Of a stretch of DNA of 64,000 bases, positions 1-64,000 are shown one piece after another. Within the stretch, counting starts at the first letter, position 1. The number at the start of each line of letters is the position of its first letter. The DNA is from Acidimicrobiaceae bacterium. GTDB taxonomy: Bacteria; Actinomycetota; Acidimicrobiia; Acidimicrobiales; Aldehydirespiratoraceae. The translations under genes and the position numbers were made by a program. Below the pieces are notes generated by a model. The model saw only the letters and a list, made by a program, of their open reading frames with translations, made no database searches and was not told where the DNA came from. Location of the stretch: assembly GCA_009837445.1 (NCBI GenBank), contig VXTM01000007.1, forward strand, positions 124,001 to 188,000, written 5' to 3'.

Positions 1-1821
1 CTCGTCGTCGAGCCGGGGCTGCCAGTCGAGACGCTCCGTCGCGCCGTAGATCAGGTCCTGCTGAAGCAGGTAGATGGCATGAGGGTTCTCATGCAGCCGG
101 GCCCAGGCCCTCTGGTAGAGGACGTTGCGCAGCTCCTGGTCGGTCGTCGAGCCGGCCATCTCGAACTGCTCCGTGACGTACTCGTCGCACAGCTTGGAGG
201 ACGAGCCGCCGCACACCAGGAAGTTGCGGGTGCGGGCCCCGTCGAACCACTCGTTGGAGTTCCAGCCGTAGCGAGCGTCATAGGCGCCGGGCTCTTCGCC
301 CCTGATCCGGCTGCCGGCGCGGAAGCGGGTCCACTCAGCGAGCCGTACCTCGGTGTTGAAGCCGACGTCGTTCAGCATCGTGGCCACCGCCTGAGTCGTC
401 TCCACGCCGCGCAGGTACCGGCCGATCGGCGCGTAGATCTCGAGGAACAAGGGGTTGTCCTCGTTCCAGCCGTGCGATTCCATGATCTCGCGGGCCTGAT
501 CCGGGTCGTACGGGAACGGGCCGACGTCGGGGTTGTAGCCGAGCATCCCCGGCGACAGGTGCTGGGCGTGATTGGGCTCGGCGTAGCCCTCATAGAGCGT
601 CTCCGCGATCAGCTCCTTGTCCACGGCCAAGTTCATGGCCACCCGAATCTCGGGCGGGGCCAGATCGGGACGGAGCGCGTTGAGCGCTATGTAGCTGTAC
701 TCGGTGGCGGGCACGCTGAGCGCCTGGGGCACCAGCGGAACCTGCTCCGGCAGGATGTCCAGCACCAGGTCGACCTCGCCGGCCTGCAGGGCGGCCAGCG
801 ACGTCTGCTTGTCGGGGATGAACCGCACCGTGAACGCGTCGATCGACGGCGCATCGCCCCAGTAGTTCGGGTTCCGCACCGCGGTGATCTGCTGGCCGCG
901 CTCCCAGGACTCGAACATGTAGGGACCGGTCCCCACCGGGTTCTCACCCACCGTGTCGGCCGTGCCCGGCGCGAAGATGGGGAGCTGCGCGATCTGCAGC
1001 GGCAGGGTGGCGTTGACCCCGTCGGTGTGGATGTCGACGGTGCCGGCGTCCACTGCCTCCACCACCCTCATGCCTCGGATGTACGAGTCGCGCTGGGTCG
1101 AGTAGTCCGGATCCAGCATGCGGTTCAGAGCGTCGGCCACGGCCTGGGCGTCGAGAGCCTGGCCGTCGTGGAAGGTCACGCCCTCGCGCACCGTGAAGCG
1201 CCACGTGTCCTCGTCAATCGCCTCGTAGCCGGTGGCCAGCACCGGGACCAGCGCCGTCGAGGCGTCCCGGCCGAGCAGGGACTCGAACAGGTTGGCGGTA
1301 ACGACTCGCGAGCTGCGGTCGTTGACGGCCTGCGGGTCGAGGGTGGACGGCTCGGTGGTAACCGCGATGGTGACCCTGCCCGGGTCTCCGGTCGGGGCGG
1401 CCTCCTCCACCATCTCCTCCTCGGCGGCCATGGCGGCCTCCTCGGCGGCCATCTCGGCCTCCGAGGCCCTCGACTCGGCCTCCGCGGCGGCGGTCATGGC
1501 CGCCTCCGCCTCAGCCTGGGCGGCTTCCAGCGCGGCCTGCGCCTCAGCCATCTGCTCGGCGCTGGCCTCGGCGGCGGCCGCCTCAGCCGCTTCCAGGGCC
1601 GCCGCGGCGTCGGCGGCGGCGGCAGCAGCCGCGTCGGCATCGGCCCTGGCCGCGTCGGCATCTGCCTGCGCGGCCGCGGCCTCCGCCTCAGCCGCATCGA
1701 TGGCCGAGGTGTCGACGGCGGCCGGAGCGGCCGGCTCGTCGTCGCCGCAGCCCGCGGCTACCAGCGCGAGCACGAAGAGCGCCGCGAGCGGCACCCCCAG
1801 TCTCTTCCGTATGTGTCCCAT
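1..1821 (-). CDS. ABC transporter substrate-binding lipoprotein (peptide/nickel family 5), C-terminus cut by window edge
   Basis: Extracytoplasmic solute receptor of a dipeptide/oligopeptide/nickel-type ABC importer. The frame is open from the ATG at 1821 to base 1 (607 codons, no stop). A GGAGG box lies just upstream (about 1832-1836). Residues 1-25 form a lipoprotein signal ending in AAGC, with Cys25 as the lipidation site. Residues 36-140 are almost pure Ala/Glu/Asp/Gln and should form one long helix. The SBP_bac_5 fold starts at about 148 (VTIAVTTEPSTLDP) and continues with family landmarks such as DTWRFTVREGVTFHDG and NPVGTGPYMF. The helical stalk between lipid anchor and binding domain is unusually long. 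It lies downstream of the catabolic operon on the same strand, so it may import that pathway's substrate (inference). The permease genes would be beyond the left edge. Confidence 0.9.
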   Translation of the reverse strand, partial: MGHIRKRLGVPLAALFVLALVAAGCGDDEPAAPAAVDTSAIDAAEAEAAAAQADADAARADADAAAAAAADAAAALEAAEAAAAEASAEQMAEAQAALEAAQAEAEAAMTAAAEAESRASEAEMAAEEAAMAAEEEMVEEAAPTGDPGRVTIAVTTEPSTLDPQAVNDRSSRVVTANLFESLLGRDASTALVPVLATGYEAIDEDTWRFTVREGVTFHDGQALDAQAVADALNRMLDPDYSTQRDSYIRGMRVVEAVDAGTVDIHTDGVNATLPLQIAQLPIFAPGTADTVGENPVGTGPYMFESWERGQQITAVRNPNYWGDAPSIDAFTVRFIPDKQTSLAALQAGEVDLVLDILPEQVPLVPQALSVPATEYSYIALNALRPDLAPPEIRVAMNLAVDKELIAETLYEGYAEPNHAQHLSPGMLGYNPDVGPFPYDPDQAREIMESHGWNEDNPLFLEIYAPIGRYLRGVETTQAVATMLNDVGFNTEVRLAEWTRFRAGSRIRGEEPGAYDARYGWNSNEWFDGARTRNFLVCGGSSSKLCDEYVTEQFEMAGSTTDQELRNVLYQRAWARLHENPHAIYLLQQDLIYGATERLDWQPRLDDE

Positions 1822-1865
1822 GTTGCTGTTTCCTCCTTTGGGTCTGTGAATCAACTTCATCAGAT

Positions 1866-2273
1866 CTATCCCCCCTTGGCACTGTGGAATTGCTCCGCGG
1901 CCGCAGCCGCGATCTCGTGGTCGATGTGTGGCGAGCCGCCACCCACGCCGATGGCGCCCACGCATACGTCTCCCTCGAAGAGCGGCACGCCGCCAGGGTT
2001 GACGGTGACGCCTCCGGGGATGATCTCCACGAGACTGGTCGGGAACATGGGCCGGTCAGCCCACTGCTCCATCAGATCCTTGGTCGGCTTGGCGAAGGCG
2101 GCCGCCAGACGGGCCTTGCCCATGGCCATGTAGGGCCCGTGCCAGCGCTTGCCCCGCATCACCACCAGGGGATGGCCGGCGTCGTCGTGCACGGCCACGG
2201 TGGCGTTGATGCCGCGGGTTGCCGCGATGGCTCGAGCCTGGTGCACGAGCTCCAGCGCCTGCTCAACGTCCAT
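1866..2273 (-). CDS. HbpS/GlcG-like (DUF336) protein
   Basis: Small soluble protein of 135 residues of the GlcG/HbpS family. Members bind haem or small ligands, and many sit beside aromatic or glycolate catabolic genes with no proven enzymatic role. Visible landmarks are the N-terminal helix (ALELVHQARAIAA), VAVHDDAGHPLVVMR, and the glycine-rich C-terminal GAIGVGGGSPHIDHEIA, all typical for the family; the length is standard. Its ATG (2271-2273) lies inside the end of the upstream amidohydrolase gene (stop at 2263), an 11-nt overlap that suggests translational coupling. It is the last tightly coupled gene of the operon that starts at 7197. Family assignment is firm; function is unknown. Confidence 0.85.
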   Translation of the reverse strand: MDVEQALELVHQARAIAATRGINATVAVHDDAGHPLVVMRGKRWHGPYMAMGKARLAAAFAKPTKDLMEQWADRPMFPTSLVEIIPGGVTVNPGGVPLFEGDVCVGAIGVGGGSPHIDHEIAAAAAEQFHSAKGG

Positions 2274-3510
2274 TGCCGCTCCGTCCGTTGCCGTCGCGGC
2301 TGCCGTCCCACGGGTCCGACAGCAGCCGCAGGTAGCGGGCCGCGTTGCCGGCCATGAGCTTGCGCAGGGCCTCCTCGCCGATGACGGGTCCCCACGAGAT
2401 CACGTTGTCGGTGCTGTCGGGGTAGTAGCATTCGGGGTGGGGGAAGTCGGACTCGTACATCAGCACGCCGTCGCCGAGGATGTCGATCACCGCCTTGGTC
2501 ATCTCGGGACCCTCGTGCTGCTCGATGGCGCAGAACACCCGGCCCATCTTCACGTACTCCATCGGCGTGTGCTTCAGGTCGGCGGGCACCGCGCCCTTCA
2601 CGTAGTCGATCTGGCTGGTGAGGCGGATTATCCAGTGCGGAAGCCAGCCGTGGCCGGTCTCCACCGTGGCTACCCGCAGGTTCGGGTAGCGGTCGAGCAT
2701 CCCCGACACCAGAACGTAGGCCATGAGCCGCTGGGCGCCCCACACGTGGGCCGCGGTGCGGGCCACGGCCACGTTGCCCCAGATGTCGCGGTAGCCGGGG
2801 AAGTAGGGGGCCTCGTAGAAGAAGCTGTGGTGCATGATGGGCAGGTCGGCCTCATCCATGGCCTGCCAGATCGGTTCGAGATCGGGGTCGTCCACCGGCA
2901 GTCCCTCCGGCAGGACCGGCCACACTGCGGACAGCCACTCCTCGTCGGCGTGCTGGCGGATGGTGTCGGCCGCCCATTGTGGGTCGGCGCCGGGGGCCAG
3001 CAGCAGTCCCTTCAGGCGGCGGGGATCGGCAGAGCAGTAGTCGGCCATGTAGCGGTGGTAGGAGCGGTACATGGCCTTGGCCAGGCTGAGGTCCAGGGCG
3101 GTGCTGCCCGGTGCCCAGGTGCCGGGGATGATGAAGTTGATGTCCACCCCCTCGACGTCCATGTTGGCCAGCCGCCCCTCGGAGTTGGTGTGCTGGATGC
3201 CATCGGCGATGGGCTTGACCGCAAGGTTCTGGACCCGGCCCTCGAGCGCTCCCTTGGCGCCGGCGCCGCGGGTGTCCACCGAGGCGTCCGGCTTGTGCCC
3301 GGCCACCCGGTTGTAGGGCTGGGGGTTGACCCGCACCACGCCGTAGGGGTGGGTCGGATGGCCCCGGCCCGCGGTCGGCTTGGTCACCCGGACATAGGGC
3401 GTGAGCTCGTCGGCCCGGTCCTTCAGCTCGCGGTCGCCGTACTCGACGAGAACCTCGACCGAGGGGGTCACGTGGGTGTCGGCGTCGATCACCCGGTATC
3501 CCTGTCTCAT
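2263..3510 (-). CDS. Amidohydrolase family protein (amidohydrolase_2/ACMSD-like)
   Basis: Metal-dependent hydrolase or decarboxylase of the amidohydrolase_2 group, 415 residues. The start is MRQGYRVIDADTHVTPS at 3510, preceded by a GAGAGGAAG-type ribosome site and overlapping the GntR stop by ATGA. The N-terminal D-x-D-x-H, the mid-protein MHHSFF and the late YESDFPHPE supply the expected metal and catalytic His/Asp residues of the TIM barrel. Relatives include ACMSD-type and gamma-resorcylate-type decarboxylases and hydrolases that act on aromatic-ring cleavage or carboxylated products. Neighbours (UbiD-like decarboxylase, HpaB-like monooxygenase) support a role in an aromatic pathway; the exact substrate cannot be read from sequence. 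Extending the frame upstream to 4170 would run through the GntR gene and was rejected. Confidence 0.85.
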   Translation of the reverse strand: MRQGYRVIDADTHVTPSVEVLVEYGDRELKDRADELTPYVRVTKPTAGRGHPTHPYGVVRVNPQPYNRVAGHKPDASVDTRGAGAKGALEGRVQNLAVKPIADGIQHTNSEGRLANMDVEGVDINFIIPGTWAPGSTALDLSLAKAMYRSYHRYMADYCSADPRRLKGLLLAPGADPQWAADTIRQHADEEWLSAVWPVLPEGLPVDDPDLEPIWQAMDEADLPIMHHSFFYEAPYFPGYRDIWGNVAVARTAAHVWGAQRLMAYVLVSGMLDRYPNLRVATVETGHGWLPHWIIRLTSQIDYVKGAVPADLKHTPMEYVKMGRVFCAIEQHEGPEMTKAVIDILGDGVLMYESDFPHPECYYPDSTDNVISWGPVIGEEALRKLMAGNAARYLRLLSDPWDGSRDGNGRSGNGR

Positions 3511-4280
3511 GGCTTCCTCTCTGTTTCCTCTGTGGGGGATGGCGTGCCGGACGCTGGGGACGGCCCATCGTCGGCCGCGCCCAGCGTCTCGTGCATTATC
3601 GCGAGCAGGCTCCGTTCCACCTGCAGCAGGTGGCGTTGCATCTGCTCGCGGGCCAGGTCGGGGTCTTGGCGGACGATGGCGTTGTGTATTTGCAGGTGGC
3701 CCTGGTAGCCCGAACCCACCCGGTGTCGCTGTTCGGGCGCCCGGGTGAACACCCGCCAGAAGGCCGGCTCGCGGAAGAAGAGACCGATCCCGGCCTCGTA
3801 GAGCTCGGCCAGCACGGTGTTGCGGGAGGCCCGCACCACCGCGCAGTGGAAGCTGCGGTCGGCGGTGTGGTACTGGGTCTCGTCCTGGGTGTCCATGCGC
3901 TGCAGGCACCCGGCTATCTCGGCGAGGTCGTCGGCGGTGCGGTTGGTGGCGGCCAGACCGGCCGCGTGGATCTCCAGCAGCTTGCGCACGTCGAACACCT
4001 GCTGCACCGAGGCGTCGGAGGCCCTGGCGGCCAGGTCCAGCATGCGGGGGCTGATGTCGCTGGGGTGCCGCACCACCAGCCGGCCCGCGTCCCGGGCCAG
4101 GAAGCCGGACGAGACCAGCCCCTGGAGGGCCTCGCGCACGGTGGTGCGGCCCACGCCGAAGGCCTCGCACAGCTCTCGCTCCGATGGCATGGTGGCGCCC
4201 GGCACCAGGCGGCCCGACAGCATCTGGCGCTTGAGCTGCTCCTGGAGCCGGTCGGCAAGCGTCTCGCGGCTGAGCTTCAC
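3507..4280 (-). CDS. GntR/FCD-family transcriptional regulator
   Basis: FadR-type repressor of 257 residues. The winged-helix N-terminus (residues 1-70) has PSERELCEAFGVGRTTVREA; the C-terminal FCD ligand domain shows a D-x3-H (ADRSFH) and a later His (GHLQIHNAIV), the usual metal-site residues. The GTG start at 4280 overlaps the UbiD stop as GTGA, and its own stop overlaps the next gene by ATGA, so it lies inside the operon it probably controls. FCD regulators bind operators of the form TNGTNNNACNA; a near-perfect 19-bp palindrome of this kind lies over the operon promoter at 7250-7268. Autoregulated repression relieved by a pathway acid is the likely mode (inference). Confidence 0.88.
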   Translation of the reverse strand: MKLSRETLADRLQEQLKRQMLSGRLVPGATMPSERELCEAFGVGRTTVREALQGLVSSGFLARDAGRLVVRHPSDISPRMLDLAARASDASVQQVFDVRKLLEIHAAGLAATNRTADDLAEIAGCLQRMDTQDETQYHTADRSFHCAVVRASRNTVLAELYEAGIGLFFREPAFWRVFTRAPEQRHRVGSGYQGHLQIHNAIVRQDPDLAREQMQRHLLQVERSLLAIMHETLGAADDGPSPASGTPSPTEETERKP

Positions 4281-5722
4281 GCGCGTCCCCCCAGCCAGCT
4301 CAACACGGTGGCCCCGGAGTAGGCGGCGTCGAGCTCCGAGTCCTCCTCGGCGGGAGCCGCGAAGGAGATCCGCTCGAAGTCGGCCCGCTGCGCGTAAGGC
4401 ACCGAGGCGTCCAGGACGGCCTTGGTGCCGACCCCGGCATGAGAGGTTCGCACATACTCGTGGCCGCGCATCTGGGGCATGACCAGGAGGTCCGAGGCGG
4501 CGTCGAACCGGGTGGCCAGGGCGTACTCCACGTCGACGGGGTCGTGTATGTCGATGTCGTCGTCGGTCAGGATGATCATGTTGAGGTCCTTGAGGGCCCC
4601 GAAGGCGGCCATGGCCGCATTGCGGCCCCAGCCCTCGTCGCGCTCGGACCGCTTCGACAGCGCCATCACCAGATGGAACCGGTGGAGCCCGCCTGAGGGC
4701 ATGCACACGTCGGTCACGATGGGCGTCACCGGCCTGACCGCCTCCAGGGCGGCCACCTCAAGCACGTGCTTGCGCAGCACGATCGTCTCTCGGCCGGCGC
4801 CGTTGATGGCGTGGTACACCGGCTCGTGGCGGGCGGTGACCGCGGTGACGTCCACGGTGGGGGCAAGCCCGGCCGGCGAGGCGTAGCCGACGAACTCTCC
4901 GAAGGGGCCCTCGTGGGCCTGCTCGCCCGCCTTGATGACGCCCTCGATGACGATCTCGGTCTCGGCCGGCACGTCCACGTCGACCGACACGCCCGGCACT
5001 ACCGGCAGGCCCTGGCCCCGGCACCCGCCGGCCGCGCACAGCTCGTCGCGGCTCTCGGGCATGAGCGCGCCCATGGTCGAGGCCGCGTAGATCAGGGCCA
5101 CGTCGGTGCCGACGCAGACCGCCACCGGCAAGTCCTGGCCCATCTCCACCGCGTGATCGAGGGCCCGGCCCAGGTGGCGCCCGTGGTCGATCTTGATGGC
5201 CACCCTGTCCGGCTCCAGCAGTTGGAGCCGGTGGAAGGAGGCGTTGCGCACGCCGGTGAGGGGGTCACGCACGATCAGCACGCCGGCGGTCACGAAGCGC
5301 CCGCCGTCACCGGGGGCGTGCTTGAGCACCGGGAGCTGCTCGCCCAGGTTGATGGCGCCCTTCTGCCAGACCTGCTCCTGGGCCGGGGCCGCAGCGGCCG
5401 GGACGGGCTCGACGTCGGTGTGGATGCCCCGGGCCAGCGCGGCCCGCAGCTGGGCGCGGTCCAGTCCCATGGCCGCCTCGGACGACTCCGGGGTAGCGAA
5501 GACGTTGCCGACGACGGGGACTTCGTGGTCCTTGACGCTCTCGAACAGCAGGGCCGCTCCGGCGTCGTGGCGCTTCATGAGCCCGGCCACCTCGAGGTCG
5601 GGGTCCACCGTGCGCGACACCCTGGCCAGCAGCCCGGCCTGGTCGAGGCGCGCCAGCGCGGTCCGGAACCCGGTGTCGAGGATCCCGATCCGGTCGGAGC
5701 CGCGGCCGCCGCCCGGCGTCAT
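4277..5722 (-). CDS. UbiD family decarboxylase
   Basis: Prenyl-FMN-dependent (de)carboxylase of the UbiD family, 481 residues, start MTPGGGRG at 5722, overlapping the upstream monooxygenase stop by ATGA. Family features are the N-terminal half with EVPVVGNVFA, the central AIKIDHGRHLG region, the EGPFGEFVGY motif carrying one of the conserved active-site glutamates, and the C-terminal DLNMIILTDDDIDIHD. Members act on phenolic acids, cinnamates, protocatechuate-like and polyprenyl aromatic acids. No UbiX (prenyl-FMN synthase) gene is in this window, so it must be elsewhere. Coupling to an HpaB-like hydroxylase suggests decarboxylation or activation of a hydroxy-aromatic acid; the direction and substrate are open. 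Confidence 0.88.
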   Translation of the reverse strand: MTPGGGRGSDRIGILDTGFRTALARLDQAGLLARVSRTVDPDLEVAGLMKRHDAGAALLFESVKDHEVPVVGNVFATPESSEAAMGLDRAQLRAALARGIHTDVEPVPAAAAPAQEQVWQKGAINLGEQLPVLKHAPGDGGRFVTAGVLIVRDPLTGVRNASFHRLQLLEPDRVAIKIDHGRHLGRALDHAVEMGQDLPVAVCVGTDVALIYAASTMGALMPESRDELCAAGGCRGQGLPVVPGVSVDVDVPAETEIVIEGVIKAGEQAHEGPFGEFVGYASPAGLAPTVDVTAVTARHEPVYHAINGAGRETIVLRKHVLEVAALEAVRPVTPIVTDVCMPSGGLHRFHLVMALSKRSERDEGWGRNAAMAAFGALKDLNMIILTDDDIDIHDPVDVEYALATRFDAASDLLVMPQMRGHEYVRTSHAGVGTKAVLDASVPYAQRADFERISFAAPAEEDSELDAAYSGATVLSWLGGRA

Positions 5723-7197
5723 GGGCCCTCCTCCGGGCCGGCCCCGCCGGCGGTGTGGGCCTCGGCCAGGCAGCTCTGCACCATGGAGCGGGCCCGGTCC
5801 CAGTCGTAGTTGCGGTACAGGCGGCCCTGGACCACCGACGCCGACCCCGCGTAGAACATCTCGTACTGGAAGTGACGGCTGGCGAACTCCGAGCCGATGG
5901 CGTCCCAGATCAGCTTCAGCAGCCCGACCCGGTGCTGGGCGTCCACGTCGGGCCAGCGCACGAACCGCTCGAAGTCGGCCCGGGTGACAGGATCCTCCCA
6001 TGAGCGCATCGACGAGGGCACCTGGATGGTGGTCCCCCCGGTCAGCTCCCGCAGCGCGAAGGTGATGTCGCGGTACAGCGCGGGCTGCTGGGTCATCGCC
6101 GCGTAGAGCATCTCCGGGTCGGGGCGGGCCACGCCGTTGGCGTCGATGGCGGCGTTGTACTCGCCGGCCAGCACCATCCCGTAGGGCACCGATGCCTCAG
6201 CCGCCACGCGGGCCAGGCTCAGCTGGAAGTTCCGGTCCCGGGCCTGGCCCGACCATTCGGCCAGCTGGGAGGCCAGCCCGGCCAGGAATCTCATCTTCAC
6301 CGCGTAGCGGATCTGGGCCTGGGTGTTCCCCAGAAGGTGTGCGGGTGTGCGGTTGAACTGGGCGAAGGTGATGTCCCGGTCGCGGTCCACGAACACGTGC
6401 TCGGCGGGCACGTCCACGTCGTCGAACACCACCAGCGCGTCGGTCTCGTCGTAGGTCGCCGACAGCGGGTAGTCGCCCGCCGCGGTGACGTCCCGGCCGT
6501 AGGGCCGGCGGGGGTAGATGCGCAGCCGGGGATGGTTGACGGGGATCACCACCGACAGGCCGTAGTCGTCGGCGCCCGGCGGCAGCGGCTGGATGGAGCT
6601 GACGAACAGGTAGTCCGACAGGATCGTTCCCGTCCCCAACATCTGGGCGCCCCTGACCACCACCCCGTCGTTGCTGGAGCGGGCGATGGCGGCGTACAGG
6701 TGGGGTTCGTACTGCTCGTGAGGGCCCTTGGACCGGTCGATCTGAGGGTGGATGATGGTGTAGGTGACGTACAGGTCCTCGTCGCGGGCCCGCTCGTAGA
6801 ACCGCTGCACGTTGTCGGCGTAGCGGTCGCCGGCCTTGGCGAAGGTGTCGAGCGACCCCGAGAAGCCGGCAAAGAACGAGGCCACATGGTCGGGGGACCG
6901 GCCCAGGTAGCCGTAGCTGAGCTCCGACCAGGCCTCGATGGCCAGGCGGCGACGGCGCAGGTCGTCCACCGAGCGGGGCACCAGCCAGCTCAGGTTCACG
7001 GGGTGGCCGCCGGCGGGCGACTCGTAGGTCATGAGCTCGCGGTTGTCGGGGTCGGCCGCGAAGTCGTAGAGCCGGGCCACGGCGCGCACCCCGGCGGCGA
7101 AAGCGGGATGGGCCGCGACATCCTCGACATGCTCGCCGTCGAGGATCACGTTGCGCCCGTCTCGCAGCGACTCGACGTAGCTGTCTCCCGTGCGCAT
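5719..7197 (-). CDS. 4-hydroxyphenylacetate 3-hydroxylase (HpaB)-family flavin monooxygenase
   Basis: Large oxygenase component of a two-component FADH2-dependent monooxygenase, 492 residues, close to the usual HpaB length. The start MRTGDSYVESLRDGRNV at 7197 has GGAGG about 5 nt upstream. The N-terminal RTGDSYVESLRD is the classic family opening; RSNDGVVVRGAQMLGTGT and the C-terminal RADFERFVRWPD region also fit. It is the first gene of the five-gene catabolic operon, driven by the promoter at 7253-7281. These enzymes need a separate flavin reductase; one is encoded 3 kb away at 10085-10582, outside the operon. The likely substrate is a phenol or halophenol-like aromatic, but HpaB relatives also act on other phenols, so the name is a family label. 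Confidence 0.88.
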   Translation of the reverse strand: MRTGDSYVESLRDGRNVILDGEHVEDVAAHPAFAAGVRAVARLYDFAADPDNRELMTYESPAGGHPVNLSWLVPRSVDDLRRRRLAIEAWSELSYGYLGRSPDHVASFFAGFSGSLDTFAKAGDRYADNVQRFYERARDEDLYVTYTIIHPQIDRSKGPHEQYEPHLYAAIARSSNDGVVVRGAQMLGTGTILSDYLFVSSIQPLPPGADDYGLSVVIPVNHPRLRIYPRRPYGRDVTAAGDYPLSATYDETDALVVFDDVDVPAEHVFVDRDRDITFAQFNRTPAHLLGNTQAQIRYAVKMRFLAGLASQLAEWSGQARDRNFQLSLARVAAEASVPYGMVLAGEYNAAIDANGVARPDPEMLYAAMTQQPALYRDITFALRELTGGTTIQVPSSMRSWEDPVTRADFERFVRWPDVDAQHRVGLLKLIWDAIGSEFASRHFQYEMFYAGSASVVQGRLYRNYDWDRARSMVQSCLAEAHTAGGAGPEEGP

Positions 7198-7249
7198 CCA
7201 TCCTCCGTCAGGGCGCGAGAACCGCCCGGCGGCCGCCCGGTTCTCTTAG

Positions 7250-7268
7250 CAGATTGTCTGACAACCTG
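7250..7268. promoter_or_regulatory. Palindromic GntR/FCD-type operator
   Basis: CAGATTGTCTGACAACCTG is a 19-bp palindrome with 8 of 9 matching bases per arm around a central T. Its core TTGTCTGACAA fits the FCD-subfamily operator pattern TNGTNNNACNA exactly. It covers the -10 of the minus-strand catabolic promoter and lies directly before the divergent MFS gene, so the GntR encoded at 3507-4280 may control both directions. Confidence 0.6.
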
Positions 7269-7281
7269 CTGATGCTGTCAA
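7253..7281 (-). promoter_or_regulatory. Promoter of the HpaB-UbiD-GntR catabolic operon
   Basis: Read on the minus strand there is a perfect -35 TTGACA (7281-7276), a 17-bp spacer, and a -10 GACAAT (7258-7253), placing transcription start about 50 bases before the HpaB ATG at 7197. The -10 is embedded in the palindrome at 7250-7268, so a bound repressor would block the polymerase. Confidence 0.6.
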
Positions 7282-7301
7282 ACTGGGTCGGTGAGGATCA
7301 C

Positions 7302-8513
7302 GTGAGGACCGCGCTGGGCCGGCTGGCCGGCACGCTGAGCAACCCCAACTTCCGCCGCTACGCCGGCGCCCAGTTCCTGCACGGCGCCGGGATGTGGGCC
7401 CACCACCTCGCCGAGGTGTGGCTGGTGTACGAGATCACCGGCAGTGCATTCGTGGTTGGGCTCACCGTCGCGGTCCGGTCGGGCTCGGCCGTCGTTCTTG
7501 CGCCGCTGGCGGGGACACTGGCCGACCGGATGGACCGGCGCCGGCTGCTGGCCTCCACTCAGGGCTCGAAGTCCGTCGTCGCCGGCGCGCTGGCGCTCCT
7601 CGCGCTGGCGATGGGAGAGGACCTGCCGCTGGCAGTGCTGTTCGTAGCGGTCGCGGTGCTGGGCGTGATCGGTGCCATCGACACGCCACTGCGGCGGGCC
7701 TTCGTGCGCGATGTCGTCCTCGCCGACGGGATCAACCGGGCGGCCCGGCTGCACACCTCAGTGATGTCGATCGGCCGGTTCCTGGGAAGCGGCGCAGCTT
7801 GGCTCTTCCTGAGCCTGTCCGCGGCATGGGCCTGCTTCGCGGTGAACAGCGCGACGTCGCTGCTCGCGTCCATGCTGGTGCTCCGGGTGGTGACCACCAC
7901 CGCCACCGTGTCGAAGGACGCCCGGGCGGCCGGGGGGCCCGTGCTCGGCTACCTGCTGCGCACCCCGGCGGTGACCATACCGATGGCCCTGCTGTGCTCG
8001 TTCACCCTGTTCGGCTGGAATCTGGCTGTGTTGCTGCCGGTGGTCGCCGACAAGCAGCTTGCGAGCGGGGCGGGCACGTTCGCGATCCTGGCCCAGGTCA
8101 TGGCGGTCGGCAGCCTGATCGGCTCGGTGATGATGGCTGCATCGAAGCTGGAGGGATCGCGCAGTCTCGCGATCCTGCTGGTCGTGTTCAGCGTGACGAT
8201 GGCCTCGCTGGCCGCGGTGAACTTCCTGGTCGCGGGGATGGTGGCCATCCTGGTGGTGGGCACCTTCGGCGGCGGGTTCCTGAGCCTGGCCAACGGATCG
8301 GTGCAGTCGGCGGCCGATCCCCGCCTCCAGGGCCGGGTCTCGGCCGCGTACGGGGTGGTCTTCGTGGGGGCCCGCGCCGTCGGCGGCCCCATCCTGGGCT
8401 GGCTGGTGGACGCCTTCGGCAGCCGGGTCGCCCTGGTCACGGTGGGGATCTTCACCGCCGCCTGCGCCCTGATCGGTCTCCTCGCCGTCGCCCAGAGTCG
8501 CTTGAGCCGATAG
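7302..8513 (+). CDS. MFS transporter (EntS/MFS_3-like)
   Basis: Major facilitator protein of about 403 residues with roughly twelve hydrophobic segments. The opening LSNPNFRRYAGAQFLHGAG and the cytoplasmic loop ADRMDRRRLLA after the second segment are typical of the MFS_3/EntS branch, which often exports small molecules. The start is a choice: a TTG at 7254 lies inside the operator palindrome and an ATG at 7272 has no ribosome site, while the GTG at 7302 has GGTGAGG 5 nt upstream and leaves the regulatory site free, so it is preferred. Divergent from the catabolic operon and sharing its operator region, it may export a pathway intermediate or import the substrate (inference). Confidence 0.8.
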   Translation: MRTALGRLAGTLSNPNFRRYAGAQFLHGAGMWAHHLAEVWLVYEITGSAFVVGLTVAVRSGSAVVLAPLAGTLADRMDRRRLLASTQGSKSVVAGALALLALAMGEDLPLAVLFVAVAVLGVIGAIDTPLRRAFVRDVVLADGINRAARLHTSVMSIGRFLGSGAAWLFLSLSAAWACFAVNSATSLLASMLVLRVVTTTATVSKDARAAGGPVLGYLLRTPAVTIPMALLCSFTLFGWNLAVLLPVVADKQLASGAGTFAILAQVMAVGSLIGSVMMAASKLEGSRSLAILLVVFSVTMASLAAVNFLVAGMVAILVVGTFGGGFLSLANGSVQSAADPRLQGRVSAAYGVVFVGARAVGGPILGWLVDAFGSRVALVTVGIFTAACALIGLLAVAQSRLSR

Positions 8514-8570
8514 AACGACCCCACGACCGGAGAACCGATCCGGTCGCCAAGTCAGGAAGGAGGAGCATCC

Positions 8571-9020
8571 ATGCTCACTCAGGGACTCGACCATGTGGCC
8601 GTCATCACCAACGACTCCGACCGGCTCCAGGCCTTCTACATCGAGATGTTCGGCGCCACCGTGGAGTTCGACGGCGAGGAGTTCCCCGGCGGGCCTCGCA
8701 TGACTGTCATCAACGTCGGCCCGGCCACCGAGCTGAACGTCTTCGAGATCGAAGGGAACGAGCAGGCCGACCACCAGACGCCGATGTTCGGCCGGGGCCG
8801 TCTCGACCACATCGGCTTGCACGCGGCCAGCCTCGACGACTTCAGCGAGATCCGCGCCAGACTCACGGCGGCCGGGGCCACCGACGGAACGGTCACCGAC
8901 TTCGGCCGCAAGCTGAGCCTGTTCTTCCGGGATCCCGACCGGATGGAGTGCGAGGTGCTGGTGGCCAACCCCGAACCAGGCCAAGTCCCGATTGGCAGCG
9001 CCTCTCACCTCTACGCCTAA
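8571..9020 (+). CDS. VOC (glyoxalase/dioxygenase fold) family protein
   Basis: Vicinal-oxygen-chelate protein of 149 residues with a strong ribosome site (GGAGG shortly before the ATG). Two beta-alpha-beta-beta-beta units are visible: LDHVAVITNDSDRLQAFY at the start and RLDHIGLHAASLDDF in the second half, then LFFRDPDRMECEVL with the late Glu. His in each LDHV/LDHI and the Glu in the final strand would be metal ligands. VOC proteins include glyoxalases, extradiol dioxygenases and epimerases, so the reaction is not determined. It lies 57 nt after the MFS gene, on the same strand, and could belong to that unit. Confidence 0.85.
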   Translation: MLTQGLDHVAVITNDSDRLQAFYIEMFGATVEFDGEEFPGGPRMTVINVGPATELNVFEIEGNEQADHQTPMFGRGRLDHIGLHAASLDDFSEIRARLTAAGATDGTVTDFGRKLSLFFRDPDRMECEVLVANPEPGQVPIGSASHLYA

Positions 9021-9031
9021 GAGCGTCCGTC

Positions 9032-10072
9032 ATGAAGCCAGGGGGTCGGAATGCAGCCGGTGCGGCATGCATCGGCGCAGCGGCGGTGTTCTACTCGTTG
9101 ATACCGCTGCCGATCCGGTACGCCGGCGAGGGATTCTCCGTGCTGGTGCTGGGCACGCTTATGGAGTCGGCCTGCGCCACGATGCTGCTGGCCGCGCTGG
9201 CGGTGTCGTCCAAGGCCGCTCTGGGGGTCGGCCCATTAAGGGCGATGCGCCCGGCGCGGCTCGTGGCGCTGCCTCCCGCCGGGCCGGCAGGCCCGCGCCC
9301 GGCTCTGCTGCTGGCGTTTCTGCTGGTCACTGCACCCAACGTCCTGCTGTACGCCGGCACGGCGGCGCTGCTGCCGCTCGTGGTGCTGTCCTGCTTCTCG
9401 GACGGCCTGGACGTCGTACCCCAGTCTCTTCTGATCGCGCGCTGGAGCGGCAGCAGCAGGAGCATCTCATCGCGCAGCGCCGTCATGATGTGCGGACTGC
9501 CCGTTGCCGTGTTGGCGGTCGTGTGGAGCCAGACGGCCCCCGGCCAGATCGACGGAGGCTCCTGGCGGGAAACGGCAGTCGGGTTGGTGCTGGGGGTGCT
9601 GACCACGGCGACGTACGCGATCCGGCCATCGGCGGGGATCATCTACGGCGACCGGTGCGCCTTGGCCCGCCGCTCTGGCGAGACCGCCGCGTCCGTCAAG
9701 GACTACGGCGTGGCCCTGTGGTGGTCGACGTTCGCCGCCTCCGCGGTCAGCGCCCCGATCGTGGCGGTGGTCGCCCTGATGCTCGCCTTCGGCGGGTTGG
9801 GCACCACCCGATCAGCGGCCTACGGCGCGGTGGCCGGACTGATCATGGGATGTGCCCGCCTGATGCACCGCGCGGGCAACATCGTCACGGCTGACACTCG
9901 CGTCAACAGCCTGCTCTACGCGTCGCCTGCTATGGCGGCCATATGGCTGACAATCGCCGGCGACCCCATCTACCAACCCGTGCTGTTCGGTGCAGGCATG
10001 GCGGTCATCGCCGTACTCAACGCAGCCATCGCCGCCGACCGGGGAGATCCGCAGCCAGTCACTCCGCAGTGA
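9032..10072 (+). CDS. Multi-pass membrane protein, DMT/EamA-like
   Basis: A 346-residue hydrophobic protein with about ten predicted membrane segments (for example VLVLGTLMESACATMLLAAL, LLLAFLLVTAPNVLLYAG, AAIWLTIAGDPIYQP). The layout of two sets of short helices resembles drug/metabolite transporters, but no diagnostic motif is clear, so the assignment is by architecture only. The ATG at 9032 is 11 nt after the VOC stop; no strong ribosome site is visible. Hydrophilic loops contain GDRCALARRSGETAASVKD. It may be co-transcribed with the VOC and MFS genes. No substrate can be inferred. Confidence 0.6.
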   Translation: MKPGGRNAAGAACIGAAAVFYSLIPLPIRYAGEGFSVLVLGTLMESACATMLLAALAVSSKAALGVGPLRAMRPARLVALPPAGPAGPRPALLLAFLLVTAPNVLLYAGTAALLPLVVLSCFSDGLDVVPQSLLIARWSGSSRSISSRSAVMMCGLPVAVLAVVWSQTAPGQIDGGSWRETAVGLVLGVLTTATYAIRPSAGIIYGDRCALARRSGETAASVKDYGVALWWSTFAASAVSAPIVAVVALMLAFGGLGTTRSAAYGAVAGLIMGCARLMHRAGNIVTADTRVNSLLYASPAMAAIWLTIAGDPIYQPVLFGAGMAVIAVLNAAIAADRGDPQPVTPQ

Positions 10073-10084
10073 CCGAAGGGCCGA

Positions 10085-10582
10085 TCAGTGGCGCTTGACG
10101 CCTCCGTACTTCATGCGGGTGTCGCTCATGGAGGCTGAGCGCGCGTCGTCGACGTTGATGTCGCCATCCACCAGTTCGCCCACGAACAGGGTGTGGGTGC
10201 CGAGGTCGATGGCGTGGCGCACCTCGCAGTCCATCCAGGCGATGGCCTCGGTGAACACCGGCGCACCCGTGGTGGCCTCCCGCACCGGCCGGCCGTTGAG
10301 GGTGCCGTCGGCATAGGCGGCCGGTTTGGAGAACTTGACGAACACCCGGGTGTCGTCGGAGTTCCACAGGTTGACCGTGAACGAGCCCCCCTCGGAGATG
10401 AGCCGGTGCGTCACTGCCGTATTGTCCACCCCGACACCTATGAGGACCGGCTCCATCGACAGCTGCGTGATCCAGCTCGCGGTCATGCCGTTGCGCTCGT
10501 CGCCCGAGCGCGACCCGATCAGGGCCAGGGCGTTGGGGATCTTCCAGGTGAGCCGGTTAACGAGCTGGTCGTCCAGAGCCAT
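10085..10582 (-). CDS. Flavin reductase family protein
   Basis: NAD(P)H:flavin oxidoreductase-like protein of 165 residues. The FMN-binding split-barrel is visible in IPNALALIGSRSGDERNGMT, ASWITQLSMEPVLIGVGVD and SGSFTVN-type strand GGSFTVNLW, then CEVRHAIDLGTHTLFVGEL near the end. The ATG at 10582 is preceded by TAGGGT exactly six bases upstream, a leaderless arrangement. Such proteins supply reduced flavin to two-component monooxygenases. The HpaB-like oxygenase 3 kb away lacks an adjacent reductase, so this is the obvious partner candidate in the window, but it is not co-operonic and the pairing is inference. Confidence 0.85.
   Translation of the reverse strand: MALDDQLVNRLTWKIPNALALIGSRSGDERNGMTASWITQLSMEPVLIGVGVDNTAVTHRLISEGGSFTVNLWNSDDTRVFVKFSKPAAYADGTLNGRPVREATTGAPVFTEAIAWMDCEVRHAIDLGTHTLFVGELVDGDINVDDARSASMSDTRMKYGGVKRH
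10089..10094 (-). other. Internal segment near the end of the flavin reductase gene (nothing special)
   Basis: These bases are the penultimate codons of the flavin reductase gene. The leaderless promoter box of that gene is at 10589-10594, described separately. Confidence 0.2.
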
Positions 10583-10588
10583 GATGCC

Positions 10589-10594
10589 ACCCTA
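10589..10594 (-). promoter_or_regulatory. Leaderless -10 box of the flavin reductase gene
   Basis: TAGGGT on the minus strand is followed by exactly six bases (GGCATC) and the ATG at 10582. There is no Shine-Dalgarno, which fits a transcript beginning at or next to the start codon. Confidence 0.5.
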
Positions 10595-10606
10595 TCGGGG
10601 GGTCTG

Positions 10607-11446
10607 ATGCGCTCCCGAGAGCTCGCCCCCGAGGGGCTGTTCATGGTCGGGGCGGTGTCGCAGTACCTGGGCGCGGCGGTCGCCGTGGTGCTCTTCGACG
10701 AGCTGGCCCCGGGCGGGGTGGCACTGCTGAGGGTGCTGGCCGCGGCGGCCGTCATCGTGGCCCTGCGGCGCTCATGGCGGCGGCGGTGGCAGGCCCGCGA
10801 GCTGGGTCGGGCCGCGGCCTTCGGCGTGTCTCTGGCCGCCATGAACCTGTGCTTCTACCTGGCCATGGACCGGCTCCCGCTGGGCAACGCGGTGGCCATC
10901 GAGTTCACCGGTCCGGTGGTGGTGGCCGCCCTCGGAGCCCGCGCCCTGCGCTCGGCCGGGGCGGTGGTGCTGGCGGTGGCGGGGGTGCTCGTGTTGGCTG
11001 GCGTGGAATCGGAGGGCACGGCCGCGGGTGTGGGGTTCGCGCTGCTGGCCGGCGGGTTCTGGGCCGGCTACATCCTGCTCGGCCACCGGGTGGCCCGAAG
11101 CCCGGCCTCGGTGGACGGGCTGGGGCTGGGGATGCTGGCCGGCGCGGTGGCCATCAGCCCGTTCGGCGTCACCGCGGTGACCGGCGCGCTGGACGCTCCG
11201 GTGGTGCTCGCCCTCGGGTTGACCACCGGCGTGCTGTCCAACGTGATCCCCTACCGCATCGACCAGACGGTGATGCGCCGGGTCGACCCTCACCGCTTCG
11301 CCCTGCTGCAGGCGCTGCTGCCGGCCACGGCCACCGTGGTCGGCCTGGCCGCTCTGGCCCAGGTGCCAAGCGTCCAGGAGGCCCTCGGCATCGGCCTGGT
11401 GATCGCAGCCATCCTGGCCGGCCGTCCCGGCGCCGATCCGGATTAG
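10607..11446 (+). CDS. EamA/RhtA-like DMT family exporter
   Basis: Ten-segment drug/metabolite transporter of 279 residues, two EamA repeats. Landmarks are GAVSQYLGAAVAVVLFDEL in the first repeat, LNLCF-type NLCFYLAMDRLPLGNAVAIE (typical of RhtA-like amino-acid exporters), and FALLQALLPATATVVGL in the second repeat. The ATG at 10607 is divergent from the flavin reductase gene with a 24-bp spacer. Family members export threonine/homoserine or other small metabolites. The stop codon lies inside the first copy of a 40-bp tandem duplication, so the gene's last codons are repeated downstream without effect on the frame. Confidence 0.85.
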   Translation: MRSRELAPEGLFMVGAVSQYLGAAVAVVLFDELAPGGVALLRVLAAAAVIVALRRSWRRRWQARELGRAAAFGVSLAAMNLCFYLAMDRLPLGNAVAIEFTGPVVVAALGARALRSAGAVVLAVAGVLVLAGVESEGTAAGVGFALLAGGFWAGYILLGHRVARSPASVDGLGLGMLAGAVAISPFGVTAVTGALDAPVVLALGLTTGVLSNVIPYRIDQTVMRRVDPHRFALLQALLPATATVVGLAALAQVPSVQEALGIGLVIAAILAGRPGADPD

Positions 11447-11510
11447 CGCCTGAACTCACGGCCGTTACGGCGCCGATCCGGATTAGCGCCTGAACTCACG
11501 GCCGTTACGG
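11431..11510. repeat. Perfect 40-bp tandem duplication
   Basis: Bases 11431-11470 are repeated exactly at 11471-11510, with three further identical bases (CGG) just before each copy. The unit contains the last codons and stop of the EamA gene, and the junction with the next gene lies at the end of copy two. Perfect identity indicates a recent event or active constraint. Confidence 0.95.
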
Positions 11511-11518
11511 TGTCTGCG

Positions 11519-12925
11519 GTGCCAGCCATGATCTTCACCCACGGGACGGTCATCACGATGAACCCGGCCCGGGAGGTCATCGACGACGGCGCGGTGGTGG
11601 TCTCCGGCGACCGCATCGAGGCGGTGGGCAAGACCTCGGACCTGCGGGCCCGCTACGCCGACGCCGAGGAGATCGACGTCCGTGGCCACATCGTGCTTCC
11701 GGGGCTGGTCGACACCCATGTGCATCTGGCCCAGACGATGTTGCGGGGCGTGTCGGAGGGGAAGCGGTTGGCGGAGTTCTCGAACTGGCTGTTCGGGCGT
11801 ATCTTCCCGTTGCAGGGCTCCTACACCGAGGCCGACGCCGCGGCCAGCGCCCGCCTGGCCGTGCTGGAGATGATCAAGTCGGGCACGACCTCCTTCGTGG
11901 AGTGCCTGCTGGCCGAGCGCTACGGATTCGACGGGATCGCCGAGGTGTGCGTCAGCTCCGGCATCCGGGCCGCCCTCGGCAAGATCGTGATGGCCGTCAG
12001 TGCTGAGACTCGCGACGAGCTGGGCTGGCACCACGGCATGTGGCAGACCCGGGAGTCCTCCATCACCCAGACCCTGGACGCCCACGACCGCTGGGAGGGC
12101 GCCGGGAACGGGCGGCTCCAGGTGTGGTTCGGCTGCCGCTCGGCCGAACCGGCGTGCGATCTATCCCTCTACGACGAGGTGTCGGAGCTGGCCCGCGAGC
12201 GCGCCATGGGCATCACAATCCATCTGGCCGAGCTGCCTTCGGACAACGAGTTCGCCCGCAGCCTTGGATTCCGCAGCCACGTCGAACTCGCCGGTGGCCA
12301 CGGCCTGCTCGGATCCCGCACCGTGCTGGCCCACTGCACCGTGGCCGACGACGGCGACCATGAACTCCTGGCCGCCACCGGGACCTCGGTGTCGCACAAC
12401 CCGGCCAACAACGCCTCCGCAGCCTGGGGCCCGGCGGCGGTCACAGACATGCTGGCAGCCGGGGTCAACGTCGCCCTCGGCTGCGACGCGGCCCCCTCCA
12501 ACGCCAACCTCGACGTGCTGCGGGACATGCGCATCGCCTGCCACTCGGCCCGCCAGCGAGCCGGCACCCGCCTGGCCATCGGTCCCGAGACGGTGCTGGA
12601 GATGGCCACCCTCAACGGCGCCCGGGCCATCGGACTCGGCGATTCGCTCGGCTCGCTGGAGCCGAACAAGAAGGCCGACTTCATCACTATCGACACCGAC
12701 GCCCCCCACCTCCAGCCGGTGTGGAACCCGGTGGCCACGACTGTCTTCGCGGCCCAGGGCTCCGACGTCGACACCGTAGTGATCGACGGTCAGGTGGTCA
12801 TGCGCAACCGGGTGGTACGCACCATGGACGAGGCCGCGGTGCTCGACGACGTGAAGGGCCGCTTCCGGGCGGTGGCGGACCGAGCCGGCGTCACCGGGCT
12901 GGAGTCCGAGTGGCCGACGGTGTGA
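11519..12925 (+). CDS. Amidohydrolase family protein (AtzA/TrzN/SsnA-like deaminase or hydrolase)
   Basis: Metal-dependent hydrolase of the ATZ/TRZ subfamily, about 468 residues. The metal HxH motif is in LPGLVDTHVHLAQTML, followed by ITIHLAELPSDN (His), VLAHCTVAD (His) and LGCDAAPSN (Asp), giving the full set of catalytic ligands. The C-terminal strand region GSLEPNKKADFITID is typical of cytosine/guanine/SAH deaminase-like enzymes. GTGs at 11510 and 11519 and an ATG at 11528 are possible starts; the GTG at 11519 lies 7 nt after TACGGT and has no ribosome site, matching the leaderless pattern in this genome. The next gene overlaps by GTGA, suggesting a two-gene unit. Substrate unknown. Confidence 0.85.
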   Translation: MPAMIFTHGTVITMNPAREVIDDGAVVVSGDRIEAVGKTSDLRARYADAEEIDVRGHIVLPGLVDTHVHLAQTMLRGVSEGKRLAEFSNWLFGRIFPLQGSYTEADAAASARLAVLEMIKSGTTSFVECLLAERYGFDGIAEVCVSSGIRAALGKIVMAVSAETRDELGWHHGMWQTRESSITQTLDAHDRWEGAGNGRLQVWFGCRSAEPACDLSLYDEVSELARERAMGITIHLAELPSDNEFARSLGFRSHVELAGGHGLLGSRTVLAHCTVADDGDHELLAATGTSVSHNPANNASAAWGPAAVTDMLAAGVNVALGCDAAPSNANLDVLRDMRIACHSARQRAGTRLAIGPETVLEMATLNGARAIGLGDSLGSLEPNKKADFITIDTDAPHLQPVWNPVATTVFAAQGSDVDTVVIDGQVVMRNRVVRTMDEAAVLDDVKGRFRAVADRAGVTGLESEWPTV

Positions 12926-13947
12926 CGGCGCCGCACCGAACCGTCTACGTCACCCACCGGGCGCCGGTTCACCAGGAGGTGTCCCGGGCCGCCTGCCCCG
13001 CCGAACTCGAGCTCGTCATGCTGGTGTCGCCCTCGAACCCGGAGATCATCGATGCGGTGGCCGGCGCCGAGTTCCTGGTGAGCGAGCGGTCCCGGGTCAT
13101 CGACGCATCGATCATCGAGGCCGGGACCGGGCTGCGACTCGTCCAGCGCCTCGGACTCCAGGTTCACGACATCGACCTCGACGCAGCCCGGCGGGCCCGG
13201 ATCCCGGTGTGCCGGTGGCCGCTGCCCCAGTGCGCCATGGTGGCCGAGCATGTCGTCATGCAGCTGATGACCCTGCTCAAGCGCACCCGCGCCGCCGAGC
13301 GGATCGTCACCGAGGCCAGCACCGAGTGGGGGCCGCCCCAGCGCTGCGACGCGGACACCTTCCTGATCGACTGGTCGAGGATGAGCGGCGTCCGCCAGCT
13401 GCGGGACTGCACCGTGGGGATCGTCGGTCTGGGCGAGATCGGGACCGAGCTGGCTCTGCGGCTCGGCCCGTTCGGCTGCGAGCTCCTCTACCACCGGCGG
13501 AACCGGATGCCGGACCGGGCCGAGAAGCAGATGCAGATCGCCTACGCCGGCCTCGACGACCTGCTGGGCCGCTCGGACGCGGTGGTGCTGTTGCTGCCCC
13601 ATTCCGCCGACACGGCCCGGATCGCCGACGATCGGTTCCTGAACCTCCTGAGGCCCGGATCGCTACTGATCAACGCCGGAGCCAGCGCCCTGCTCGACGA
13701 GGAGGCGGTGGCCCGCGCCTACCGGTCCGGGCATCTGGGCGGGGTGGCCACCGACGGGTTCTCTTGGGAGCCGGTCCGGCCCGACAACCCCCTCGTGGCC
13801 CTGGCCGCCGACCCACGGGCCAACGTGGTGCTGACCCCCCACTCGGCCCAGGCAGGGCTGGTGATCGACACGGCCGTGCGCCGGGCCGAGTACACCAACC
13901 TGCTAGCTGTCCTGGAGGGCAACCCGCTGCAGCATCAAGTCGCCTGA
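12922..13947 (+). CDS. D-2-hydroxyacid dehydrogenase family protein
   Basis: NAD(P)-dependent D-isomer 2-hydroxyacid dehydrogenase, 341 residues from the GTG at 12922, which overlaps the previous stop as GTGA. The NAD fold has CTVGIVGLGEIGTELALR (GxGxxG), followed by the substrate-domain loop and the catalytic region: arginine near LLINAGASALLDE, and VVLTPHSAQAG with the conserved His. The N-terminal half is the variable catalytic domain, with VQRLGLQVHDIDLDAARR resembling the usual 'GVDNID' loop but altered. Coupling with the amidohydrolase suggests a shared catabolic step, such as reduction of an oxoacid released by hydrolysis (inference). Confidence 0.85.
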   Translation: MTAPHRTVYVTHRAPVHQEVSRAACPAELELVMLVSPSNPEIIDAVAGAEFLVSERSRVIDASIIEAGTGLRLVQRLGLQVHDIDLDAARRARIPVCRWPLPQCAMVAEHVVMQLMTLLKRTRAAERIVTEASTEWGPPQRCDADTFLIDWSRMSGVRQLRDCTVGIVGLGEIGTELALRLGPFGCELLYHRRNRMPDRAEKQMQIAYAGLDDLLGRSDAVVLLLPHSADTARIADDRFLNLLRPGSLLINAGASALLDEEAVARAYRSGHLGGVATDGFSWEPVRPDNPLVALAADPRANVVLTPHSAQAGLVIDTAVRRAEYTNLLAVLEGNPLQHQVA

Positions 13948-13984
13948 GGGACCGAGCCCCGGCCACCGGCTCGCCGGGCGCGGG

Positions 13985-16349
<2,365 letters not shown>

Positions 16350-16357
16350 CGCCGGTC

Positions 16358-16363
16358 AGGCTA
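16358..16363 (-). promoter_or_regulatory. Leaderless -10 box of lysC
   Basis: TAGCCT on the minus strand lies 8 nt before the lysC GTG. The 11-base context CCGGTAGCCTG is identical to the one before asd. Confidence 0.45.
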
Positions 16364-16445
16364 CCGGCGCAGCACATGCAGCCCGGCCAGCAAGAGCCCG
16401 GCACAAGCCGTAGTAAATCCGCGAATCCGTGGCATTCTTTGGGGT

Positions 16446-16847
16446 GTGAGCGATGCGCTCGCCATCGACGAGATAGTCCTCAAGGTGCCCGCCACCGCCG
16501 CCTGCGGCCGGATCGTACGCGTGGGCGCGGCTGCGGTGGCGCTGCGCCAGGGCATGTCGTTCACTGAGATCGACGAGCTGCGAGCGGCCATGGACCAGGC
16601 GACGGAGTTGCTGCTGGCGCCGCCCGCAGGTCCCGACGCCACCATCGTGTGCGTGCTCCGGGCCCACGGAGGCCGCCTCGAGGTGGACCTGGAGCGCACC
16701 GACGGGGCCGGCGTCGCGGCCACCGACGCCGCCCGGTTCAAGAAAGCGGCCGACGCCTCGAACGTGACGGCCGCCGTGGAGCCCGAGCGGGGACGGCTGC
16801 TAATGCGCAAGGACATCGGCCGGCCCGGCAGCCGGCCCGCGGCCTGA
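16446..16847 (+). CDS. Small HATPase-like (RsbW/anti-sigma-type) protein, degenerate
   Basis: Protein of 133 residues from a GTG at 16446. The pattern LKVPATAACGRIVRVGAAAVAL then EIDELRAAMDQATELLL resembles the first strand and N-box helix of RsbW/SpoIIAB-like anti-sigma kinases. The position where these kinases carry the Mg-binding Asn (usually in 'SEAxTNAV') reads ATELLL, and the glycine-rich ATP-lid is not recognisable, so ATP binding is doubtful. A short hydrophilic tail ends in basic residues (LLMRKDIGRPGSRP). It lies divergent from lysC and convergent with dut. It may be a non-catalytic partner in a sigma-factor switch, or an unrelated small fold; the family call is tentative. Confidence 0.5.
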   Translation: MSDALAIDEIVLKVPATAACGRIVRVGAAAVALRQGMSFTEIDELRAAMDQATELLLAPPAGPDATIVCVLRAHGGRLEVDLERTDGAGVAATDAARFKKAADASNVTAAVEPERGRLLMRKDIGRPGSRPAA

Positions 16848-16865
16848 CACTCCAGCGCGAAGAAT

Positions 16866-17303
16866 TCAGCGCCCGGTCGAGCCGAATCCCTGGTCGCCGC
16901 GCGTCGAGGGCTCGAGGCTGTCCACCTCCACCAGGCGCACCTGCGGAACCGCCATCACCACCAGCTGGGCGATCCGTTCGCCCCGCTCCAGCGTGAACGG
17001 CTGGAGCGGGTCGGTGTTGACCAGGATCACCTTGAGCTCGCCCCGGTAGCCGGAGTCGATCAGGCCGGGCGTGTTTAGGCAGGTCACACCGTGCTTCAGT
17101 GCGAGGCCGCTCCTGGGCAGGACGAAGCCGGCACAGCCCTCGGGCAGGGAGACGGCGACGCCGGTGGGCACCAGCGCCCGGCCCCCGCCCGGCTGGATCA
17201 CGGTCGAGACGCGGGCCATCAAGTCGATGCCGGCGTCGCCGGGCCTGGCATAGGCGGGCAGGGGCAGGTCAGGATCGAGCCGGAGCACAGGAACGTCGAG
17301 CAC
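16866..17303 (-). CDS. dut: dUTP diphosphatase
   Basis: Homotrimeric dUTPase that removes dUTP and provides dUMP for dTMP synthesis, 145 residues. The five conserved motifs are present: RPGDAGIDLMA (I), PRSGLALKHG (II), NTPGLIDSGYRGELKVIL (III), RGERIAQLVV (IV), and a C-terminal RGDQGFGSTG (V) that closes over the active site. An earlier ATG at 17336 exists, but the GTG at 17303 gives the usual seven residues before RLDPDLPLP and lies exactly six bases after TACTCT, a leaderless promoter, so it is preferred. It is divergent from orn, which uses the same promoter style in the same 68-bp spacer. Confidence 0.93.
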   Translation of the reverse strand: MLDVPVLRLDPDLPLPAYARPGDAGIDLMARVSTVIQPGGGRALVPTGVAVSLPEGCAGFVLPRSGLALKHGVTCLNTPGLIDSGYRGELKVILVNTDPLQPFTLERGERIAQLVVMAVPQVRLVEVDSLEPSTRGDQGFGSTGR

Positions 17304-17309
17304 CGGCCG

Positions 17310-17315
17310 AGAGTA
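17310..17315 (-). promoter_or_regulatory. Leaderless -10 box of dut
   Basis: TACTCT on the minus strand followed by six bases and the GTG at 17303. It fixes the dut start by the same rule that fits orn, serS and pdxH. Confidence 0.5.
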
Positions 17316-17359
17316 GCGGAGCCCGCGGGCGTCCATCCCGCACCGTCTCCGAGCCTCGT

Positions 17360-17365
17360 TATCCT
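17360..17365 (+). promoter_or_regulatory. Leaderless -10 box of orn
   Basis: TATCCT followed by GCCGCG (six bases) and the GTG start of orn at 17372; no ribosome site is present. Confidence 0.55.
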
Positions 17366-17371
17366 GCCGCG

Positions 17372-17926
17372 GTGCTCGCCTGGATGGACTTGGAGATGAC
17401 CGGCCTGGACCCCGCACTCCATTCCATCGTCGAGATCGCCGTGCTCATCACCGACGACGACCTCCGGATCGTCGCCACCGGACCCGACCTAGTGATCCAC
17501 CAGCCCGAGGAGGTCCTGGCCCGCATGGGCGACACCGTGCGCACGATGCACACCAGCAGCGGCCTGCTCGACGCGGTGAAGGCCTCGACCGTGAGCCTGG
17601 CCGACGCCGGTGGCGAGGTGCTCGCGTTCCTGCGATCACACATCGACGCGCCCAGGACCGTTCCGCTGTGCGGCAACTCCATCGGCACCGACCGCCGGTT
17701 CTTGGCCCAGCACTTGCCGGAGGTTGAGGGCTTCCTGCACTACCGGTCGATCGACGTGTCCACCGTGAAAGAGCTGGCCCGCCGCTGGCAACCATCGGTG
17801 TATGAGGGTGCACCCGTCAAGGCAGGGGGCCACCGAGCGCTCGACGACATCACCGAGAGCCTCGAGGAGTTGCGCTGGTACCGCCGGGCCGGGTTCATCG
17901 GCGCCCCCACCGGGGGCGCGCCGTGA
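17372..17926 (+). CDS. orn: Oligoribonuclease
   Basis: DEDDh 3'-5' exonuclease that degrades di- and short oligoribonucleotides, including pGpG from cyclic di-GMP, 184 residues. The catalytic set is visible: WMDLEMTGLD (Asp and Glu), CGNSIGTDRRFL (Asp), and GGHRALDDI (His and Asp). The GTG at 17372 begins VLAWMDLEMTGLD and lies six bases after TATCCT. Longer upstream extensions in frame would run across the divergent dut gene and were rejected. The next gene overlaps by GTGA, so the MBL-fold protein is translationally coupled to it. Confidence 0.95.
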   Translation: MLAWMDLEMTGLDPALHSIVEIAVLITDDDLRIVATGPDLVIHQPEEVLARMGDTVRTMHTSSGLLDAVKASTVSLADAGGEVLAFLRSHIDAPRTVPLCGNSIGTDRRFLAQHLPEVEGFLHYRSIDVSTVKELARRWQPSVYEGAPVKAGGHRALDDITESLEELRWYRRAGFIGAPTGGAP

Positions 17927-19038
17927 GCGTGAAGACCTACAGGAAACAAGAGCAGGAGCCCGCGTCCTCGGAGGTGACCGAAATGGCGCCCGGGGTGCTG
18001 CGGCTGCAGCTTCCGGTGAGCATGCCGGGCCTGGGCCATGTCAACTGCTACGCGCTGGTCGACTCCGACGGAGTGGCCCTGGTGGACCCCGGGCTGCCCG
18101 GCGAGGAGTCGTGGTCGGCGCTGGTCGACCGGCTCGAGCAGGCCGGCATTCCCTTGCGGCGAGTGCACACCACCGTCGTCACGCACTCCCATCCCGACCA
18201 CTACGGCGGCAGTCACCAGCTGCGCGAGGAGACCGGCGCCGAGCTGCTGGCCCACGACGCCTTCACCTCCAGCCCGGCGGCCGACGACGCCAACGCCGAC
18301 ATCGACCTGGAGCTGCTGGAATTGGACGCCGAGGCTCTGGTCGAGCTCTGGAAGGCCAAGCTGGCGGACCGGGGCAGCACCCCGTGGGGCACCCGCAGGG
18401 AGCCGCCCCCCGACGAGGCCATCCGCCTGTTCATCCAGAGCAACGTTGCGGGCCAGGTACCCCGCTTCCGGGTGCCCGAGCCGACCATCCGGGTCGCGGA
18501 GGGCGACCCGGTGCGGCTGGCGGGGCGAGACTGGTTCGCGGTCCACACCCCCGGCCACACCATCGACCACCTGTGCCTGTGGGACCCGACCGAGGGTGTG
18601 CTCCTGTCGGGGGACCACGTGCTCCCCACGATCACGCCCCACATCGCGGGCTCGACCGACATCGACGACCCGCTGGCGGCCTTCTTCGAGTCGCTGGCCC
18701 GGGTGGGGGCCTTCGAGGGAGTCAGGGTGTGCCTGCCCGCCCACGGGCACCCGTTCACCGACCTGCGGGGCCGTACCGACAGCATCCGCCGCCACCACGT
18801 CGAGCGGCTCGACGTTCTGCGAGCGGCGGCCGCCGCGCTCGGCGACGCGCCGGTGGAGGCTTACATGAAGGAACTCTTCTCCGAGCGGGCCTGGGGGGAC
18901 ATGGCCGCCAGCGAGACGTTCGCCCATCTGGAGCACCTGCGGGCGATAGGGGAGGTCGACAGCAGCCGCGACGGCGATGGCCTGCTGCTCTACCGACCGG
19001 CAGGTCCCGACCCGGCTCATCCCGGCCGCGACCGGTAG
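17923..19038 (+). CDS. MBL-fold metallo-hydrolase
   Basis: Metallo-beta-lactamase superfamily hydrolase of 371 residues, a longer member with an extended C-terminal helical part. The metal motif HSHPDHYGGSHQL (HxHxDH) is clear, followed by FAVHTPGHTIDHLCLW and the late VLLSGDHVLP and LPAHGHPFTD with further ligand His/Asp. The middle insertion (LELDAEALVELWKAKLADR) is typical of the branch that carries hydroxyacylglutathione-hydrolase-like and LACTB2-like enzymes; LACTB2-type proteins can act as RNases, which would fit the orn neighbour, but this is only a guess. The GTG start overlaps the orn stop (GTGA); translation might begin later, near MAPGVLRLQLP. Confidence 0.85.
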   Translation: MSVKTYRKQEQEPASSEVTEMAPGVLRLQLPVSMPGLGHVNCYALVDSDGVALVDPGLPGEESWSALVDRLEQAGIPLRRVHTTVVTHSHPDHYGGSHQLREETGAELLAHDAFTSSPAADDANADIDLELLELDAEALVELWKAKLADRGSTPWGTRREPPPDEAIRLFIQSNVAGQVPRFRVPEPTIRVAEGDPVRLAGRDWFAVHTPGHTIDHLCLWDPTEGVLLSGDHVLPTITPHIAGSTDIDDPLAAFFESLARVGAFEGVRVCLPAHGHPFTDLRGRTDSIRRHHVERLDVLRAAAAALGDAPVEAYMKELFSERAWGDMAASETFAHLEHLRAIGEVDSSRDGDGLLLYRPAGPDPAHPGRDR

Positions 19039-19075
19039 CGCCCGCCTGGCCGTGCCGGCGTCCGAGAGCGGAGTC

Positions 19076-19624
19076 ATGAAGGACGAGCCGGACCGGCGAG
19101 GCGGCATCCGGACGCGCCTGCTCGTCGCGCTGGCCGCGGTGGCGGCCGCGACCGCGATCGCCTTCGCCGCTGATGCTGTCCTCTCGCCGGACGTCTCCGA
19201 GGGCACCAACCTCTCCGACCTCACCTTCGACCTCTTCGACGGCGGCACCGGCACTATCTCCGACTATGAGGGCACCCCGCTGGTGGTGAACTTCTTCGCG
19301 TCGTGGTGCCCGCCGTGCGTTAGGGAGATGCCCGAGTTCCAGGACGTGTTCGAGAGTCTCGAAGGCCGGGTGGCGTTCCTGGGCCTCTCGCAGGACTCGT
19401 CGACGCAGGCCGCTCTCGACCTGGTGGAGCGGACAGGCGTCACCTACGACGTGGGCTGGGACCTCGACCTGGAGGTGTACGAGGCAACGGAGAGCATCGC
19501 CATGCCCACCACCGCCTTCGTGTCGCCCGACGGCGAGCTGCTCGACACCTTCGCCGGAGTCCTCGACGCCGAAGCGTTGGCCGAACTCGTCGAGAACGTG
19601 CTGCTCGTAGCGGCTAGACCGTAG
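19076..19624 (+). CDS. TlpA-like membrane-anchored thioredoxin
   Basis: Extracytoplasmic thiol-disulfide oxidoreductase of 182 residues. One N-terminal membrane segment (LLVALAAVAAATAIAFAADA) is followed by a redoxin domain with the active site FFASWCPPCVREMPEF and the cis-proline loop SIAMPTTAFVSPDG. It is directly followed, after 5 nt, by a CcdA-like electron carrier, which is its natural reductant. The pair keeps apocytochrome c haem-site cysteines or other exported thiols reduced; here the nearby ctaC carries a CxxCH haem-c domain that would need it (inference). The ATG at 19076 was chosen since upstream residues before it are not hydrophobic or conserved. Confidence 0.9.
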   Translation: MKDEPDRRGGIRTRLLVALAAVAAATAIAFAADAVLSPDVSEGTNLSDLTFDLFDGGTGTISDYEGTPLVVNFFASWCPPCVREMPEFQDVFESLEGRVAFLGLSQDSSTQAALDLVERTGVTYDVGWDLDLEVYEATESIAMPTTAFVSPDGELLDTFAGVLDAEALAELVENVLLVAARP

Positions 19625-19629
19625 GGATC

Positions 19630-20772
19630 ATGGACTGGGCAACCGTCGCCTACCCGTTCTCGCTGGGCTTGGTCGCGGCGTTCAACCCGTGCGGCTTTGC
19701 GCTGCTGCCCGCCTACCTGTCGTACTTCATCGGCGTGGAGCAGTCCGGTGACCGGCCGTCCTCGGGCAGCCAGGCGCTCGGCGCGATGTTGCGGGCCATG
19801 GCGGTGGCCCTCACCCTTACGGCCGGATTCGTGCTGGTGTTCGGCGCCTTCGGCCTGCTGTTCGAAACGGTGCTCAGCCAGGGCACGGTGCTCAACCGCA
19901 TCGGCTACGTGACCATCGGCATCGGCGTGATAATGGCGCTGCTCGGCCTGTGGCTGCTGGCCGGGCGGACCATCAACCTGCAGTTGCCGAAGATGAACCG
20001 GGGCACCGGCAGCCGGGGCATGGGCTCGGTCTTCATGTTCGGCGTCAGCTACGCGGTCGTATCGCTGTCGTGCACTATCGGCCTGTTCATCGCGGCAGTG
20101 GCCACCAGCTTCTCAGCCGACGGGGTGGCCAACGGCACCGCCAACTTCGTGGCCTACGGCGTCGGCATGGGCGCGGTGATGACGTTCCTGACCCTGGCCC
20201 TGGCGACGGCTCGTTCCAGCGTGGTACCGGCCATGCGCAGGATGTTCCGCTGGATAAACCCGATCTCGGGCCTGGTGCTGCTCGCGTCGGGGGTCTATGT
20301 CGCCAACTACGGCTGGTGGGAGCTCCAGATCATCGACAACCCGCGGGCCACCAACGTCCTGGTCGACAAGTTCACCGAGTTCCAGGCGGCGGTCAGCAAC
20401 TGGATCGACGACGCCACCGCCGAGCGCATCGGCGTCCTGTGCGCCCTGGGCGTGCTCGGCGCCCTGCTGCTGGGCTGGCGCCAGGGAGTGGCCAGCGCGC
20501 TGGCGCGGCGCTTCGTCACCGCGATCTACCTGGCCCTGTACCTGGTGGTGGAGTTCTACTTCAACCAGGGCGAGTTCGTGCTGCTGCCGGTGGTGCGATT
20601 CGTTGCCGGATGGCCCCTGCGGGTGGGCCACTGGTTCACTGATCCGGCCCGCTTCGGGGTGCCGCTGGAGATCCTGTTCACTGCGCTGGTCGTCTGGGTC
20701 GGCTGGAGGATCCTGAGACGGGTCACGCGTCGGGGGCGGCCTGAGCAGACCGCGCTGAACCAGCCGCTTTGA
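19630..20772 (+). CDS. CcdA-like cytochrome c biogenesis / thiol-electron transmembrane protein
   Basis: Membrane protein of 380 residues that passes electrons from cytoplasmic thioredoxin across the membrane. The two redox cysteines of the family are present: AAFNPCGFALLPAYLSYF in the first helix and VVSLSCTIGLF in the fourth. The first about 240 residues form the standard six-helix CcdA/DsbD core. A further 130 residues add at least three more hydrophobic segments (GVLGALLLG, IYLALYLVVEFYF, LFTALVVWVGWRIL), so this is a long version; the extra helices carry no obvious motif. Coupled with the TlpA-like gene upstream; the next gene overlaps by TTGA. Confidence 0.88.
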   Translation: MDWATVAYPFSLGLVAAFNPCGFALLPAYLSYFIGVEQSGDRPSSGSQALGAMLRAMAVALTLTAGFVLVFGAFGLLFETVLSQGTVLNRIGYVTIGIGVIMALLGLWLLAGRTINLQLPKMNRGTGSRGMGSVFMFGVSYAVVSLSCTIGLFIAAVATSFSADGVANGTANFVAYGVGMGAVMTFLTLALATARSSVVPAMRRMFRWINPISGLVLLASGVYVANYGWWELQIIDNPRATNVLVDKFTEFQAAVSNWIDDATAERIGVLCALGVLGALLLGWRQGVASALARRFVTAIYLALYLVVEFYFNQGEFVLLPVVRFVAGWPLRVGHWFTDPARFGVPLEILFTALVVWVGWRILRRVTRRGRPEQTALNQPL

Positions 20773-21386
20773 CCGGAGGCTTTCCGGAGTTGCTCGCCCA
20801 CCCGGGCGTGGACGAGGTGTGCGACCTGCAGGCTCGGTTCGGGATCATGGCGTTCCATGGCGGGAACCTGGAGCGCACCACCGACGTGATCGCCAGCGAG
20901 GTGGCGGCCCGCACCGGAGCCTCCCTCTACGCGGTGATCCAGCACGCGCCGCTGCGTGAGCACGTTCCCTCCATCACCATCCGACCCAAGCACTCCCCCA
21001 GCCTCCGGGAGTTCTTCGATCATGTTCACACAGTCATAGCGGTCCACGGCTACGGTCGCGAGACCCAGTTCTGGAACGTGCTACTGGGCGGTCGCAACCG
21101 GCAGCTGGCCGGCCACCTGGCCGAGCACTTGCGGGCCGCGCTCCCGGACGCCTTCGGGGTGGTCGACGACCTCGACGAGATCCCGCGGGGGCTTCGAGGC
21201 CTGCACGAGGACAACCCGGTGAACCTGCCGTCCAACACCGGGGTGCAGTTGGAGCTGCCGCCCACCATCCGCTGGAACAGGGAGGCCCGCAACTGGTCCG
21301 ACCATGAGGGCACGCCCCGGGCCCCCCAGGTAGACACCCTCATCGACGCCCTGGTCGGCGCAGTCGACGCCTGGCCTGATCGGTAG
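20769..21386 (+). CDS. Poly-gamma-glutamate hydrolase family protein (DUF867)
   Basis: Zinc-dependent peptidase-like protein of 205 residues resembling phage and bacterial poly-gamma-glutamate hydrolases (carboxypeptidase-like fold). Candidate zinc residues are in IMAFHGGNLERTTD (His and Glu) and VIAVHGYGR (His); the late NLPSNTGVQLELPPTIR is the family's C-terminal signature. The start is a TTG at 20769 overlapping the CcdA stop; no strong ribosome site, consistent with coupling. The family is best known for opening gamma-linked glutamyl polymers, but genomic copies in non-producers have unknown substrates. No capsule or phage genes are nearby. Confidence 0.75.
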   Translation: MTGGFPELLAHPGVDEVCDLQARFGIMAFHGGNLERTTDVIASEVAARTGASLYAVIQHAPLREHVPSITIRPKHSPSLREFFDHVHTVIAVHGYGRETQFWNVLLGGRNRQLAGHLAEHLRAALPDAFGVVDDLDEIPRGLRGLHEDNPVNLPSNTGVQLELPPTIRWNREARNWSDHEGTPRAPQVDTLIDALVGAVDAWPDR

Positions 21387-21393
21387 GACGCCC

Positions 21394-22044
21394 CTAGGGC
21401 GCTAGGCGCTCTACGACCCAGCCCGCATCCGGCCCGGGGTCCGAGCGGCGGTAGCGCAGGCGGTCGTGCATCCGGCTGCGGCGCCCCTGCCAGAACTCGA
21501 CCGTGACGGGCCGCACCAGGTAGCCGCCCCAGTGAGGGGGCCTCGGCACGGTGGCGGATGCCGCGAAGCGTGCCTCCGCCTCGGCGGTGAGGCGCTCCAG
21601 TTCGGCCCGGCCCGCGATCACCTCGGACTGCGGCGACGCGTTGGCCGCGATCTGGGCGCCCCGGGGCCTCGACGCGAAGTAGGCGTCGCTCTCGTCGTCG
21701 GGGAGGTGCTCCACCGTTCCCACCACCCGCACCTGGCGCTCGACCGGGTGCCACAGGAAGCACAGCGAAGCCCGGTGCGACCGGTCCAGGTCCAGCGCCT
21801 TGGCCGACCGCCGGTTGGTGTGGAACACGAAGCCCCGTTCGTCAAGCCCCTTGAGGAGGACCGCCCGGGCAGACGGCCAACCGTCGGCGTCGGCGGTGGC
21901 CAGGATGACCGCGTTGGCGTCGTAGGGCTTTGCCGAAAGCCACTCCTCGAACCAGCGCTTGAACTGAACGATGGGGTCGTCGGCGACGTCCTCGGTGCGG
22001 AGCCCGGCCTCGGAGTACTGCTCGCGCATCTGCGCCAGATCCAT
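21394..22044 (-). CDS. pdxH: Pyridoxamine 5'-phosphate oxidase
   Basis: FMN enzyme of 216 residues that oxidises pyridoxamine or pyridoxine 5'-phosphate to pyridoxal 5'-phosphate. Family features are ARAVLLKGLDERGFVFHTN (FMN and substrate binding), SHRASLCFLWHPVERQVRV, and the C-terminal signature reading QGRRSRMHDRLRYRRSD. The ATG at 22044 is six bases downstream of TAGAGT with no ribosome site. It is convergent with the poly-gamma-glutamate hydrolase gene. A methyltransferase and serS lie upstream on the same strand but the leaderless promoter implies separate transcription. Confidence 0.95.
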   Translation of the reverse strand: MDLAQMREQYSEAGLRTEDVADDPIVQFKRWFEEWLSAKPYDANAVILATADADGWPSARAVLLKGLDERGFVFHTNRRSAKALDLDRSHRASLCFLWHPVERQVRVVGTVEHLPDDESDAYFASRPRGAQIAANASPQSEVIAGRAELERLTAEAEARFAASATVPRPPHWGGYLVRPVTVEFWQGRRSRMHDRLRYRRSDPGPDAGWVVERLAP

Positions 22045-22050
22045 GGCCCG

Positions 22051-22056
22051 ACTCTA
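22051..22056 (-). promoter_or_regulatory. Leaderless -10 box of pdxH
   Basis: TAGAGT on the minus strand, six bases, then ATG at 22044. Confidence 0.5.
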
Positions 22057-22066
22057 CGGCCGCTGG

Positions 22067-22702
22067 TCAGCCGCGGTGAGCGACCAGCCAGAACCCGGTG
22101 CCGGCGTAGCTGCCGGTGGCTGTCCACCGGCCCGGCAGCAAGTCCATCACCTCGTCGGGCGGGAAGTAGATGGGGGTCTCGTCACCCATCGTGCTGATCC
22201 ACACGAAGCGGCCGCCCGGCGCCAGCACCCGGTCGTAGGAGGCCGCGAACATGAACATGTTCACCAGCACCATCACGTCGACCGAACCCGACGCCAGGGG
22301 CAGCGACCCGGCGTCGGCCCGGACGAACGGCGCCACCGCCGGGTCGGCGATAGCGAGCATCCTGGGGGACAGGTCCAGAGCGGCGGCCACGGGACGGCGG
22401 GCTGCGATCCGCTCGGTGGCCGCCCCGGTCCCGCAGCCGATCTCGACCAGGCGTCCGGGCGGAAGATCGCCGCGGTCCAGAGCGTCCTCCAGCGGTGCCA
22501 GCCGCAGGTCGCTGCTGTGATCGCAGTGCCAGTCGACGCTCAACTCGTCGAAGACCCCGGCCACGAACGAGGCCCGCTCAGGCGACCAGCCCTCGCCGGA
22601 TCCGATCTGCCGGGTGACGGTCCGCATCGGATGGTCCGAGCCGAACCGGGCCGGCTCGACGACGGCGCGCACCGGCTCGATCCAGGTGATCGAACCAGCC
22701 AT
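22067..22702 (-). CDS. Class I SAM-dependent methyltransferase
   Basis: Protein of 211 residues with the SAM-binding motif LVEIGCGTGAATERIA followed by the acidic loop AALDLSPRMLAIAD and the motif-II region LPLASGSVDVMVLVN. The C-terminal half has VLAPGGRFVWIST, as in many small-molecule methyltransferases. It starts one base after the serS stop, so it is co-transcribed with serS. The substrate cannot be deduced; such serS-linked methyltransferases are conserved in few lineages. The N-terminal ITWIEPVRAVVEPARFG is unlike rRNA or tRNA methyltransferases I know. Confidence 0.8.
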   Translation of the reverse strand: MAGSITWIEPVRAVVEPARFGSDHPMRTVTRQIGSGEGWSPERASFVAGVFDELSVDWHCDHSSDLRLAPLEDALDRGDLPPGRLVEIGCGTGAATERIAARRPVAAALDLSPRMLAIADPAVAPFVRADAGSLPLASGSVDVMVLVNMFMFAASYDRVLAPGGRFVWISTMGDETPIYFPPDEVMDLLPGRWTATGSYAGTGFWLVAHRG

Positions 22703-22703
22703 C

Positions 22704-23990
22704 TCAGCGCGGCCCGATGGACGTGATCCCGCCCATGTACGGGTGCAGGGCCTCGGGGACGGCTATGGAGCCGTCGGGTTGGCGGTGGGTCTCCACCAGC
22801 CCGGCCCACACCCGGGGAACCGCCAGACCGGAGCCGTTGAGGCTGTGCACCATCCGGGTGCGGCCCCCGGCCTCGGGCCGGTACCGGATGTTCGCCCGCC
22901 GGGCCTGGTAGTCGCGGCACCACGAGATGCTCGACACCTCCAGCCAGCGGTCTGCGCCGGGGGCGTACACCTCGATGTCGAACGTGCGGGCCGAGGCCGC
23001 GCCGATGTCGGCGGTGCACAGGTCGAGAACCCGGTGGGCCAGGCCCAGGTCGACGATGGCCTGCTCAGCCCGGTCGAGGATCTCAGCGTGCAGGTCGTGG
23101 GCCTGCTCGGGTGTGCAGAAGCCGTACAGCTCCACCTTGTCGAACTCGTGGACCCGCAGCAGCCCGCGGGTGTCGCGGCCGGCCGAGCCGGCCTCTCGCC
23201 GGAAGCACGAGGTGTGGCCCATCAGCCTTATGGGCAGGTCGGCCTCCTCGACGATCTCACCCGACAGCAACGATGTCAGCGGCACCTCGGCGGTGGGTAT
23301 GGCCCACAACCCGTCGCGCTCGATCTGGTAGGCCTCGTCGGAGAACTTGGGCAGGTGACCGGTGCTGGTCATGGTCTCGGTACGGACCAGCGTGGGTGGC
23401 CTGACCTCCTCGTACAGGTCTCGGTTGCGGTCGAGCCCGTAGTCGATGAGGGCCCGCACCAGCCGGGCCCCGAGCCCCCGGTACATGGCGAACATGGAGC
23501 CCGACATGCGCACGGCCCGGTCGATGTCGAGGATGCCGAGCTCGGTGCCGATGTCCCAGTGAGGCACCCGTTGGTGATCCTGGTAGGAGTCCGGGACGAA
23601 GCCGACGGTACGCACCAGGACGTTGTCATCGGGACCCGAGCCAGCGGGGCAGCCGTCGGCGGGCATGTTGGGGACGAACAGCAGGATCCGGCGGATCCAC
23701 TCCGAGAGCTGCTCGCCCTCCGCGTCCAGCTCGTCGATGCGGGTGCCGAGCTCCCGGCTGCGGGCCCGTAACTCGTCGGCCTCGCCAGCCCGGCCGTCGC
23801 GATGGAGGGTGCCGACCTCGGCCGAGATCCGCTTGACCTCGGACCGCAGCTCGTCGGCCTCGCTCACCACCGCCCGCCGGCGCTCGTCGTGGGCGATGAC
23901 CTGATCGAGGGGCGCGGTGGGCTCGCCCCGGCGGGCGACCGCGGCTTTGACTGTCTCGGGCTCGGCCCTCAACTGGCGCAGATCGAGCAT
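22704..23990 (-). CDS. serS: Serine--tRNA ligase
   Basis: Class II seryl-tRNA synthetase of 428 residues. The N-terminal coiled-coil arm that grips tRNA-Ser is present (residues about 25-110, alternating charged and hydrophobic). Motif 2 reads TSCFRREAGSAGRDTRG and motif 3 LNGSGLAVPRVWAGLVE. The ATG at 23990 (MLDLRQLR) lies six bases after TACCGT, so upstream in-frame codons were not used. It forms a transcription unit with the methyltransferase, which starts 1 nt after its stop. Confidence 0.96.
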   Translation of the reverse strand: MLDLRQLRAEPETVKAAVARRGEPTAPLDQVIAHDERRRAVVSEADELRSEVKRISAEVGTLHRDGRAGEADELRARSRELGTRIDELDAEGEQLSEWIRRILLFVPNMPADGCPAGSGPDDNVLVRTVGFVPDSYQDHQRVPHWDIGTELGILDIDRAVRMSGSMFAMYRGLGARLVRALIDYGLDRNRDLYEEVRPPTLVRTETMTSTGHLPKFSDEAYQIERDGLWAIPTAEVPLTSLLSGEIVEEADLPIRLMGHTSCFRREAGSAGRDTRGLLRVHEFDKVELYGFCTPEQAHDLHAEILDRAEQAIVDLGLAHRVLDLCTADIGAASARTFDIEVYAPGADRWLEVSSISWCRDYQARRANIRYRPEAGGRTRMVHSLNGSGLAVPRVWAGLVETHRQPDGSIAVPEALHPYMGGITSIGPR

Positions 23991-23996
23991 CCCACG

Positions 23997-24002
23997 ACGG
24001 TA
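23997..24002 (-). promoter_or_regulatory. Leaderless -10 box of serS
   Basis: TACCGT on the minus strand followed by six bases (CGTGGG) and the ATG of serS at 23990. Confidence 0.5.
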
Positions 24003-24079
24003 CCGGCTCGCGCCGCCGGCGAGTGCCACTTGCCCGACTGGACATCCACACTTATCCTCAGGTTAGGGTCGGAGCTGTG

Positions 24080-24103
24080 GACAGTCCAGCTAAACTGACT
24101 GTC
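24080..24103. promoter_or_regulatory. Inverted repeat in the AT-rich leader of the KamA-like gene
   Basis: GACAGTC (24080-24086) and GACTGTC (24097-24103) form a perfect inverted repeat with a 10-base spacer, roughly 50 bases before the ATG at 24154. The stretch 24100-24165 is strikingly AT-rich for this genome (for example ATACATATAGAATAAT) and probably holds the promoter, with the repeat as a candidate operator. Confidence 0.4.
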
Positions 24104-24153
24104 AATACATATAGAATAATCAATTGAATGATAACTAGCAAAGAAATAGTAGT

Positions 24154-25680
24154 ATGAAGAAGACAAAATACGTACCCACCGATAGGGAACGGCAGGTCCT
24201 CGACCATGTCGAGAACCCCCGCTACGACCGCCAGATCGTCAACGGTCTGGATCCGTTCATCAACGACACTGCTCCCGAGGACATGCGCGGCTTCTACACC
24301 CCGGTAGAGCTGTCCGACCTGCAGAGCCTCAAGGGAACCGACCGCGATGTCGAGGACCGCATGCCGGTCAAGATCACCCGCCACTACTTCGACATGGCCC
24401 GCCACAGCCCGGCGCTCCAGAAGCTGGTCAAGGGCTCGGTGGACGAGACCCTGAACCTCGACGGCGAGGAGGACCCCGCCAGCCAGCTCAACTACAGCCC
24501 GGTCGAGGGGATCCTGCACAAGTACGAGATGGCATTGCTGTACGTCATCTCAACCTGCTCGGCCCACTGCCGGTTCTGCTACAGGGAGGAGTTGATCGCC
24601 CGCAAGGACATCGAGCGGGCCGACGGCACCGTCAAGAAGAAGGGCCTCGCCCAAATCGCCGAGGTGACCGACTACATCCGGACGCACAACGCCGCGGTCA
24701 AGGCCAACGGCGGCCGCCATCCCGAGACCGGTCGTCCCAAGCTGCGGGAGATCCTGCTCTCGGGCGGTGATCCGATGGTGCTCCCCAACTCCAAGCTGGC
24801 CGGCTGGTTCACCGCGCTGGCCGAGGCGGGCGCGGAGGTCATAAGGGTGGGCACCAAGGAGCTCGCCTTCCATCCCGACCGCTTCGACGAGGCCTTCCTC
24901 TCGATGATCGACCGGTTCCACGAGGTGTACCCCGATGTGGCACTGCGGCTGATGGTGCACTTCAACCATCCCGACGAGCTGCTGGCCAAGGACGCCGGCG
25001 GCAACTACATCGCCGACGACTACGGGCACTACCGGTGGAACCCCAGCACTCGGCGGGCCGTCGACGCGGTCGTGTCCCGGGGCTGGATCTGCGTGGAGAA
25101 CCAGTCCCCGATCATCCGCGGGGTCAACGACGACGCTGACGCCCTGCGCATCCTGCAACGCACGCTCAAGGCAGCCGGAATCGAGAACCACTACTTCTTC
25201 GGGGGCCGCAACATCGTGGCCTACAAGGCCTTCAACGTGCCCATCGAGACTGCATGGCACCTGCTCAACGACTCGCAGCGGGGCCTGTCGGGCGTCGAGG
25301 CCCACGCCCGGCTCACCTGCGTGCACTTCAAGGGCAAGACGGAGGTCGCGGCGGTCACCGAGGAGCCGATTCCTGGACTGCCCGGCGCCGAGAACGGCGT
25401 CGTCATCTTCAAGGTGCTGCGCAGCCCCGCCGACGCCGGCGAGCGGGGCAAGGTCGCCATCGTGGGTCGCAACCCCGAGGCGCTCTGGTTCGATGACTAC
25501 ACCGACCGGGTCATCATCGACGAGGCCGGACTCTTCGACTACTACCGGAGCGCCGAAAAGTCCCCCGCGGCCTCCACCAACGGCTCAACCCCCGCGAGCC
25601 CGTCACGCCGCACCCCGGCCGACCGGCATCGCGACGAGGAGATCCACAAGCACCGCACCCCGGTCCAGCGCCGAGCCTGA
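24154..25680 (+). CDS. KamA-family radical SAM protein (lysine 2,3-aminomutase-like)
   Basis: Radical SAM enzyme of 508 residues related to lysine 2,3-aminomutase. The iron-sulfur cluster motif is CSAHCRFC (Cys135, Cys139, Cys142), followed by LREILLSGGDPMVLP, typical of the KamA branch. At the place where lysine 2,3-aminomutase has its PLP motif PGGGGKTP this protein has HFKGKTEV: the Lys-Thr is kept but the glycines are not, so the PLP site is altered. Extra N-terminal (about 80 residues) and C-terminal (about 40 low-complexity basic residues) parts make it longer than typical enzymes. No beta-lysine acetyltransferase lies next to it. The reaction is therefore uncertain, probably an amino-acid or amino-acid-derivative isomerisation. 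Confidence 0.82.
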   Translation: MKKTKYVPTDRERQVLDHVENPRYDRQIVNGLDPFINDTAPEDMRGFYTPVELSDLQSLKGTDRDVEDRMPVKITRHYFDMARHSPALQKLVKGSVDETLNLDGEEDPASQLNYSPVEGILHKYEMALLYVISTCSAHCRFCYREELIARKDIERADGTVKKKGLAQIAEVTDYIRTHNAAVKANGGRHPETGRPKLREILLSGGDPMVLPNSKLAGWFTALAEAGAEVIRVGTKELAFHPDRFDEAFLSMIDRFHEVYPDVALRLMVHFNHPDELLAKDAGGNYIADDYGHYRWNPSTRRAVDAVVSRGWICVENQSPIIRGVNDDADALRILQRTLKAAGIENHYFFGGRNIVAYKAFNVPIETAWHLLNDSQRGLSGVEAHARLTCVHFKGKTEVAAVTEEPIPGLPGAENGVVIFKVLRSPADAGERGKVAIVGRNPEALWFDDYTDRVIIDEAGLFDYYRSAEKSPAASTNGSTPASPSRRTPADRHRDEEIHKHRTPVQRRA

Positions 25681-25687
25681 CCAACAC

Positions 25688-25707
25688 CCCGCCGGCTGAA
25701 AGGCGGG
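25688..25707 (+). terminator. Hairpin between convergent genes
   Basis: CCCGCC (25688-25693), eight-base loop, GGCGGG (25702-25707), placed between the stop of the KamA-like gene and the stop of the oxidoreductase gene coming the other way. A T-run is absent, so terminator activity is uncertain. Confidence 0.45.
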
Positions 25708-25721
25708 AGGCAACCCGCAGA

Positions 25722-26972
25722 TCAGGCGGCCACCAGCGAGTCGAGGTGACCGGCCAGATGGTCCACCAGGTCACCGCTGTCGTCGCCGGCCCCGAGGATG
25801 AAGCTCGATTTGCGCCGGCGCAGGAAGTTGAGCCCGATGATGTACATGCCGGGCGAGTCGGTGACGACCCCGCCGTCGTGGCGGACCTGGCCCTTCCGGT
25901 CGATCACCGGAACATCGAGCCACCGGTATTCGGGCTTGAATCCGGTGGCCCAGATGACGGTGCGTATGTCGCCCCGGGCCAGGTCCAGGCTCAGCGGCGG
26001 CGACCCCGGCACCCGGGTGGGCGCGAACCGCTCCGGCGGCCCGACGGTGTCGAGGCGGCTCTCGTCCGCCCACTCGTCGAACGTGTCGAGCAGCCGTCCC
26101 AGCTTGAGGTCGGCCAGCTCGCACTTGTTCGGCAACGACCCCGACAGCAGGGCCTCGGTTCCCCGCAGGGCCGCGAGCCGCCCCACCAGACGCACGCCCT
26201 GATCGGTGAGGGCATTGAGATCTAGCGTCGCCCGTTCGGGGGTGCCAACCAGCTGAGGGGACGGGGTCTTGCGCACCCGAACCACGTCGTCGACCTCGTC
26301 GTAGCGCTCGTCGAACAGGCCCGAGCGCTCCATCCACCACAGGATGTCCCGACCCCGGTAGAGGCGGGGCATGCGCACGTGCTCGCCCACGGCCACGGTG
26401 ACGGGACGGCCGGAGCGGTGAACCTCGTCGGCGATCTGCACACCGGTGGCCGAGGCCCCCACGACCAGCACCCCGCCGGGGGCCAGTCGCTGGGGGTTGC
26501 GGTACTCAAGGGCGCTGAGCGCGGAGACCGGTGCCGGTAGCGGGCCACCCAGCTCAGGGACCTTGGCCACATTGAAGCCGCCCGTGGCCAGCACCACCGT
26601 CTCGCACTCCCAGCGGCCCTTGTCGGTGTCGACGATGTAGCCGGCACCCGAGGGCCGCACCGAGGTGACCGTCGTTCCGGTACGCACCGGAGCCTCGATG
26701 GCACGTGCGTAGCCCGATACGAACTCGATGACCTCCGGCATCGACATGAAGCCGTCGGGGTCTGTGCCGCCGTGTGACCGGTAGTTGTAGCCGGGCAGCC
26801 GGCTCTGCCAGTTGGGGGTCAGCAGCCGCAGCGAGTCCCAGCGCTGGGTCCGCCATGAGTTGGCCACCTCGCCCCGCTCGAGCACGACATGCTCGATGGA
26901 GCGCTCGGTGAGGCGCCGGCTGACGGCCAGGCCGCAGTGCCCGGCCCCCACGACGACCGTCGTCGTCCTCAT
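25722..26972 (-). CDS. Flavin-containing monooxygenase-like NAD(P)/FAD oxidoreductase
   Basis: Two-dinucleotide-binding-domain flavoprotein of 416 residues. The FAD fold is TTVVVGAGHCGLAVSRRL at the N-terminus, and the NAD(P) fold is VLVVGASATGVQIADE in the middle. The loop WATGFKPEYRWLD near the C-terminus is the conserved ATG motif of the class B monooxygenase/thioredoxin-reductase-like superfamily. The linker region ESLRLLTPNWQSRLPGY resembles YUCCA-like and flavin monooxygenases. It could oxygenate a small amine, sulfide or ketone, but the exact substrate is not evident. It is upstream of osmC on the same strand only in the sense of position; the start at 26972 has no clear ribosome site. 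Confidence 0.85.
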   Translation of the reverse strand: MRTTTVVVGAGHCGLAVSRRLTERSIEHVVLERGEVANSWRTQRWDSLRLLTPNWQSRLPGYNYRSHGGTDPDGFMSMPEVIEFVSGYARAIEAPVRTGTTVTSVRPSGAGYIVDTDKGRWECETVVLATGGFNVAKVPELGGPLPAPVSALSALEYRNPQRLAPGGVLVVGASATGVQIADEVHRSGRPVTVAVGEHVRMPRLYRGRDILWWMERSGLFDERYDEVDDVVRVRKTPSPQLVGTPERATLDLNALTDQGVRLVGRLAALRGTEALLSGSLPNKCELADLKLGRLLDTFDEWADESRLDTVGPPERFAPTRVPGSPPLSLDLARGDIRTVIWATGFKPEYRWLDVPVIDRKGQVRHDGGVVTDSPGMYIIGLNFLRRRKSSFILGAGDDSGDLVDHLAGHLDSLVAA

Positions 26973-27005
26973 GAACCCGCGGGTCGGGCTGTCTGGCGGT
27001 CTGGC

Positions 27006-27560
27006 TCAGTTGACCTCGACGCTCACGTTGGTCGGGTTGGTGATGATGTCGTAGACGGCCGACCGCTTCTGGGACTGGGCCACCAGTGCCCTGATCTCGT
27101 CGGCGGTGGCGTCGGCATCGATGTCGTAGGAGACCTTGACGTCCTTGAAGCCGTTGCGGACGTCCGGGTCGCCTCCGAGGATCCCCAGGATGTCCATGCT
27201 GCCCTCCAGGGTGGCCTTCACCGAACGCAGCTGGATCTCGCGGTTCTGGGCCACAGCGGCCACCCCGGCGGTGAGGCAGCTGGCCAGGCCGGCCAGGACC
27301 AGCTCGACTGGTGTGGCCGCGTTGTCCTCCGCGCCGAACACCAGCGGGTGATCGGCCTCGAAGGTAAAGGTCGAACGGTGCTGGTGCTCCTCCCCCAGCC
27401 CGTGGTAGCTGTCAACCGACGAGCGGCTGTGAGTGCCGTTCAACCACTCGTTGGTGGCCTTCCAGGTGAACTGGGCCGCCTCAGGTGCCTCGCTGAGGGC
27501 CTGTCGGGCGCCCAGCAGATGTTCGACGTTCACGCCGTTGTCGACGTTTGCGGTGCTCAT
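27006..27560 (-). CDS. OsmC family protein
   Basis: Protein of 184 residues with the OsmC fold, ATG at 27560 with AGGAGA about 11 bases upstream. The signature PVELVLAGLASCLTAGVA holds one Cys; the first catalytic Cys of classical Ohr/OsmC peroxidases is not present anywhere in the protein (it contains just this one Cys). This places it in an OsmC-like subgroup of unknown function, possibly not a thiol peroxidase. It lies after a 150-bp spacer downstream of the sterol-methyltransferase-like gene on the same strand, and that spacer shows no clear terminator. Confidence 0.85.
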   Translation of the reverse strand: MSTANVDNGVNVEHLLGARQALSEAPEAAQFTWKATNEWLNGTHSRSSVDSYHGLGEEHQHRSTFTFEADHPLVFGAEDNAATPVELVLAGLASCLTAGVAAVAQNREIQLRSVKATLEGSMDILGILGGDPDVRNGFKDVKVSYDIDADATADEIRALVAQSQKRSAVYDIITNPTNVSVEVN

Positions 27561-27711
27561 CGGGTGGATGTCTCCTGTGTGATTGGCGGTGCGCGGGTAC
27601 GAACCGCGACGGTGACAATGCAATCTAGAGGGCAGCCGACCAAATCCCGACCTTACTGGTCAACTTTTCCGGGAATTGTATAGAGGGCTGCGAGCAGCCG
27701 AGGCGAGTCGC

Positions 27712-28755
27712 TTAGAGGGGCTTGCGGGCCAGGAAGCAGTACAGAGGCGTGAAGATCCCTGATCTGCCGCCGGCGGCATAGGCACTGGCGGTCCGGTCCA
27801 GCATCTCGACGACGTCGGCCGAACCCTTCGGCAGGATCCTCAGCACCTCGGCCAGCCTGGATCCCCCGATTGCCGTCTTGCGGCCCTGCGGAACCCCGAT
27901 CAGGGAGTTGCCCAACTTTCTGTTCCAGCTCTCCAGCGGCTGGTACCACGGCGTGGCCGGACCGTCCTGTTCGGCGCCCCGGTCGATCCCCTCGATGAGC
28001 TCGAATCCCACCGCTTCGAGCGTCCGGTCCACCTCGTGCGTCGTGGCTATCTCCTTGAGCGCTATGCCGTGCATCAGGTCTTGCTTCATGGCCTGATGCT
28101 CGTCGTCGTCGGGATCGAACCTGTCCGTCATGCACATCTCTTGACCCCAGAAGAGGGCTCCGGGCTTCAGCACTCGGAAGATCTCGGTGAAGGCGCCCGC
28201 CTTGTCCGGCGCATGGCATGTGGATTCGATCGCGTAGCCGCGGTCGAACGTGCCGTCCGCGACGGCCGCCATGTCCATGAAGCTGCACACCAGGTAGTCG
28301 ACCATGTGATCGAGCCCGGCCGCGGCGTTCAACGACCTTGCCCTGTCCATCTGGGTCTCATTGATGTTGACCCCGACGACGGAGACACCGGCCTCCTTCA
28401 CGACGCGGCGCATCGGGCCGCCGATCCCGCAGCCGATATCGACCACCGTCATGCCCTCGCTCAGCTCCAGCTTGGAGATCATCAGTCGCTGGTGCCTGAT
28501 CTTGGAGTCCTCCACGCTCTCTCCGGGCGACAGCGGCGCGAAGTGCAGGGACTCGCCCCAACCCCACACCATCAGCTCGTTGGAGATGTCGTAGTACTCC
28601 CTGACGGTCTCGGTGTGGTCATAGCCCGCAGCGTTGGCATCTCGCGCCGACGCTCTGTCGAGCCATCCGTCGAAACGCCGGATCCGGTTGGCGACTCCCC
28701 CCTCGACCCGGTCCGCCGCCCTCAGTCCGGTGAGCACTCGCAATAGCTTGGACAT
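27712..28755 (-). CDS. Sterol C-24 methyltransferase homologue (ERG6/SMT-like)
   Basis: SAM-dependent methyltransferase of 347 residues from ATG 28755. Four regions characteristic of eukaryotic sterol methyltransferases are present in order: the aromatic 'Y-x2-GWG-x-S-x-HF' motif (VWGWGESLHFAPLSPGES), SAM motif VVDIGCGIGGPMRRV, YAIESTCHAPDKAGAF, and ATPWYQPLE. The C-terminus ends in GGRSGIFTPLYCFLARKP, matching the SMT C-terminal domain of ERG6 (GGKSKLFTP-type). Such a gene in a bacterium is rare; related proteins that alkylate sterols have been described only recently in uncultured bacteria. It lies 54 bases after ctaG on the same strand and may be read from the oxidase operon. Codon use looks less GC3-biased by eye. 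Alternative: methylation of another triterpenoid or tocopherol-like substrate, but the SMT_C domain argues for a sterol. Confidence 0.85.
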   Translation of the reverse strand: MSKLLRVLTGLRAADRVEGGVANRIRRFDGWLDRASARDANAAGYDHTETVREYYDISNELMVWGWGESLHFAPLSPGESVEDSKIRHQRLMISKLELSEGMTVVDIGCGIGGPMRRVVKEAGVSVVGVNINETQMDRARSLNAAAGLDHMVDYLVCSFMDMAAVADGTFDRGYAIESTCHAPDKAGAFTEIFRVLKPGALFWGQEMCMTDRFDPDDDEHQAMKQDLMHGIALKEIATTHEVDRTLEAVGFELIEGIDRGAEQDGPATPWYQPLESWNRKLGNSLIGVPQGRKTAIGGSRLAEVLRILPKGSADVVEMLDRTASAYAAGGRSGIFTPLYCFLARKPL

Positions 28756-28809
28756 CCGCAGCAACCGTAGACGCTTAGCGTGCCGGAACGGCCATTATCC
28801 GCTCGGCCC

Positions 28810-29715
28810 TTAGAGGCGGGGCTCGGGGGGCGGGGGGCCGAGGCGCTCGAACTCGGCCTCGACATCGGCCGTGGTGAGGGTGTTGGCCAACACCCGGAGA
28901 CGGCGATCCTCGGCGTCGGCGCGCCTCTGGGCGGCCGAGAAACGGAAGAACCGGATGGCAATCAAGGTCCACAGGTAGAAGCCGCCGAGCACTTTCATGA
29001 TCGCGCCGGCTGCCTGCTGGTCGGCGGCCACCGAGATACCGAACAGACGCTGGGCATGGTCGTAGACCGGGTACACCGAGCCCTCGGCGAAGGTCAGCCA
29101 CGCGGCCGGCACGGTGGGGATGATCGACATGGCGAACAGGTACACCATCTTGGCCGGCTCCGACAGGTGCAGCTCCCGCAGCGGCCCGACGACCGGTGTC
29201 CACATGGCCAGCGCGCTGGCGAACATGAGCAGGTGCATGGCGTAGTGGAAGGGGCCACTGCGCACCGACAGCTCCACCACGGTGTTCCAGTGCATCAGTG
29301 CCTGCAGCGCGTTGAAGGCCACCCCGGCCACCAGCGGATGCACCAGGCGCCGGATTACCTTGGCCGAGCGCGAGCCGTCGACCACGATGAGTCGGGCCAG
29401 CCACTCGGGCACGGCCATCAGCAGCAGCGGCGGCACCACGAAGCTGATCAGCAGGTGCTGCACCATATGCACCGAGTACAGGTACTCCTCGGCGATGTCG
29501 TGCATGGGCCAGTCGGCCGAGACCCACAGCAGAGCCACTCCCGCGACGAAGCACAGCCGCTGGCGCTTGGTAACTGCGGCTACGCCCGGCGGCACCGCCA
29601 CCGGGGCCACCACCCTCACCACGTAGACGGCCAGGCCGATCAGCAGGGCGACCGTCAGCCACACCTCGGGATGGAACTGGAAGCGCCAGGCGTCGGTGGC
29701 AGCCAGCGCGCCCAT
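28810..29715 (-). CDS. ctaG: Cytochrome c oxidase assembly protein CtaG (caa3-type)
   Basis: Membrane protein of 301 residues with seven hydrophobic segments. This is the Bacillus-type CtaG (not the Cox11 type), needed for copper delivery or assembly of the caa3 oxidase. Conserved His and acidic residues are visible in SADWPMHDIAEEYLYSVHMVQH and in the later MHWNTVVEL and FHYAMHLLMF. The hydrophilic C-terminus carries a coiled-coil-like basic/acidic patch. It is the last of the oxidase genes and ends 54 bases before the sterol methyltransferase-like gene. Confidence 0.88.
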   Translation of the reverse strand: MGALAATDAWRFQFHPEVWLTVALLIGLAVYVVRVVAPVAVPPGVAAVTKRQRLCFVAGVALLWVSADWPMHDIAEEYLYSVHMVQHLLISFVVPPLLLMAVPEWLARLIVVDGSRSAKVIRRLVHPLVAGVAFNALQALMHWNTVVELSVRSGPFHYAMHLLMFASALAMWTPVVGPLRELHLSEPAKMVYLFAMSIIPTVPAAWLTFAEGSVYPVYDHAQRLFGISVAADQQAAGAIMKVLGGFYLWTLIAIRFFRFSAAQRRADAEDRRLRVLANTLTTADVEAEFERLGPPPPEPRL

Positions 29716-29721
29716 GGCCAG

Positions 29722-30069
29722 CTAGACCCAGAACTCGAAGACCGTCAATGTGACCAGATAGACGCCGACGGCCAAAGTGAGTCCGGCCGTGAACATCCGG
29801 CCGAACAGCTTGCTGTCGAAGCGCAGGTGCATGAACCAGGTGGCCACCAAATAGAACTTGACGATCATCATGAAGATAAGCGACGGCACCAGCGCAACTC
29901 CCCAGTCGACCACCGACTCGAAGTAGGTGAACACCTCCAGCGCGGTGATCACGGCCAGAACGACGGCGATCTTGACATAGGCCCAGTCCGATGGATGGGC
30001 GTGTTCGGTGTCGTGGTGCTCGGCAGCCGTGTCGGGCTCGGAGTGCTCGGAGGTGGCGGTGTCGCTCAT
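29722..30069 (-). CDS. ctaF: Cytochrome c oxidase subunit IV (prokaryotic, CtaF)
   Basis: Small membrane subunit of 115 residues: a His/Glu-rich hydrophilic N-terminus (HHDTEHAHPSDWAYVK) and three hydrophobic segments, including MMIVKFYLVATWFMHLRFDSK, which is the highly conserved second helix of COX4_pro. It assists CuB-site assembly in the oxidase. It starts 10 bases after the ctaE stop. Assignment from both motif and gene position. Confidence 0.9.
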   Translation of the reverse strand: MSDTATSEHSEPDTAAEHHDTEHAHPSDWAYVKIAVVLAVITALEVFTYFESVVDWGVALVPSLIFMMIVKFYLVATWFMHLRFDSKLFGRMFTAGLTLAVGVYLVTLTVFEFWV

Positions 30070-30079
30070 GGCAGGGGGA

Positions 30080-30712
30080 TCAGTCGGCCGGGATCAGGTA
30101 GATGACAGTGAAGATGAAGATCCACACGATGTCCACGAAGTGCCAGTAGAGGCCCACGATCTCCACCGTCTCCGCGTTGCGCTGGGTCAGCTTGCCCTTC
30201 ACCGACGCCACGAACAGCGACATCAGCATCACGATGCCGAGGCTCACGTGAACGCCGTGGAAGCCGGTCAGGGTGAAGAAGGCGCTGCTGGCCGGGTTCG
30301 TGGTGAAGGCGACGCCCTCACGCACGAAGCTGGTGAACTCGTAGACCTGCCCGCCGACGAATATCCCCCCGAGCAGCGCGGTGGCCAGAAGCCAGGTGCG
30401 GCCGGCCTCGTCCTCGCCCCGGGACACCGCGGAGAGGGCCAGCACCATCGTCAGCGAGCTCATCAGCAGCACGAACGAGCTCACCGACGTGAACGGGATG
30501 TCGAACACGTCGGTGGGCAGGGTGCGGCCGTTGCCCCGGGTCTTGTACAGCAGGTAGGTGGAGATCAGCCCGCCGAACAGCAGGCACTCCGAGCCCAGGA
30601 ACACCCACATGGCCAGCTTGGTGTGCGACAGGCCTGTCGTGGTGGCGTGGGGATCGTGACCGTGGTCCGACACGTCGTGGGCGTGATCAGCCACTAGGGG
30701 TTCGGCGCTCAT
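30080..30712 (-). CDS. ctaE: Cytochrome c oxidase subunit III
   Basis: Membrane subunit of 210 residues with five segments, typical of the short prokaryotic form lacking the first two helices. Landmarks: AMWVFLGSECLLFGGLIS, FTLTGFHGVHVSLGIVML, and the C-terminal VEIVGLYWHFVDIVWIFIF. The N-terminus is His-rich (DHAHDVSDHGHDPHA). It overlaps the ctaD stop region by ATGA (start 30712, ctaD stop 30709), so it is translationally coupled. Confidence 0.95.
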   Translation of the reverse strand: MSAEPLVADHAHDVSDHGHDPHATTTGLSHTKLAMWVFLGSECLLFGGLISTYLLYKTRGNGRTLPTDVFDIPFTSVSSFVLLMSSLTMVLALSAVSRGEDEAGRTWLLATALLGGIFVGGQVYEFTSFVREGVAFTTNPASSAFFTLTGFHGVHVSLGIVMLMSLFVASVKGKLTQRNAETVEIVGLYWHFVDIVWIFIFTVIYLIPAD

Positions 30713-32697
30713 GGTTGGTCGCCTTCGTCGTCCGGCTCGGCGTCACCGGCCTCGTGATGCTCTTCGTGGTGGTCGTGGGCGGCGTCGGGGTCGTCCACCG
30801 GTTCCATGGCCCAGGAGTAGAGCGAGGCGATCGTCAGGAGCGCGCCGACTAGTGCCAGCCACAGGTTGAAGATCAGGCCGTAGCCGATCAGCGGCAGCCC
30901 GACCGCCACCGCCAGCGGCCAGAACGACGGCGACGGCAGGTGCACGCCGGTGGCCTCGCCGGTCTGGGCCGCCTCCTCGGTGGTTGCGACCCGCACCACC
31001 TGGCCCTCGTCGTTCTCGGCGTACTTGGAGTGCCACCACTCGTCGCGGCCGTGCACCTGCGGCACGGTGTCGAAGTTGTGCGTCGGCACCGGCGACGGGA
31101 TCGACCACTCAAGGCTGCGGGCGTCCCACGGGTCCGGACCGGGCGGAGGCAGGTGGGGGGCGTCGCGTTTGGACTTGACCACGTTCCACATGAAGATCAG
31201 CACGCTCACCGCGATCAGAAGCGACCCGACGGTGGCCGCCATGTTCCAGAACTCGAAGCCGTAGCCCCGGGCGTAGGTGTCGATGCGGCGCGACATCCCC
31301 TGCAGGCCGAGGATGTGCATGGGGCCGAACGTGAGGTTGAAGCCCACCAGCATGATCCAGAAGTTCCAGTTGCCGAGCCGCTCGTTGAGGAAGTGGCCCC
31401 ACACCTTGGGCCACCAGAAGTACAGGCCCGCGAACAGGCCGAGCACCCCGCCCCCGAAGATCACGTAGTGGAAGTGGGCCACGATGTAGTAGGTGTCGGT
31501 CTGCTGGGTGTCGGCCGGGGCAACCGAGTGGGTCACGCCAGACAGGCCGCCGATGGTGAACATGGCCACCGTCGCCACCGCGAACTTCATGGCCACCGTG
31601 AAGCGCAGCTTCCCGCCCCACATAGTGGCAAGCCAGTTGAGGACCTTCACCCCCGTCGGCACTGCGATGAACATCGTCGAGAGCGAGAAGGCGGCCACCG
31701 AGATAGGGCCCATGCCCGACACGAACATGTGGTGGGCCCACACGCCCCAGCCCATGAAGCCGATGGCGATCCCGGAGAACACCATGAACTCGTAGCCGAA
31801 CAGGGGCTTGCGGCTGAAGGTGGGGATGATCTCCGACACCACCCCGAAGGCGGGCAGGATGATGATGTACACCTCCGGATGGCCGAATATCCAGAATAAG
31901 TGCTGCCATAAGAGCGGGTCGGCGCCGGCGTCTGGATTGAAGAACTGGGCATCGAAGAGCCGGTCGAACATCAATAGGAACAGGGCCACGGTGATCACCG
32001 GCAGCGCGAACAGCAGCAGGAACTGCGTGATCAGCAGCATCCAGGTGAGCACCGGCATGCGCATCAGCGTCATGCCCGGCGCCCGCATGTTGAGGCAGGT
32101 GACGATCAGGTTCACCGACGACACCAGCGAGGCGATGCCCAGGATCTGCAGGCCGATGGCGTAGAAGTCCACGCCGTGGCTGGGCGAGAAGGCCACGCCG
32201 CTGTTGGTCGAGTAGCAGAACCACCCGCAGTCTGCGCCGCCGCCGCCCACTATCCACGAGGTGTTCAGGAAGATGGCGCCCGACAGCCAGATCCAGTACG
32301 AAAGCGCGTTGAGGCGGGGGAAGGCCACGTCGCGGGCCCCGATCTGCAACGGGATGAAGTAGTTCGCGAAGGCGGCCGCCAGCGGCATGATGAACAGGAA
32401 CACCATGGTGACGCCGTGCATGGTGTACACCTGGTTGTAGACGTCGGCGCCTAGCACCGAGCCCTCGGGCGCGGCCAGCTGCAGCCGGATCAGCAGCGCC
32501 TCGACCCCGCCGACCAGGAAGAAGAACATCGCCGAGGCGCCGTACAGGATCCCGATGCGCTTGTGGTCGACGGTGCTTAGCCAGTCCCGCCAGCCCCTGC
32601 CCTCCTGGGGGCGGGTGAACACGCCGAGGGGCCGCTCGGCGTAGCGGGCGGTGTCGCCCGGGCCGAGCTCGAGGGGCGTCTTCTCAGTGATCGCCAT
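30709..32697 (-). CDS. ctaD: Cytochrome c oxidase subunit I
   Basis: Catalytic subunit of the haem-copper oxidase, 662 residues. All redox ligands are in place: His94 (YTMHGVT, low-spin haem), His273 and Tyr277 (FGHPEVY, CuB and cross-linked Tyr), His322-His323 (VWAHHMF, CuB), His408 and His410 (VAHFHYVIF, high-spin and low-spin haems). The proton-pumping D/K-channel region looks intact. The C-terminus carries about 110 residues beyond the usual end, including two extra hydrophobic helices and an acidic His-rich tail. It sits between ctaC and ctaE; it reduces oxygen to water at the plasma membrane. Confidence 0.97.
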   Translation of the reverse strand: MAITEKTPLELGPGDTARYAERPLGVFTRPQEGRGWRDWLSTVDHKRIGILYGASAMFFFLVGGVEALLIRLQLAAPEGSVLGADVYNQVYTMHGVTMVFLFIMPLAAAFANYFIPLQIGARDVAFPRLNALSYWIWLSGAIFLNTSWIVGGGGADCGWFCYSTNSGVAFSPSHGVDFYAIGLQILGIASLVSSVNLIVTCLNMRAPGMTLMRMPVLTWMLLITQFLLLFALPVITVALFLLMFDRLFDAQFFNPDAGADPLLWQHLFWIFGHPEVYIIILPAFGVVSEIIPTFSRKPLFGYEFMVFSGIAIGFMGWGVWAHHMFVSGMGPISVAAFSLSTMFIAVPTGVKVLNWLATMWGGKLRFTVAMKFAVATVAMFTIGGLSGVTHSVAPADTQQTDTYYIVAHFHYVIFGGGVLGLFAGLYFWWPKVWGHFLNERLGNWNFWIMLVGFNLTFGPMHILGLQGMSRRIDTYARGYGFEFWNMAATVGSLLIAVSVLIFMWNVVKSKRDAPHLPPPGPDPWDARSLEWSIPSPVPTHNFDTVPQVHGRDEWWHSKYAENDEGQVVRVATTEEAAQTGEATGVHLPSPSFWPLAVAVGLPLIGYGLIFNLWLALVGALLTIASLYSWAMEPVDDPDAAHDHHEEHHEAGDAEPDDEGDQP

Positions 32698-32743
32698 GTT
32701 GCTCCAACACCTCCTCGTTCCCTATTGCCATGTCATCCCCATG

Positions 32744-33976
32744 TCACTCCACCTGGCTGGCTTCGATGATCCAGTCTGCGGGCCTCGCCCCCAGCCCTGA
32801 AAGGTAGGCCACCAAGTCGTCGATCTGCTGCTCGCTCAGATCCAGGTCGGGCATGCCACGGTACTGCTCGCCGGGCACGGTGTAGTTGGCTTTGAGATCT
32901 CCGGGATTGCGGAGCCAGGCCTCGAGCTGGACCCGGTTGAGCGACCCGTCGGCGTTGTAGGTGTTGAAGATGGCACCGGCGAAGGTGCTCCGGTTGGCGA
33001 AGTGGGTCAGGTTGGGAGCCGCTCCCGATGCCTGGTCGGCCCTCTCGAAGACGTCGTCGTTGACGCCCTCGATGACGTGGCAGGAGGTGCAGATGCCGGA
33101 GAAGACCTCCAGACCGGCCAGCGCGGCTGGATCGGTGGGCTCGGTCGCGTCCTGAGTGGTGTCGTCGACCCACGCCTGGAAGTCGGCGGGGCTCAACGCC
33201 ACCGTCTGCATCCTCATGCGGGAGTGGGACAGGCCGCAGAACTCGGTGCACTGCCCGAAGTAGAAGCCGGGATCGGACGCCTCGATCTTCCAGGGCGAGA
33301 ACCGGTTGGGCACCGCGTCGCGTTTGCCGTTGAGGGCCGGGATCCAGAAGGAGTGGATCACATCGCGCGAAGTGATGATCAGCTCGATCTCCTCGCCGGT
33401 GGGGATCATCATCTGGCCGGAGGTGACGATGTCGGCCGGCGGCAGCGTCTTGGCGTCGCCGTGGGCCCTCAGATCGGCCAAGTCGACCTGGTCGCTGAAG
33501 TAGTAACGGAACTCCCACCACCACTGGTTGCCCACCACCACCACGGTCGGCTCCCAGGTGACGCTGTGGCCGTCGACGGCGACCTCCATGGTGTTGGCCT
33601 CGGTGGCGTCCACGGTGGGGAGCGACCACAGCATGAGGACCGCGACGGCGGCCATGGTGACGAGGAACCCCACGGTCCAGCCCACTTCGAGCGGGACGTG
33701 GCCGTGGGTCTGTGCGGGCCACTGGTCGTCGCCCTCGTAGCTGGAGACCCGGTGCCGCCAGATCAGCCACACCATGGCCACCGTGATGCCCACGAACACC
33801 ACCGCGGCGATCCAGAACACCGGAAGCACTCCCCTGGAGTGCAGTTCCCTGGCGATCGGGCCCTGCGGCGCGAAGGTGTCGAGCTCGGCGTCGGATGCAC
33901 AGCCGGTGGCGATGGCCGCGACAAACAGCAACAGCACCCAGGCGAGCACACGGTTCAAGGGCCGCGAGGTGCGCAC
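32744..33976 (-). CDS. ctaC: Cytochrome c oxidase subunit II with fused cytochrome c domain
   Basis: 410 residues. A lipoprotein-like signal ends with IATGC (Cys26), then two membrane helices and the CuA domain with GQCTEFCGLSHSRM (both Cys, His and Met ligands) and VIHSFWIPAL. The C-terminal third is a monohaem cytochrome c: CTSCH for haem attachment and YRGMPDLDL supplying the likely axial Met. This caa3-type layout means electrons can be taken directly from a donor complex without soluble cytochrome c. The upstream membrane protein stops 1 base before its ATG. Confidence 0.95.
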   Translation of the reverse strand: MRTSRPLNRVLAWVLLLFVAAIATGCASDAELDTFAPQGPIARELHSRGVLPVFWIAAVVFVGITVAMVWLIWRHRVSSYEGDDQWPAQTHGHVPLEVGWTVGFLVTMAAVAVLMLWSLPTVDATEANTMEVAVDGHSVTWEPTVVVVGNQWWWEFRYYFSDQVDLADLRAHGDAKTLPPADIVTSGQMMIPTGEEIELIITSRDVIHSFWIPALNGKRDAVPNRFSPWKIEASDPGFYFGQCTEFCGLSHSRMRMQTVALSPADFQAWVDDTTQDATEPTDPAALAGLEVFSGICTSCHVIEGVNDDVFERADQASGAAPNLTHFANRSTFAGAIFNTYNADGSLNRVQLEAWLRNPGDLKANYTVPGEQYRGMPDLDLSEQQIDDLVAYLSGLGARPADWIIEASQVE

Positions 33977-33977
33977 G

Positions 33978-34790
33978 TCAGTGGCCTTCCTCAGTCACGG
34001 CCGGTTCACCGGACTCCTCGTGGGTGTCGTCGGAATGGTGCTCGACCTCGTGGTGGACGAACTCGCGCTCACCGGCCACCGCGGCGAGCACGCCGCCCAC
34101 CACCAGCAGCAAGGCCGCCACCGGTCCCAGGATCCGCACGAGGCGACGGCCGAGGCCGGGGCGGCTGGCGTACAGCCAAGCGCCGCCGAGGATCAGCGCG
34201 GACACGACGCCCGCGACCCACACCGCCTCCAGCTTCGACACGTTCAGCAGGATGCGGGAGGCGGCCAGCACGACAACGGCAACACCGAGCGTGCCCACCA
34301 CCGGGATCTCGATGGGCGCCATGATGCGGTTGCGCAACTCCCGGTTGATCGCACGGTCGCCGGTGGCCCGGTCGGACCATGCGTCCATGGTCCACTCGAT
34401 CAGCGAGAGGAAGATCAGGGCGAGGCCCAGCACGAACACCATGGGGTGCAGCACCAGACCCACCGCGGCCGCTCCCAGGCCGAAGGCGGCGACCACCGGC
34501 CAGAAGCTGGCCGCCACCGGCTGGTCGGTGAGCACCTCGGCAAGGTTCTGGAGGCGGGCCTGAGCCGAGGCGTCGGCGTCGCGGAACGACACCAGCACCA
34601 GGCTGACGATTAGCGAGACGAAGGCCAGCCCGACGAGAACCCCGTAGCCGATGTGGTCGCCGACCCCGCCCTTCCAGCCCAACGAGATGGGGCCGACGTG
34701 GTTGCCGCCGGTGGTGTAGCCGTAGACGAGGGCAGCCGCGGTGAAGGCACCGAACAGACCGAAAAAGAACTTGAAACCGGTGGTGAACAT
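33978..34790 (-). CDS. Multi-pass membrane protein of the oxidase operon, unknown function
   Basis: 270 residues with about seven hydrophobic segments and an acidic His-rich tail (HHEVEHHSDDTHEESG), which may bind metal ions. A short amphipathic stretch in the middle (SFRDADASAQARLQNLAEVL) is exposed. I do not recognise the family with certainty; it resembles the oxidase-associated membrane proteins that accompany ctaC in some actinobacteria. The ATG at 34790 starts 10 bases after the upstream subunit III-like gene's stop; its own stop is 1 base from the ctaC start. Likely a structural or assembly partner of the oxidase. Confidence 0.6.
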   Translation of the reverse strand: MFTTGFKFFFGLFGAFTAAALVYGYTTGGNHVGPISLGWKGGVGDHIGYGVLVGLAFVSLIVSLVLVSFRDADASAQARLQNLAEVLTDQPVAASFWPVVAAFGLGAAAVGLVLHPMVFVLGLALIFLSLIEWTMDAWSDRATGDRAINRELRNRIMAPIEIPVVGTLGVAVVVLAASRILLNVSKLEAVWVAGVVSALILGGAWLYASRPGLGRRLVRILGPVAALLLVVGGVLAAVAGEREFVHHEVEHHSDDTHEESGEPAVTEEGH

Positions 34791-34800
34791 TCGCCGCGAC

Positions 34801-35385
34801 CTACTTCGTAATGAACACGACGTACCAGACCAGGAAGTAGCACAGCACGCACATGTGCCAGAACAGGGCCGAGGCCTGCACCGCGTGGGCCAGATCGCGG
34901 CCGAAGGGCCCCAGCAGTGAGCGGATGGTGGTGACCGTCAGCATCGCCATGGCCACCATCAGCATGGCGATGAACGAGCCGGTGACCGCGTAGAACAACA
35001 ACTCGGCCCGACCGCCGTCTATGGCGAAGGCGGTGTCCTGGTAGACGAACCAGAACTGGTTGATCACCGCGGCGCCGAACATAAGGGTGACGCCCAGCGC
35101 GATGAACCCGTGGGGCCGATCCTCGGCCCGGGCGGCCTGTACGGCCCACTGCACCGTCACGATAGACAGCGCCAGAGTCATCATCATCATCCCGGCGGGG
35201 CCGAGCTCGACCGCGCCGGACGGGAACCACTCCTCGCCCAGGGCCGCAGCCTGCTGACGCTGCTGGACGTACACCGAGACGAGGGCGGCGAAGACCATGA
35301 AGGCCGCCCCTGTGGCCAGCAGGGCGCCGACAACGACGGTTCGAGGACGGATCGCCTCCGCCGCGGGCAGCTCGGTCGTCCTCAT
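34801..35385 (-). CDS. Haem-copper oxidase subunit III-like protein
   Basis: 194 residues and five membrane segments resembling the subunit III fold (LFYAVTGSFIAMLMVAMAML; ASALFWHMCVLCYFLVWYV with the His-containing last helix). It is a second subunit-III paralogue besides ctaE and overlaps the subunit-I-like gene by ATGA, so the two form a pair. It may pair with the ligand-poor subunit-I-like protein rather than with the active oxidase. Function unclear; the fold assignment is moderately secure. Confidence 0.7.
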   Translation of the reverse strand: MRTTELPAAEAIRPRTVVVGALLATGAAFMVFAALVSVYVQQRQQAAALGEEWFPSGAVELGPAGMMMMTLALSIVTVQWAVQAARAEDRPHGFIALGVTLMFGAAVINQFWFVYQDTAFAIDGGRAELLFYAVTGSFIAMLMVAMAMLTVTTIRSLLGPFGRDLAHAVQASALFWHMCVLCYFLVWYVVFITK

Positions 35386-36926
35386 GCCGGCTCGCTCACG
35401 GCTGTAGCTCGCTGTCTCAGGGCTGAGACTGCCCCCAGCAGGGCCGCGGCCAGCCCGGCCGCCACCAGCAACGACCCGATCAGGACCACCCCGTTGAGCG
35501 CGGCGTTGCCGTCCAGCGCTAGGGCCATGAGGTCAGGGTCATCGGCAATGAAGCCGGAGATGAGGTCGGCCAGCACCAGCAGGCCGCCGCCGGCGCCCAG
35601 CAGCACGATCGCGCCCACCGCCAGCCTCTGCTGGATGGGGCCCAGCAGCAGCTGCGACCAGGTCGCCAGAGCAGCCACACCGGCGATGAGGCCGGCCGCG
35701 ACGACGCCGTGGAACACCGACCAGGTGGCGGAGGTCTCGAGCAGGTCGAGGGGCTCGATCACGCGCAGAGCCCCGACCAGGGCGGCCGCTCCGAGGAGCT
35801 TGAGCGCCGCGCCCGCGCCCAGCATCGGGGTGCTCAGGAGCCGGTCCCGCGTCTTCGAGCCCCGCATCACCAGCTCGCCGACGCCGCCGGCGGTGGCCAC
35901 CACCGGAACGACGGCGGCCAGGCCGAAGGCCACGTAAACCAACCCGTCGCGAAGGTCCTGCGGGGCGGTGAAGTAGTCCTGTGACCAGCCGCCCATGGCC
36001 AGCAGGCCGAACAGCCCGACCACTATGAGGATGGCCTCGGGGCGGCTGGAGCGGGCATCGACGGCCTTGCCCACCGCGCTGAAGACGATGCCGAGCACCG
36101 GCACGGCCATGGCGTAGACCGCGGGCTGCTCCACCAGCCAGTCGAGCTGGAGCCAGATGTCGGGGCTCTCGGGCCGACCGAAGGCGACGGCCTGCCGGCC
36201 CCGCAGGTCTGCGTAGATGACGACGATGTTGGCGATGGCCACCGGCAGGGAGAACAGCCACACCACCGCGGTCACCAGCATCGACCACGAGAACGGGGGC
36301 ACGTCGAGGAGGCTCATGCCGGTCTGGCGCAGCGAGATAACGGTGGTGGCCACCACGATGGCCCCGAGCAGCAGGGCGACGATCACCATGCCGGTGCCGA
36401 GCAGCGTGAGGGCCATGGCGTCGCTCTCGTTGCCGGTCACACCGTCAAGCGCGCCCCAGCCCCCTCCCGCGAGCACCGAGGCGATCATGATCACCGCGCC
36501 GATCAGCCACGACCAGAACGACGCCAGCGCGGCCCGGGGGAAGGCCACATTTCCCGCCCCCACCTGGGCCGGCACAACGGCCAGGGCCAGGCCGAGCAGC
36601 AGCGGCATCACCACCAGCAGTACGAACGACACCCGGTAGAGCGTCCACATGCGGAAATAGGAGTTGAGGCCACCGAACAGGTCGTCGGGAGCCACCGCAT
36701 CGGTGCGTCCCAGCGACAGCAGCGCGCCGATGACGGCGGCGCCCAGCCCCAGCAGGAGCGACGTGACCACGAAGAGTCGGCCGACCTGCGCCGCGTCGTT
36801 GGTCATGAACGGCTGGGCCAGTCCCCGGGGCGCCCCCAGTGTCTCCGCCGGGGACGCCGGCGCGGCCGCGCCGTCGGCGTCAGCCGCAGCCTCCGATTCC
36901 GCGACGGGGGACTCGGTCAGCGTCAT
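35382..36926 (-). CDS. Haem-copper oxidase subunit I-like protein lacking the metal ligands
   Basis: 514 residues, about twelve membrane segments, with recognisable subunit I skeleton: VVPAQVGAGNVAFPR corresponds to ctaD FIPLQIGARDVAFPR, and QPAVYAMAVPVLGIV to HPEVYIIILPAFGVV. By this alignment the redox ligands are mostly replaced: ctaD His94 by Tyr97, His273 by Gln267, His322-His323 by Gln316-Asp317, His408 by Val404; only His410 (His406 here) and the Tyr cross-link position (Tyr271) remain. The reading frame is intact, so it is probably a functional non-redox protein, perhaps a structural or assembly partner. It has a TAGCAT box 9 bases before its ATG and heads the oxidase operon. Confidence 0.75.
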   Translation of the reverse strand: MTLTESPVAESEAAADADGAAAPASPAETLGAPRGLAQPFMTNDAAQVGRLFVVTSLLLGLGAAVIGALLSLGRTDAVAPDDLFGGLNSYFRMWTLYRVSFVLLVVMPLLLGLALAVVPAQVGAGNVAFPRAALASFWSWLIGAVIMIASVLAGGGWGALDGVTGNESDAMALTLLGTGMVIVALLLGAIVVATTVISLRQTGMSLLDVPPFSWSMLVTAVVWLFSLPVAIANIVVIYADLRGRQAVAFGRPESPDIWLQLDWLVEQPAVYAMAVPVLGIVFSAVGKAVDARSSRPEAILIVVGLFGLLAMGGWSQDYFTAPQDLRDGLVYVAFGLAAVVPVVATAGGVGELVMRGSKTRDRLLSTPMLGAGAALKLLGAAALVGALRVIEPLDLLETSATWSVFHGVVAAGLIAGVAALATWSQLLLGPIQQRLAVGAIVLLGAGGGLLVLADLISGFIADDPDLMALALDGNAALNGVVLIGSLLVAAGLAAALLGAVSALRQRATAVSEPA

Positions 36927-36935
36927 CGGGGGGCG

Positions 36936-36941
36936 ATGCTA
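36936..36941 (-). promoter_or_regulatory. Putative promoter box of the oxidase operon
   Basis: TAGCAT on the minus strand, nine bases before the ATG at 36926. It is consistent with the short-leader promoters elsewhere in the window, and would drive all genes down to ctaG. Confidence 0.4.
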
Positions 36942-36957
36942 CACATTGAGGATGGGG

Positions 36958-36974
36958 CCGCCGACAATCGGCGG
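36958..36974. terminator. Hairpin after ctaB
   Basis: CCGCCG, five-base loop, CGGCGG (36958-36974) lies in the 109-bp spacer between the ctaB stop and the start of the subunit-I-like gene, both on the minus strand. It could terminate ctaB transcription, but no T-run is present. Confidence 0.35.
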
Positions 36975-37035
36975 CGGCGCCGGGGGGCCGGCGGGAGGCA
37001 CGATGAGCCGGCGCGGGAGCAACCCTTCCCCATCT

Positions 37036-37944
37036 CTAGAACCCGTGGCGGATCAGAACGTCGGCCGCGACTGCTCCGAAGAGCGCAACGATGTAGGCGT
37101 TCGACCAGCCGAACAACCGCATCGACCGGGTCGGGTCCGGACGGCGGAGCACGTCGACGGCCAGCGCCAGGAAGCCCGCGCCCAACACCAGCGCAGCCAG
37201 GACATACAGCACGCCCATCGATGCGACCGGCACAAGCAGCAGGGTCAGGGCCCACAGCACGACCGTGTAGGCGACGATGCGGCGAGCGGTCGCTCTGAGC
37301 CCGGCCACCGCCGGGAGCATCGGCACGTCGGCGGCCTCATAGTCGCTGCGGTAGCGGATGGCGAGGGCCCAGAAGTGGGGCGGCGTCCAGTAGAAGATCA
37401 CTGCGAACAGCACCACCGGGGCCCAGTCCAGTGATCCGGTCACCGCGGTCCAGCCGACGAGGGTCGGCACCGCTCCGGCCGCGCCGCCGATCACGATATT
37501 GCGGATGGAGGTCCGCTTGAGCCATAGCGAGTAGACGAACACGTAGAACAAGGCCGCGGCGGCGGCCAGCGCAGCCGACAGGAGGTTCACGAAGGCCCAC
37601 AGCCACACGAAGGAGCCCGCGGTGAGGGCCACCGCGAAGACGATCGCCTCGGTAGGACGGACCGCTCCGGTGACCAGGGGTCGATTCCGGGTGCGATGCA
37701 TCAGCCGGTCGATGTCGCGGTCGACGTACATGTTGAGTGCGTTGGCCCCGCCGGCGGCCATGGAGCCCCCCACGACGGTGGCCCCTATCAGCCACAGCGA
37801 GGGCAGGCCCCGCTCGGCCAGAACCATCGAGGGAACCGTGGTGACCAGCAGCAACTCGACTATGCGAGGCTTCGTCAGCGCCACGAAGGCCGCCGCGCGA
37901 GTTCGCCGGGGGGCGCGCAGCTTTCCGATGATGGGTGCGGCCAC
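37036..37944 (-). CDS. ctaB: Protoheme IX farnesyltransferase (haem O synthase)
   Basis: UbiA-superfamily prenyltransferase of 302 residues that attaches farnesyl to haem b, giving haem O. The first Asp-rich motif (NMYVDRDIDRLMHRT) and DYEAADVPMLP in the second half mark the active site; eight or nine membrane segments are visible. The start is a GTG at 37944, six bases after TAGCCT on the minus strand, with no ribosome site. It is divergent from ctaA across a 185-bp spacer. Confidence 0.93.
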   Translation of the reverse strand: MAAPIIGKLRAPRRTRAAAFVALTKPRIVELLLVTTVPSMVLAERGLPSLWLIGATVVGGSMAAGGANALNMYVDRDIDRLMHRTRNRPLVTGAVRPTEAIVFAVALTAGSFVWLWAFVNLLSAALAAAAALFYVFVYSLWLKRTSIRNIVIGGAAGAVPTLVGWTAVTGSLDWAPVVLFAVIFYWTPPHFWALAIRYRSDYEAADVPMLPAVAGLRATARRIVAYTVVLWALTLLLVPVASMGVLYVLAALVLGAGFLALAVDVLRRPDPTRSMRLFGWSNAYIVALFGAVAADVLIRHGF

Positions 37945-37950
37945 GCCAGA

Positions 37951-37956
37951 AGGCTA
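37951..37956 (-). promoter_or_regulatory. Leaderless -10 box of ctaB
   Basis: TAGCCT on the minus strand, six bases (TCTGGC), then GTG at 37944. Confidence 0.5.
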
Positions 37957-38117
37957 GGAGGTTGAGAGGGTCATCCGGCGGCCAAATCGGGAATCTGGCC
38001 GCTGTTTCCCGCTCTTGTTCGCTCCGCTCACGGGCCGCTCGGGCCACGGCCTCGCTCAATACGGCGCCAGGACCCTTGCGAGTCGTCGCCTACCCGCTCG
38101 GCCTCTGAGTTTGGCCG

Positions 38118-38123
38118 TACCAT
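38118..38123 (+). promoter_or_regulatory. Leaderless -10 box of ctaA
   Basis: TACCAT followed by six bases (CGACAC) and the GTG start of ctaA at 38130; no ribosome site is visible. Confidence 0.5.
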
Positions 38124-38129
38124 CGACAC

Positions 38130-39068
38130 GTGGCACCGATCACATGCGCCCGTCTCACGCGGTTCGCCCTATGGGCCCTCGCGGTCATCGTGGTGACCGG
38201 TGCCGCGGTGCGCCTCACCGGCTCGGGTCTGGGCTGCGAGGACTGGCCCACCTGCTCCGAGGATCGATTCATCGCCGACCTCGAGTACCACGCTCTGGTG
38301 GAGTTCGTGAACCGGCTCTTCACCGGCGTCGTGGCCATCGCGGTGATCGCCGCCGTGCTGGGCTCGGTACTGCGCCGGCCCCGGCGATCGGACCTGACCG
38401 CCCTGTCGCTCGGCCTGGTAGCCGGCGTGCTGGCCCAGGTCGCGTTGGGCGCCCTCCTGGTGTTGTCCGAACTCGATCCCCGCTTCACCATGGGGCACTT
38501 CCTGCTGTCGATGGTGCTGCTGTGGAACGCGGCGGTACTCGATGCCAGGGCCCGAGCGGGCGCGGGCATCGAGGACACGACGTCGCGGCCCGAAAACGCT
38601 AGGCGGCCCGGCAGTGCGGGCCGGTTCATGCGGTGGACGGTGCTGGCCGTGGGAGCGGTGCTGCTGGTCAGCGGAACCCTGGTCACCGGGGCCGGCCCTC
38701 ATGCCGGCGACAGCCGGGCGGAGAGACTCCCGCTGCTGGTGCGGGAGGTCGCCCGGATCCACAGCATCATCGCACTGATCCTGCTAGGGATGGTGGTGTG
38801 GACGTGGTGGCGGCTGCGGACGGTGAGATCCACCGACCGCGCGCGGATGGGCCGGGTGGCCGTGTTGTTGGCCGTTCAGGGCGCGGTCGGCTACACGCAG
38901 TACTTCGCGGGCGTTCCCGCCCTGCTGGTCGGGATCCACGTGGCACTGGCGTCGGTCACCTGGATCGAGATCGTCAAGGCGGCCCACGCTCCGGGAGCCC
39001 GAGCAGCAGCCGAAGCCGAACGACCCGAGCCGGTCGGTGGGGCCGCGATGGCCGGAGCCCGACCGTGA
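38130..39068 (+). CDS. ctaA: Haem A synthase (COX15/CtaA)
   Basis: Eight-helix membrane enzyme of 312 residues that oxidises the haem O methyl group to formyl for the aa3 oxidase. The extracytoplasmic Cys pair is GCEDWPTC after the first helix, and haem-ligand His residues are visible in [17 protein letters not shown] and VGIHVALAS. In the TM2 loop the usual His reads [10 protein letters not shown], with an Asn, as in other actinobacterial enzymes that have 'EFGNR'. The GTG start has a TACCAT box six bases upstream. clpS overlaps its stop (GTGA). Confidence 0.92.
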
Positions 39069-39370
39069 GACCGCTGGCCGCCACATCGCCGGTGACCGCG
39101 CCGGTCAAGGATCCGGTCGATGAGACCGACCGCCGTCCCGATCTGCCCTGGAAGGTGATCGTGCTCGACGACCCGGTCAACTTGATGTCCTACGTCACCT
39201 ACGTGTTCCGTAAGCTGTTCGGCTACTCGCAACAGAAGGCGCACCGCCTGATGATGCAGGTCCACACCGAGGGCAAGGCGGTGGTGGCGTCCGGGCAGAA
39301 GGAAAAGGCCGAGTTCGATGTCTACCGGCTGCACGAGCACGGCCTGTGGGCGATCCTCGAGCAGGACTGA
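39065..39370 (+). CDS. clpS: ATP-dependent Clp protease adaptor ClpS
   Basis: N-end-rule adaptor of 101 residues that docks on ClpA/ClpC and hands over substrates. The core [20 protein letters not shown] gives the degron pocket Asp and Asn; [21 protein letters not shown] and the His of the pocket follow. The GTG at 39065 overlaps the ctaA stop as GTGA; the stop TGA is shared with the next gene's ATG (TGATG). An unstructured N-terminal arm of about 25 residues precedes the core. Confidence 0.95.
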
Positions 39371-39858
39371 TGCCGGGCGCGAGATTCAGACCCGGTCCTG
39401 ACGGCATCCGCGTAAACCTGCGAGACCACGAGCGGGCCGGCCTGGCCGCAATCCTCGAGCAGTTCCGGCAGCTGCTGGTGGGGGGCAAGGATCCCTCCCT
39501 GCTCCGCTTCCAGCCGCCGGTGCACATCCACGACCGCCGGGCCTCCGACGAGTTCTGGGAGATGACCGGCGACTCGCTGCTGCGACACCGGCTGGAGGCG
39601 ATCGACACCGTCGAGGCCGGGTTGGACGGCGCCCCGCTGGATGACGACGGAGTCGCCGCCTGGATGCAGACCATCAACAGCGTGCGCCTCTACCTGGGCA
39701 ACACGCTGGAGGTCGGCGCGGCCACCTTCAACCCGCCACAGGAGGGCGAGCAGCCCCAAGAAGCGGCCCGGTACGTGCTGTACGAGTGGTTGGGCGGCCT
39801 GCTCGACCAACTCGTGGCGGTGGCGGCCTCCGATCTCCCGCCCGGCACCGACGACTGA
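39370..39858 (+). CDS. DUF2017 family protein
   Basis: 162 residues, start ATG 39370 overlapping the ClpS stop by one base (TGATG). Helical, soluble, with RVNLRDHERAGLAAILEQF near the start and VRLYLGNTLEV in the middle. DUF2017 proteins almost always sit behind clpS in actinobacteria and probably belong to the same regulatory function, though no activity is known. It ends 31 bases before the Rieske oxygenase gene, but that gene has its own leaderless promoter. Confidence 0.85.
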   Translation: MPGARFRPGPDGIRVNLRDHERAGLAAILEQFRQLLVGGKDPSLLRFQPPVHIHDRRASDEFWEMTGDSLLRHRLEAIDTVEAGLDGAPLDDDGVAAWMQTINSVRLYLGNTLEVGAATFNPPQEGEQPQEAARYVLYEWLGGLLDQLVAVAASDLPPGTDD

Positions 39859-39877
39859 GACGCCGAAGTCTGACGAG

Positions 39878-39883
39878 TAGTCT
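39878..39883 (+). promoter_or_regulatory. Leaderless -10 box of the Rieske oxygenase gene
   Basis: TAGTCT, six bases (CGAACG), then ATG at 39890; no ribosome site, implying separate transcription from clpS-DUF2017. Confidence 0.5.
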
Positions 39884-39889
39884 CGAACG

Positions 39890-40975
39890 ATGCCGGTGCT
39901 GCGCGAGGAGCCTCCCAACACACCGCTGCCCTCCCCGTTCCCCGAGGGCTGGTACTTCGTCGCGAGCCGCAGAGCCCTGGAGAAGGCCGGGATCGTCCGC
40001 AAAACCTGGATGGGCGCCGAGATCGTCGCCTGGTGCGACGACACCGGGCAGGTCTGCGTCGCGGAGGCCTACTGCCCCCACCTGGGCGCCGACCTGGGGC
40101 CCGCCGCAGGGGCGCGGGTGCGCGACGGCCGACTTGTCTGTGGCTTCCACGGCTTCGAGTACGACACCGGAGGCCAGTGTGTCGCTACTCCCTTCGCGCC
40201 GCCGGTGAAGGCGGCCCGGCTGCGGGTCTTCGAACCGCGGGAGATCGCCGGCCTCGTATTCGCCTGGTGGGGAATCGACGGGCGTCAGTCGCAATGGCAC
40301 CTGCCCGCGGATGAGCCGGACCAGGCCGGCTGGAGCGGCCTGCACATCTGGACCTCACGTTTTGCCGGCCATCCCCAGGAGACCACCGAGAACTCGGTGG
40401 ATCTGGCCCATTTGCGCTACGTGCACGGATACGACAGCGTCAGCCGGGTCGAGGCGCTGACGGTGGACGGGCACCTGCTGCTGAGCGATTTCGACTTCGC
40501 CACCACCCGGAAGATCACCCGGTTCGCCTCAACCAAACTCAAGGTGTCCGCCAAGACACTCGTCGCCGGTCTGGGCTACTCGTTCGTGGAGATACGCGAG
40601 CACACCATCGGCCTGGACATGCGCCTGTGGATACTGGCGACCCCCGTCGACGGCACCATCATCGAGCTGTCGGTGGTCTCCCAGACGGGCGAGATACGCG
40701 GCCCGAACCGCTGGATCGCGGGTCTGGGATTCCTTCCGGTGAGACTGCGGGCCCCCATCATGAACAGGATCATGGCGTCCTTCGAGCGGCGAGACGTGTT
40801 GCAGGACGTGCCGATCTGGAGCGCCAAGAGCTACCGGTCCCGCCCGCGCCTGGCCCGTTCCGACGGAGAGATCATGCGGTACCGCGCCTACTGCTCCCAG
40901 TTCTATCCCGACCTGCCGGCTACGGCCGGCGACACTGGGACTGTCGTCGACCTGCGGGCAGCAGCCGACGGATAG
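39890..40975 (+). CDS. Rieske non-haem iron oxygenase, steroid/sterol-type candidate
   Basis: 361 residues. The Rieske cluster motif is CPHLG with Cys62 and His64, and CGFHG with Cys84 and His87. The mononuclear iron site is in ENSVDLAHLRYVHGY (bridging Asp171, His174, His179). The N-terminal EGWYFVASRRALEKAGIVRKTW is as in single-component-type Rieske proteins. The pattern N-x2-D-x2-HL-x3-H resembles KshA-, DAF-36/Neverland- and SdmA-like oxygenases that act on steroids; aromatic dioxygenases differ in this part. Substrate assignment to a sterol is inference. The neighbours (FAD oxidoreductase, P450s, RND transporter) and the SMT homologue nearby agree with it. No reductase or ferredoxin partner is seen. 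Confidence 0.8.
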   Translation: MPVLREEPPNTPLPSPFPEGWYFVASRRALEKAGIVRKTWMGAEIVAWCDDTGQVCVAEAYCPHLGADLGPAAGARVRDGRLVCGFHGFEYDTGGQCVATPFAPPVKAARLRVFEPREIAGLVFAWWGIDGRQSQWHLPADEPDQAGWSGLHIWTSRFAGHPQETTENSVDLAHLRYVHGYDSVSRVEALTVDGHLLLSDFDFATTRKITRFASTKLKVSAKTLVAGLGYSFVEIREHTIGLDMRLWILATPVDGTIIELSVVSQTGEIRGPNRWIAGLGFLPVRLRAPIMNRIMASFERRDVLQDVPIWSAKSYRSRPRLARSDGEIMRYRAYCSQFYPDLPATAGDTGTVVDLRAAADG

Positions 40976-40996
40976 AGGGACATCGAGCGGCAGGCA

Positions 40997-42385
40997 GTGA
41001 CCACCTCCGAGACGCGGACCATGCCGCGGCGGATCGCCATCGTCGGCGGAGGTGTCTCGGGACTGGGAGCCGCATGGGCACTGAACCATCATCCGGACCG
41101 CTTCGACTTCCGGTTGTTCGAGGCGCAGGCGCGAATCGGCGGCAACGCGATCACAGCCGACATGCCGCAGGACGACGGCCAGTCGATTCCCTTCGACATC
41201 TCGGTCACCGCCTGCATCCCGTCGGTGTACGACCACATCGTGCTGTTGATGGAGAGGTTCGGGATCGAGCTGATCGACACCCGGTTCAGCTACAGCGTCA
41301 AATACGGCGGCCAGATCTACGCCCACGACTTCGACTCGGAGATCAGGGAGCAGCTTCAGGACGAGATCGAGAGATTCCAACGTCTCCTGCAGCGCCTGCA
41401 CTCGTTCGGCTGGCTGACCCGCTCCCAGTCCAAGCTGCTGAACGCGATCAATCCCTTCAACTACGTCAGCATGGGGACGGTCCTGAACCTGGGCGGGTTC
41501 TCCGGCGACTTCAGGTACAAGATTCTCAAGCCCATGTTCGTCAACTTCCTGATGGCGACGAACGTGTTCGACATGCCCGCTTCCCTCTTCGCTCGCTATC
41601 TCGAGTTCTTCGACATTGAGTCGGCCACTCCGATGCAGACATGGGATCAGGGCACACGTCACCTCTATGAGCAGCTGTCGGCCGGCTTCGGGGACAAGAT
41701 CTACCTGAGCCGGCCTGTCCGGAAGGTGTACCGGTCGGAGTCGAAGGTCGTGGTCGAGGACTCCGGCGGGGTGCGGGAGACGTTCGACGACGTGATCTTC
41801 GCCTGCAACGCCAACCAGACCCTGATGATCCTCGACAAGCCCACGAGCCTGGAGCGCTACCTGCTCTCGTCGATCCGGTACGAGAGCGAACTCCACAACC
41901 ACACCCTCGTCCACCATGACTCGTCCGTGCTGCCAGACAACGAGGCGAGGCCACTGACGACGCGGAGCAATCACATCGAGCAGTACGGGGTGAGACCGGA
42001 CAACTACGAGATCACCTACATCATGCACAACCAGCAGCCGTGGGCCGGTCGCTCCGACAAGCCCTGCCTGGTCACCTACAACCCGATCAGTCCCATCGAC
42101 GAGGAGAAGATCGTCAAGCGGTGGTGGTTCCAGCACGTCGTGCACGACGTGCGCCACGTTGCGGTGCTCGTGAACCTGTTCCGCTTCATCCAGGGCAGGC
42201 GTCGGACATGGCACTGCGGCGCCCACACGCTGATCAACAGCCAGGAGACCTGTCTGGTGACCGGGCTCGCGGCGGCCAGGCAGATGGGCGCGGACTACCA
42301 CTTCGACGATCCCGCGGCCAAGCGTTCGTTCAACTACTACGGGAGCATCATGTACGGCTCGCGATTCCGCAAGGTCCCGCAATGA
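40997..42385 (+). CDS. FAD-dependent oxidoreductase, amine-oxidase/protoporphyrinogen-oxidase-like superfamily
   Basis: 462 residues from a GTG at 40997, 21 bases after the Rieske gene stop. The FAD fold is RRIAIVGGGVSGLGAAWALN; the second signature part (RIGGNAITADMPQDDG) and the C-terminal GAHTLINSQETCLVTGLAA contribute to FAD binding. It resembles the predicted NAD/FAD-binding proteins of the COG2907 type and related flavin desaturases, often near lipid-modifying genes. It could introduce a double bond or oxidise a hydroxyl in the substrate of its neighbours (inference). Tandem position suggests co-transcription with the Rieske protein. Confidence 0.75.
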   Translation: MTTSETRTMPRRIAIVGGGVSGLGAAWALNHHPDRFDFRLFEAQARIGGNAITADMPQDDGQSIPFDISVTACIPSVYDHIVLLMERFGIELIDTRFSYSVKYGGQIYAHDFDSEIREQLQDEIERFQRLLQRLHSFGWLTRSQSKLLNAINPFNYVSMGTVLNLGGFSGDFRYKILKPMFVNFLMATNVFDMPASLFARYLEFFDIESATPMQTWDQGTRHLYEQLSAGFGDKIYLSRPVRKVYRSESKVVVEDSGGVRETFDDVIFACNANQTLMILDKPTSLERYLLSSIRYESELHNHTLVHHDSSVLPDNEARPLTTRSNHIEQYGVRPDNYEITYIMHNQQPWAGRSDKPCLVTYNPISPIDEEKIVKRWWFQHVVHDVRHVAVLVNLFRFIQGRRRTWHCGAHTLINSQETCLVTGLAAARQMGADYHFDDPAAKRSFNYYGSIMYGSRFRKVPQ

Positions 42386-42421
42386 CCCCGAGATCACAGC
42401 AGCGCGCTGAGCCCTCGAAGG

Positions 42422-42437
42422 CCGGCCATCTGGCCGG
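42422..42437. repeat. Short hairpin after the FAD oxidoreductase gene
   Basis: CCGGCC, loop ATCT, GGCCGG: a six-base stem. It may end the Rieske-FAD transcript. No T-run. Confidence 0.4.
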
Positions 42438-42551
42438 ATCGCAGCTATGGTTGTAGGCGAGATCGACAAGGCGACCCTGCGAGGGTTAGTCCTCAGTCAG
42501 GCGGGGGTGGACGCGATGGCCGGCACCGGCGAACACAGCGGCTATCGGAGC

Positions 42552-42571
42552 CTGCCCCGCCAACGGGGCAG
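42552..42571. repeat. Strong hairpin before the P450 gene
   Basis: CTGCCCCG (42552-42559), loop CCAA, CGGGGCAG (42564-42571): an eight-base perfect stem in the 264-bp spacer, 78 bases before the chosen P450 start. It could be a terminator of the previous unit or a leader structure. Confidence 0.45.
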
Positions 42572-42649
42572 TCTGCCGTTTCGTGGCTGGGCACGTCGTC
42601 TAGCATGGAGGCGGTTGCCTCTTCCGCCGTTGCCTTGGAGGCTCGAACG

Positions 42650-43852
42650 GTGATCGATCCGGCAGTCTGGGCCGATCCCTATCCGTTCTATGAGAGGCTC
42701 CGCCGGGAGCGTCCCGTGTGGCTGGTGCCAGGACTCGATTTGGCCTACATCGCCACCCACGATCTCATCGTGGACGCCGTCCGCCGGATCGACGATTTCT
42801 CCAGCCACCTCGACATGCTGGTCATCACCGGCGACGACGGCAACCCCGACCTGTTCCACACCGAGGAGTTCGGCGAGGGCACCACCACCCTGGCCACCGC
42901 CGACCCGCCCGAGCACACCGTTCACCGCAGCCTGGTATTCCCCGAGTTGGTCGCCCGCCGCATGGAGGCCATGCGACCCGAAATCGAGGTCTTCATCGAC
43001 GAGCGGTTGGCCGTCGCCCGATCCCAGGGGACCAGGGTGGAGTGGGCCAACACCGTGGCCCATCCTGTGCCCGCCCGGGTCATCGGACGGCTTATTGGCT
43101 TGCCCGACGAAGACTGGCCCCAGGTGATGAAGTGGGCCCTCGACGGCGGCAGGGTGCTGGCAGGCTTGTTCACTCGGCAGGACCTCATCGCCTTGACCAA
43201 AGAGCCGAATGGGGCGAACAGGTTTCTGTACACCAAGCTGAGTGAAGCCAGCAACGACCCCGGCGACGACCTCTTGGGCGTGTGCGCCCAAGCGGTGGCC
43301 AGCGGCGATCTGGATGTGGGCGACGCCGTCGGCACCCTCACCGTGCTGCTCGGCGCCGGCGGAGAATCCACTGCATCGCTGATCGGGAACGCCGTGCGGA
43401 TGCTGGCCGACGATCCCTCCCTTCAGGAGCAAGTCCGGGCCGACCACGGCCTCATCGAGCGCTTCATCGAGGAAGCCGTACGGCTCGAATCGCCGTTTCG
43501 AGGCCACTACCGCCAGGTGAAGCGCGACTGCGAACTGGGGGGCTTCACCCTCACTGCTGGCACCACCGCTTTCTTGCTGTGGTCGTCGGCCAACCGCGAC
43601 CCGGCCGAGTTCGACCGGCCCGACGAAGTGGTTCTGGACCGCCGCTTACCCCGCAGCCACCTGGCCTTTGGACGGGGCATCCACCACTGCGTAGGCGCTC
43701 CGCTGGCCCGCCTGGAGACCCTCTGCTCGCTAGAGCGTCTGCTGCGAGACACCTCGTGGTTCAGTCTGGCCGACGACGACCAGCCCCGCTGGGAGAAGAG
43801 CATGTTCGTGCGCCGCCACGAGCACCTCCCCCTGGACGTGACCTGGAACTAG
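42650..43852 (+). CDS. Cytochrome P450 (bacterial class I type)
   Basis: About 400 residues from GTG 42650. That start is chosen because GGAGG lies 8 bases upstream and VIDPAVWADPYPFYERLR is the usual P450 opening; ATG 42605 would add 15 residues. I-helix TVLLGAGGESTASLIG has the Gly-Glu-x-Thr oxygen-activation motif, ExxR is EEAVRLES, and the haem-Cys loop reads FGRGIHHCVGAPLARLE. It is soluble and needs an external ferredoxin and reductase, none of which is next to it. The function cannot be fixed; position between the Rieske/FAD pair and an RND transporter suggests a lipid or terpenoid pathway. Confidence 0.9.
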   Translation: MIDPAVWADPYPFYERLRRERPVWLVPGLDLAYIATHDLIVDAVRRIDDFSSHLDMLVITGDDGNPDLFHTEEFGEGTTTLATADPPEHTVHRSLVFPELVARRMEAMRPEIEVFIDERLAVARSQGTRVEWANTVAHPVPARVIGRLIGLPDEDWPQVMKWALDGGRVLAGLFTRQDLIALTKEPNGANRFLYTKLSEASNDPGDDLLGVCAQAVASGDLDVGDAVGTLTVLLGAGGESTASLIGNAVRMLADDPSLQEQVRADHGLIERFIEEAVRLESPFRGHYRQVKRDCELGGFTLTAGTTAFLLWSSANRDPAEFDRPDEVVLDRRLPRSHLAFGRGIHHCVGAPLARLETLCSLERLLRDTSWFSLADDDQPRWEKSMFVRRHEHLPLDVTWN

Positions 43853-43884
43853 CCCCCTGCCTTAGAGGGCCGACGCTCGGAAGG

Positions 43885-43890
43885 TACAGT
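43885..43890 (+). promoter_or_regulatory. -10-like box before the RND transporter gene
   Basis: TACAGT ends 8 bases before the ATG at 43899, with no ribosome site; leaderless pattern. Confidence 0.35.
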
Positions 43891-43898
43891 GACGCGCC

Positions 43899-46385
43899 AT
43901 GAGCCGCCCGCTCGACCGGTTCAGCCGGCTGGTCACGGCCCGCCCGTACATCACCATCATCGTCCTCCTGCTGGTCACTGTCGTGCTGGCTGCGGGGGCC
44001 ACCCGCCGCCTGCCTCCGGTCGAGGGAGCCTCAGTAGCGTTCCTTCCCCCGGGGAGCGCCATCGCCACCGCGGTGGAGGAACTGGACGAGTTCTTCGGGG
44101 AGTCCGGCGATGTGAGCGTGGTGACGCTGGTGTTCCGCGGCGAAGCGCTCACCCCGGGAGGGCTCGCCCAGATGGACGCCCTCCTCGACAGCATCCTGGC
44201 CAGCCCGGGCGTGGCGGAGCTGCTGGCACCCGCCGATCCGATCATCGCGCCCACACTTGTGATCGAGGCCCTGGGCGGGGTCGACGCCGCGTCGGCCACC
44301 CAGACCGAGATCGACTCCCTCCTCGGCGTCCCTGAGATCGGAGGCGCGCTGGCCGCGATGGGCGGGAGCGACACGGACGGCACGACCATCACCATCGCCA
44401 GCATCCGCCTGACCGACACGGGCGACACCAGCGTCCAGGACGTCGAGAGGACGATCGACGAGTTGGCGACCGGCTCGGCCGGCCCCCTGCGAGTCAGCAG
44501 CCTCTCGACCATCGTGATCGAGGACGAGTACTCCGATGCCATCGAGACAGGGATGGGGCAACTGGTCGGGGTGGCCCTGCTGCTGATCGCGGCGCTGATC
44601 GTGCTCTTCTTGAGGACGCTGTCCGATCTGCTGCTCACACTGGTGGGCCTGGTCTTCTCGCTGGTCTGGATCATCGGGGCGGAGGGCTGGCTCGGGCCGG
44701 ACGCGCTGGGCTGGATAGGCCCTCCGAGCTCGCTCACGGCGATGGTGCCGATCATCGTGATCAGCCTCACGGTCGACTATGCGATCCAGGCCGTGTCGCA
44801 CTACCGCGAGCAGCGGGTCGAGGGCGAGCCGGTGATCCAGGCGGTCCGGACGGGACTTCGCAACGTCGCCGTGCCGCTCACGCTGGCCGCCGTCACCACG
44901 ATCGCGAGCTTCCTGGCCACCCTGTTCTCCCCGATCGACGTGATCGGCGACTTCGGCATCGTCGCCGGGCTCGGAGTCGGATTGAGCCTGATCGTGATGC
45001 TCACGCTGGTCCCGGCCGGACGGACGATCATCGACCGACGACGCGAGGCCCGCGGCAAGCTGCGGCCGGCCCGGCCGGTCTCGGGCGCGCTGCCCGGGAT
45101 AGAGCGGGTGGCCAAGCTGCTCGGTGGGAGCGTGGCCCGCCGGCCAGCCCCCTACCTCATCGCTGTACTGGTCGTGACCATCGGGATGGGGATCGCGGCC
45201 ACAGGCCTCCACTCGGAATTCAGCATCCGCGAGATCCTTCCCCGGGGCGGGACCGTGATGGACGACCTGGAGACCCTCGACGCGGCTGTCGGGGGGTCCA
45301 CGGAGCTGGCCAGCGTGCTGGTGAAAGCCGAGGCCACCGAGACCCGCACGCTGCTGAACGTGAAGGAGCTCACCGACGCCTTCGCCGATCCGCAGCGGCG
45401 CCCCCAGGCGGCCACGGGGCCGATGGAGACGAACTATGTGTCGCTCCTGTACGACTGGACCCGCGACAGTGGGCAGCCCGGCGACAAGTACGACGCCGAC
45501 CTGGCCGCGCTCTTCTCCGAGGCATCGGCCGAAGTCGAACTCGATCCGCTATCGATGCGACTGCTCCTGCACAGGCTCGATGCGCAGGATCCGGCCCTGG
45601 CCCACGTCCTGGCCAACAATCCCGCCGGCATCGACGCCATCCTGCTGCAGTTCCCGACCTACACCGATGACCCCGGAGCCACCGCGGTGCTCCAGGAGGA
45701 GATCGAGGCGCTGTGGTCCGGCGACGACGACGCCATAACCGTTACCTCGACGAGCGTCCTGTCGGTCACGGTCACCGACCAGATCACATCCCGCCAGACG
45801 GAGGCGATCAGCTCGACGGTGGCCGTCGCCCTCGGCATCCTCGTCCTCTTCTTCTGGGTCACACTGCGCCGGCCCACCCTGGGGGCCATCGCGGTCGGGC
45901 CGATCGTGCTCGTCCTCATCTGGATCCTGGGCACGATGGCGCTGCTGGACATCCCCTACGGGCTGATCACCTCGATCATCACCGCCCTCTCGATCGGGAT
46001 CGGCGTGGACTACACCATCCACGTGATCCATCGCTACCGGGAGGAGTTCTCCCGGGTGCGCAACCCCGAGCAGGCCGCGATCCGGACGCTGGCGACCACC
46101 GGGTCGGCGCTGCTGGGCTCCGCGCTGACGACGGCGCTCGGGTTCGGTGTGCTCATGTTCTCGCCGCTGGCCGGCATCCAGCAGTTCGGCATCACCGCCG
46201 CGATCTCGATCGCCTACTCACTGCTCGTGTCAATCCTGGTGGTACCGCCGGCGATGACCGTGTGGGGCGCCTACGAGAACATGCGCCTGCGTTCGACGGT
46301 GCAGCGCATGTGGGACGACCTCGACGTGGCCGTCGAAGAGATCCACCAGCGCCACATGGGGGAGCAGGGGACGTCAGACTCCTAG
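43899..46385 (+). CDS. RND superfamily transporter (MMPL/Patched-like)
   Basis: 828-residue inner-membrane transporter with twelve segments in two halves, each beginning with one helix followed by a large extracytoplasmic loop. The RND signature lies in VDYAIQAVSHYREQ (TM4 region, first half) and VDYTIHVIHRYREEF (second half), typical of MMPL, HpnN and Patched-like proteins, whose fold includes a sterol-sensing-domain-like bundle. Members export or relocate lipids (mycolates, hopanoids, sterols in Methylococcus). Sitting between two P450 genes it is a candidate mover of the pathway's lipid product (inference). Its last 12 bases overlap the end of the opposite-strand GPP34-P450 gene. Confidence 0.88.
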   Translation: MSRPLDRFSRLVTARPYITIIVLLLVTVVLAAGATRRLPPVEGASVAFLPPGSAIATAVEELDEFFGESGDVSVVTLVFRGEALTPGGLAQMDALLDSILASPGVAELLAPADPIIAPTLVIEALGGVDAASATQTEIDSLLGVPEIGGALAAMGGSDTDGTTITIASIRLTDTGDTSVQDVERTIDELATGSAGPLRVSSLSTIVIEDEYSDAIETGMGQLVGVALLLIAALIVLFLRTLSDLLLTLVGLVFSLVWIIGAEGWLGPDALGWIGPPSSLTAMVPIIVISLTVDYAIQAVSHYREQRVEGEPVIQAVRTGLRNVAVPLTLAAVTTIASFLATLFSPIDVIGDFGIVAGLGVGLSLIVMLTLVPAGRTIIDRRREARGKLRPARPVSGALPGIERVAKLLGGSVARRPAPYLIAVLVVTIGMGIAATGLHSEFSIREILPRGGTVMDDLETLDAAVGGSTELASVLVKAEATETRTLLNVKELTDAFADPQRRPQAATGPMETNYVSLLYDWTRDSGQPGDKYDADLAALFSEASAEVELDPLSMRLLLHRLDAQDPALAHVLANNPAGIDAILLQFPTYTDDPGATAVLQEEIEALWSGDDDAITVTSTSVLSVTVTDQITSRQTEAISSTVAVALGILVLFFWVTLRRPTLGAIAVGPIVLVLIWILGTMALLDIPYGLITSIITALSIGIGVDYTIHVIHRYREEFSRVRNPEQAAIRTLATTGSALLGSALTTALGFGVLMFSPLAGIQQFGITAAISIAYSLLVSILVVPPAMTVWGAYENMRLRSTVQRMWDDLDVAVEEIHQRHMGEQGTSDS

Positions 46386-48398
46386 CTCGTGCCTCCGCTC
46401 GGAGATCCGGAACTTCAGCTTCTTGCTGGGTGACATCGACGGGAACGGGCTGATCTTCAGCTTGTAGTTCTTGGGGACGATCTCGAAGTCGAAGTGGTGC
46501 GCCATCAGCAGCAGGTTGGTGGCCAGGTACATCTCGGTCAAGCGGGCGCCGAGACATGTGTGCGTGCCCAGGCCGTAGGGGGAGTACCCGGTGCCGACAT
46601 GCTCCTTGCGGGGTGCCGCATAGCGGTCGATGTCGAATTTGAAGGGATCGGGAAAGAGGTCTTCCATGTAGTGCGTCGCCGTCTGGATGATGAAGACCCG
46701 CCTCCCCTCGGGCAGCTCGTAGCCCTCGACCTCGCAGGCGTTGGCCACGTTGCGGACCGACAGCGGGACGATCGGGTACAGGCGCATGCACTCCATGATG
46801 AACCGGCGAGTGACGTCGGTCGCCGGCCCGGTGAGCGTCTCGCGGTCAGGGTCGCCGGCGCCGAACACGGCATCGGCTTCATCACGGATCTTGTCGTAGA
46901 ACTCCGGCTGCGACACCATGGCGTACGCGATGAAGCTGAGCTGGTCGCCGACGTACATGCTGGCAATCAATGGGGCCGATAGCACGAACCGCAGGTTCGA
47001 CTCGGGCAGGAACTGCCGATCGTTGTTGTGCATTGTCAGCAGCTCGTCGGCCAGGTCCCGCGGGCACCCGACCCGCTGGGCGGGCGTATGGCCGTGGAGC
47101 ACCCGTTCCACCACCTCGCCGACCAGCCTCGCTCGGCGCCTCATACTCGGGGTCTTCAGCATGAACTTGGGCAGGGTTCTGCCGATGTGCGTCTTGAGGG
47201 CGCGGTCCTTGAACTTGTGCATGTCGTCGACGATGTCCTGCGAGTCGATGCCGACCGACAGCGGCGACATCGAGGAGTTGATCAGCTTCCGGCACATGTC
47301 CACCGCAGAGCGGGTGTCTCCGACCCTCCAAGTCGCAATCTCTTTCCGCGCGTTTGAGAGGAACTCGTCCAGCTGCTCCTCCAGCCTTGTGCGCGAGTAC
47401 GCAGGTTGGATCGACTTTCGATACCGGAAGTGGTCGGCGCCGTCGAGGGCGGGCAGCAGCCCCACCCCGCCGTAGACCTTCTCGAAGTCCTCCAGATAGT
47501 CCCTGGCTCGCAGGTGCATGCGGCCGTGACGGTGCACCCAGTGATTCGTATCGGGGCCCACCAGACAGATCATGTCCTGAGCGATGGGCGGCCGGATCTC
47601 GAACACCGGCCCGAACTCCTCCTGGAGCTCCGCGAAGAACGCGGGCAGGTTGCGCGTGCGGACATGCTTGCTGCGCAACAGCCTCCGCAGCGGGACGAGG
47701 GGGATCGGCTTGGTCAGGGCGGTCTGCCGGAACAACCGCGCGGTGATGTTCTGCCCGACCGCGTCGGCGATGGCCCGACCGATCAGGTCCATCTTGATTA
47801 TGTCCTCGACCCGCTGCTCGGACTCCTCGTCGAGCTCGAAGATGAACCGCAGGACGTCGCAGGTGTCGATCAGGCAGATGATGATGATGTCTCTCGGGTC
47901 CGGGATCTCGTTGTTGAAGATGGCCCGGCTAATGCGGGTCTTGATGTGCTCGACGGCCGTGCCCACCTCGGATCCGGTGTGGAGTCCCATCCGCCAGGCC
48001 GACCCGGCCAGCGACCAGAAGTCGCCGTCGTGGTGCTGCAGGATCTTTTGGTCGCACAGGCGGTCCAGAGTCATGTCGATGATCGACTCCGCTTGGGGAG
48101 CCAGCCGCTCGATCCAGTACTGGGCGTTGCGCTGACTCCGTTCAGCCGCGATCCGGTAGAGGATGGGGTCGAGCGCGGGATCACCGGTCGCGGTTCCGTC
48201 CAGAAGGATCAGAGACTCCATGTCCGTGTCGATACGAGATATGAGTGACAGCTCGGCCAGTGCCGCACCGACGATGGCGCAGTTCAGATTCCAACCCGGT
48301 ACCTGGCGGAAGTAACCGCTCTCCTCGTTGAGGAGCGTCAAGACGAGTTCGTCGATGAGAGTCAACGACCTCGTCGTCACGCCGCCGGTCGAGGTCAT
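46374..48398 (-). CDS. Fusion protein: GPP34 (GOLPH3-like) domain plus cytochrome P450
   Basis: 674 residues, ATG 48398. Residues about 8-215 form a GPP34 domain: LTLIDELVLTLLNEESGYF, then ATGDPALDPILYRIAAERS, and WIERLAP followed by LDRLCDQKIL, which follow the bacterial GPP34 consensus. In eukaryotes the homologous GOLPH3 binds phosphatidylinositol 4-phosphate; in actinobacteria its role is unknown. The rest is a P450: ExxR in FIMECMRLYP, haem loop YGLGTHTCLGARL (Cys615), and an I-helix reading MYVGDQLSFIAYAM in place of the normal (A/G)Gx(D/E)T(T/S), so the conserved Thr is missing. A membrane-associating domain welded to a P450 has not come to my notice elsewhere. It might place the P450 at the membrane to act on a lipid. 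Confidence 0.85.
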   Translation of the reverse strand: MTSTGGVTTRSLTLIDELVLTLLNEESGYFRQVPGWNLNCAIVGAALAELSLISRIDTDMESLILLDGTATGDPALDPILYRIAAERSQRNAQYWIERLAPQAESIIDMTLDRLCDQKILQHHDGDFWSLAGSAWRMGLHTGSEVGTAVEHIKTRISRAIFNNEIPDPRDIIIICLIDTCDVLRFIFELDEESEQRVEDIIKMDLIGRAIADAVGQNITARLFRQTALTKPIPLVPLRRLLRSKHVRTRNLPAFFAELQEEFGPVFEIRPPIAQDMICLVGPDTNHWVHRHGRMHLRARDYLEDFEKVYGGVGLLPALDGADHFRYRKSIQPAYSRTRLEEQLDEFLSNARKEIATWRVGDTRSAVDMCRKLINSSMSPLSVGIDSQDIVDDMHKFKDRALKTHIGRTLPKFMLKTPSMRRRARLVGEVVERVLHGHTPAQRVGCPRDLADELLTMHNNDRQFLPESNLRFVLSAPLIASMYVGDQLSFIAYAMVSQPEFYDKIRDEADAVFGAGDPDRETLTGPATDVTRRFIMECMRLYPIVPLSVRNVANACEVEGYELPEGRRVFIIQTATHYMEDLFPDPFKFDIDRYAAPRKEHVGTGYSPYGLGTHTCLGARLTEMYLATNLLLMAHHFDFEIVPKNYKLKISPFPSMSPSKKLKFRISERRHELGV

Positions 48399-48537
48399 GG
48401 GACCAGCACTATGGGCCGCATCGGGCGGATGTTAGCCGTTCGAACTGTGCGCAACAAAGAAGCGAGCCGTTCCAGAGGTCGCTTTTCGGCCTGCCGAAGG
48501 CGGCCGGTAGGCTGGGCCGGTCGGCGACGGCCGGCGG

Positions 48538-48610
48538 GCCCCCATCGTCCAGCGGCCTAGGACGCCGGCCTTTCACGCCGGTAACACGGGTTCGAATCCC
48601 GTTGGGGGTG
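48538..48610 (+). tRNA. tRNA-Glu (anticodon TTC)
   Basis: 73 nt cloverleaf: acceptor stem GCCCCCA with TGGGGGT (one G-T pair), anticodon loop CTTTCAC with TTC, T-arm GGTTCGAATCC. The first of three tRNA genes in tandem, close to TAGGCT (48508-48513), a possible promoter -10. Confidence 0.95.
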
Positions 48611-48665
48611 CGAGCATTAGGACGGCTCGCTAGCGTTTCGGAGTCCGCACGCTCGTCGTGCACCC

Positions 48666-48740
48666 GGTCCTGTAGATCAGTCTGGAGTGATCGCCACCCT
48701 GTCAAGGTGGAGGCCGCGGGTTCAAATCCCGTCAGGACCG
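48666..48740 (+). tRNA. tRNA-Asp (anticodon GTC)
   Basis: 75 nt: acceptor stem GGTCCTG/CAGGACC, anticodon stem CCACC/GGTGG with loop CTGTCAA, T-arm GGGTTCAAATCCC. Only 55 bases after tRNA-Glu, so probably one transcript. Confidence 0.95.
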
Positions 48741-48772
48741 CGTTGCTGCCCTCCGGGGCCGGCGACAACCCC

Positions 48773-48845
48773 GGTCGGGTAGCTCAGTTGGCAGAGCGTC
48801 CGCCTGAAAAGCGGAAGGTCCGCGGATCGACGCCGCGCCCGACCA
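48773..48845 (+). tRNA. tRNA-Phe (anticodon GAA)
   Basis: 73 nt: acceptor GGTCGGG/CCCGACC with discriminator A, anticodon stem TCCGC/GCGGA and loop CTGAAAA. It lies 46 bases before the CYP125-like P450 start, so that gene may be cotranscribed with the tRNA cluster. Confidence 0.95.
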
Positions 48846-48891
48846 CTACTGTGAGAGCACCGATCCACCGCCGCGACCGGAGCCGCATGCC

Positions 48892-50199
48892 ATGACCGTC
48901 ACCACGCCCGGCCCCTCCATCAAGCCCCCTCCGGCAACCAAGGCGGACCCTGCCAACCCGATCCACAACGTCTTCTGGCGCCGGCACCGCGACGAGGTGG
49001 AGGAGGACCTGAGGAGGCTCCGCTCCCAGCCGCTCACGTTCTTTCCCGGATTCCAGTTCGTGGACGAGTTGGCCGGCCTCCGGACGCCGGGAGCCTGGGT
49101 CGTGCCCCGGCACGCCCCCATCCTCGAAGTGTCGCGCAACGCGCAGGTCTACTCCTCGGCCCGGGGAGTCACTATCAACGACTTCCCGCCCGAGTTCAAC
49201 GAGTACTTCAACTCCATCATCTCCATGGACGACCCCCGTCACGCCCGGCTGAGGCGGCTTGTGTCGGCCGGCTTCACGCCCCGGATGCTGGCCCGGCTCG
49301 AGGACTCGGTGCAGGACCAGGCCTCCATGATCGTGGACGAGGTCTGCGAGCGGGGCGAGTGCGACTTCGTCACCGACATCGCGGCCCGCCTGCCGCTGCG
49401 CATCGTCTGCGACCTGATGGGGATCCCGGCCTCGCACCACGACTTCGTGTTCGACCAGTCCAACATCATCCTGGGCGCGGCCGACGAGGAGTACGTGCCC
49501 GAGTTCGACGACCTGCTGACCGCCATCCTCAACGCCGGTAAGGCCCTGGCCGACCTGATGGACGATGTGGCCGAGTCGAAGGTCGGGGTGGAGTCCGAGG
49601 ACCTGACCAGCGTCATCGTCAACGCGGAGGTGGACGGGGAGCGGCTGACCCGGGCCGAGCTGGCCAGCTTCTTCATCCTGCTGGTGGTGGCCGGCAACGA
49701 GACCACCCGCAACGCGATCAGCTGGGGGTTGGTGTACCTCACCGCCCATCCCGACCAGCGCCGCATCTGGGCCGAGGACTTCGAGGGCGTGGCCCACAGC
49801 GCGGTGGAGGAAATCGTGCGCATCGCCAGCCCGGTCACCTACATGCGCCGCACCGCGCTGTGCGACACCGAGCTGGAGGGCGTCAAGATCGACGAAGGCG
49901 ACCAAGTGGTGATGCACTACCTGTGCGCCAACCGGGACGAGTCGGTGTTCGACGACCCGCTCGCCTTCGACGTCCTGCGCGACCCCAACCCCCACGTCGG
50001 CTTCGGCGGCCCCGGCCCGCACTACTGCCTGGGCGCCCACCTGGCCCGCCGCGAGATCAAGGTGATGTTCCGGGAGCTGTTCACCCGCATCGGCGACATC
50101 GAGGCCACCGGCGAGCCCGAGCTGCTGTCCTCAGCCTTCATCCACGGCATCAAGCACCTCCCCGCCAAGTTCACCCCCACAGGACCCACCCCGACCTGA
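48892..50199 (+). CDS. Cytochrome P450, CYP124/125/142-like (steroid/branched-lipid omega-hydroxylase type)
   Basis: 435 residues from ATG 48892, preceded by CCGGAG. I-helix FFILLVVAGNETTRNAIS is the CYP124/125/142 signature, ExxR is VEEIVRIAS, the haem loop is FGGPGPHYCLGAHLARRE, and the C-terminal FIHGIKHLPAKF matches the GIKxMPVxF ending of cholesterol 26-hydroxylases and methyl-branched lipid hydroxylases. This is a family resemblance only; specific substrate is not provable. It directly follows tRNA-Phe and precedes the paired hairpin repeats. With the sterol methyltransferase-like gene and Rieske oxygenase it supports a steroid theme. Confidence 0.87.
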   Translation: MTVTTPGPSIKPPPATKADPANPIHNVFWRRHRDEVEEDLRRLRSQPLTFFPGFQFVDELAGLRTPGAWVVPRHAPILEVSRNAQVYSSARGVTINDFPPEFNEYFNSIISMDDPRHARLRRLVSAGFTPRMLARLEDSVQDQASMIVDEVCERGECDFVTDIAARLPLRIVCDLMGIPASHHDFVFDQSNIILGAADEEYVPEFDDLLTAILNAGKALADLMDDVAESKVGVESEDLTSVIVNAEVDGERLTRAELASFFILLVVAGNETTRNAISWGLVYLTAHPDQRRIWAEDFEGVAHSAVEEIVRIASPVTYMRRTALCDTELEGVKIDEGDQVVMHYLCANRDESVFDDPLAFDVLRDPNPHVGFGGPGPHYCLGAHLARREIKVMFRELFTRIGDIEATGEPELLSSAFIHGIKHLPAKFTPTGPTPT

Positions 50200-50230
50200 A
50201 CAAGCAGCAACCCCCAGACGGGATAGGCCA

Positions 50231-50308
50231 GGCGGGGGATGCGGGTGTTCGCTTGCGAGCGAGTAGGGCGAAGCCCGTGCGAGCAAGCGGACGCCCGCAG
50301 CGCCCGCC
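50231..50308 (+). repeat. Hairpin repeat, copy 1
   Basis: A 78-base imperfect palindrome whose ends GGCGGG and CCCGCC pair, with inner stem ATGCGGG opposite CCCGCAG and an apical AGGGCGAAGCCCG-type hairpin. It is located in the spacer after the CYP125-like P450 gene. It is matched by a second copy 17 bases later, with differences that keep pairing. Could be an extragenic palindromic element or a structured RNA or terminator. Confidence 0.85.
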
Positions 50309-50325
50309 GGCAGAACTGCGACCCA

Positions 50326-50404
50326 GGCGGGGGATACGGGTGTTCGACTTGCGAGCGAGTAGGGCGAAGCCCGTGCGAGCAAGCGAATACCCGTAGCGCC
50401 CGCC
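50326..50404 (+). repeat. Hairpin repeat, copy 2
   Basis: 79 bases, about 90% identical to copy 1, preceded by the same CCA. Stem differences are compensatory: ATACGGG opposite CCCGTAG (copy 1: ATGCGGG opposite CCCGCAG), and GGGTGTTCG opposite CGAATACCC where copy 1 has a G-T containing helix. This is covariation, so the RNA or DNA fold itself seems to be kept. Confidence 0.85.
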
Positions 50405-50430
50405 GGGGGACGCACAACAGCAGAGTTCGG

Positions 50431-50436
50431 TAGGGT
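50431..50436 (+). promoter_or_regulatory. Leaderless -10 box of ilvD
   Basis: TAGGGT, six bases (TGACCT), ATG at 50443. No ribosome site is present; 26 bases separate it from the end of repeat copy 2. Confidence 0.55.
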
Positions 50437-50442
50437 TGACCT

Positions 50443-52296
50443 ATGCCGCAGCTCCGATCACACACCACGACGCAAGGTCGGAACATGGCCGGCGCGCGGG
50501 CCCTGTGGCGGGCCACCGGCATGACCGACGACGACTTCGACAAGCCCATCGTGGCGGTGTCCAACTCGTTCACTCAGTTCGTGCCGGGCCATGTCCATCT
50601 GAAGGACCTCGGCCAGCTCGTGGCCGGCGAGATCGCGGCCGCGGGCGGGGTGGCCAAGGAGTTCAACACCATCGCGGTCGACGACGGCATCGCGATGGGC
50701 CACGGCGGGATGCTCTACAGCCTCCCCAGCCGCGACCTCATCGCCGACTCGGTCGAGTACATGGTGAACGCCCACTGCGCCGACGCGCTGGTGTGCATCT
50801 CCAACTGCGACAAGATCACCCCCGGGATGCTGATAGCGGCCATGCGGCTCAACATCCCGACCGTGTTCGTCTCGGGCGGACCGATGGAGGCGGGCAAGAC
50901 CAAGCTGGCCGGGGTGAGCGTCAAGCTCGACCTGATCAACCCGATGATCTCTGCCGGCGACGCCTCAGTGAGCGACGAGGACCTGCTGGAGATGGAACGC
51001 TCGGCCTGCCCGACGTGCGGGTCGTGCTCGGGCATGTTCACCGCCAACTCCATGAACTGCCTCACCGAGGCTCTGGGGCTTTCGCTTCCCGGCAACGGCA
51101 CGACTCTGGCCACCCACGCCGACCGCCGCGAGCTGTTCTGCGAGGCCGGCCGGAGGGTGGTGGACCTTGCCCGGCGCTACTACGAGAAGGACGACGAGTC
51201 GGTGCTGCCCCGCTCGATCGCCACCAAGACCGCCTTCGAGAACGCCATGCGCCTCGACATCGCCATGGGCGGCTCCACCAACACCGTGCTGCACATCCTG
51301 GCCGCGGCCCGCGAGGGCGAGGTCGACTTCACCATGGCCGACATAGACCGGCTCAGCCGCAGCACGCCCAACATCTGCAAGGTCGCCCCGTCCACCGACC
51401 GGTACCACGTCGAGGACGTGCACCGGGCCGGGGGAATCATGGGCATCCTGGGCGAACTCGACCGGGGCGGGCTGCTGGAGACCTCGGTCCCGACGGTTCA
51501 TTCCAACACGCTGGCCGACGCCCTCGAGGTGTGGGACGTGATGCGCGACCCCTCCAGCGAGGTCGTCGAGTTCTACCGGGCCGGGCCGGCGGGCATTCCC
51601 ACCCAGCAGGCGTTCAGCCAGTCGGAGCGGTGGCCGACGCTCGACACCGACCGCGCCGGCGGCTGCATCCGGTCGGTCGACCACCCCTACAGCACCGACG
51701 GCGGCCTGGCCGTGCTGTACGGGAACATCGCCGCCGACGGCTGCATCATCAAGACCGCCGGTGTGGACGAGTCGATCTTCCGGTTCTCCGGCCCGGCCAG
51801 GGTGTTCGAGAGCCAGGAGGAGGCCTGCGACGGGATCCTCGACGAAGAGCAAGGGATACAGGCCGGCGACGTGGTGGTCGTGCGGTACGAAGGGCCCAGG
51901 GGCGGGCCCGGCATGCAGGAGATGCTCTACCCGACGTCGTACATCAAGTCCCGGGGTCTGGGCAAGGAGTGCGCGCTGTTCACCGACGGCCGCTTCTCCG
52001 GCGGCACGTCGGGCCTCTCCATCGGCCACGCCTCGCCTGAGGCGGCCGAGGGTGGGGCCATCGCCCTGATCCGGGACGGCGACATGATCGACATCGACAT
52101 CCCGAACCGCACCGTCAATCTGCGAGTCGACGACGCCGAGTTCACCCGCCGGCGGCAGCAGGAGGACGCCCGCTCCGACGGCTGGCAACCGCGTGACCGC
52201 CAGCGCCAGGTGTCGGCCGCGCTGCGGGCCTACGCAGCCATGGCCACCTCCGCCGACAAGGGCGCGGTACGCGACCTGAGCCGGATCGAGGCCTGA
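50443..52296 (+). CDS. ilvD: Dihydroxy-acid dehydratase
   Basis: Iron-sulfur enzyme of branched-chain amino acid and pantothenate synthesis, 617 residues, full-length. Cluster cysteines are visible in [13 protein letters not shown] and [34 protein letters not shown] and the late [17 protein letters not shown] signature are typical, as is [17 protein letters not shown]. The start ATG 50443 ([20 protein letters not shown]) follows a leaderless box. It lies after the P450 and hairpin repeats and convergent with the malic enzyme gene, with only 11 bases between stops. Confidence 0.97.
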
Positions 52297-52307
52297 AGCC
52301 TGGCCGG

Positions 52308-53738
52308 CTAGAGCAGGTCGGAGGGAACTGGCGGGGCCGGCGGCCTCACGCAGCCCTCGGACACCGCGCAAGCGGCCACTTCAGTCGCCACCCGCGACGC
52401 GACCCTCCGGTCGAAGACCGACGGGATTATGTAGTTGCGGTCCAGGTCCTCGTCGTCGATGACTGCGGCGATGGCTTTGGCGGCGGTCGCCTTCATCCTT
52501 TCGGTAATGCATGTGGCGCCGGCATCAAGTGCGCCTCTGAACACGCCGGGGAAGGCGAGAACGTTGTTTATCTGATTGGGAAAGTCGGACCGGCCGGTGG
52601 CCATAATCGCGGCCAGTCCATCGACCTCCTCGGGCCGAATCTCCGGATCGGGGTTGGCCATTGCAAAGACGATCGGATCACGGGCCATGGCCCGGACATC
52701 ATCCGCATTGAGCAGACCCGGCGCAGACACTCCCACAAACACATCGGCGCCGCGTATGACCTCTGAGAGAGACCCCGCCTTCTGATCGGGATTGGTATTG
52801 ACTGCGAACCACTGCTTGGCATCGTGCAGTCCGCTACGGCCCTTGTGGATCGCACCGAGCCTGTCAACACCGACAATCTCACCGACACCGGCATCATGGA
52901 GCATCTTGGCGACGGCCAGACCGGCTGCGCCGGTGCCCGATATCACTACCGACACATCGCTGGCCTGTTTGCCGATCAGTTTGAGGGAGTTTCTCAACGC
53001 AGCAATGGTCACGATGGCCGTGCCGTGCTGATCATCGTGAAACACGGGAATGTCCAGCGCGTCGATAAGCCGTTCCTCGATCTCGAAGGCCGCCGGCGCG
53101 GCAATGTCCTCCAAGTTGATTCCGCCGAACGATGGCGCCATGCGGACAACGGCCTCGACCAGCTCGTCGGGCGTGGCCACGTCGAGGCACACCGGGAAGG
53201 CGTCCACCCCGCCGAACTCCTTGAACAGCAGCGCCTTGCCCTCCATCACGGGCAGAGCCGCCGCCGGCCCGATGTTGCCGAGACCCAGGACCGCGGTGCC
53301 GTCGGTGACGATCGCAACGATGTTCTTCACGATGGTGTGGGTGTGGCGCAGCATCGGCTCTCGCTCGATGGCGGTGCACACCCGGGCCACGCCCGGCGTG
53401 TACGCCATGGCCAAGTCATGGGCGTCACCCACCGGGCATAAGGCGTTCACCTCGATCTTTCCGCCCTCGTGGAGCCGGAACGTGCGATCCCACCAGTCGA
53501 GAACGGTGACACCGTCCAGGTGGCTGACCGCGGCGACTATCTCGCGGGCGTGGTCGGGCGACTTGGCCAGCACATCGATCTCCCGCATCACGACCGGGCC
53601 CTTGGCCTCGAATCCCGGGATGGCGGCAATGTTGCCGCCCGCGTCGCCTATGGCTGTCGCAAACCGGCCCAGCGTTCCGGGACGGTTGCCCAGCGAGACC
53701 TTGATTGTTATCGAGTAGGCGGGCGTGGGTGTGTCCAA
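52308..53738 (-). CDS. NAD(P)-dependent malic enzyme with N-terminal ACT domain
   Basis: Decarboxylates malate to pyruvate; about 476 residues. Residues 1-80 are an ACT-like regulatory domain (YSITIKVSLGNRPGTLGRFATAI). The catalytic part has MAYTPGVARVC and HTIVKNIVAIVTDGTAVLGLG; the cofactor fold is VVISGTGAAGLAVAKML. The start is not certain: TTG 53738 has GGGAG five bases upstream; TTG 53750 four codons earlier is possible. The sequence from 52300 to 54290 is visibly lower in GC than its neighbours. Bacillus-type malic enzymes with ACT domains are regulated by amino acids or fumarate. Confidence 0.92.
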   Translation of the reverse strand: MDTPTPAYSITIKVSLGNRPGTLGRFATAIGDAGGNIAAIPGFEAKGPVVMREIDVLAKSPDHAREIVAAVSHLDGVTVLDWWDRTFRLHEGGKIEVNALCPVGDAHDLAMAYTPGVARVCTAIEREPMLRHTHTIVKNIVAIVTDGTAVLGLGNIGPAAALPVMEGKALLFKEFGGVDAFPVCLDVATPDELVEAVVRMAPSFGGINLEDIAAPAAFEIEERLIDALDIPVFHDDQHGTAIVTIAALRNSLKLIGKQASDVSVVISGTGAAGLAVAKMLHDAGVGEIVGVDRLGAIHKGRSGLHDAKQWFAVNTNPDQKAGSLSEVIRGADVFVGVSAPGLLNADDVRAMARDPIVFAMANPDPEIRPEEVDGLAAIMATGRSDFPNQINNVLAFPGVFRGALDAGATCITERMKATAAKAIAAVIDDEDLDRNYIIPSVFDRRVASRVATEVAACAVSEGCVRPPAPPVPSDLL

Positions 53739-53847
53739 TTCAACTCCCAATCTCGTTGCGGCTCAGGAAGAAACCCTAACCCGACATTGACCGAACACAT
53801 CGGCGTTGCCGCAATGGTTGAATAAACGAGATCGGAATGAAGTATCA

Positions 53848-53866
53848 TTCGAATCTCTAGTTCGAA
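53848..53866 (+). promoter_or_regulatory. Two TTCGAA half-sites before the small conserved gene
   Basis: TTCGAA at 53848-53853 and at 53861-53866, 13 bases apart, lie just after TATCAT (53843-53848, a possible -10) and before the gene at 53886. They could be an operator. The spacing does not fit the actinobacterial LexA box GAACN4GTTC exactly. Confidence 0.3.
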
Positions 53867-53885
53867 CTTAGAGAAGGAGCAATCT

Positions 53886-54287
53886 GTGGTTCGACACATG
53901 TCAGACGAACACAAAGCCGCGAATGCCCGGGCCCGGGCAGAAAACAAGGCTGTAAGCGCATACCTTGACGGGCTCGAATCGAATCGACCTCGACCGGGCC
54001 GCCGGCGGACTGCCGAGTCCATGCAGAAGCGAATCGAGGCCATCAGCGAAGCGCTGGAGTCGGCTACACCGATACGTCGAGTACAGCTCGTTCAAGAACG
54101 GATCGACCTCGAGCGAGCCTTGAGCGCTCCGGCGGAAACGACGGACATCAGCGAACTCGAGGACGCTTTCGTTGAGGTGGCGGTCTCCTACAGCGGCCGC
54201 AAGGGAATCACATACTCCGCATGGAGAGAGGTAGGAGTTCCCGCAGCCACGCTCAAGCGGGCCGGAATCTCCCGCGGCGGCACCTGA
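53886..54287 (+). CDS. Small conserved actinobacterial protein, unknown function
   Basis: 133 residues. GTG start at 53886 with AGGAG six bases upstream (an ATG five codons later is possible). The N-terminal third is basic and flexible (SNRPRPGRRRTAES), the middle is helical coiled-coil-like (IEAISEALESATPIRRVQLVQERIDLERAL), and the C-terminal part (ISELEDAFVEVAVSYSGRK then WREVGVPAATLKRAGI) looks like a short helical DNA- or partner-binding motif. I have no name for it; such proteins recur in actinobacterial genomes. Divergent from the malic enzyme gene and convergent with purB. Confidence 0.75.
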   Translation: MVRHMSDEHKAANARARAENKAVSAYLDGLESNRPRPGRRRTAESMQKRIEAISEALESATPIRRVQLVQERIDLERALSAPAETTDISELEDAFVEVAVSYSGRKGITYSAWREVGVPAATLKRAGISRGGT

Positions 54288-54291
54288 CCGC

Positions 54292-55719
54292 CTACAACCG
54301 AACTTCTGCGGGCTGCACGGCGGCCGCACGGTGGCGTGCCGCGATCTTGCGGGCTGATTCCACCACCAGCGCAGTCTGAGCCGGCGCCGTGCCGGTGAAC
54401 TGGGCGGGCTCGGCCACCAGCCTGGCCATGGTGTCGCGATCGAGCGGCACGCGATCGTCGGCGGCGAGCACATCGAGCAGGCGATCCAAGTCGACGGAGT
54501 CGCCTCCGCCGGCCTGCTGAGCGGCCTGCCGGGTGGGCTCCGCCAGCACCGTGAGGGCGGCCTCACGCCCCATCCCGGCCCGCACGAGCACGGTGAGCAG
54601 CCTGGTGGTCGCCAGTGCAGGCAGGAAGCGCTCGAACTCAACCCGGAGGGCGGTCTTGTCGATGTCCAGTTCCTCCAGCACACCCAGCGCGGTGTGGAGG
54701 AGGCCGTCGGCGGCGCAGAACGCGTCGGGGAGCATCACCCGGCGGGCAGCCGAACAGCTCACGTCACCCTCGTTCCACTGGCGACCGGCAAGCGATGCCG
54801 CCATGGCGAGATGGCCATCGAGAACGGTCCGCAGCGCGCCGATCCGCTCCGAGGACCGCGCGTTGGCCTTGTGGGGCATCGCCGAGGATGCGACCTGGCC
54901 GGCCCGGAATCCCTCGGCAACGAGGCCGTGCCCGGCCATCAGCCGGATCGTGGTCGCCAACGACGCCGGCCCGGAGACGGCCTGAACCACCGCAGCCACC
55001 ACATCGAGATCCAGCGAGCGCGGGTAGGTCTGCCCGGTCGCGTCGAGCACCCGGCCGGAGCCCAGGTGCTCGGCCACGATCTGCTCCAGCTCGTCCACCG
55101 CCTCCGCCGAGCCGAGCAGGTCGAGCTGGTCGAGCCTGGTGCCGACCGGCCCCTTTATCCCCCTGAGCGGGTACCGGCTCAACAGCTCGTCGATCCTGGT
55201 GAAGCCCAGCATCGTCTCGGCGGCGGCGTCGGCGAAGCGCTTCCCCAATGTGGTGGCCTGCGCGGCCACGTTGTGGGTCCGGGCCACCATCGGTGTCGAG
55301 GCGTGGTCCTCGGCCAGATCGGCCAGCCGGGAGATGACCGCGACCAGATCGTCGCGGATCACCCTCAACGACTCGAGGATCTGAAGCTGCTCGGCGTTCT
55401 CGGTGAGATCGCGCGACGTCATCCCGAGGTGGATCTGCTCGTGGCCCGCCAGCGCGCAGAACTCGTCGATGCGGGCCTTCACGTCGTGGCGTGTGACCGC
55501 CTCCCGGGCCGAGATCGATTCGAGGTCGACATCATCGACCACGGCCTCGTATGCCTCGACGACGCGGTCGTCGACGTCGAGCCCCAGCTTGCGCTGCGCC
55601 TCCAGCACCGCCAGCCACAGCCGGCGCTCCAGTACGACACGGCGCTCGGGGGACCACACCGCCCGCATCCGCTCACTGGCGTAGCGACCCGCCAGCACGT
55701 TGGGGATCCCGACTTCCAC
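54292..55719 (-). CDS. purB: Adenylosuccinate lyase
   Basis: Lyase of the fumarase/aspartase superfamily, 475 residues, cleaving succinyl-AICAR and adenylosuccinate in purine synthesis. The signature loop is VASSAMPHKANARSSERIG, with the superfamily's flexible serine loop; the N-terminal His-bearing region HEQIHLGMTSRDLTENAEQL and the second His in ARTHNVAAQATTLGKRF are present. The ATG 55719 is 21 bases after the purA stop, so both are in one unit. Confidence 0.95.
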   Translation of the reverse strand: MEVGIPNVLAGRYASERMRAVWSPERRVVLERRLWLAVLEAQRKLGLDVDDRVVEAYEAVVDDVDLESISAREAVTRHDVKARIDEFCALAGHEQIHLGMTSRDLTENAEQLQILESLRVIRDDLVAVISRLADLAEDHASTPMVARTHNVAAQATTLGKRFADAAAETMLGFTRIDELLSRYPLRGIKGPVGTRLDQLDLLGSAEAVDELEQIVAEHLGSGRVLDATGQTYPRSLDLDVVAAVVQAVSGPASLATTIRLMAGHGLVAEGFRAGQVASSAMPHKANARSSERIGALRTVLDGHLAMAASLAGRQWNEGDVSCSAARRVMLPDAFCAADGLLHTALGVLEELDIDKTALRVEFERFLPALATTRLLTVLVRAGMGREAALTVLAEPTRQAAQQAGGGDSVDLDRLLDVLAADDRVPLDRDTMARLVAEPAQFTGTAPAQTALVVESARKIAARHRAAAVQPAEVRL

Positions 55720-55740
55720 GTTGCTGCCTGCCCTCGGCGG

Positions 55741-57072
<1,332 letters not shown>

Positions 57073-59556
57073 TCAGTGGAGAACGAGCGACGAGCCGGTC
57101 TCGTCGACGTCGACGGTCACCACGTCGCCACCGTTGTAGCGGCCCTCCAGCATGGCGATGGCCAGCGGATCCCCGATCGCCCGCTGTATCAGCCGCTTCA
57201 GGGGCCGGGCCCCGAAGGCGGGGTCGTACCCGGCCCGGGCCAGGTGCTCTCTAGCCCCGGCGGTGACCTCCAGCCCGAGACGCTGCGGATCGAGGCGCTC
57301 GGCCAGCTGGGCCAGCTGGATGTCGACGATGGAGACCAGGTCGTCGGGCTCCAGAGGCCGGAATCGCACGATGTCGTCGATGCGGTTCACGAACTCGGGT
57401 CTGAAGAAGTTGCCCGGCTCGCCCTTCAGGTTCGACGTCATGATCAACACGACGTTGGCGAAGTCCACGGTGCGGCCCTGCCCGTCGGTGAGCCGGCCGT
57501 CGTCGAGCAGCTGCAGCAGCACGCCGAACACGTCGGAGTGGGCCTTCTCGACCTCGTCGAGGAGCACGACCGCATATGGGCGGCGCCTCACCGCCTCGGT
57601 GAGCTGTCCGCCGGAGTCGTAGCCCACATATCCGGGGGGAGCGCCGATCAGCCGGGACACCGAGTGCTTCTCGAGGTACTCCGACATGTCGATCCGCACC
57701 ATGGCACCCTCGTCGTCGAACAGGAACGCGGCCAGCGACCGGGCCAGCTCGGTCTTGCCGACCCCGGTCGGACCCAGGAACAGGAAGCTGCCGATGGGAC
57801 GATTCGGGTCGCCCAGGCCGACGCGGCTGCGGCGGATGGCGTTGGCCACCAGGCTTACGGCCTCGTCCTGGCCCACCACCCGCTCATGGAGATGCTCCTC
57901 CAGGTGGATCAGCTTGGCCGTCTCGCCCTCCATGAGGCGCGACACCGGCACGCCGGTCGAGCGGCTGACCACGGCCGCGATGTGATCGGCGTCGACCTCC
58001 TCCGTGAGCATCGACGAGTCGCTCTGCAGCGCCGCCAGTCGGCTGGTGGCCTCGTCGATCCGGCGCTCGGTGTCGGGGATGATCCCGTAGCGGAGCTCGG
58101 CGGCCCGCTCCAGGTCGGGCTCGCGCTCGAGGTCGGACCGTTGGGTCTCCAACTCCTCCTTGAGGGACCGTATGACGCCGATGGCCTCCTTCTCGGCCTG
58201 CCAGCGGGCGGTGAGCGCGGAGGACTGCTCACTGAGCTCGGCGATGTCGCGTTCCAGGTCGCCCAGACGCTCGCGTGAGGTGGCGTCGGTCTCGGCGGTC
58301 AGCGCGACCCGTTCCATCTCGAGCTGGCGCAGGCGGCGCTCCACCACGTCGATCTCGGTCGGCACCGAGTCGATCTCGATACGCAGCGAGCTGGCCGCCT
58401 CGTCGATGAGGTCGATGGCCTTGTCGGGCAGGAACCGTCCGGTGATGTAGCGGTCCGACAGCTGGGCCGCCGCGATCAGGGCCGAGTCCTTGATTCGCAC
58501 CCCGTGATGGACCTCGTAGCGCTCGCGCAGACCCCGCAGGATGGCCACGGTCGCATCGACGGAGGGGGGCTCGACCAGCACCGGCTGGAAGCGGCGCTCC
58601 AGCGCGGCGTCGGTCTCGAGATGCTTGCGGTACTCGTCGAGGGTGGTGGCGCCCACCATTCGCAGCGTCCCCCTCCCCAGCATGGGCTTGAGCATGTTGC
58701 CGGCGTCCATGGCCCCCTCGGCCGCGCCGGCGCCCACCATGGTGTGCAGCTCGTCGATGAACGTGACGATCTCACCGCCGGCCTCCTCGATCTCGGTCAG
58801 CACCGCCTGGAGACGTTCCTCGAACTCGCCGCGGTACTTGGCGCCGGCCACCATGGCGGCCAGATCCAGCACCACGAGACGCTTACCTGCCAGGCTGTCG
58901 GGCACGTCGCCGTCGACGATGCGCTGGGCCAGGCCCTCCACGATGGCGGTCTTACCCACGCCCGGCTCGCCGATCAGCACCGGGTTGTTCTTGCGCCGCC
59001 GGGCCAGGACCCTGATGACCCGCCTTATCTCGTCGTCGCGGCCGATGACAGGGTCGAGCGTGCCGGCCCGGGCCTCGTCGGTGAGGTCCCGGCCGAAGCG
59101 CTCCAGCGCCTGGTACTGGTCCTCGGGCGCCTTGGTGGTCACCCGGTGGCTGCCCCGCACCTCGTGCAGCACCTTGAGAAGCAGCTCGCGGTCAAGGTCT
59201 AGGTGGCCACCGAGGGCCAGCACCAGATGCTCGGTGGACAGGTAGTCGTCGGCCAGGTCGGCCCGCACCGCCTCCGCGTCGTCGAGCACACCGCGCAGTT
59301 CCCGGGAGATACCGACGTCGGACCCGTAGGCACGGGGCAGGGTGGCCACCGCCTGCTGGGCCTTGTCCCGGACCGCGGTAGGGTCGACGCCTGCCGAGTG
59401 CAGCATGGGCAGCACCAAGCCATCGGTCTGGGCCAGCAGGGCGAGGAGCAGATGGTCGGGCGTGACCTCGGCGTGCGAGGCCGCCCGGGCCGCCTCGGTG
59501 GCCGCCGAGAAGGCCTCCGTCGTCTTGAGAGTCCAGCGGTTGGGGTCCAGTGACAT
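57073..59556 (-). CDS. clpB: ATP-dependent chaperone ClpB
   Basis: Disaggregase of 827 residues. The N-domain is residues 1-145; the first AAA+ module has [14 protein letters not shown], the middle coiled-coil lies between about 395 and 520, the second AAA+ module has [15 protein letters not shown]. The end of the second module has [22 protein letters not shown]: relative to other ClpB, a stretch of about 25 residues between the 'TSNL' strand and 'FRPEF' is missing. It is the last gene of the dnaK operon, 13 bases after hspR, and works with DnaK. Confidence 0.95.
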
Positions 59557-59569
59557 CGATGCCCGGCCC

Positions 59570-59974
59570 TCAGTTCCCGGAGTCGCGCCGGGCGCGGTAG
59601 AGCGTCACCGGCCTCTTCGGCCGGATGGCGGGGACCAGGCTGCCGGGGTTGAAGCCGCGAGCGACCAACTCCGCCCGGTCATCCTCGTGAGCCTGGCGCG
59701 CCTGGGACAGCTGGGCCCGAAGCTCGGCCACCTCGCGCTCCAGCTCCAGCACTCGCTGCACCCCGGCCAGGTTGAGACCGGAGTCGGTGAGCTCGGCGAT
59801 GCGCTCCAGCAGCGCCAGGTCGGCGTCGCTGTAGCGACGGCTGCCGCCCGCGGTCCGGGCCGGGGCGAGCAAGCCCTTGCGCTCGTAGATCCGCAGCGTC
59901 TGGGGGTGCACTCCGGCCAGCTCGGCGGCCACCGAGATCACGTATACGGCTCGATGGAAACGTTCGTCGCTCAT
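59570..59974 (-). CDS. hspR: Heat shock repressor HspR (MerR family)
   Basis: 134 residues with an N-terminal MerR helix-turn-helix ([20 protein letters not shown] then [20 protein letters not shown]) and a coiled-coil helix ([22 protein letters not shown]). HspR represses the chaperone operon together with DnaK as co-repressor. The ATG 59974 is preceded by AAGGAGG and overlaps the dnaJ stop by ATGA. A HAIR-like site lies upstream of dnaK at 63633-63653. Upstream in-frame codons to 60478 run across dnaJ and were rejected. Confidence 0.95.
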
Positions 59975-61104
59975 GATGATCCTCCTTGCTTTGCGCTCCT
60001 CGGTCTCAGGTGGGTTCGCGGGTCCTCTCCGGGGGCGGCCGCGAAGGCCTCCACCGCGGCCCTCTGCTCGTCGGACAGGTTCTCGGGCACTACTACCTCG
60101 ACCTCGACGATGAGGTCGGCGCCGCCGGTCGAGGCGCTGGCCGGGATGCGCAGGCGCCTGCCGGTGGTGGTGCCGGGCGGGATACGGATGGTGACGGTCG
60201 AGTCGTCGAGGGTGGGCACCTTCACGTGGGCGCCCAGCGCAGCCTCCGAGAAGGTGACCGGCACTTTCAGCGTGAGGTTCTTGCCGTCTCGCCCGAAGAG
60301 CCTGTGGGGTCTCACGCCGATCCGCACGTACAGGTCGCCGGGCTGACCGCCCGGCCCCTGCGACGGCCCCCCGCGGCCCTTGAGCCGGATCCGCTGACCG
60401 TCGGTCACGCCGGACGGGATGCGAGCCTGCACCTCCCGCTGCCGATGCTCGACGCCCCGCCCACGGCACGCCGAGCACGGTTCGTCGATGACTACGGCCC
60501 GGCCGGCACAGGCGTTGCAGGGCCGGCTGAAGGAGAACAGTCCCTGGTTCTCGTCGGTCACCCCGGTTCCCGAACAGGTCGGGCAGGGCCGCGGCTTGGC
60601 CGGGGGCTCGGCACCCGAACCGTCACAGGTCCGGCACCGGGCCTCACCGGTCACGGGCACGGCAACGACGGTTCCCGACACGGCGTCGGCGAAGTCGAGC
60701 TTCACCTCGGTCTCGATATCGGCGCCCGGCTGGGCCGTGTTGCCGCGGCGACGGCGCCGACCGAAGAGGTCACCGAACAGGTTCTGAAGATCGCCCATCT
60801 GCTCGAAGTTCACGTTGAACCCGCCGGCCGGACCCGGTCCGCCCGGACCGAAGGCTCCGGCCATGGGGCCGAGCTTGCGAACGTCGTCGTATGCCTTGCG
60901 CTTGTCGGCGTCGCCGAGCACGTCGTAGGCCGACGCAACCTCCTTGAAACGGTTCTCCACGGCAGAGTCACCGGGGTTGGCGTCTGGGTGCAGCTTCTTG
61001 GCCAGCTTGCGGTAGGCCTTGGTGATGGCGGAGGCCGAGGCGTCCTCGGCGACGCCGAGAATCTTGTAGTAGTCCTTCTCGAACCACTCCCGCTGGGGCT
61101 CCAC
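59971..61104 (-). CDS. dnaJ: Chaperone DnaJ
   Basis: 377 residues. The J-domain carries HPD in KLHPDANPGD; a Gly/Phe-rich linker follows (GAFGPGGPGPAGGF). Four zinc-binding CxxCxGx(G/A) modules are visible (CRTCDGSG, CPTCSGTG, CNACAGRA, CSACRGRG), and the third lacks the final Gly. The GTG at 61104 has GGGGGAG six bases upstream, while another GTG six bases earlier touches that ribosome site, so 61104 is preferred. It lies between grpE and hspR. Confidence 0.95.
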   Translation of the reverse strand: MEPQREWFEKDYYKILGVAEDASASAITKAYRKLAKKLHPDANPGDSAVENRFKEVASAYDVLGDADKRKAYDDVRKLGPMAGAFGPGGPGPAGGFNVNFEQMGDLQNLFGDLFGRRRRRGNTAQPGADIETEVKLDFADAVSGTVVAVPVTGEARCRTCDGSGAEPPAKPRPCPTCSGTGVTDENQGLFSFSRPCNACAGRAVVIDEPCSACRGRGVEHRQREVQARIPSGVTDGQRIRLKGRGGPSQGPGGQPGDLYVRIGVRPHRLFGRDGKNLTLKVPVTFSEAALGAHVKVPTLDDSTVTIRIPPGTTTGRRLRIPASASTGGADLIVEVEVVVPENLSDEQRAAVEAFAAAPGEDPRTHLRPRSAKQGGSS

Positions 61105-61126
61105 GTTCACCTCCCCCTAACGCCTG

Positions 61127-61710
61127 TCAGTTGCGCACCTTCACCATGGCCGGCCTGAGCACCCGCCCGTTCCACGCGTACCCGGTGCGAAGGACGTCGG
61201 CCACGACTGGGGCGGACTGGCCGTCAGTGCCGGTCTCCTCGCTCATCACGGCCTCATGGAAGCCGGGATCGAAGGGCTCGTCGACCGTGCCGAGCACGGC
61301 GAGGCCCTCTCCGGTGAGCACGCCCAGCAGTTGCGCCTGAACGGCGTCGATGCCCTCGACGCCCTGGCTCACGGCGGCCTCGCAGGCGTCCAGCACAACC
61401 AGCAGCTCCTTGGCCAGCCTTGAGGCGGCCTGGGCGACGAGCTCGGTGTTCCGCCTCATCGTCTGGCGACGGAAGTTGGTGAACTCCGCGGTTACCCGCT
61501 GCAGGTCCTCGAGATAGGCGTCGCGTTCGGCGATGACGGCGGCCAGATCGGACGGCTCCCCCACCGCGCCGGTCGCTTCCTCCGCGCCGGCCGCGGAATC
61601 CTCGGACCTCGGATCGGCAGTCGCGGGCTCGGACCCGGGCTCGTCAGCCGGCTCGATCTCAGACCCCACAGCCGAACCAGCCTCGAGCTCGCTCACATCG
61701 GAGGAGGCGT

Positions 61711-61714
<4 letters not shown>
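61127..61714 (-). CDS. grpE: Nucleotide exchange factor GrpE
   Basis: 195 residues; the N-terminal 65 residues are acidic and disordered, then the coiled-coil ([19 protein letters not shown]) and the beta domain ([13 protein letters not shown]) follow, ending in VLRPAMVKV. It releases ADP from DnaK. The GTG start at 61714 overlaps the dnaK stop as GTGA. Confidence 0.95.
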
Positions 61715-63543
<1,829 letters not shown>

Positions 63544-63632
63544 GGTGAGGCTCCTTTTCTCGGTGTGTTGCTCTACTCTGCCTAACCTAGAACGCACACG
63601 GTAACGAAGTTCATTCCCAAACACAACAGAAA

Positions 63633-63653
63633 CTTGAGTCTAGCACTATCAAC
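63633..63653. promoter_or_regulatory. HAIR-like HspR operator
   Basis: CTTGAGT, seven bases, TATCAAC. The left half matches the HspR-associated inverted repeat half-site (CTTGAGT) exactly, while the right half keeps only TCAA of ACTCAAG. It lies about 90 bases upstream of the dnaK start, in the spacer to gpmA. Confidence 0.7.
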
Positions 63654-63673
63654 TTTAGAGGGCGCTGGCGGGG

Positions 63674-63679
63674 TACCTT
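63674..63679 (+). promoter_or_regulatory. -10-like box before gpmA
   Basis: TACCTT ends seven bases before the ATG at 63687; no ribosome site, consistent with the leaderless pattern. Confidence 0.35.
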
Positions 63680-63686
63680 GGCGGGC

Positions 63687-64000
63687 ATGGCCCATGACCT
63701 GATCCTGTTGCGCCACGGCCGGAGCACCTGGAACGACCGGAACCTGTTCACCGGCTGGCACGACTGTGACCTCAACGAAACCGGCCGGGCCGAGGCCCGC
63801 CGGGCCGCCGAGCTGCTGGCGGAGGCCGGCCTGATCCCGACCGCGGTGCACACCTCGGTCCTGCGGCGGGCCACCGAGACCACCGAGATCGTGCTCGATG
63901 CCCTAGGCCTCGGGGCGTTGGAGGTCCACCGCAGTTGGCGGCTCAACGAGCGCCACTACGGCGACCTCACGGGCCTCGACAAGGCGGCCACCCGGGCCGC
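63687..64000 (+). CDS. gpmA: 2,3-bisphosphoglycerate-dependent phosphoglycerate mutase, C-terminus cut by window edge
   Basis: Glycolytic mutase interconverting 3- and 2-phosphoglycerate. About 104 codons are visible. [20 protein letters not shown] holds the catalytic phospho-His, [15 protein letters not shown] follows with the Arg-rich loop, and [18 protein letters not shown] is the family signature. Divergent from the chaperone operon; the HAIR-like site is in the shared spacer. Confidence 0.95.

Follow-up and report, generated by a model that had tools for sequence, protein, structure and literature searches.

Bacterial sterol methyltransferases (SMTs) have been published, shown to be active, and found in sponge-symbiont metagenomes (Brown et al. 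2023, PMC10070321). In the parts of that paper covering SMTs, the proteins combine methyltransferase and SMT_C domains and fused SMO/OSC homologues are mentioned, as at the locus described here, whereas no mention is made there of a GPP34-P450. Sterol gene clusters (CSGs; ERG24, CYP51, and LSS) of Ircinia symbionts have been exchanged across phyla, according to the portions of the report that treat these clusters (Kelly et al. 2022, PMC9531527). The present locus resembles them in the horizontal transfer of sterol genes across sponge-symbiont phyla, with SMT1/ERG6 enriched in the Ircinia case, and differs in that CSGs make sterol, while the cassette described below consists of other genes and most of its carriers that were checked lack a fusion cyclase. 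Bacterial SMTs and cross-phylum sterol clusters were therefore already known; what looks new is a remodeled SMT subfamily and its GPP34-P450 partner, and neither the subfamily nor the pairing came up in searches of the open-licence literature.

The window (the whole 64,000-nucleotide stretch of DNA that was analyzed) contained a minus-strand open reading frame (27712..28755, with the start ATG at 28755 and the stop ending at 27712) annotated as encoding a 347-amino-acid (aa) SMT-like class I methyltransferase with an SMT_C domain and a remodeled Region I, designated SMT-A. The initial annotation of this DNA had claimed an SMT C-terminal domain, and the claim held: PF08498 (Sterol_MT_C) matched at 56 bits (Pfam cut-off, 21.7), and the C-terminus reads GGRSGIFTPLYCFLARKPL. 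The profile check proposed with that claim was positive for both PF08498 and class I methyltransferase models (Methyltransf_11, 62.9 bits; cut-off, 21.2), so that the protein combines a class I methyltransferase domain with SMT_C, both over curated cut-offs, as members of the SMT family do. Absence of SMT_C with a placement among ubiquinone- or tocopherol-type enzymes had been named as evidence to the contrary; SMT_C was present, and the UbiE match (29 bits; Pfam cut-off, 20.1) was far below it. A PADLOC match to mads_2 (48 bits) was attributed to methyltransferase-domain similarity only. The strongest single Pfam match was to CMAS (64.5 bits, over its cut-off), a fatty-acyl methyltransferase family. 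No NCBIfam model matched over its cut-off (best shown, sarcosine/dimethylglycine methyltransferase, 80.5 bits), a solved chain named 24-sterol C-methyltransferase matched at 31.6 bits, below many other methyltransferases, and a fold search with the structure model (pLDDT, 83.7) returned general small-molecule class I methyltransferases. Given these results, the substrate could be another molecule, and sequence searches by themselves could accommodate either choice.

A homologue search of one genome collection produced 112 stretches encoding relatives of the window SMT, the best 80 of which (60 to 96% identical, all from metagenome-assembled genomes [MAGs]) were kept as loci L005 to L084. By record name, these best 80 of 112 belonged to Chloroflexota (31), Actinomycetota (Acidimicrobiia; 12), Gammaproteobacteria (8), Alphaproteobacteria (8), Acidobacteriota (7), Gemmatimonadota (6), Dadabacteria (1), Deinococcota (Truepera; 1), and Versatilivorator (1), with 5 unassigned. 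At two loci, a further SMT was present that diverges from SMT-A (42% and 38% identity with the window protein); this kind, here called type B, was also present in seven genomes of the window's order. The rarity first ascribed to the gene was borne out within its own lineage: among 396 genomes sampled from the phylum, PF08498 turned up in one, the window's own, and 12 of the order's 198 genomes encoded an SMT-A homologue. This rarity did not extend further, given the 112 relatives and the bacterial SMTs described as active in the SMT sections of Brown et al. (PMC10070321). An SMT-A match in genome G159 (contig C48) contained one in-frame TAG, so the copy there may be broken or misassembled.

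Three of the 80 loci (records bin22, bin127, and bin90) appear in the tabulated part of a paper on Aplysina aerophoba (PMC5649159). Six further loci share the MP prefix of these three, giving nine MP-prefixed loci in total. Many other SMT-A MAGs presumably came from sponges, and from many hosts, going by their isolate names. The carriers of SMT-A are probably sponge-associated bacteria. In the corresponding portions of Kelly et al., CSGs were found in two A. aerophoba MAGs among those checked (28 passed quality control), versus the nine MP-prefixed SMT-A loci of 80 (PMC9531527).

Residues were compared in an alignment of 89 SMT-A rows (the window, the 80 loci, and 8 order genomes), together with 9 rows of type B and two from eukaryotes; the copies in G130, G159, and G184 were left out, and the proteins of L038 and G183 are identical. 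All 89 SMT-A rows had Met, Leu, Trp, and Met at yeast positions 81, 89, 221, and 225 (M62, L70, W203, and M207 in the window), and 98% had Tyr at yeast position 348. Positions 81, 89, and 225 were aromatic in all 9 type B rows (Tyr or Phe, Phe, and Trp or Tyr, respectively) and in the two eukaryotic SMTs (yeast Y81, F89, and W225). The initial annotation had reported all four ordered motif regions of ERG6-like enzymes. Because Met, Leu, and Met replace aromatics, that statement was only partly right: Regions II (DIGCGIGGP) and III (YAIESTCHAP, of the YAIEATCHAP type) were kept, but Region I reads LMVWGWGESLHF, versus FYEYGWGxSFHF or a close form in five type B sequences, without the aromatic motif YEYGWG..F of C-24 enzymes, and Region IV is GQEMCMT, not of the YEWCMT type. 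SMT-A shares with eukaryotic ERG6/SMT1 the domain order, Regions II and III, and an FTPxxxxxARKP C-terminus; it differs in lacking the Region I aromatics and W225. The window protein was 36 to 39% identical to a pair of type B SMTs, compared with 31% for yeast ERG6. SMT-A therefore looks like a distinct and apparently new subfamily of bacterial SMTs, as judged from its alignment.

The same replacements leave the C-24 sterol alkylation proposed at the outset unsupported. In the relevant passages of two papers, the Region I aromatics are tied to C-24 chemistry and described as needed for it (PMC6997595, PMC5711494), and a nematode 4-SMT, which by its description is likewise an SMT homologue without these aromatics, requires 3-oxo sterols (PMC6997595). 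It is accordingly unlikely, with Met, Leu, and Met in 89 of 89 SMT-A rows versus aromatics in 9 of 9 type B and both eukaryotic sequences, that SMT-A is an ordinary bacterial 24-SMT that methylates C-24 of desmosterol-like sterols despite its changed Region I, even though Regions II and III and SMT_C are retained. The SMT sections of Brown et al. leave some room for such an enzyme: one of their two bacterial clades might be SMT-A, their 30% yeast-identity threshold could admit SMT-A members, which were 31 to 36% identical to the yeast sequence, and side-chain activity was found for 8 of 10 SMTs from sponge symbionts and 12 of 14 from the environment (PMC10070321). SMT-A proteins may be among those tested.

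In a quick IQ-TREE phylogeny (SH-aLRT support only), the SMT-A rows formed one clade on a long branch (SH-aLRT, 100). Phyla were interleaved inside this clade, with the 21 Actinomycetota rows requiring 8 changes, at least 4 of them forced by starred branches. The suggestion that the gene was horizontally acquired was supported by this interleaving, as transfer between bacterial phyla. Transfer from a eukaryote to a bacterium was rejected, the yeast and Arabidopsis proteins (two sequences, and thus a thin test) falling with type B outside the SMT-A clade. The tree program warned of long branches meeting on the type B side, which makes the deeper branching order unsafe, and the tree contained SMTs only, so that it leaves SMT-A unplaced relative to other methyltransferase families. 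The weaker GC3 bias noticed by eye did not stand out: the GC3 of SMT-A (0.868) was the lowest of 11 genes compared (others, 0.874 to 0.946) yet only the 12th lowest among 48 picked window frames of at least 150 aa (median, 0.91). It is therefore unremarkable, and atypical codon use was discarded as a sign of transfer.

The measured spacing agreed with that first given, the start of SMT-A lying 54 bases behind the stop of its upstream neighbor ctaG (28810..29715, minus strand; PF09678, 134 bits). The cytochrome oxidase setting attributed to SMT-A was real in that ctaG adjoins it, in five of the six close-relative loci in which ctaG was visible, but was seen in close relatives only. The gap between the two genes was 10 to 123 bases in five of these loci and about 3.7 kb in the sixth, and no cta/cox homologues were seen beside SMT-A in the remaining loci. 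The roughly 3.7 kb inserted in that sixth locus (L011) contains a reading frame that resembles, by eye, an IS3-type transposase. With the neighbor limited to close relatives, the gap variable, and one insertion between the genes, a functional link to cytochrome oxidase was rejected. Cotranscription of SMT-A with ctaG is possible from their arrangement; no terminator-like or promoter-like sites were found within 27600-28900, and a candidate RNA structure in the gap was rejected (z-score, 0.66). The cytochrome oxidase operon also encodes a second COX1-like protein (35382-36926, minus strand; PF00115, 123 bits) next to a COX3-like neighbor (34801-35385, minus strand). By eye, three ligand motifs present in the canonical subunit (30709-32697) are missing from this second protein, MHG being changed to LYR, HPEVY to QPAVY, and HHMF to QDYF, and it looks like a cofactor-less paralogue.

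A set of genes that recur beside SMT-A elsewhere was found in the window at 39890-48398, with 11 kb, including the cytochrome oxidase genes, between SMT-A and the nearest of them. On the plus strand, this cassette includes a 361-aa Rieske oxygenase with a KshA_C domain (39890..40975; PF19298, 76 bits; PF00355, 55 bits), whose best solved relatives were 3-ketosteroid 9alpha-hydroxylases (72 bits), and a 462-aa FAD-dependent amine-oxidase-like oxidoreductase (40997..42385; PF01593, 53 bits). The latter matched LkcE at 113 bits, with a weak match to the fatty-acid isomerase entry 2b9w (48 bits), and its homologues at SMT-A loci were 75 to 86% identical to the window protein. An 828-aa MMPL-family RND transporter with similarity to Patched and sterol-sensing domains followed (43899..46385, plus strand; PF03176, 145 bits; PF12349, 54 bits; PF02460, 51 bits), which the NCBIfam models HAE3, HpnN, and BstA all matched below their cut-offs. 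The last cassette gene, on the minus strand, encodes a 674-aa protein in which a GPP34 (Golgi phosphoprotein 3 family) domain is fused to a cytochrome P450 (GPP34-P450; 46374..48398; PF05719, 105 bits; PF00067, 118 bits), with a weak match to CYP51 (67 bits). Its heme-loop and ExxR motifs are kept, and its I-helix reads ASxYxGD, conserved across a 50-sequence alignment, at the site where the usual oxygen-activation motif, AGxDT, would be expected. Cassette membership is weak for a 415-aa P450 within the same span (42605..43852, plus strand; nearest solved relative, CYP144): a P450 81% identical to it directly adjoins SMT-A in G150, and one distant match (27%) was found among the 80 SMT-A loci. 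For a further 435-aa P450 beside the cassette (48892..50199, plus strand; PF00067, 83 bits), no conserved linkage to SMT-A was seen in the 80 loci.

Clustering of neighbors within 9 kb of SMT-A at the 80 loci revealed recurrent families in 49, 32, 23, 20, and 17 loci, all others being present in no more than 8. Pfam annotation, made on one representative for each of the six most recurrent families, identified the families of 49, 32, 23, 20, and 17 loci as the GPP34-P450, a KshA-type Rieske oxygenase, an amine-oxidase-like flavoprotein, an MMPL transporter, and an AcrB-type transporter. With the window proteins as queries, the GPP34-P450, Rieske oxygenase, flavin oxidase, and MMPL transporter were matched in 50, 39, 24, and 20 of the 80 loci, respectively; where 19.5 kb or more of sequence was available (56 loci), the counts were 38, 35, 21, and 18. 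The 20 loci with an MMPL homologue were all from Chloroflexota; across phyla, the recurrent neighbors were the GPP34-P450 and the Rieske oxygenase, both also present in the window, though neither was named in the initial annotation of SMT-A. The median gap between SMT-A and the GPP34-P450 was 593 bp (50 of 80 loci). SMT-A, Rieske, MMPL, and GPP34-P450 genes are contiguous in G056, the GPP34-P450, MMPL, and SMT-A genes lie together in G098, and SMT-A adjoins the GPP34-P450 gene in G118. On contig C250 of G573 (the genome of L009), two GPP34-P450 copies occur in tandem, 1.9 kb apart.

The association extended to genomes in which the two genes are not neighbors. Among the 198 genomes of the window's order, the one group in which genomes without SMT-A were surveyed, SMT-A and the GPP34-P450 were each found in 12, with 11 common to both (Fisher's exact P = 4e-16 without correction for relatedness, a value that overstates independence because the shared genomes belong to only five genera). 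The exceptions were G183 (77% complete), without a GPP34-P450, and G176 (one contig), in which the GPP34-P450 was present and no SMT-A match was found. In 50 SMT-A genomes picked by hand (24 in which the cassette is not close to SMT-A, 6 close relatives, and 20 in which it is), a GPP34-P450 was found in 47 (E value, 1e-60), at an identity of at least 40% in all but one (G612, 35%); it was missed in those of L006, L011, and L038, of which the L038 genome yielded the same positions as G183. Judged by the 47 of 50 and the 11 shared order genomes, SMT-A and the GPP34-P450 nearly always accompany each other in the genomes checked, whether or not they are neighbors.

Genes for sterol supply were unevenly distributed among the carriers. 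Contig C45 of the window's genome (L085, 829-4170) encodes a 1,113-aa fusion of a squalene-epoxidase-like FAD monooxygenase with an oxidosqualene cyclase, carrying VTDCTAE, in which DCTAE is the oxidosqualene cyclase motif. Its cyclase half scored 728 bits with NCBIfam osq_cycl (under the cut-off of 851), 496 with squalene_cyclas (over the cut-off of 323), and 261 with hopene_cyclase, and its best solved relative was human lanosterol synthase (435 bits, versus 179 for squalene-hopene cyclase). Through this fusion, the window's genome possesses the oxidosqualene cyclase of a de novo sterol pathway, and it also encodes an ERG4/ERG24-family reductase on contig C17 (114 bits; 0 of 14 control genomes) and an ordinary squalene-hopene cyclase. 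NF009479 (PRK12845), a 3-ketosteroid-delta-1-dehydrogenase (KstD) model, had no matches in this genome (93.8% complete) at an E value of 0.001; it matched in 11 of 14 controls, none over its cut-off.

The full-length fusion was found in 5 of the 198 order genomes, all with SMT-A, and in 11 of the 50 SMT-A genomes. Among the other 39, 12 had weaker matches (28 to 35% identical, at most 171 bits) in the hopene cyclase range, and 27 of the 50 had no cyclase match at an E value of 1e-30 with one query against draft MAGs. Since the human enzyme reached 435 bits against the C45 cyclase half, an unfused cyclase would probably have been detected. The scarcity of cyclases suggests that sterol synthesis is probably lacking in most of the SMT-A carriers checked. 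The same was argued for one chlamydial SMT in the SMT sections of Brown et al., where fused SMO/OSC is also already mentioned, so that the fusion was dropped as a novelty (PMC10070321). Genome G130 carries the epoxidase-cyclase fusion with a type B SMT about 5.5 kb away.

We interpret these observations, with about even confidence, as a horizontally shared sterol-modifying cassette around the SMT-family methyltransferase SMT-A, often acting on sterols that its carriers do not make themselves. SMT-A would be an S-adenosylmethionine-dependent C-methyltransferase acting on a sterol or close steroid without the standard C-24 Region I. The GPP34 domain may dock its P450 to the membrane, where the P450 would oxidize the same lipid, and the Rieske and flavin enzymes encoded in the window's genome, possibly with another P450, may make further changes. 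The RND transporter would move the sterol substrate or product, in whichever direction. A steroid theme is supported by the KshA_C Rieske oxygenase and by the sterol-sensing/Patched match of the transporter. The gene set appears to have passed among phyla of probably sponge-associated bacteria. The bacterium of the window could make the substrate itself, through the epoxidase-cyclase fusion and the ERG24-like reductase; in most other carriers checked, in which an oxidosqualene cyclase was not found, it may be drawn from the host or from neighbors. A bolder form of this proposal, which we hold only tentatively and consider rather unlikely, is that SMT-A has a new, non-C-24 regiochemistry (for example, as the C-26 methylase behind aplysterol or 26-methylstigmastane, or at another side-chain or ring position) and sits on a near-obligate two-enzyme module, exchanged among sponge symbionts of many phyla, in which a GPP34-tethered P450 is its partner and with which these bacteria would modify the sterols of their hosts. 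To our knowledge, aplysterol-type sterols are restricted to certain sponges, which counts against the C-26 version, as the SMT-A MAGs seem to come from many hosts.

The remaining alternatives differ from the sterol-modifying cassette in substrate or direction. That SMT-A methylates a lipid other than a sterol, such as an unsaturated fatty acyl, hopanoid, or prenyl chain, is distinctly unlikely: SMT_C and Region III are kept, similarity to canonical SMTs is clear, and the KshA-type Rieske oxygenase and the sterol-sensing domain point to steroids, although CMAS was the best Pfam match by a small margin, the flavin oxidase resembles LkcE and, weakly, 2b9w, the transporter is similar to HpnN below the model cut-off, and 39 of 50 carriers lack the full-length oxidosqualene cyclase fusion. 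A nuclear methylase acting on 3-oxo steroids, in a pathway with the KshA-like Rieske oxygenase and P450s, would have a parallel in the nematode 4-SMT, and the Rieske oxygenase of the cassette is of the KshA type; no 3-hydroxysteroid dehydrogenase was among the six most recurrent neighbor families annotated, and we regard this reading as improbable. Steroid catabolism by the 9,10-seco pathway with an incidental methyltransferase is highly improbable, since an enzyme that adds carbon suits breakdown poorly, no ring-cleavage enzyme was among the six most recurrent families, and NF009479 had no match in the window's genome (a search in which no control exceeded the cut-off and which thus had no true positive), even if the KshA-like Rieske oxygenase and P450s would fit breakdown too and sponge MAGs carry a KshA cluster of their own in the relevant part of one study (PMC5790920).

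Steranes with alkylated side chains are interpreted as fossil traces of sponges and algae. The enzymes for the 26-methyl side chain are undiscovered, and bacterial contributions are not to be ignored, according to the SMT sections of Brown et al. (PMC10070321). As a separate subfamily that phyla have in common, linked to a single partner P450 and in most of the genomes checked not accompanied by a fused cyclase, SMT-A offers concrete candidates for sterol methylations that still lack an assigned enzyme and for the modification of host sterols by bacteria. The recurrence of the cassette in unrelated bacterial groups hints at a common way of altering sterols.
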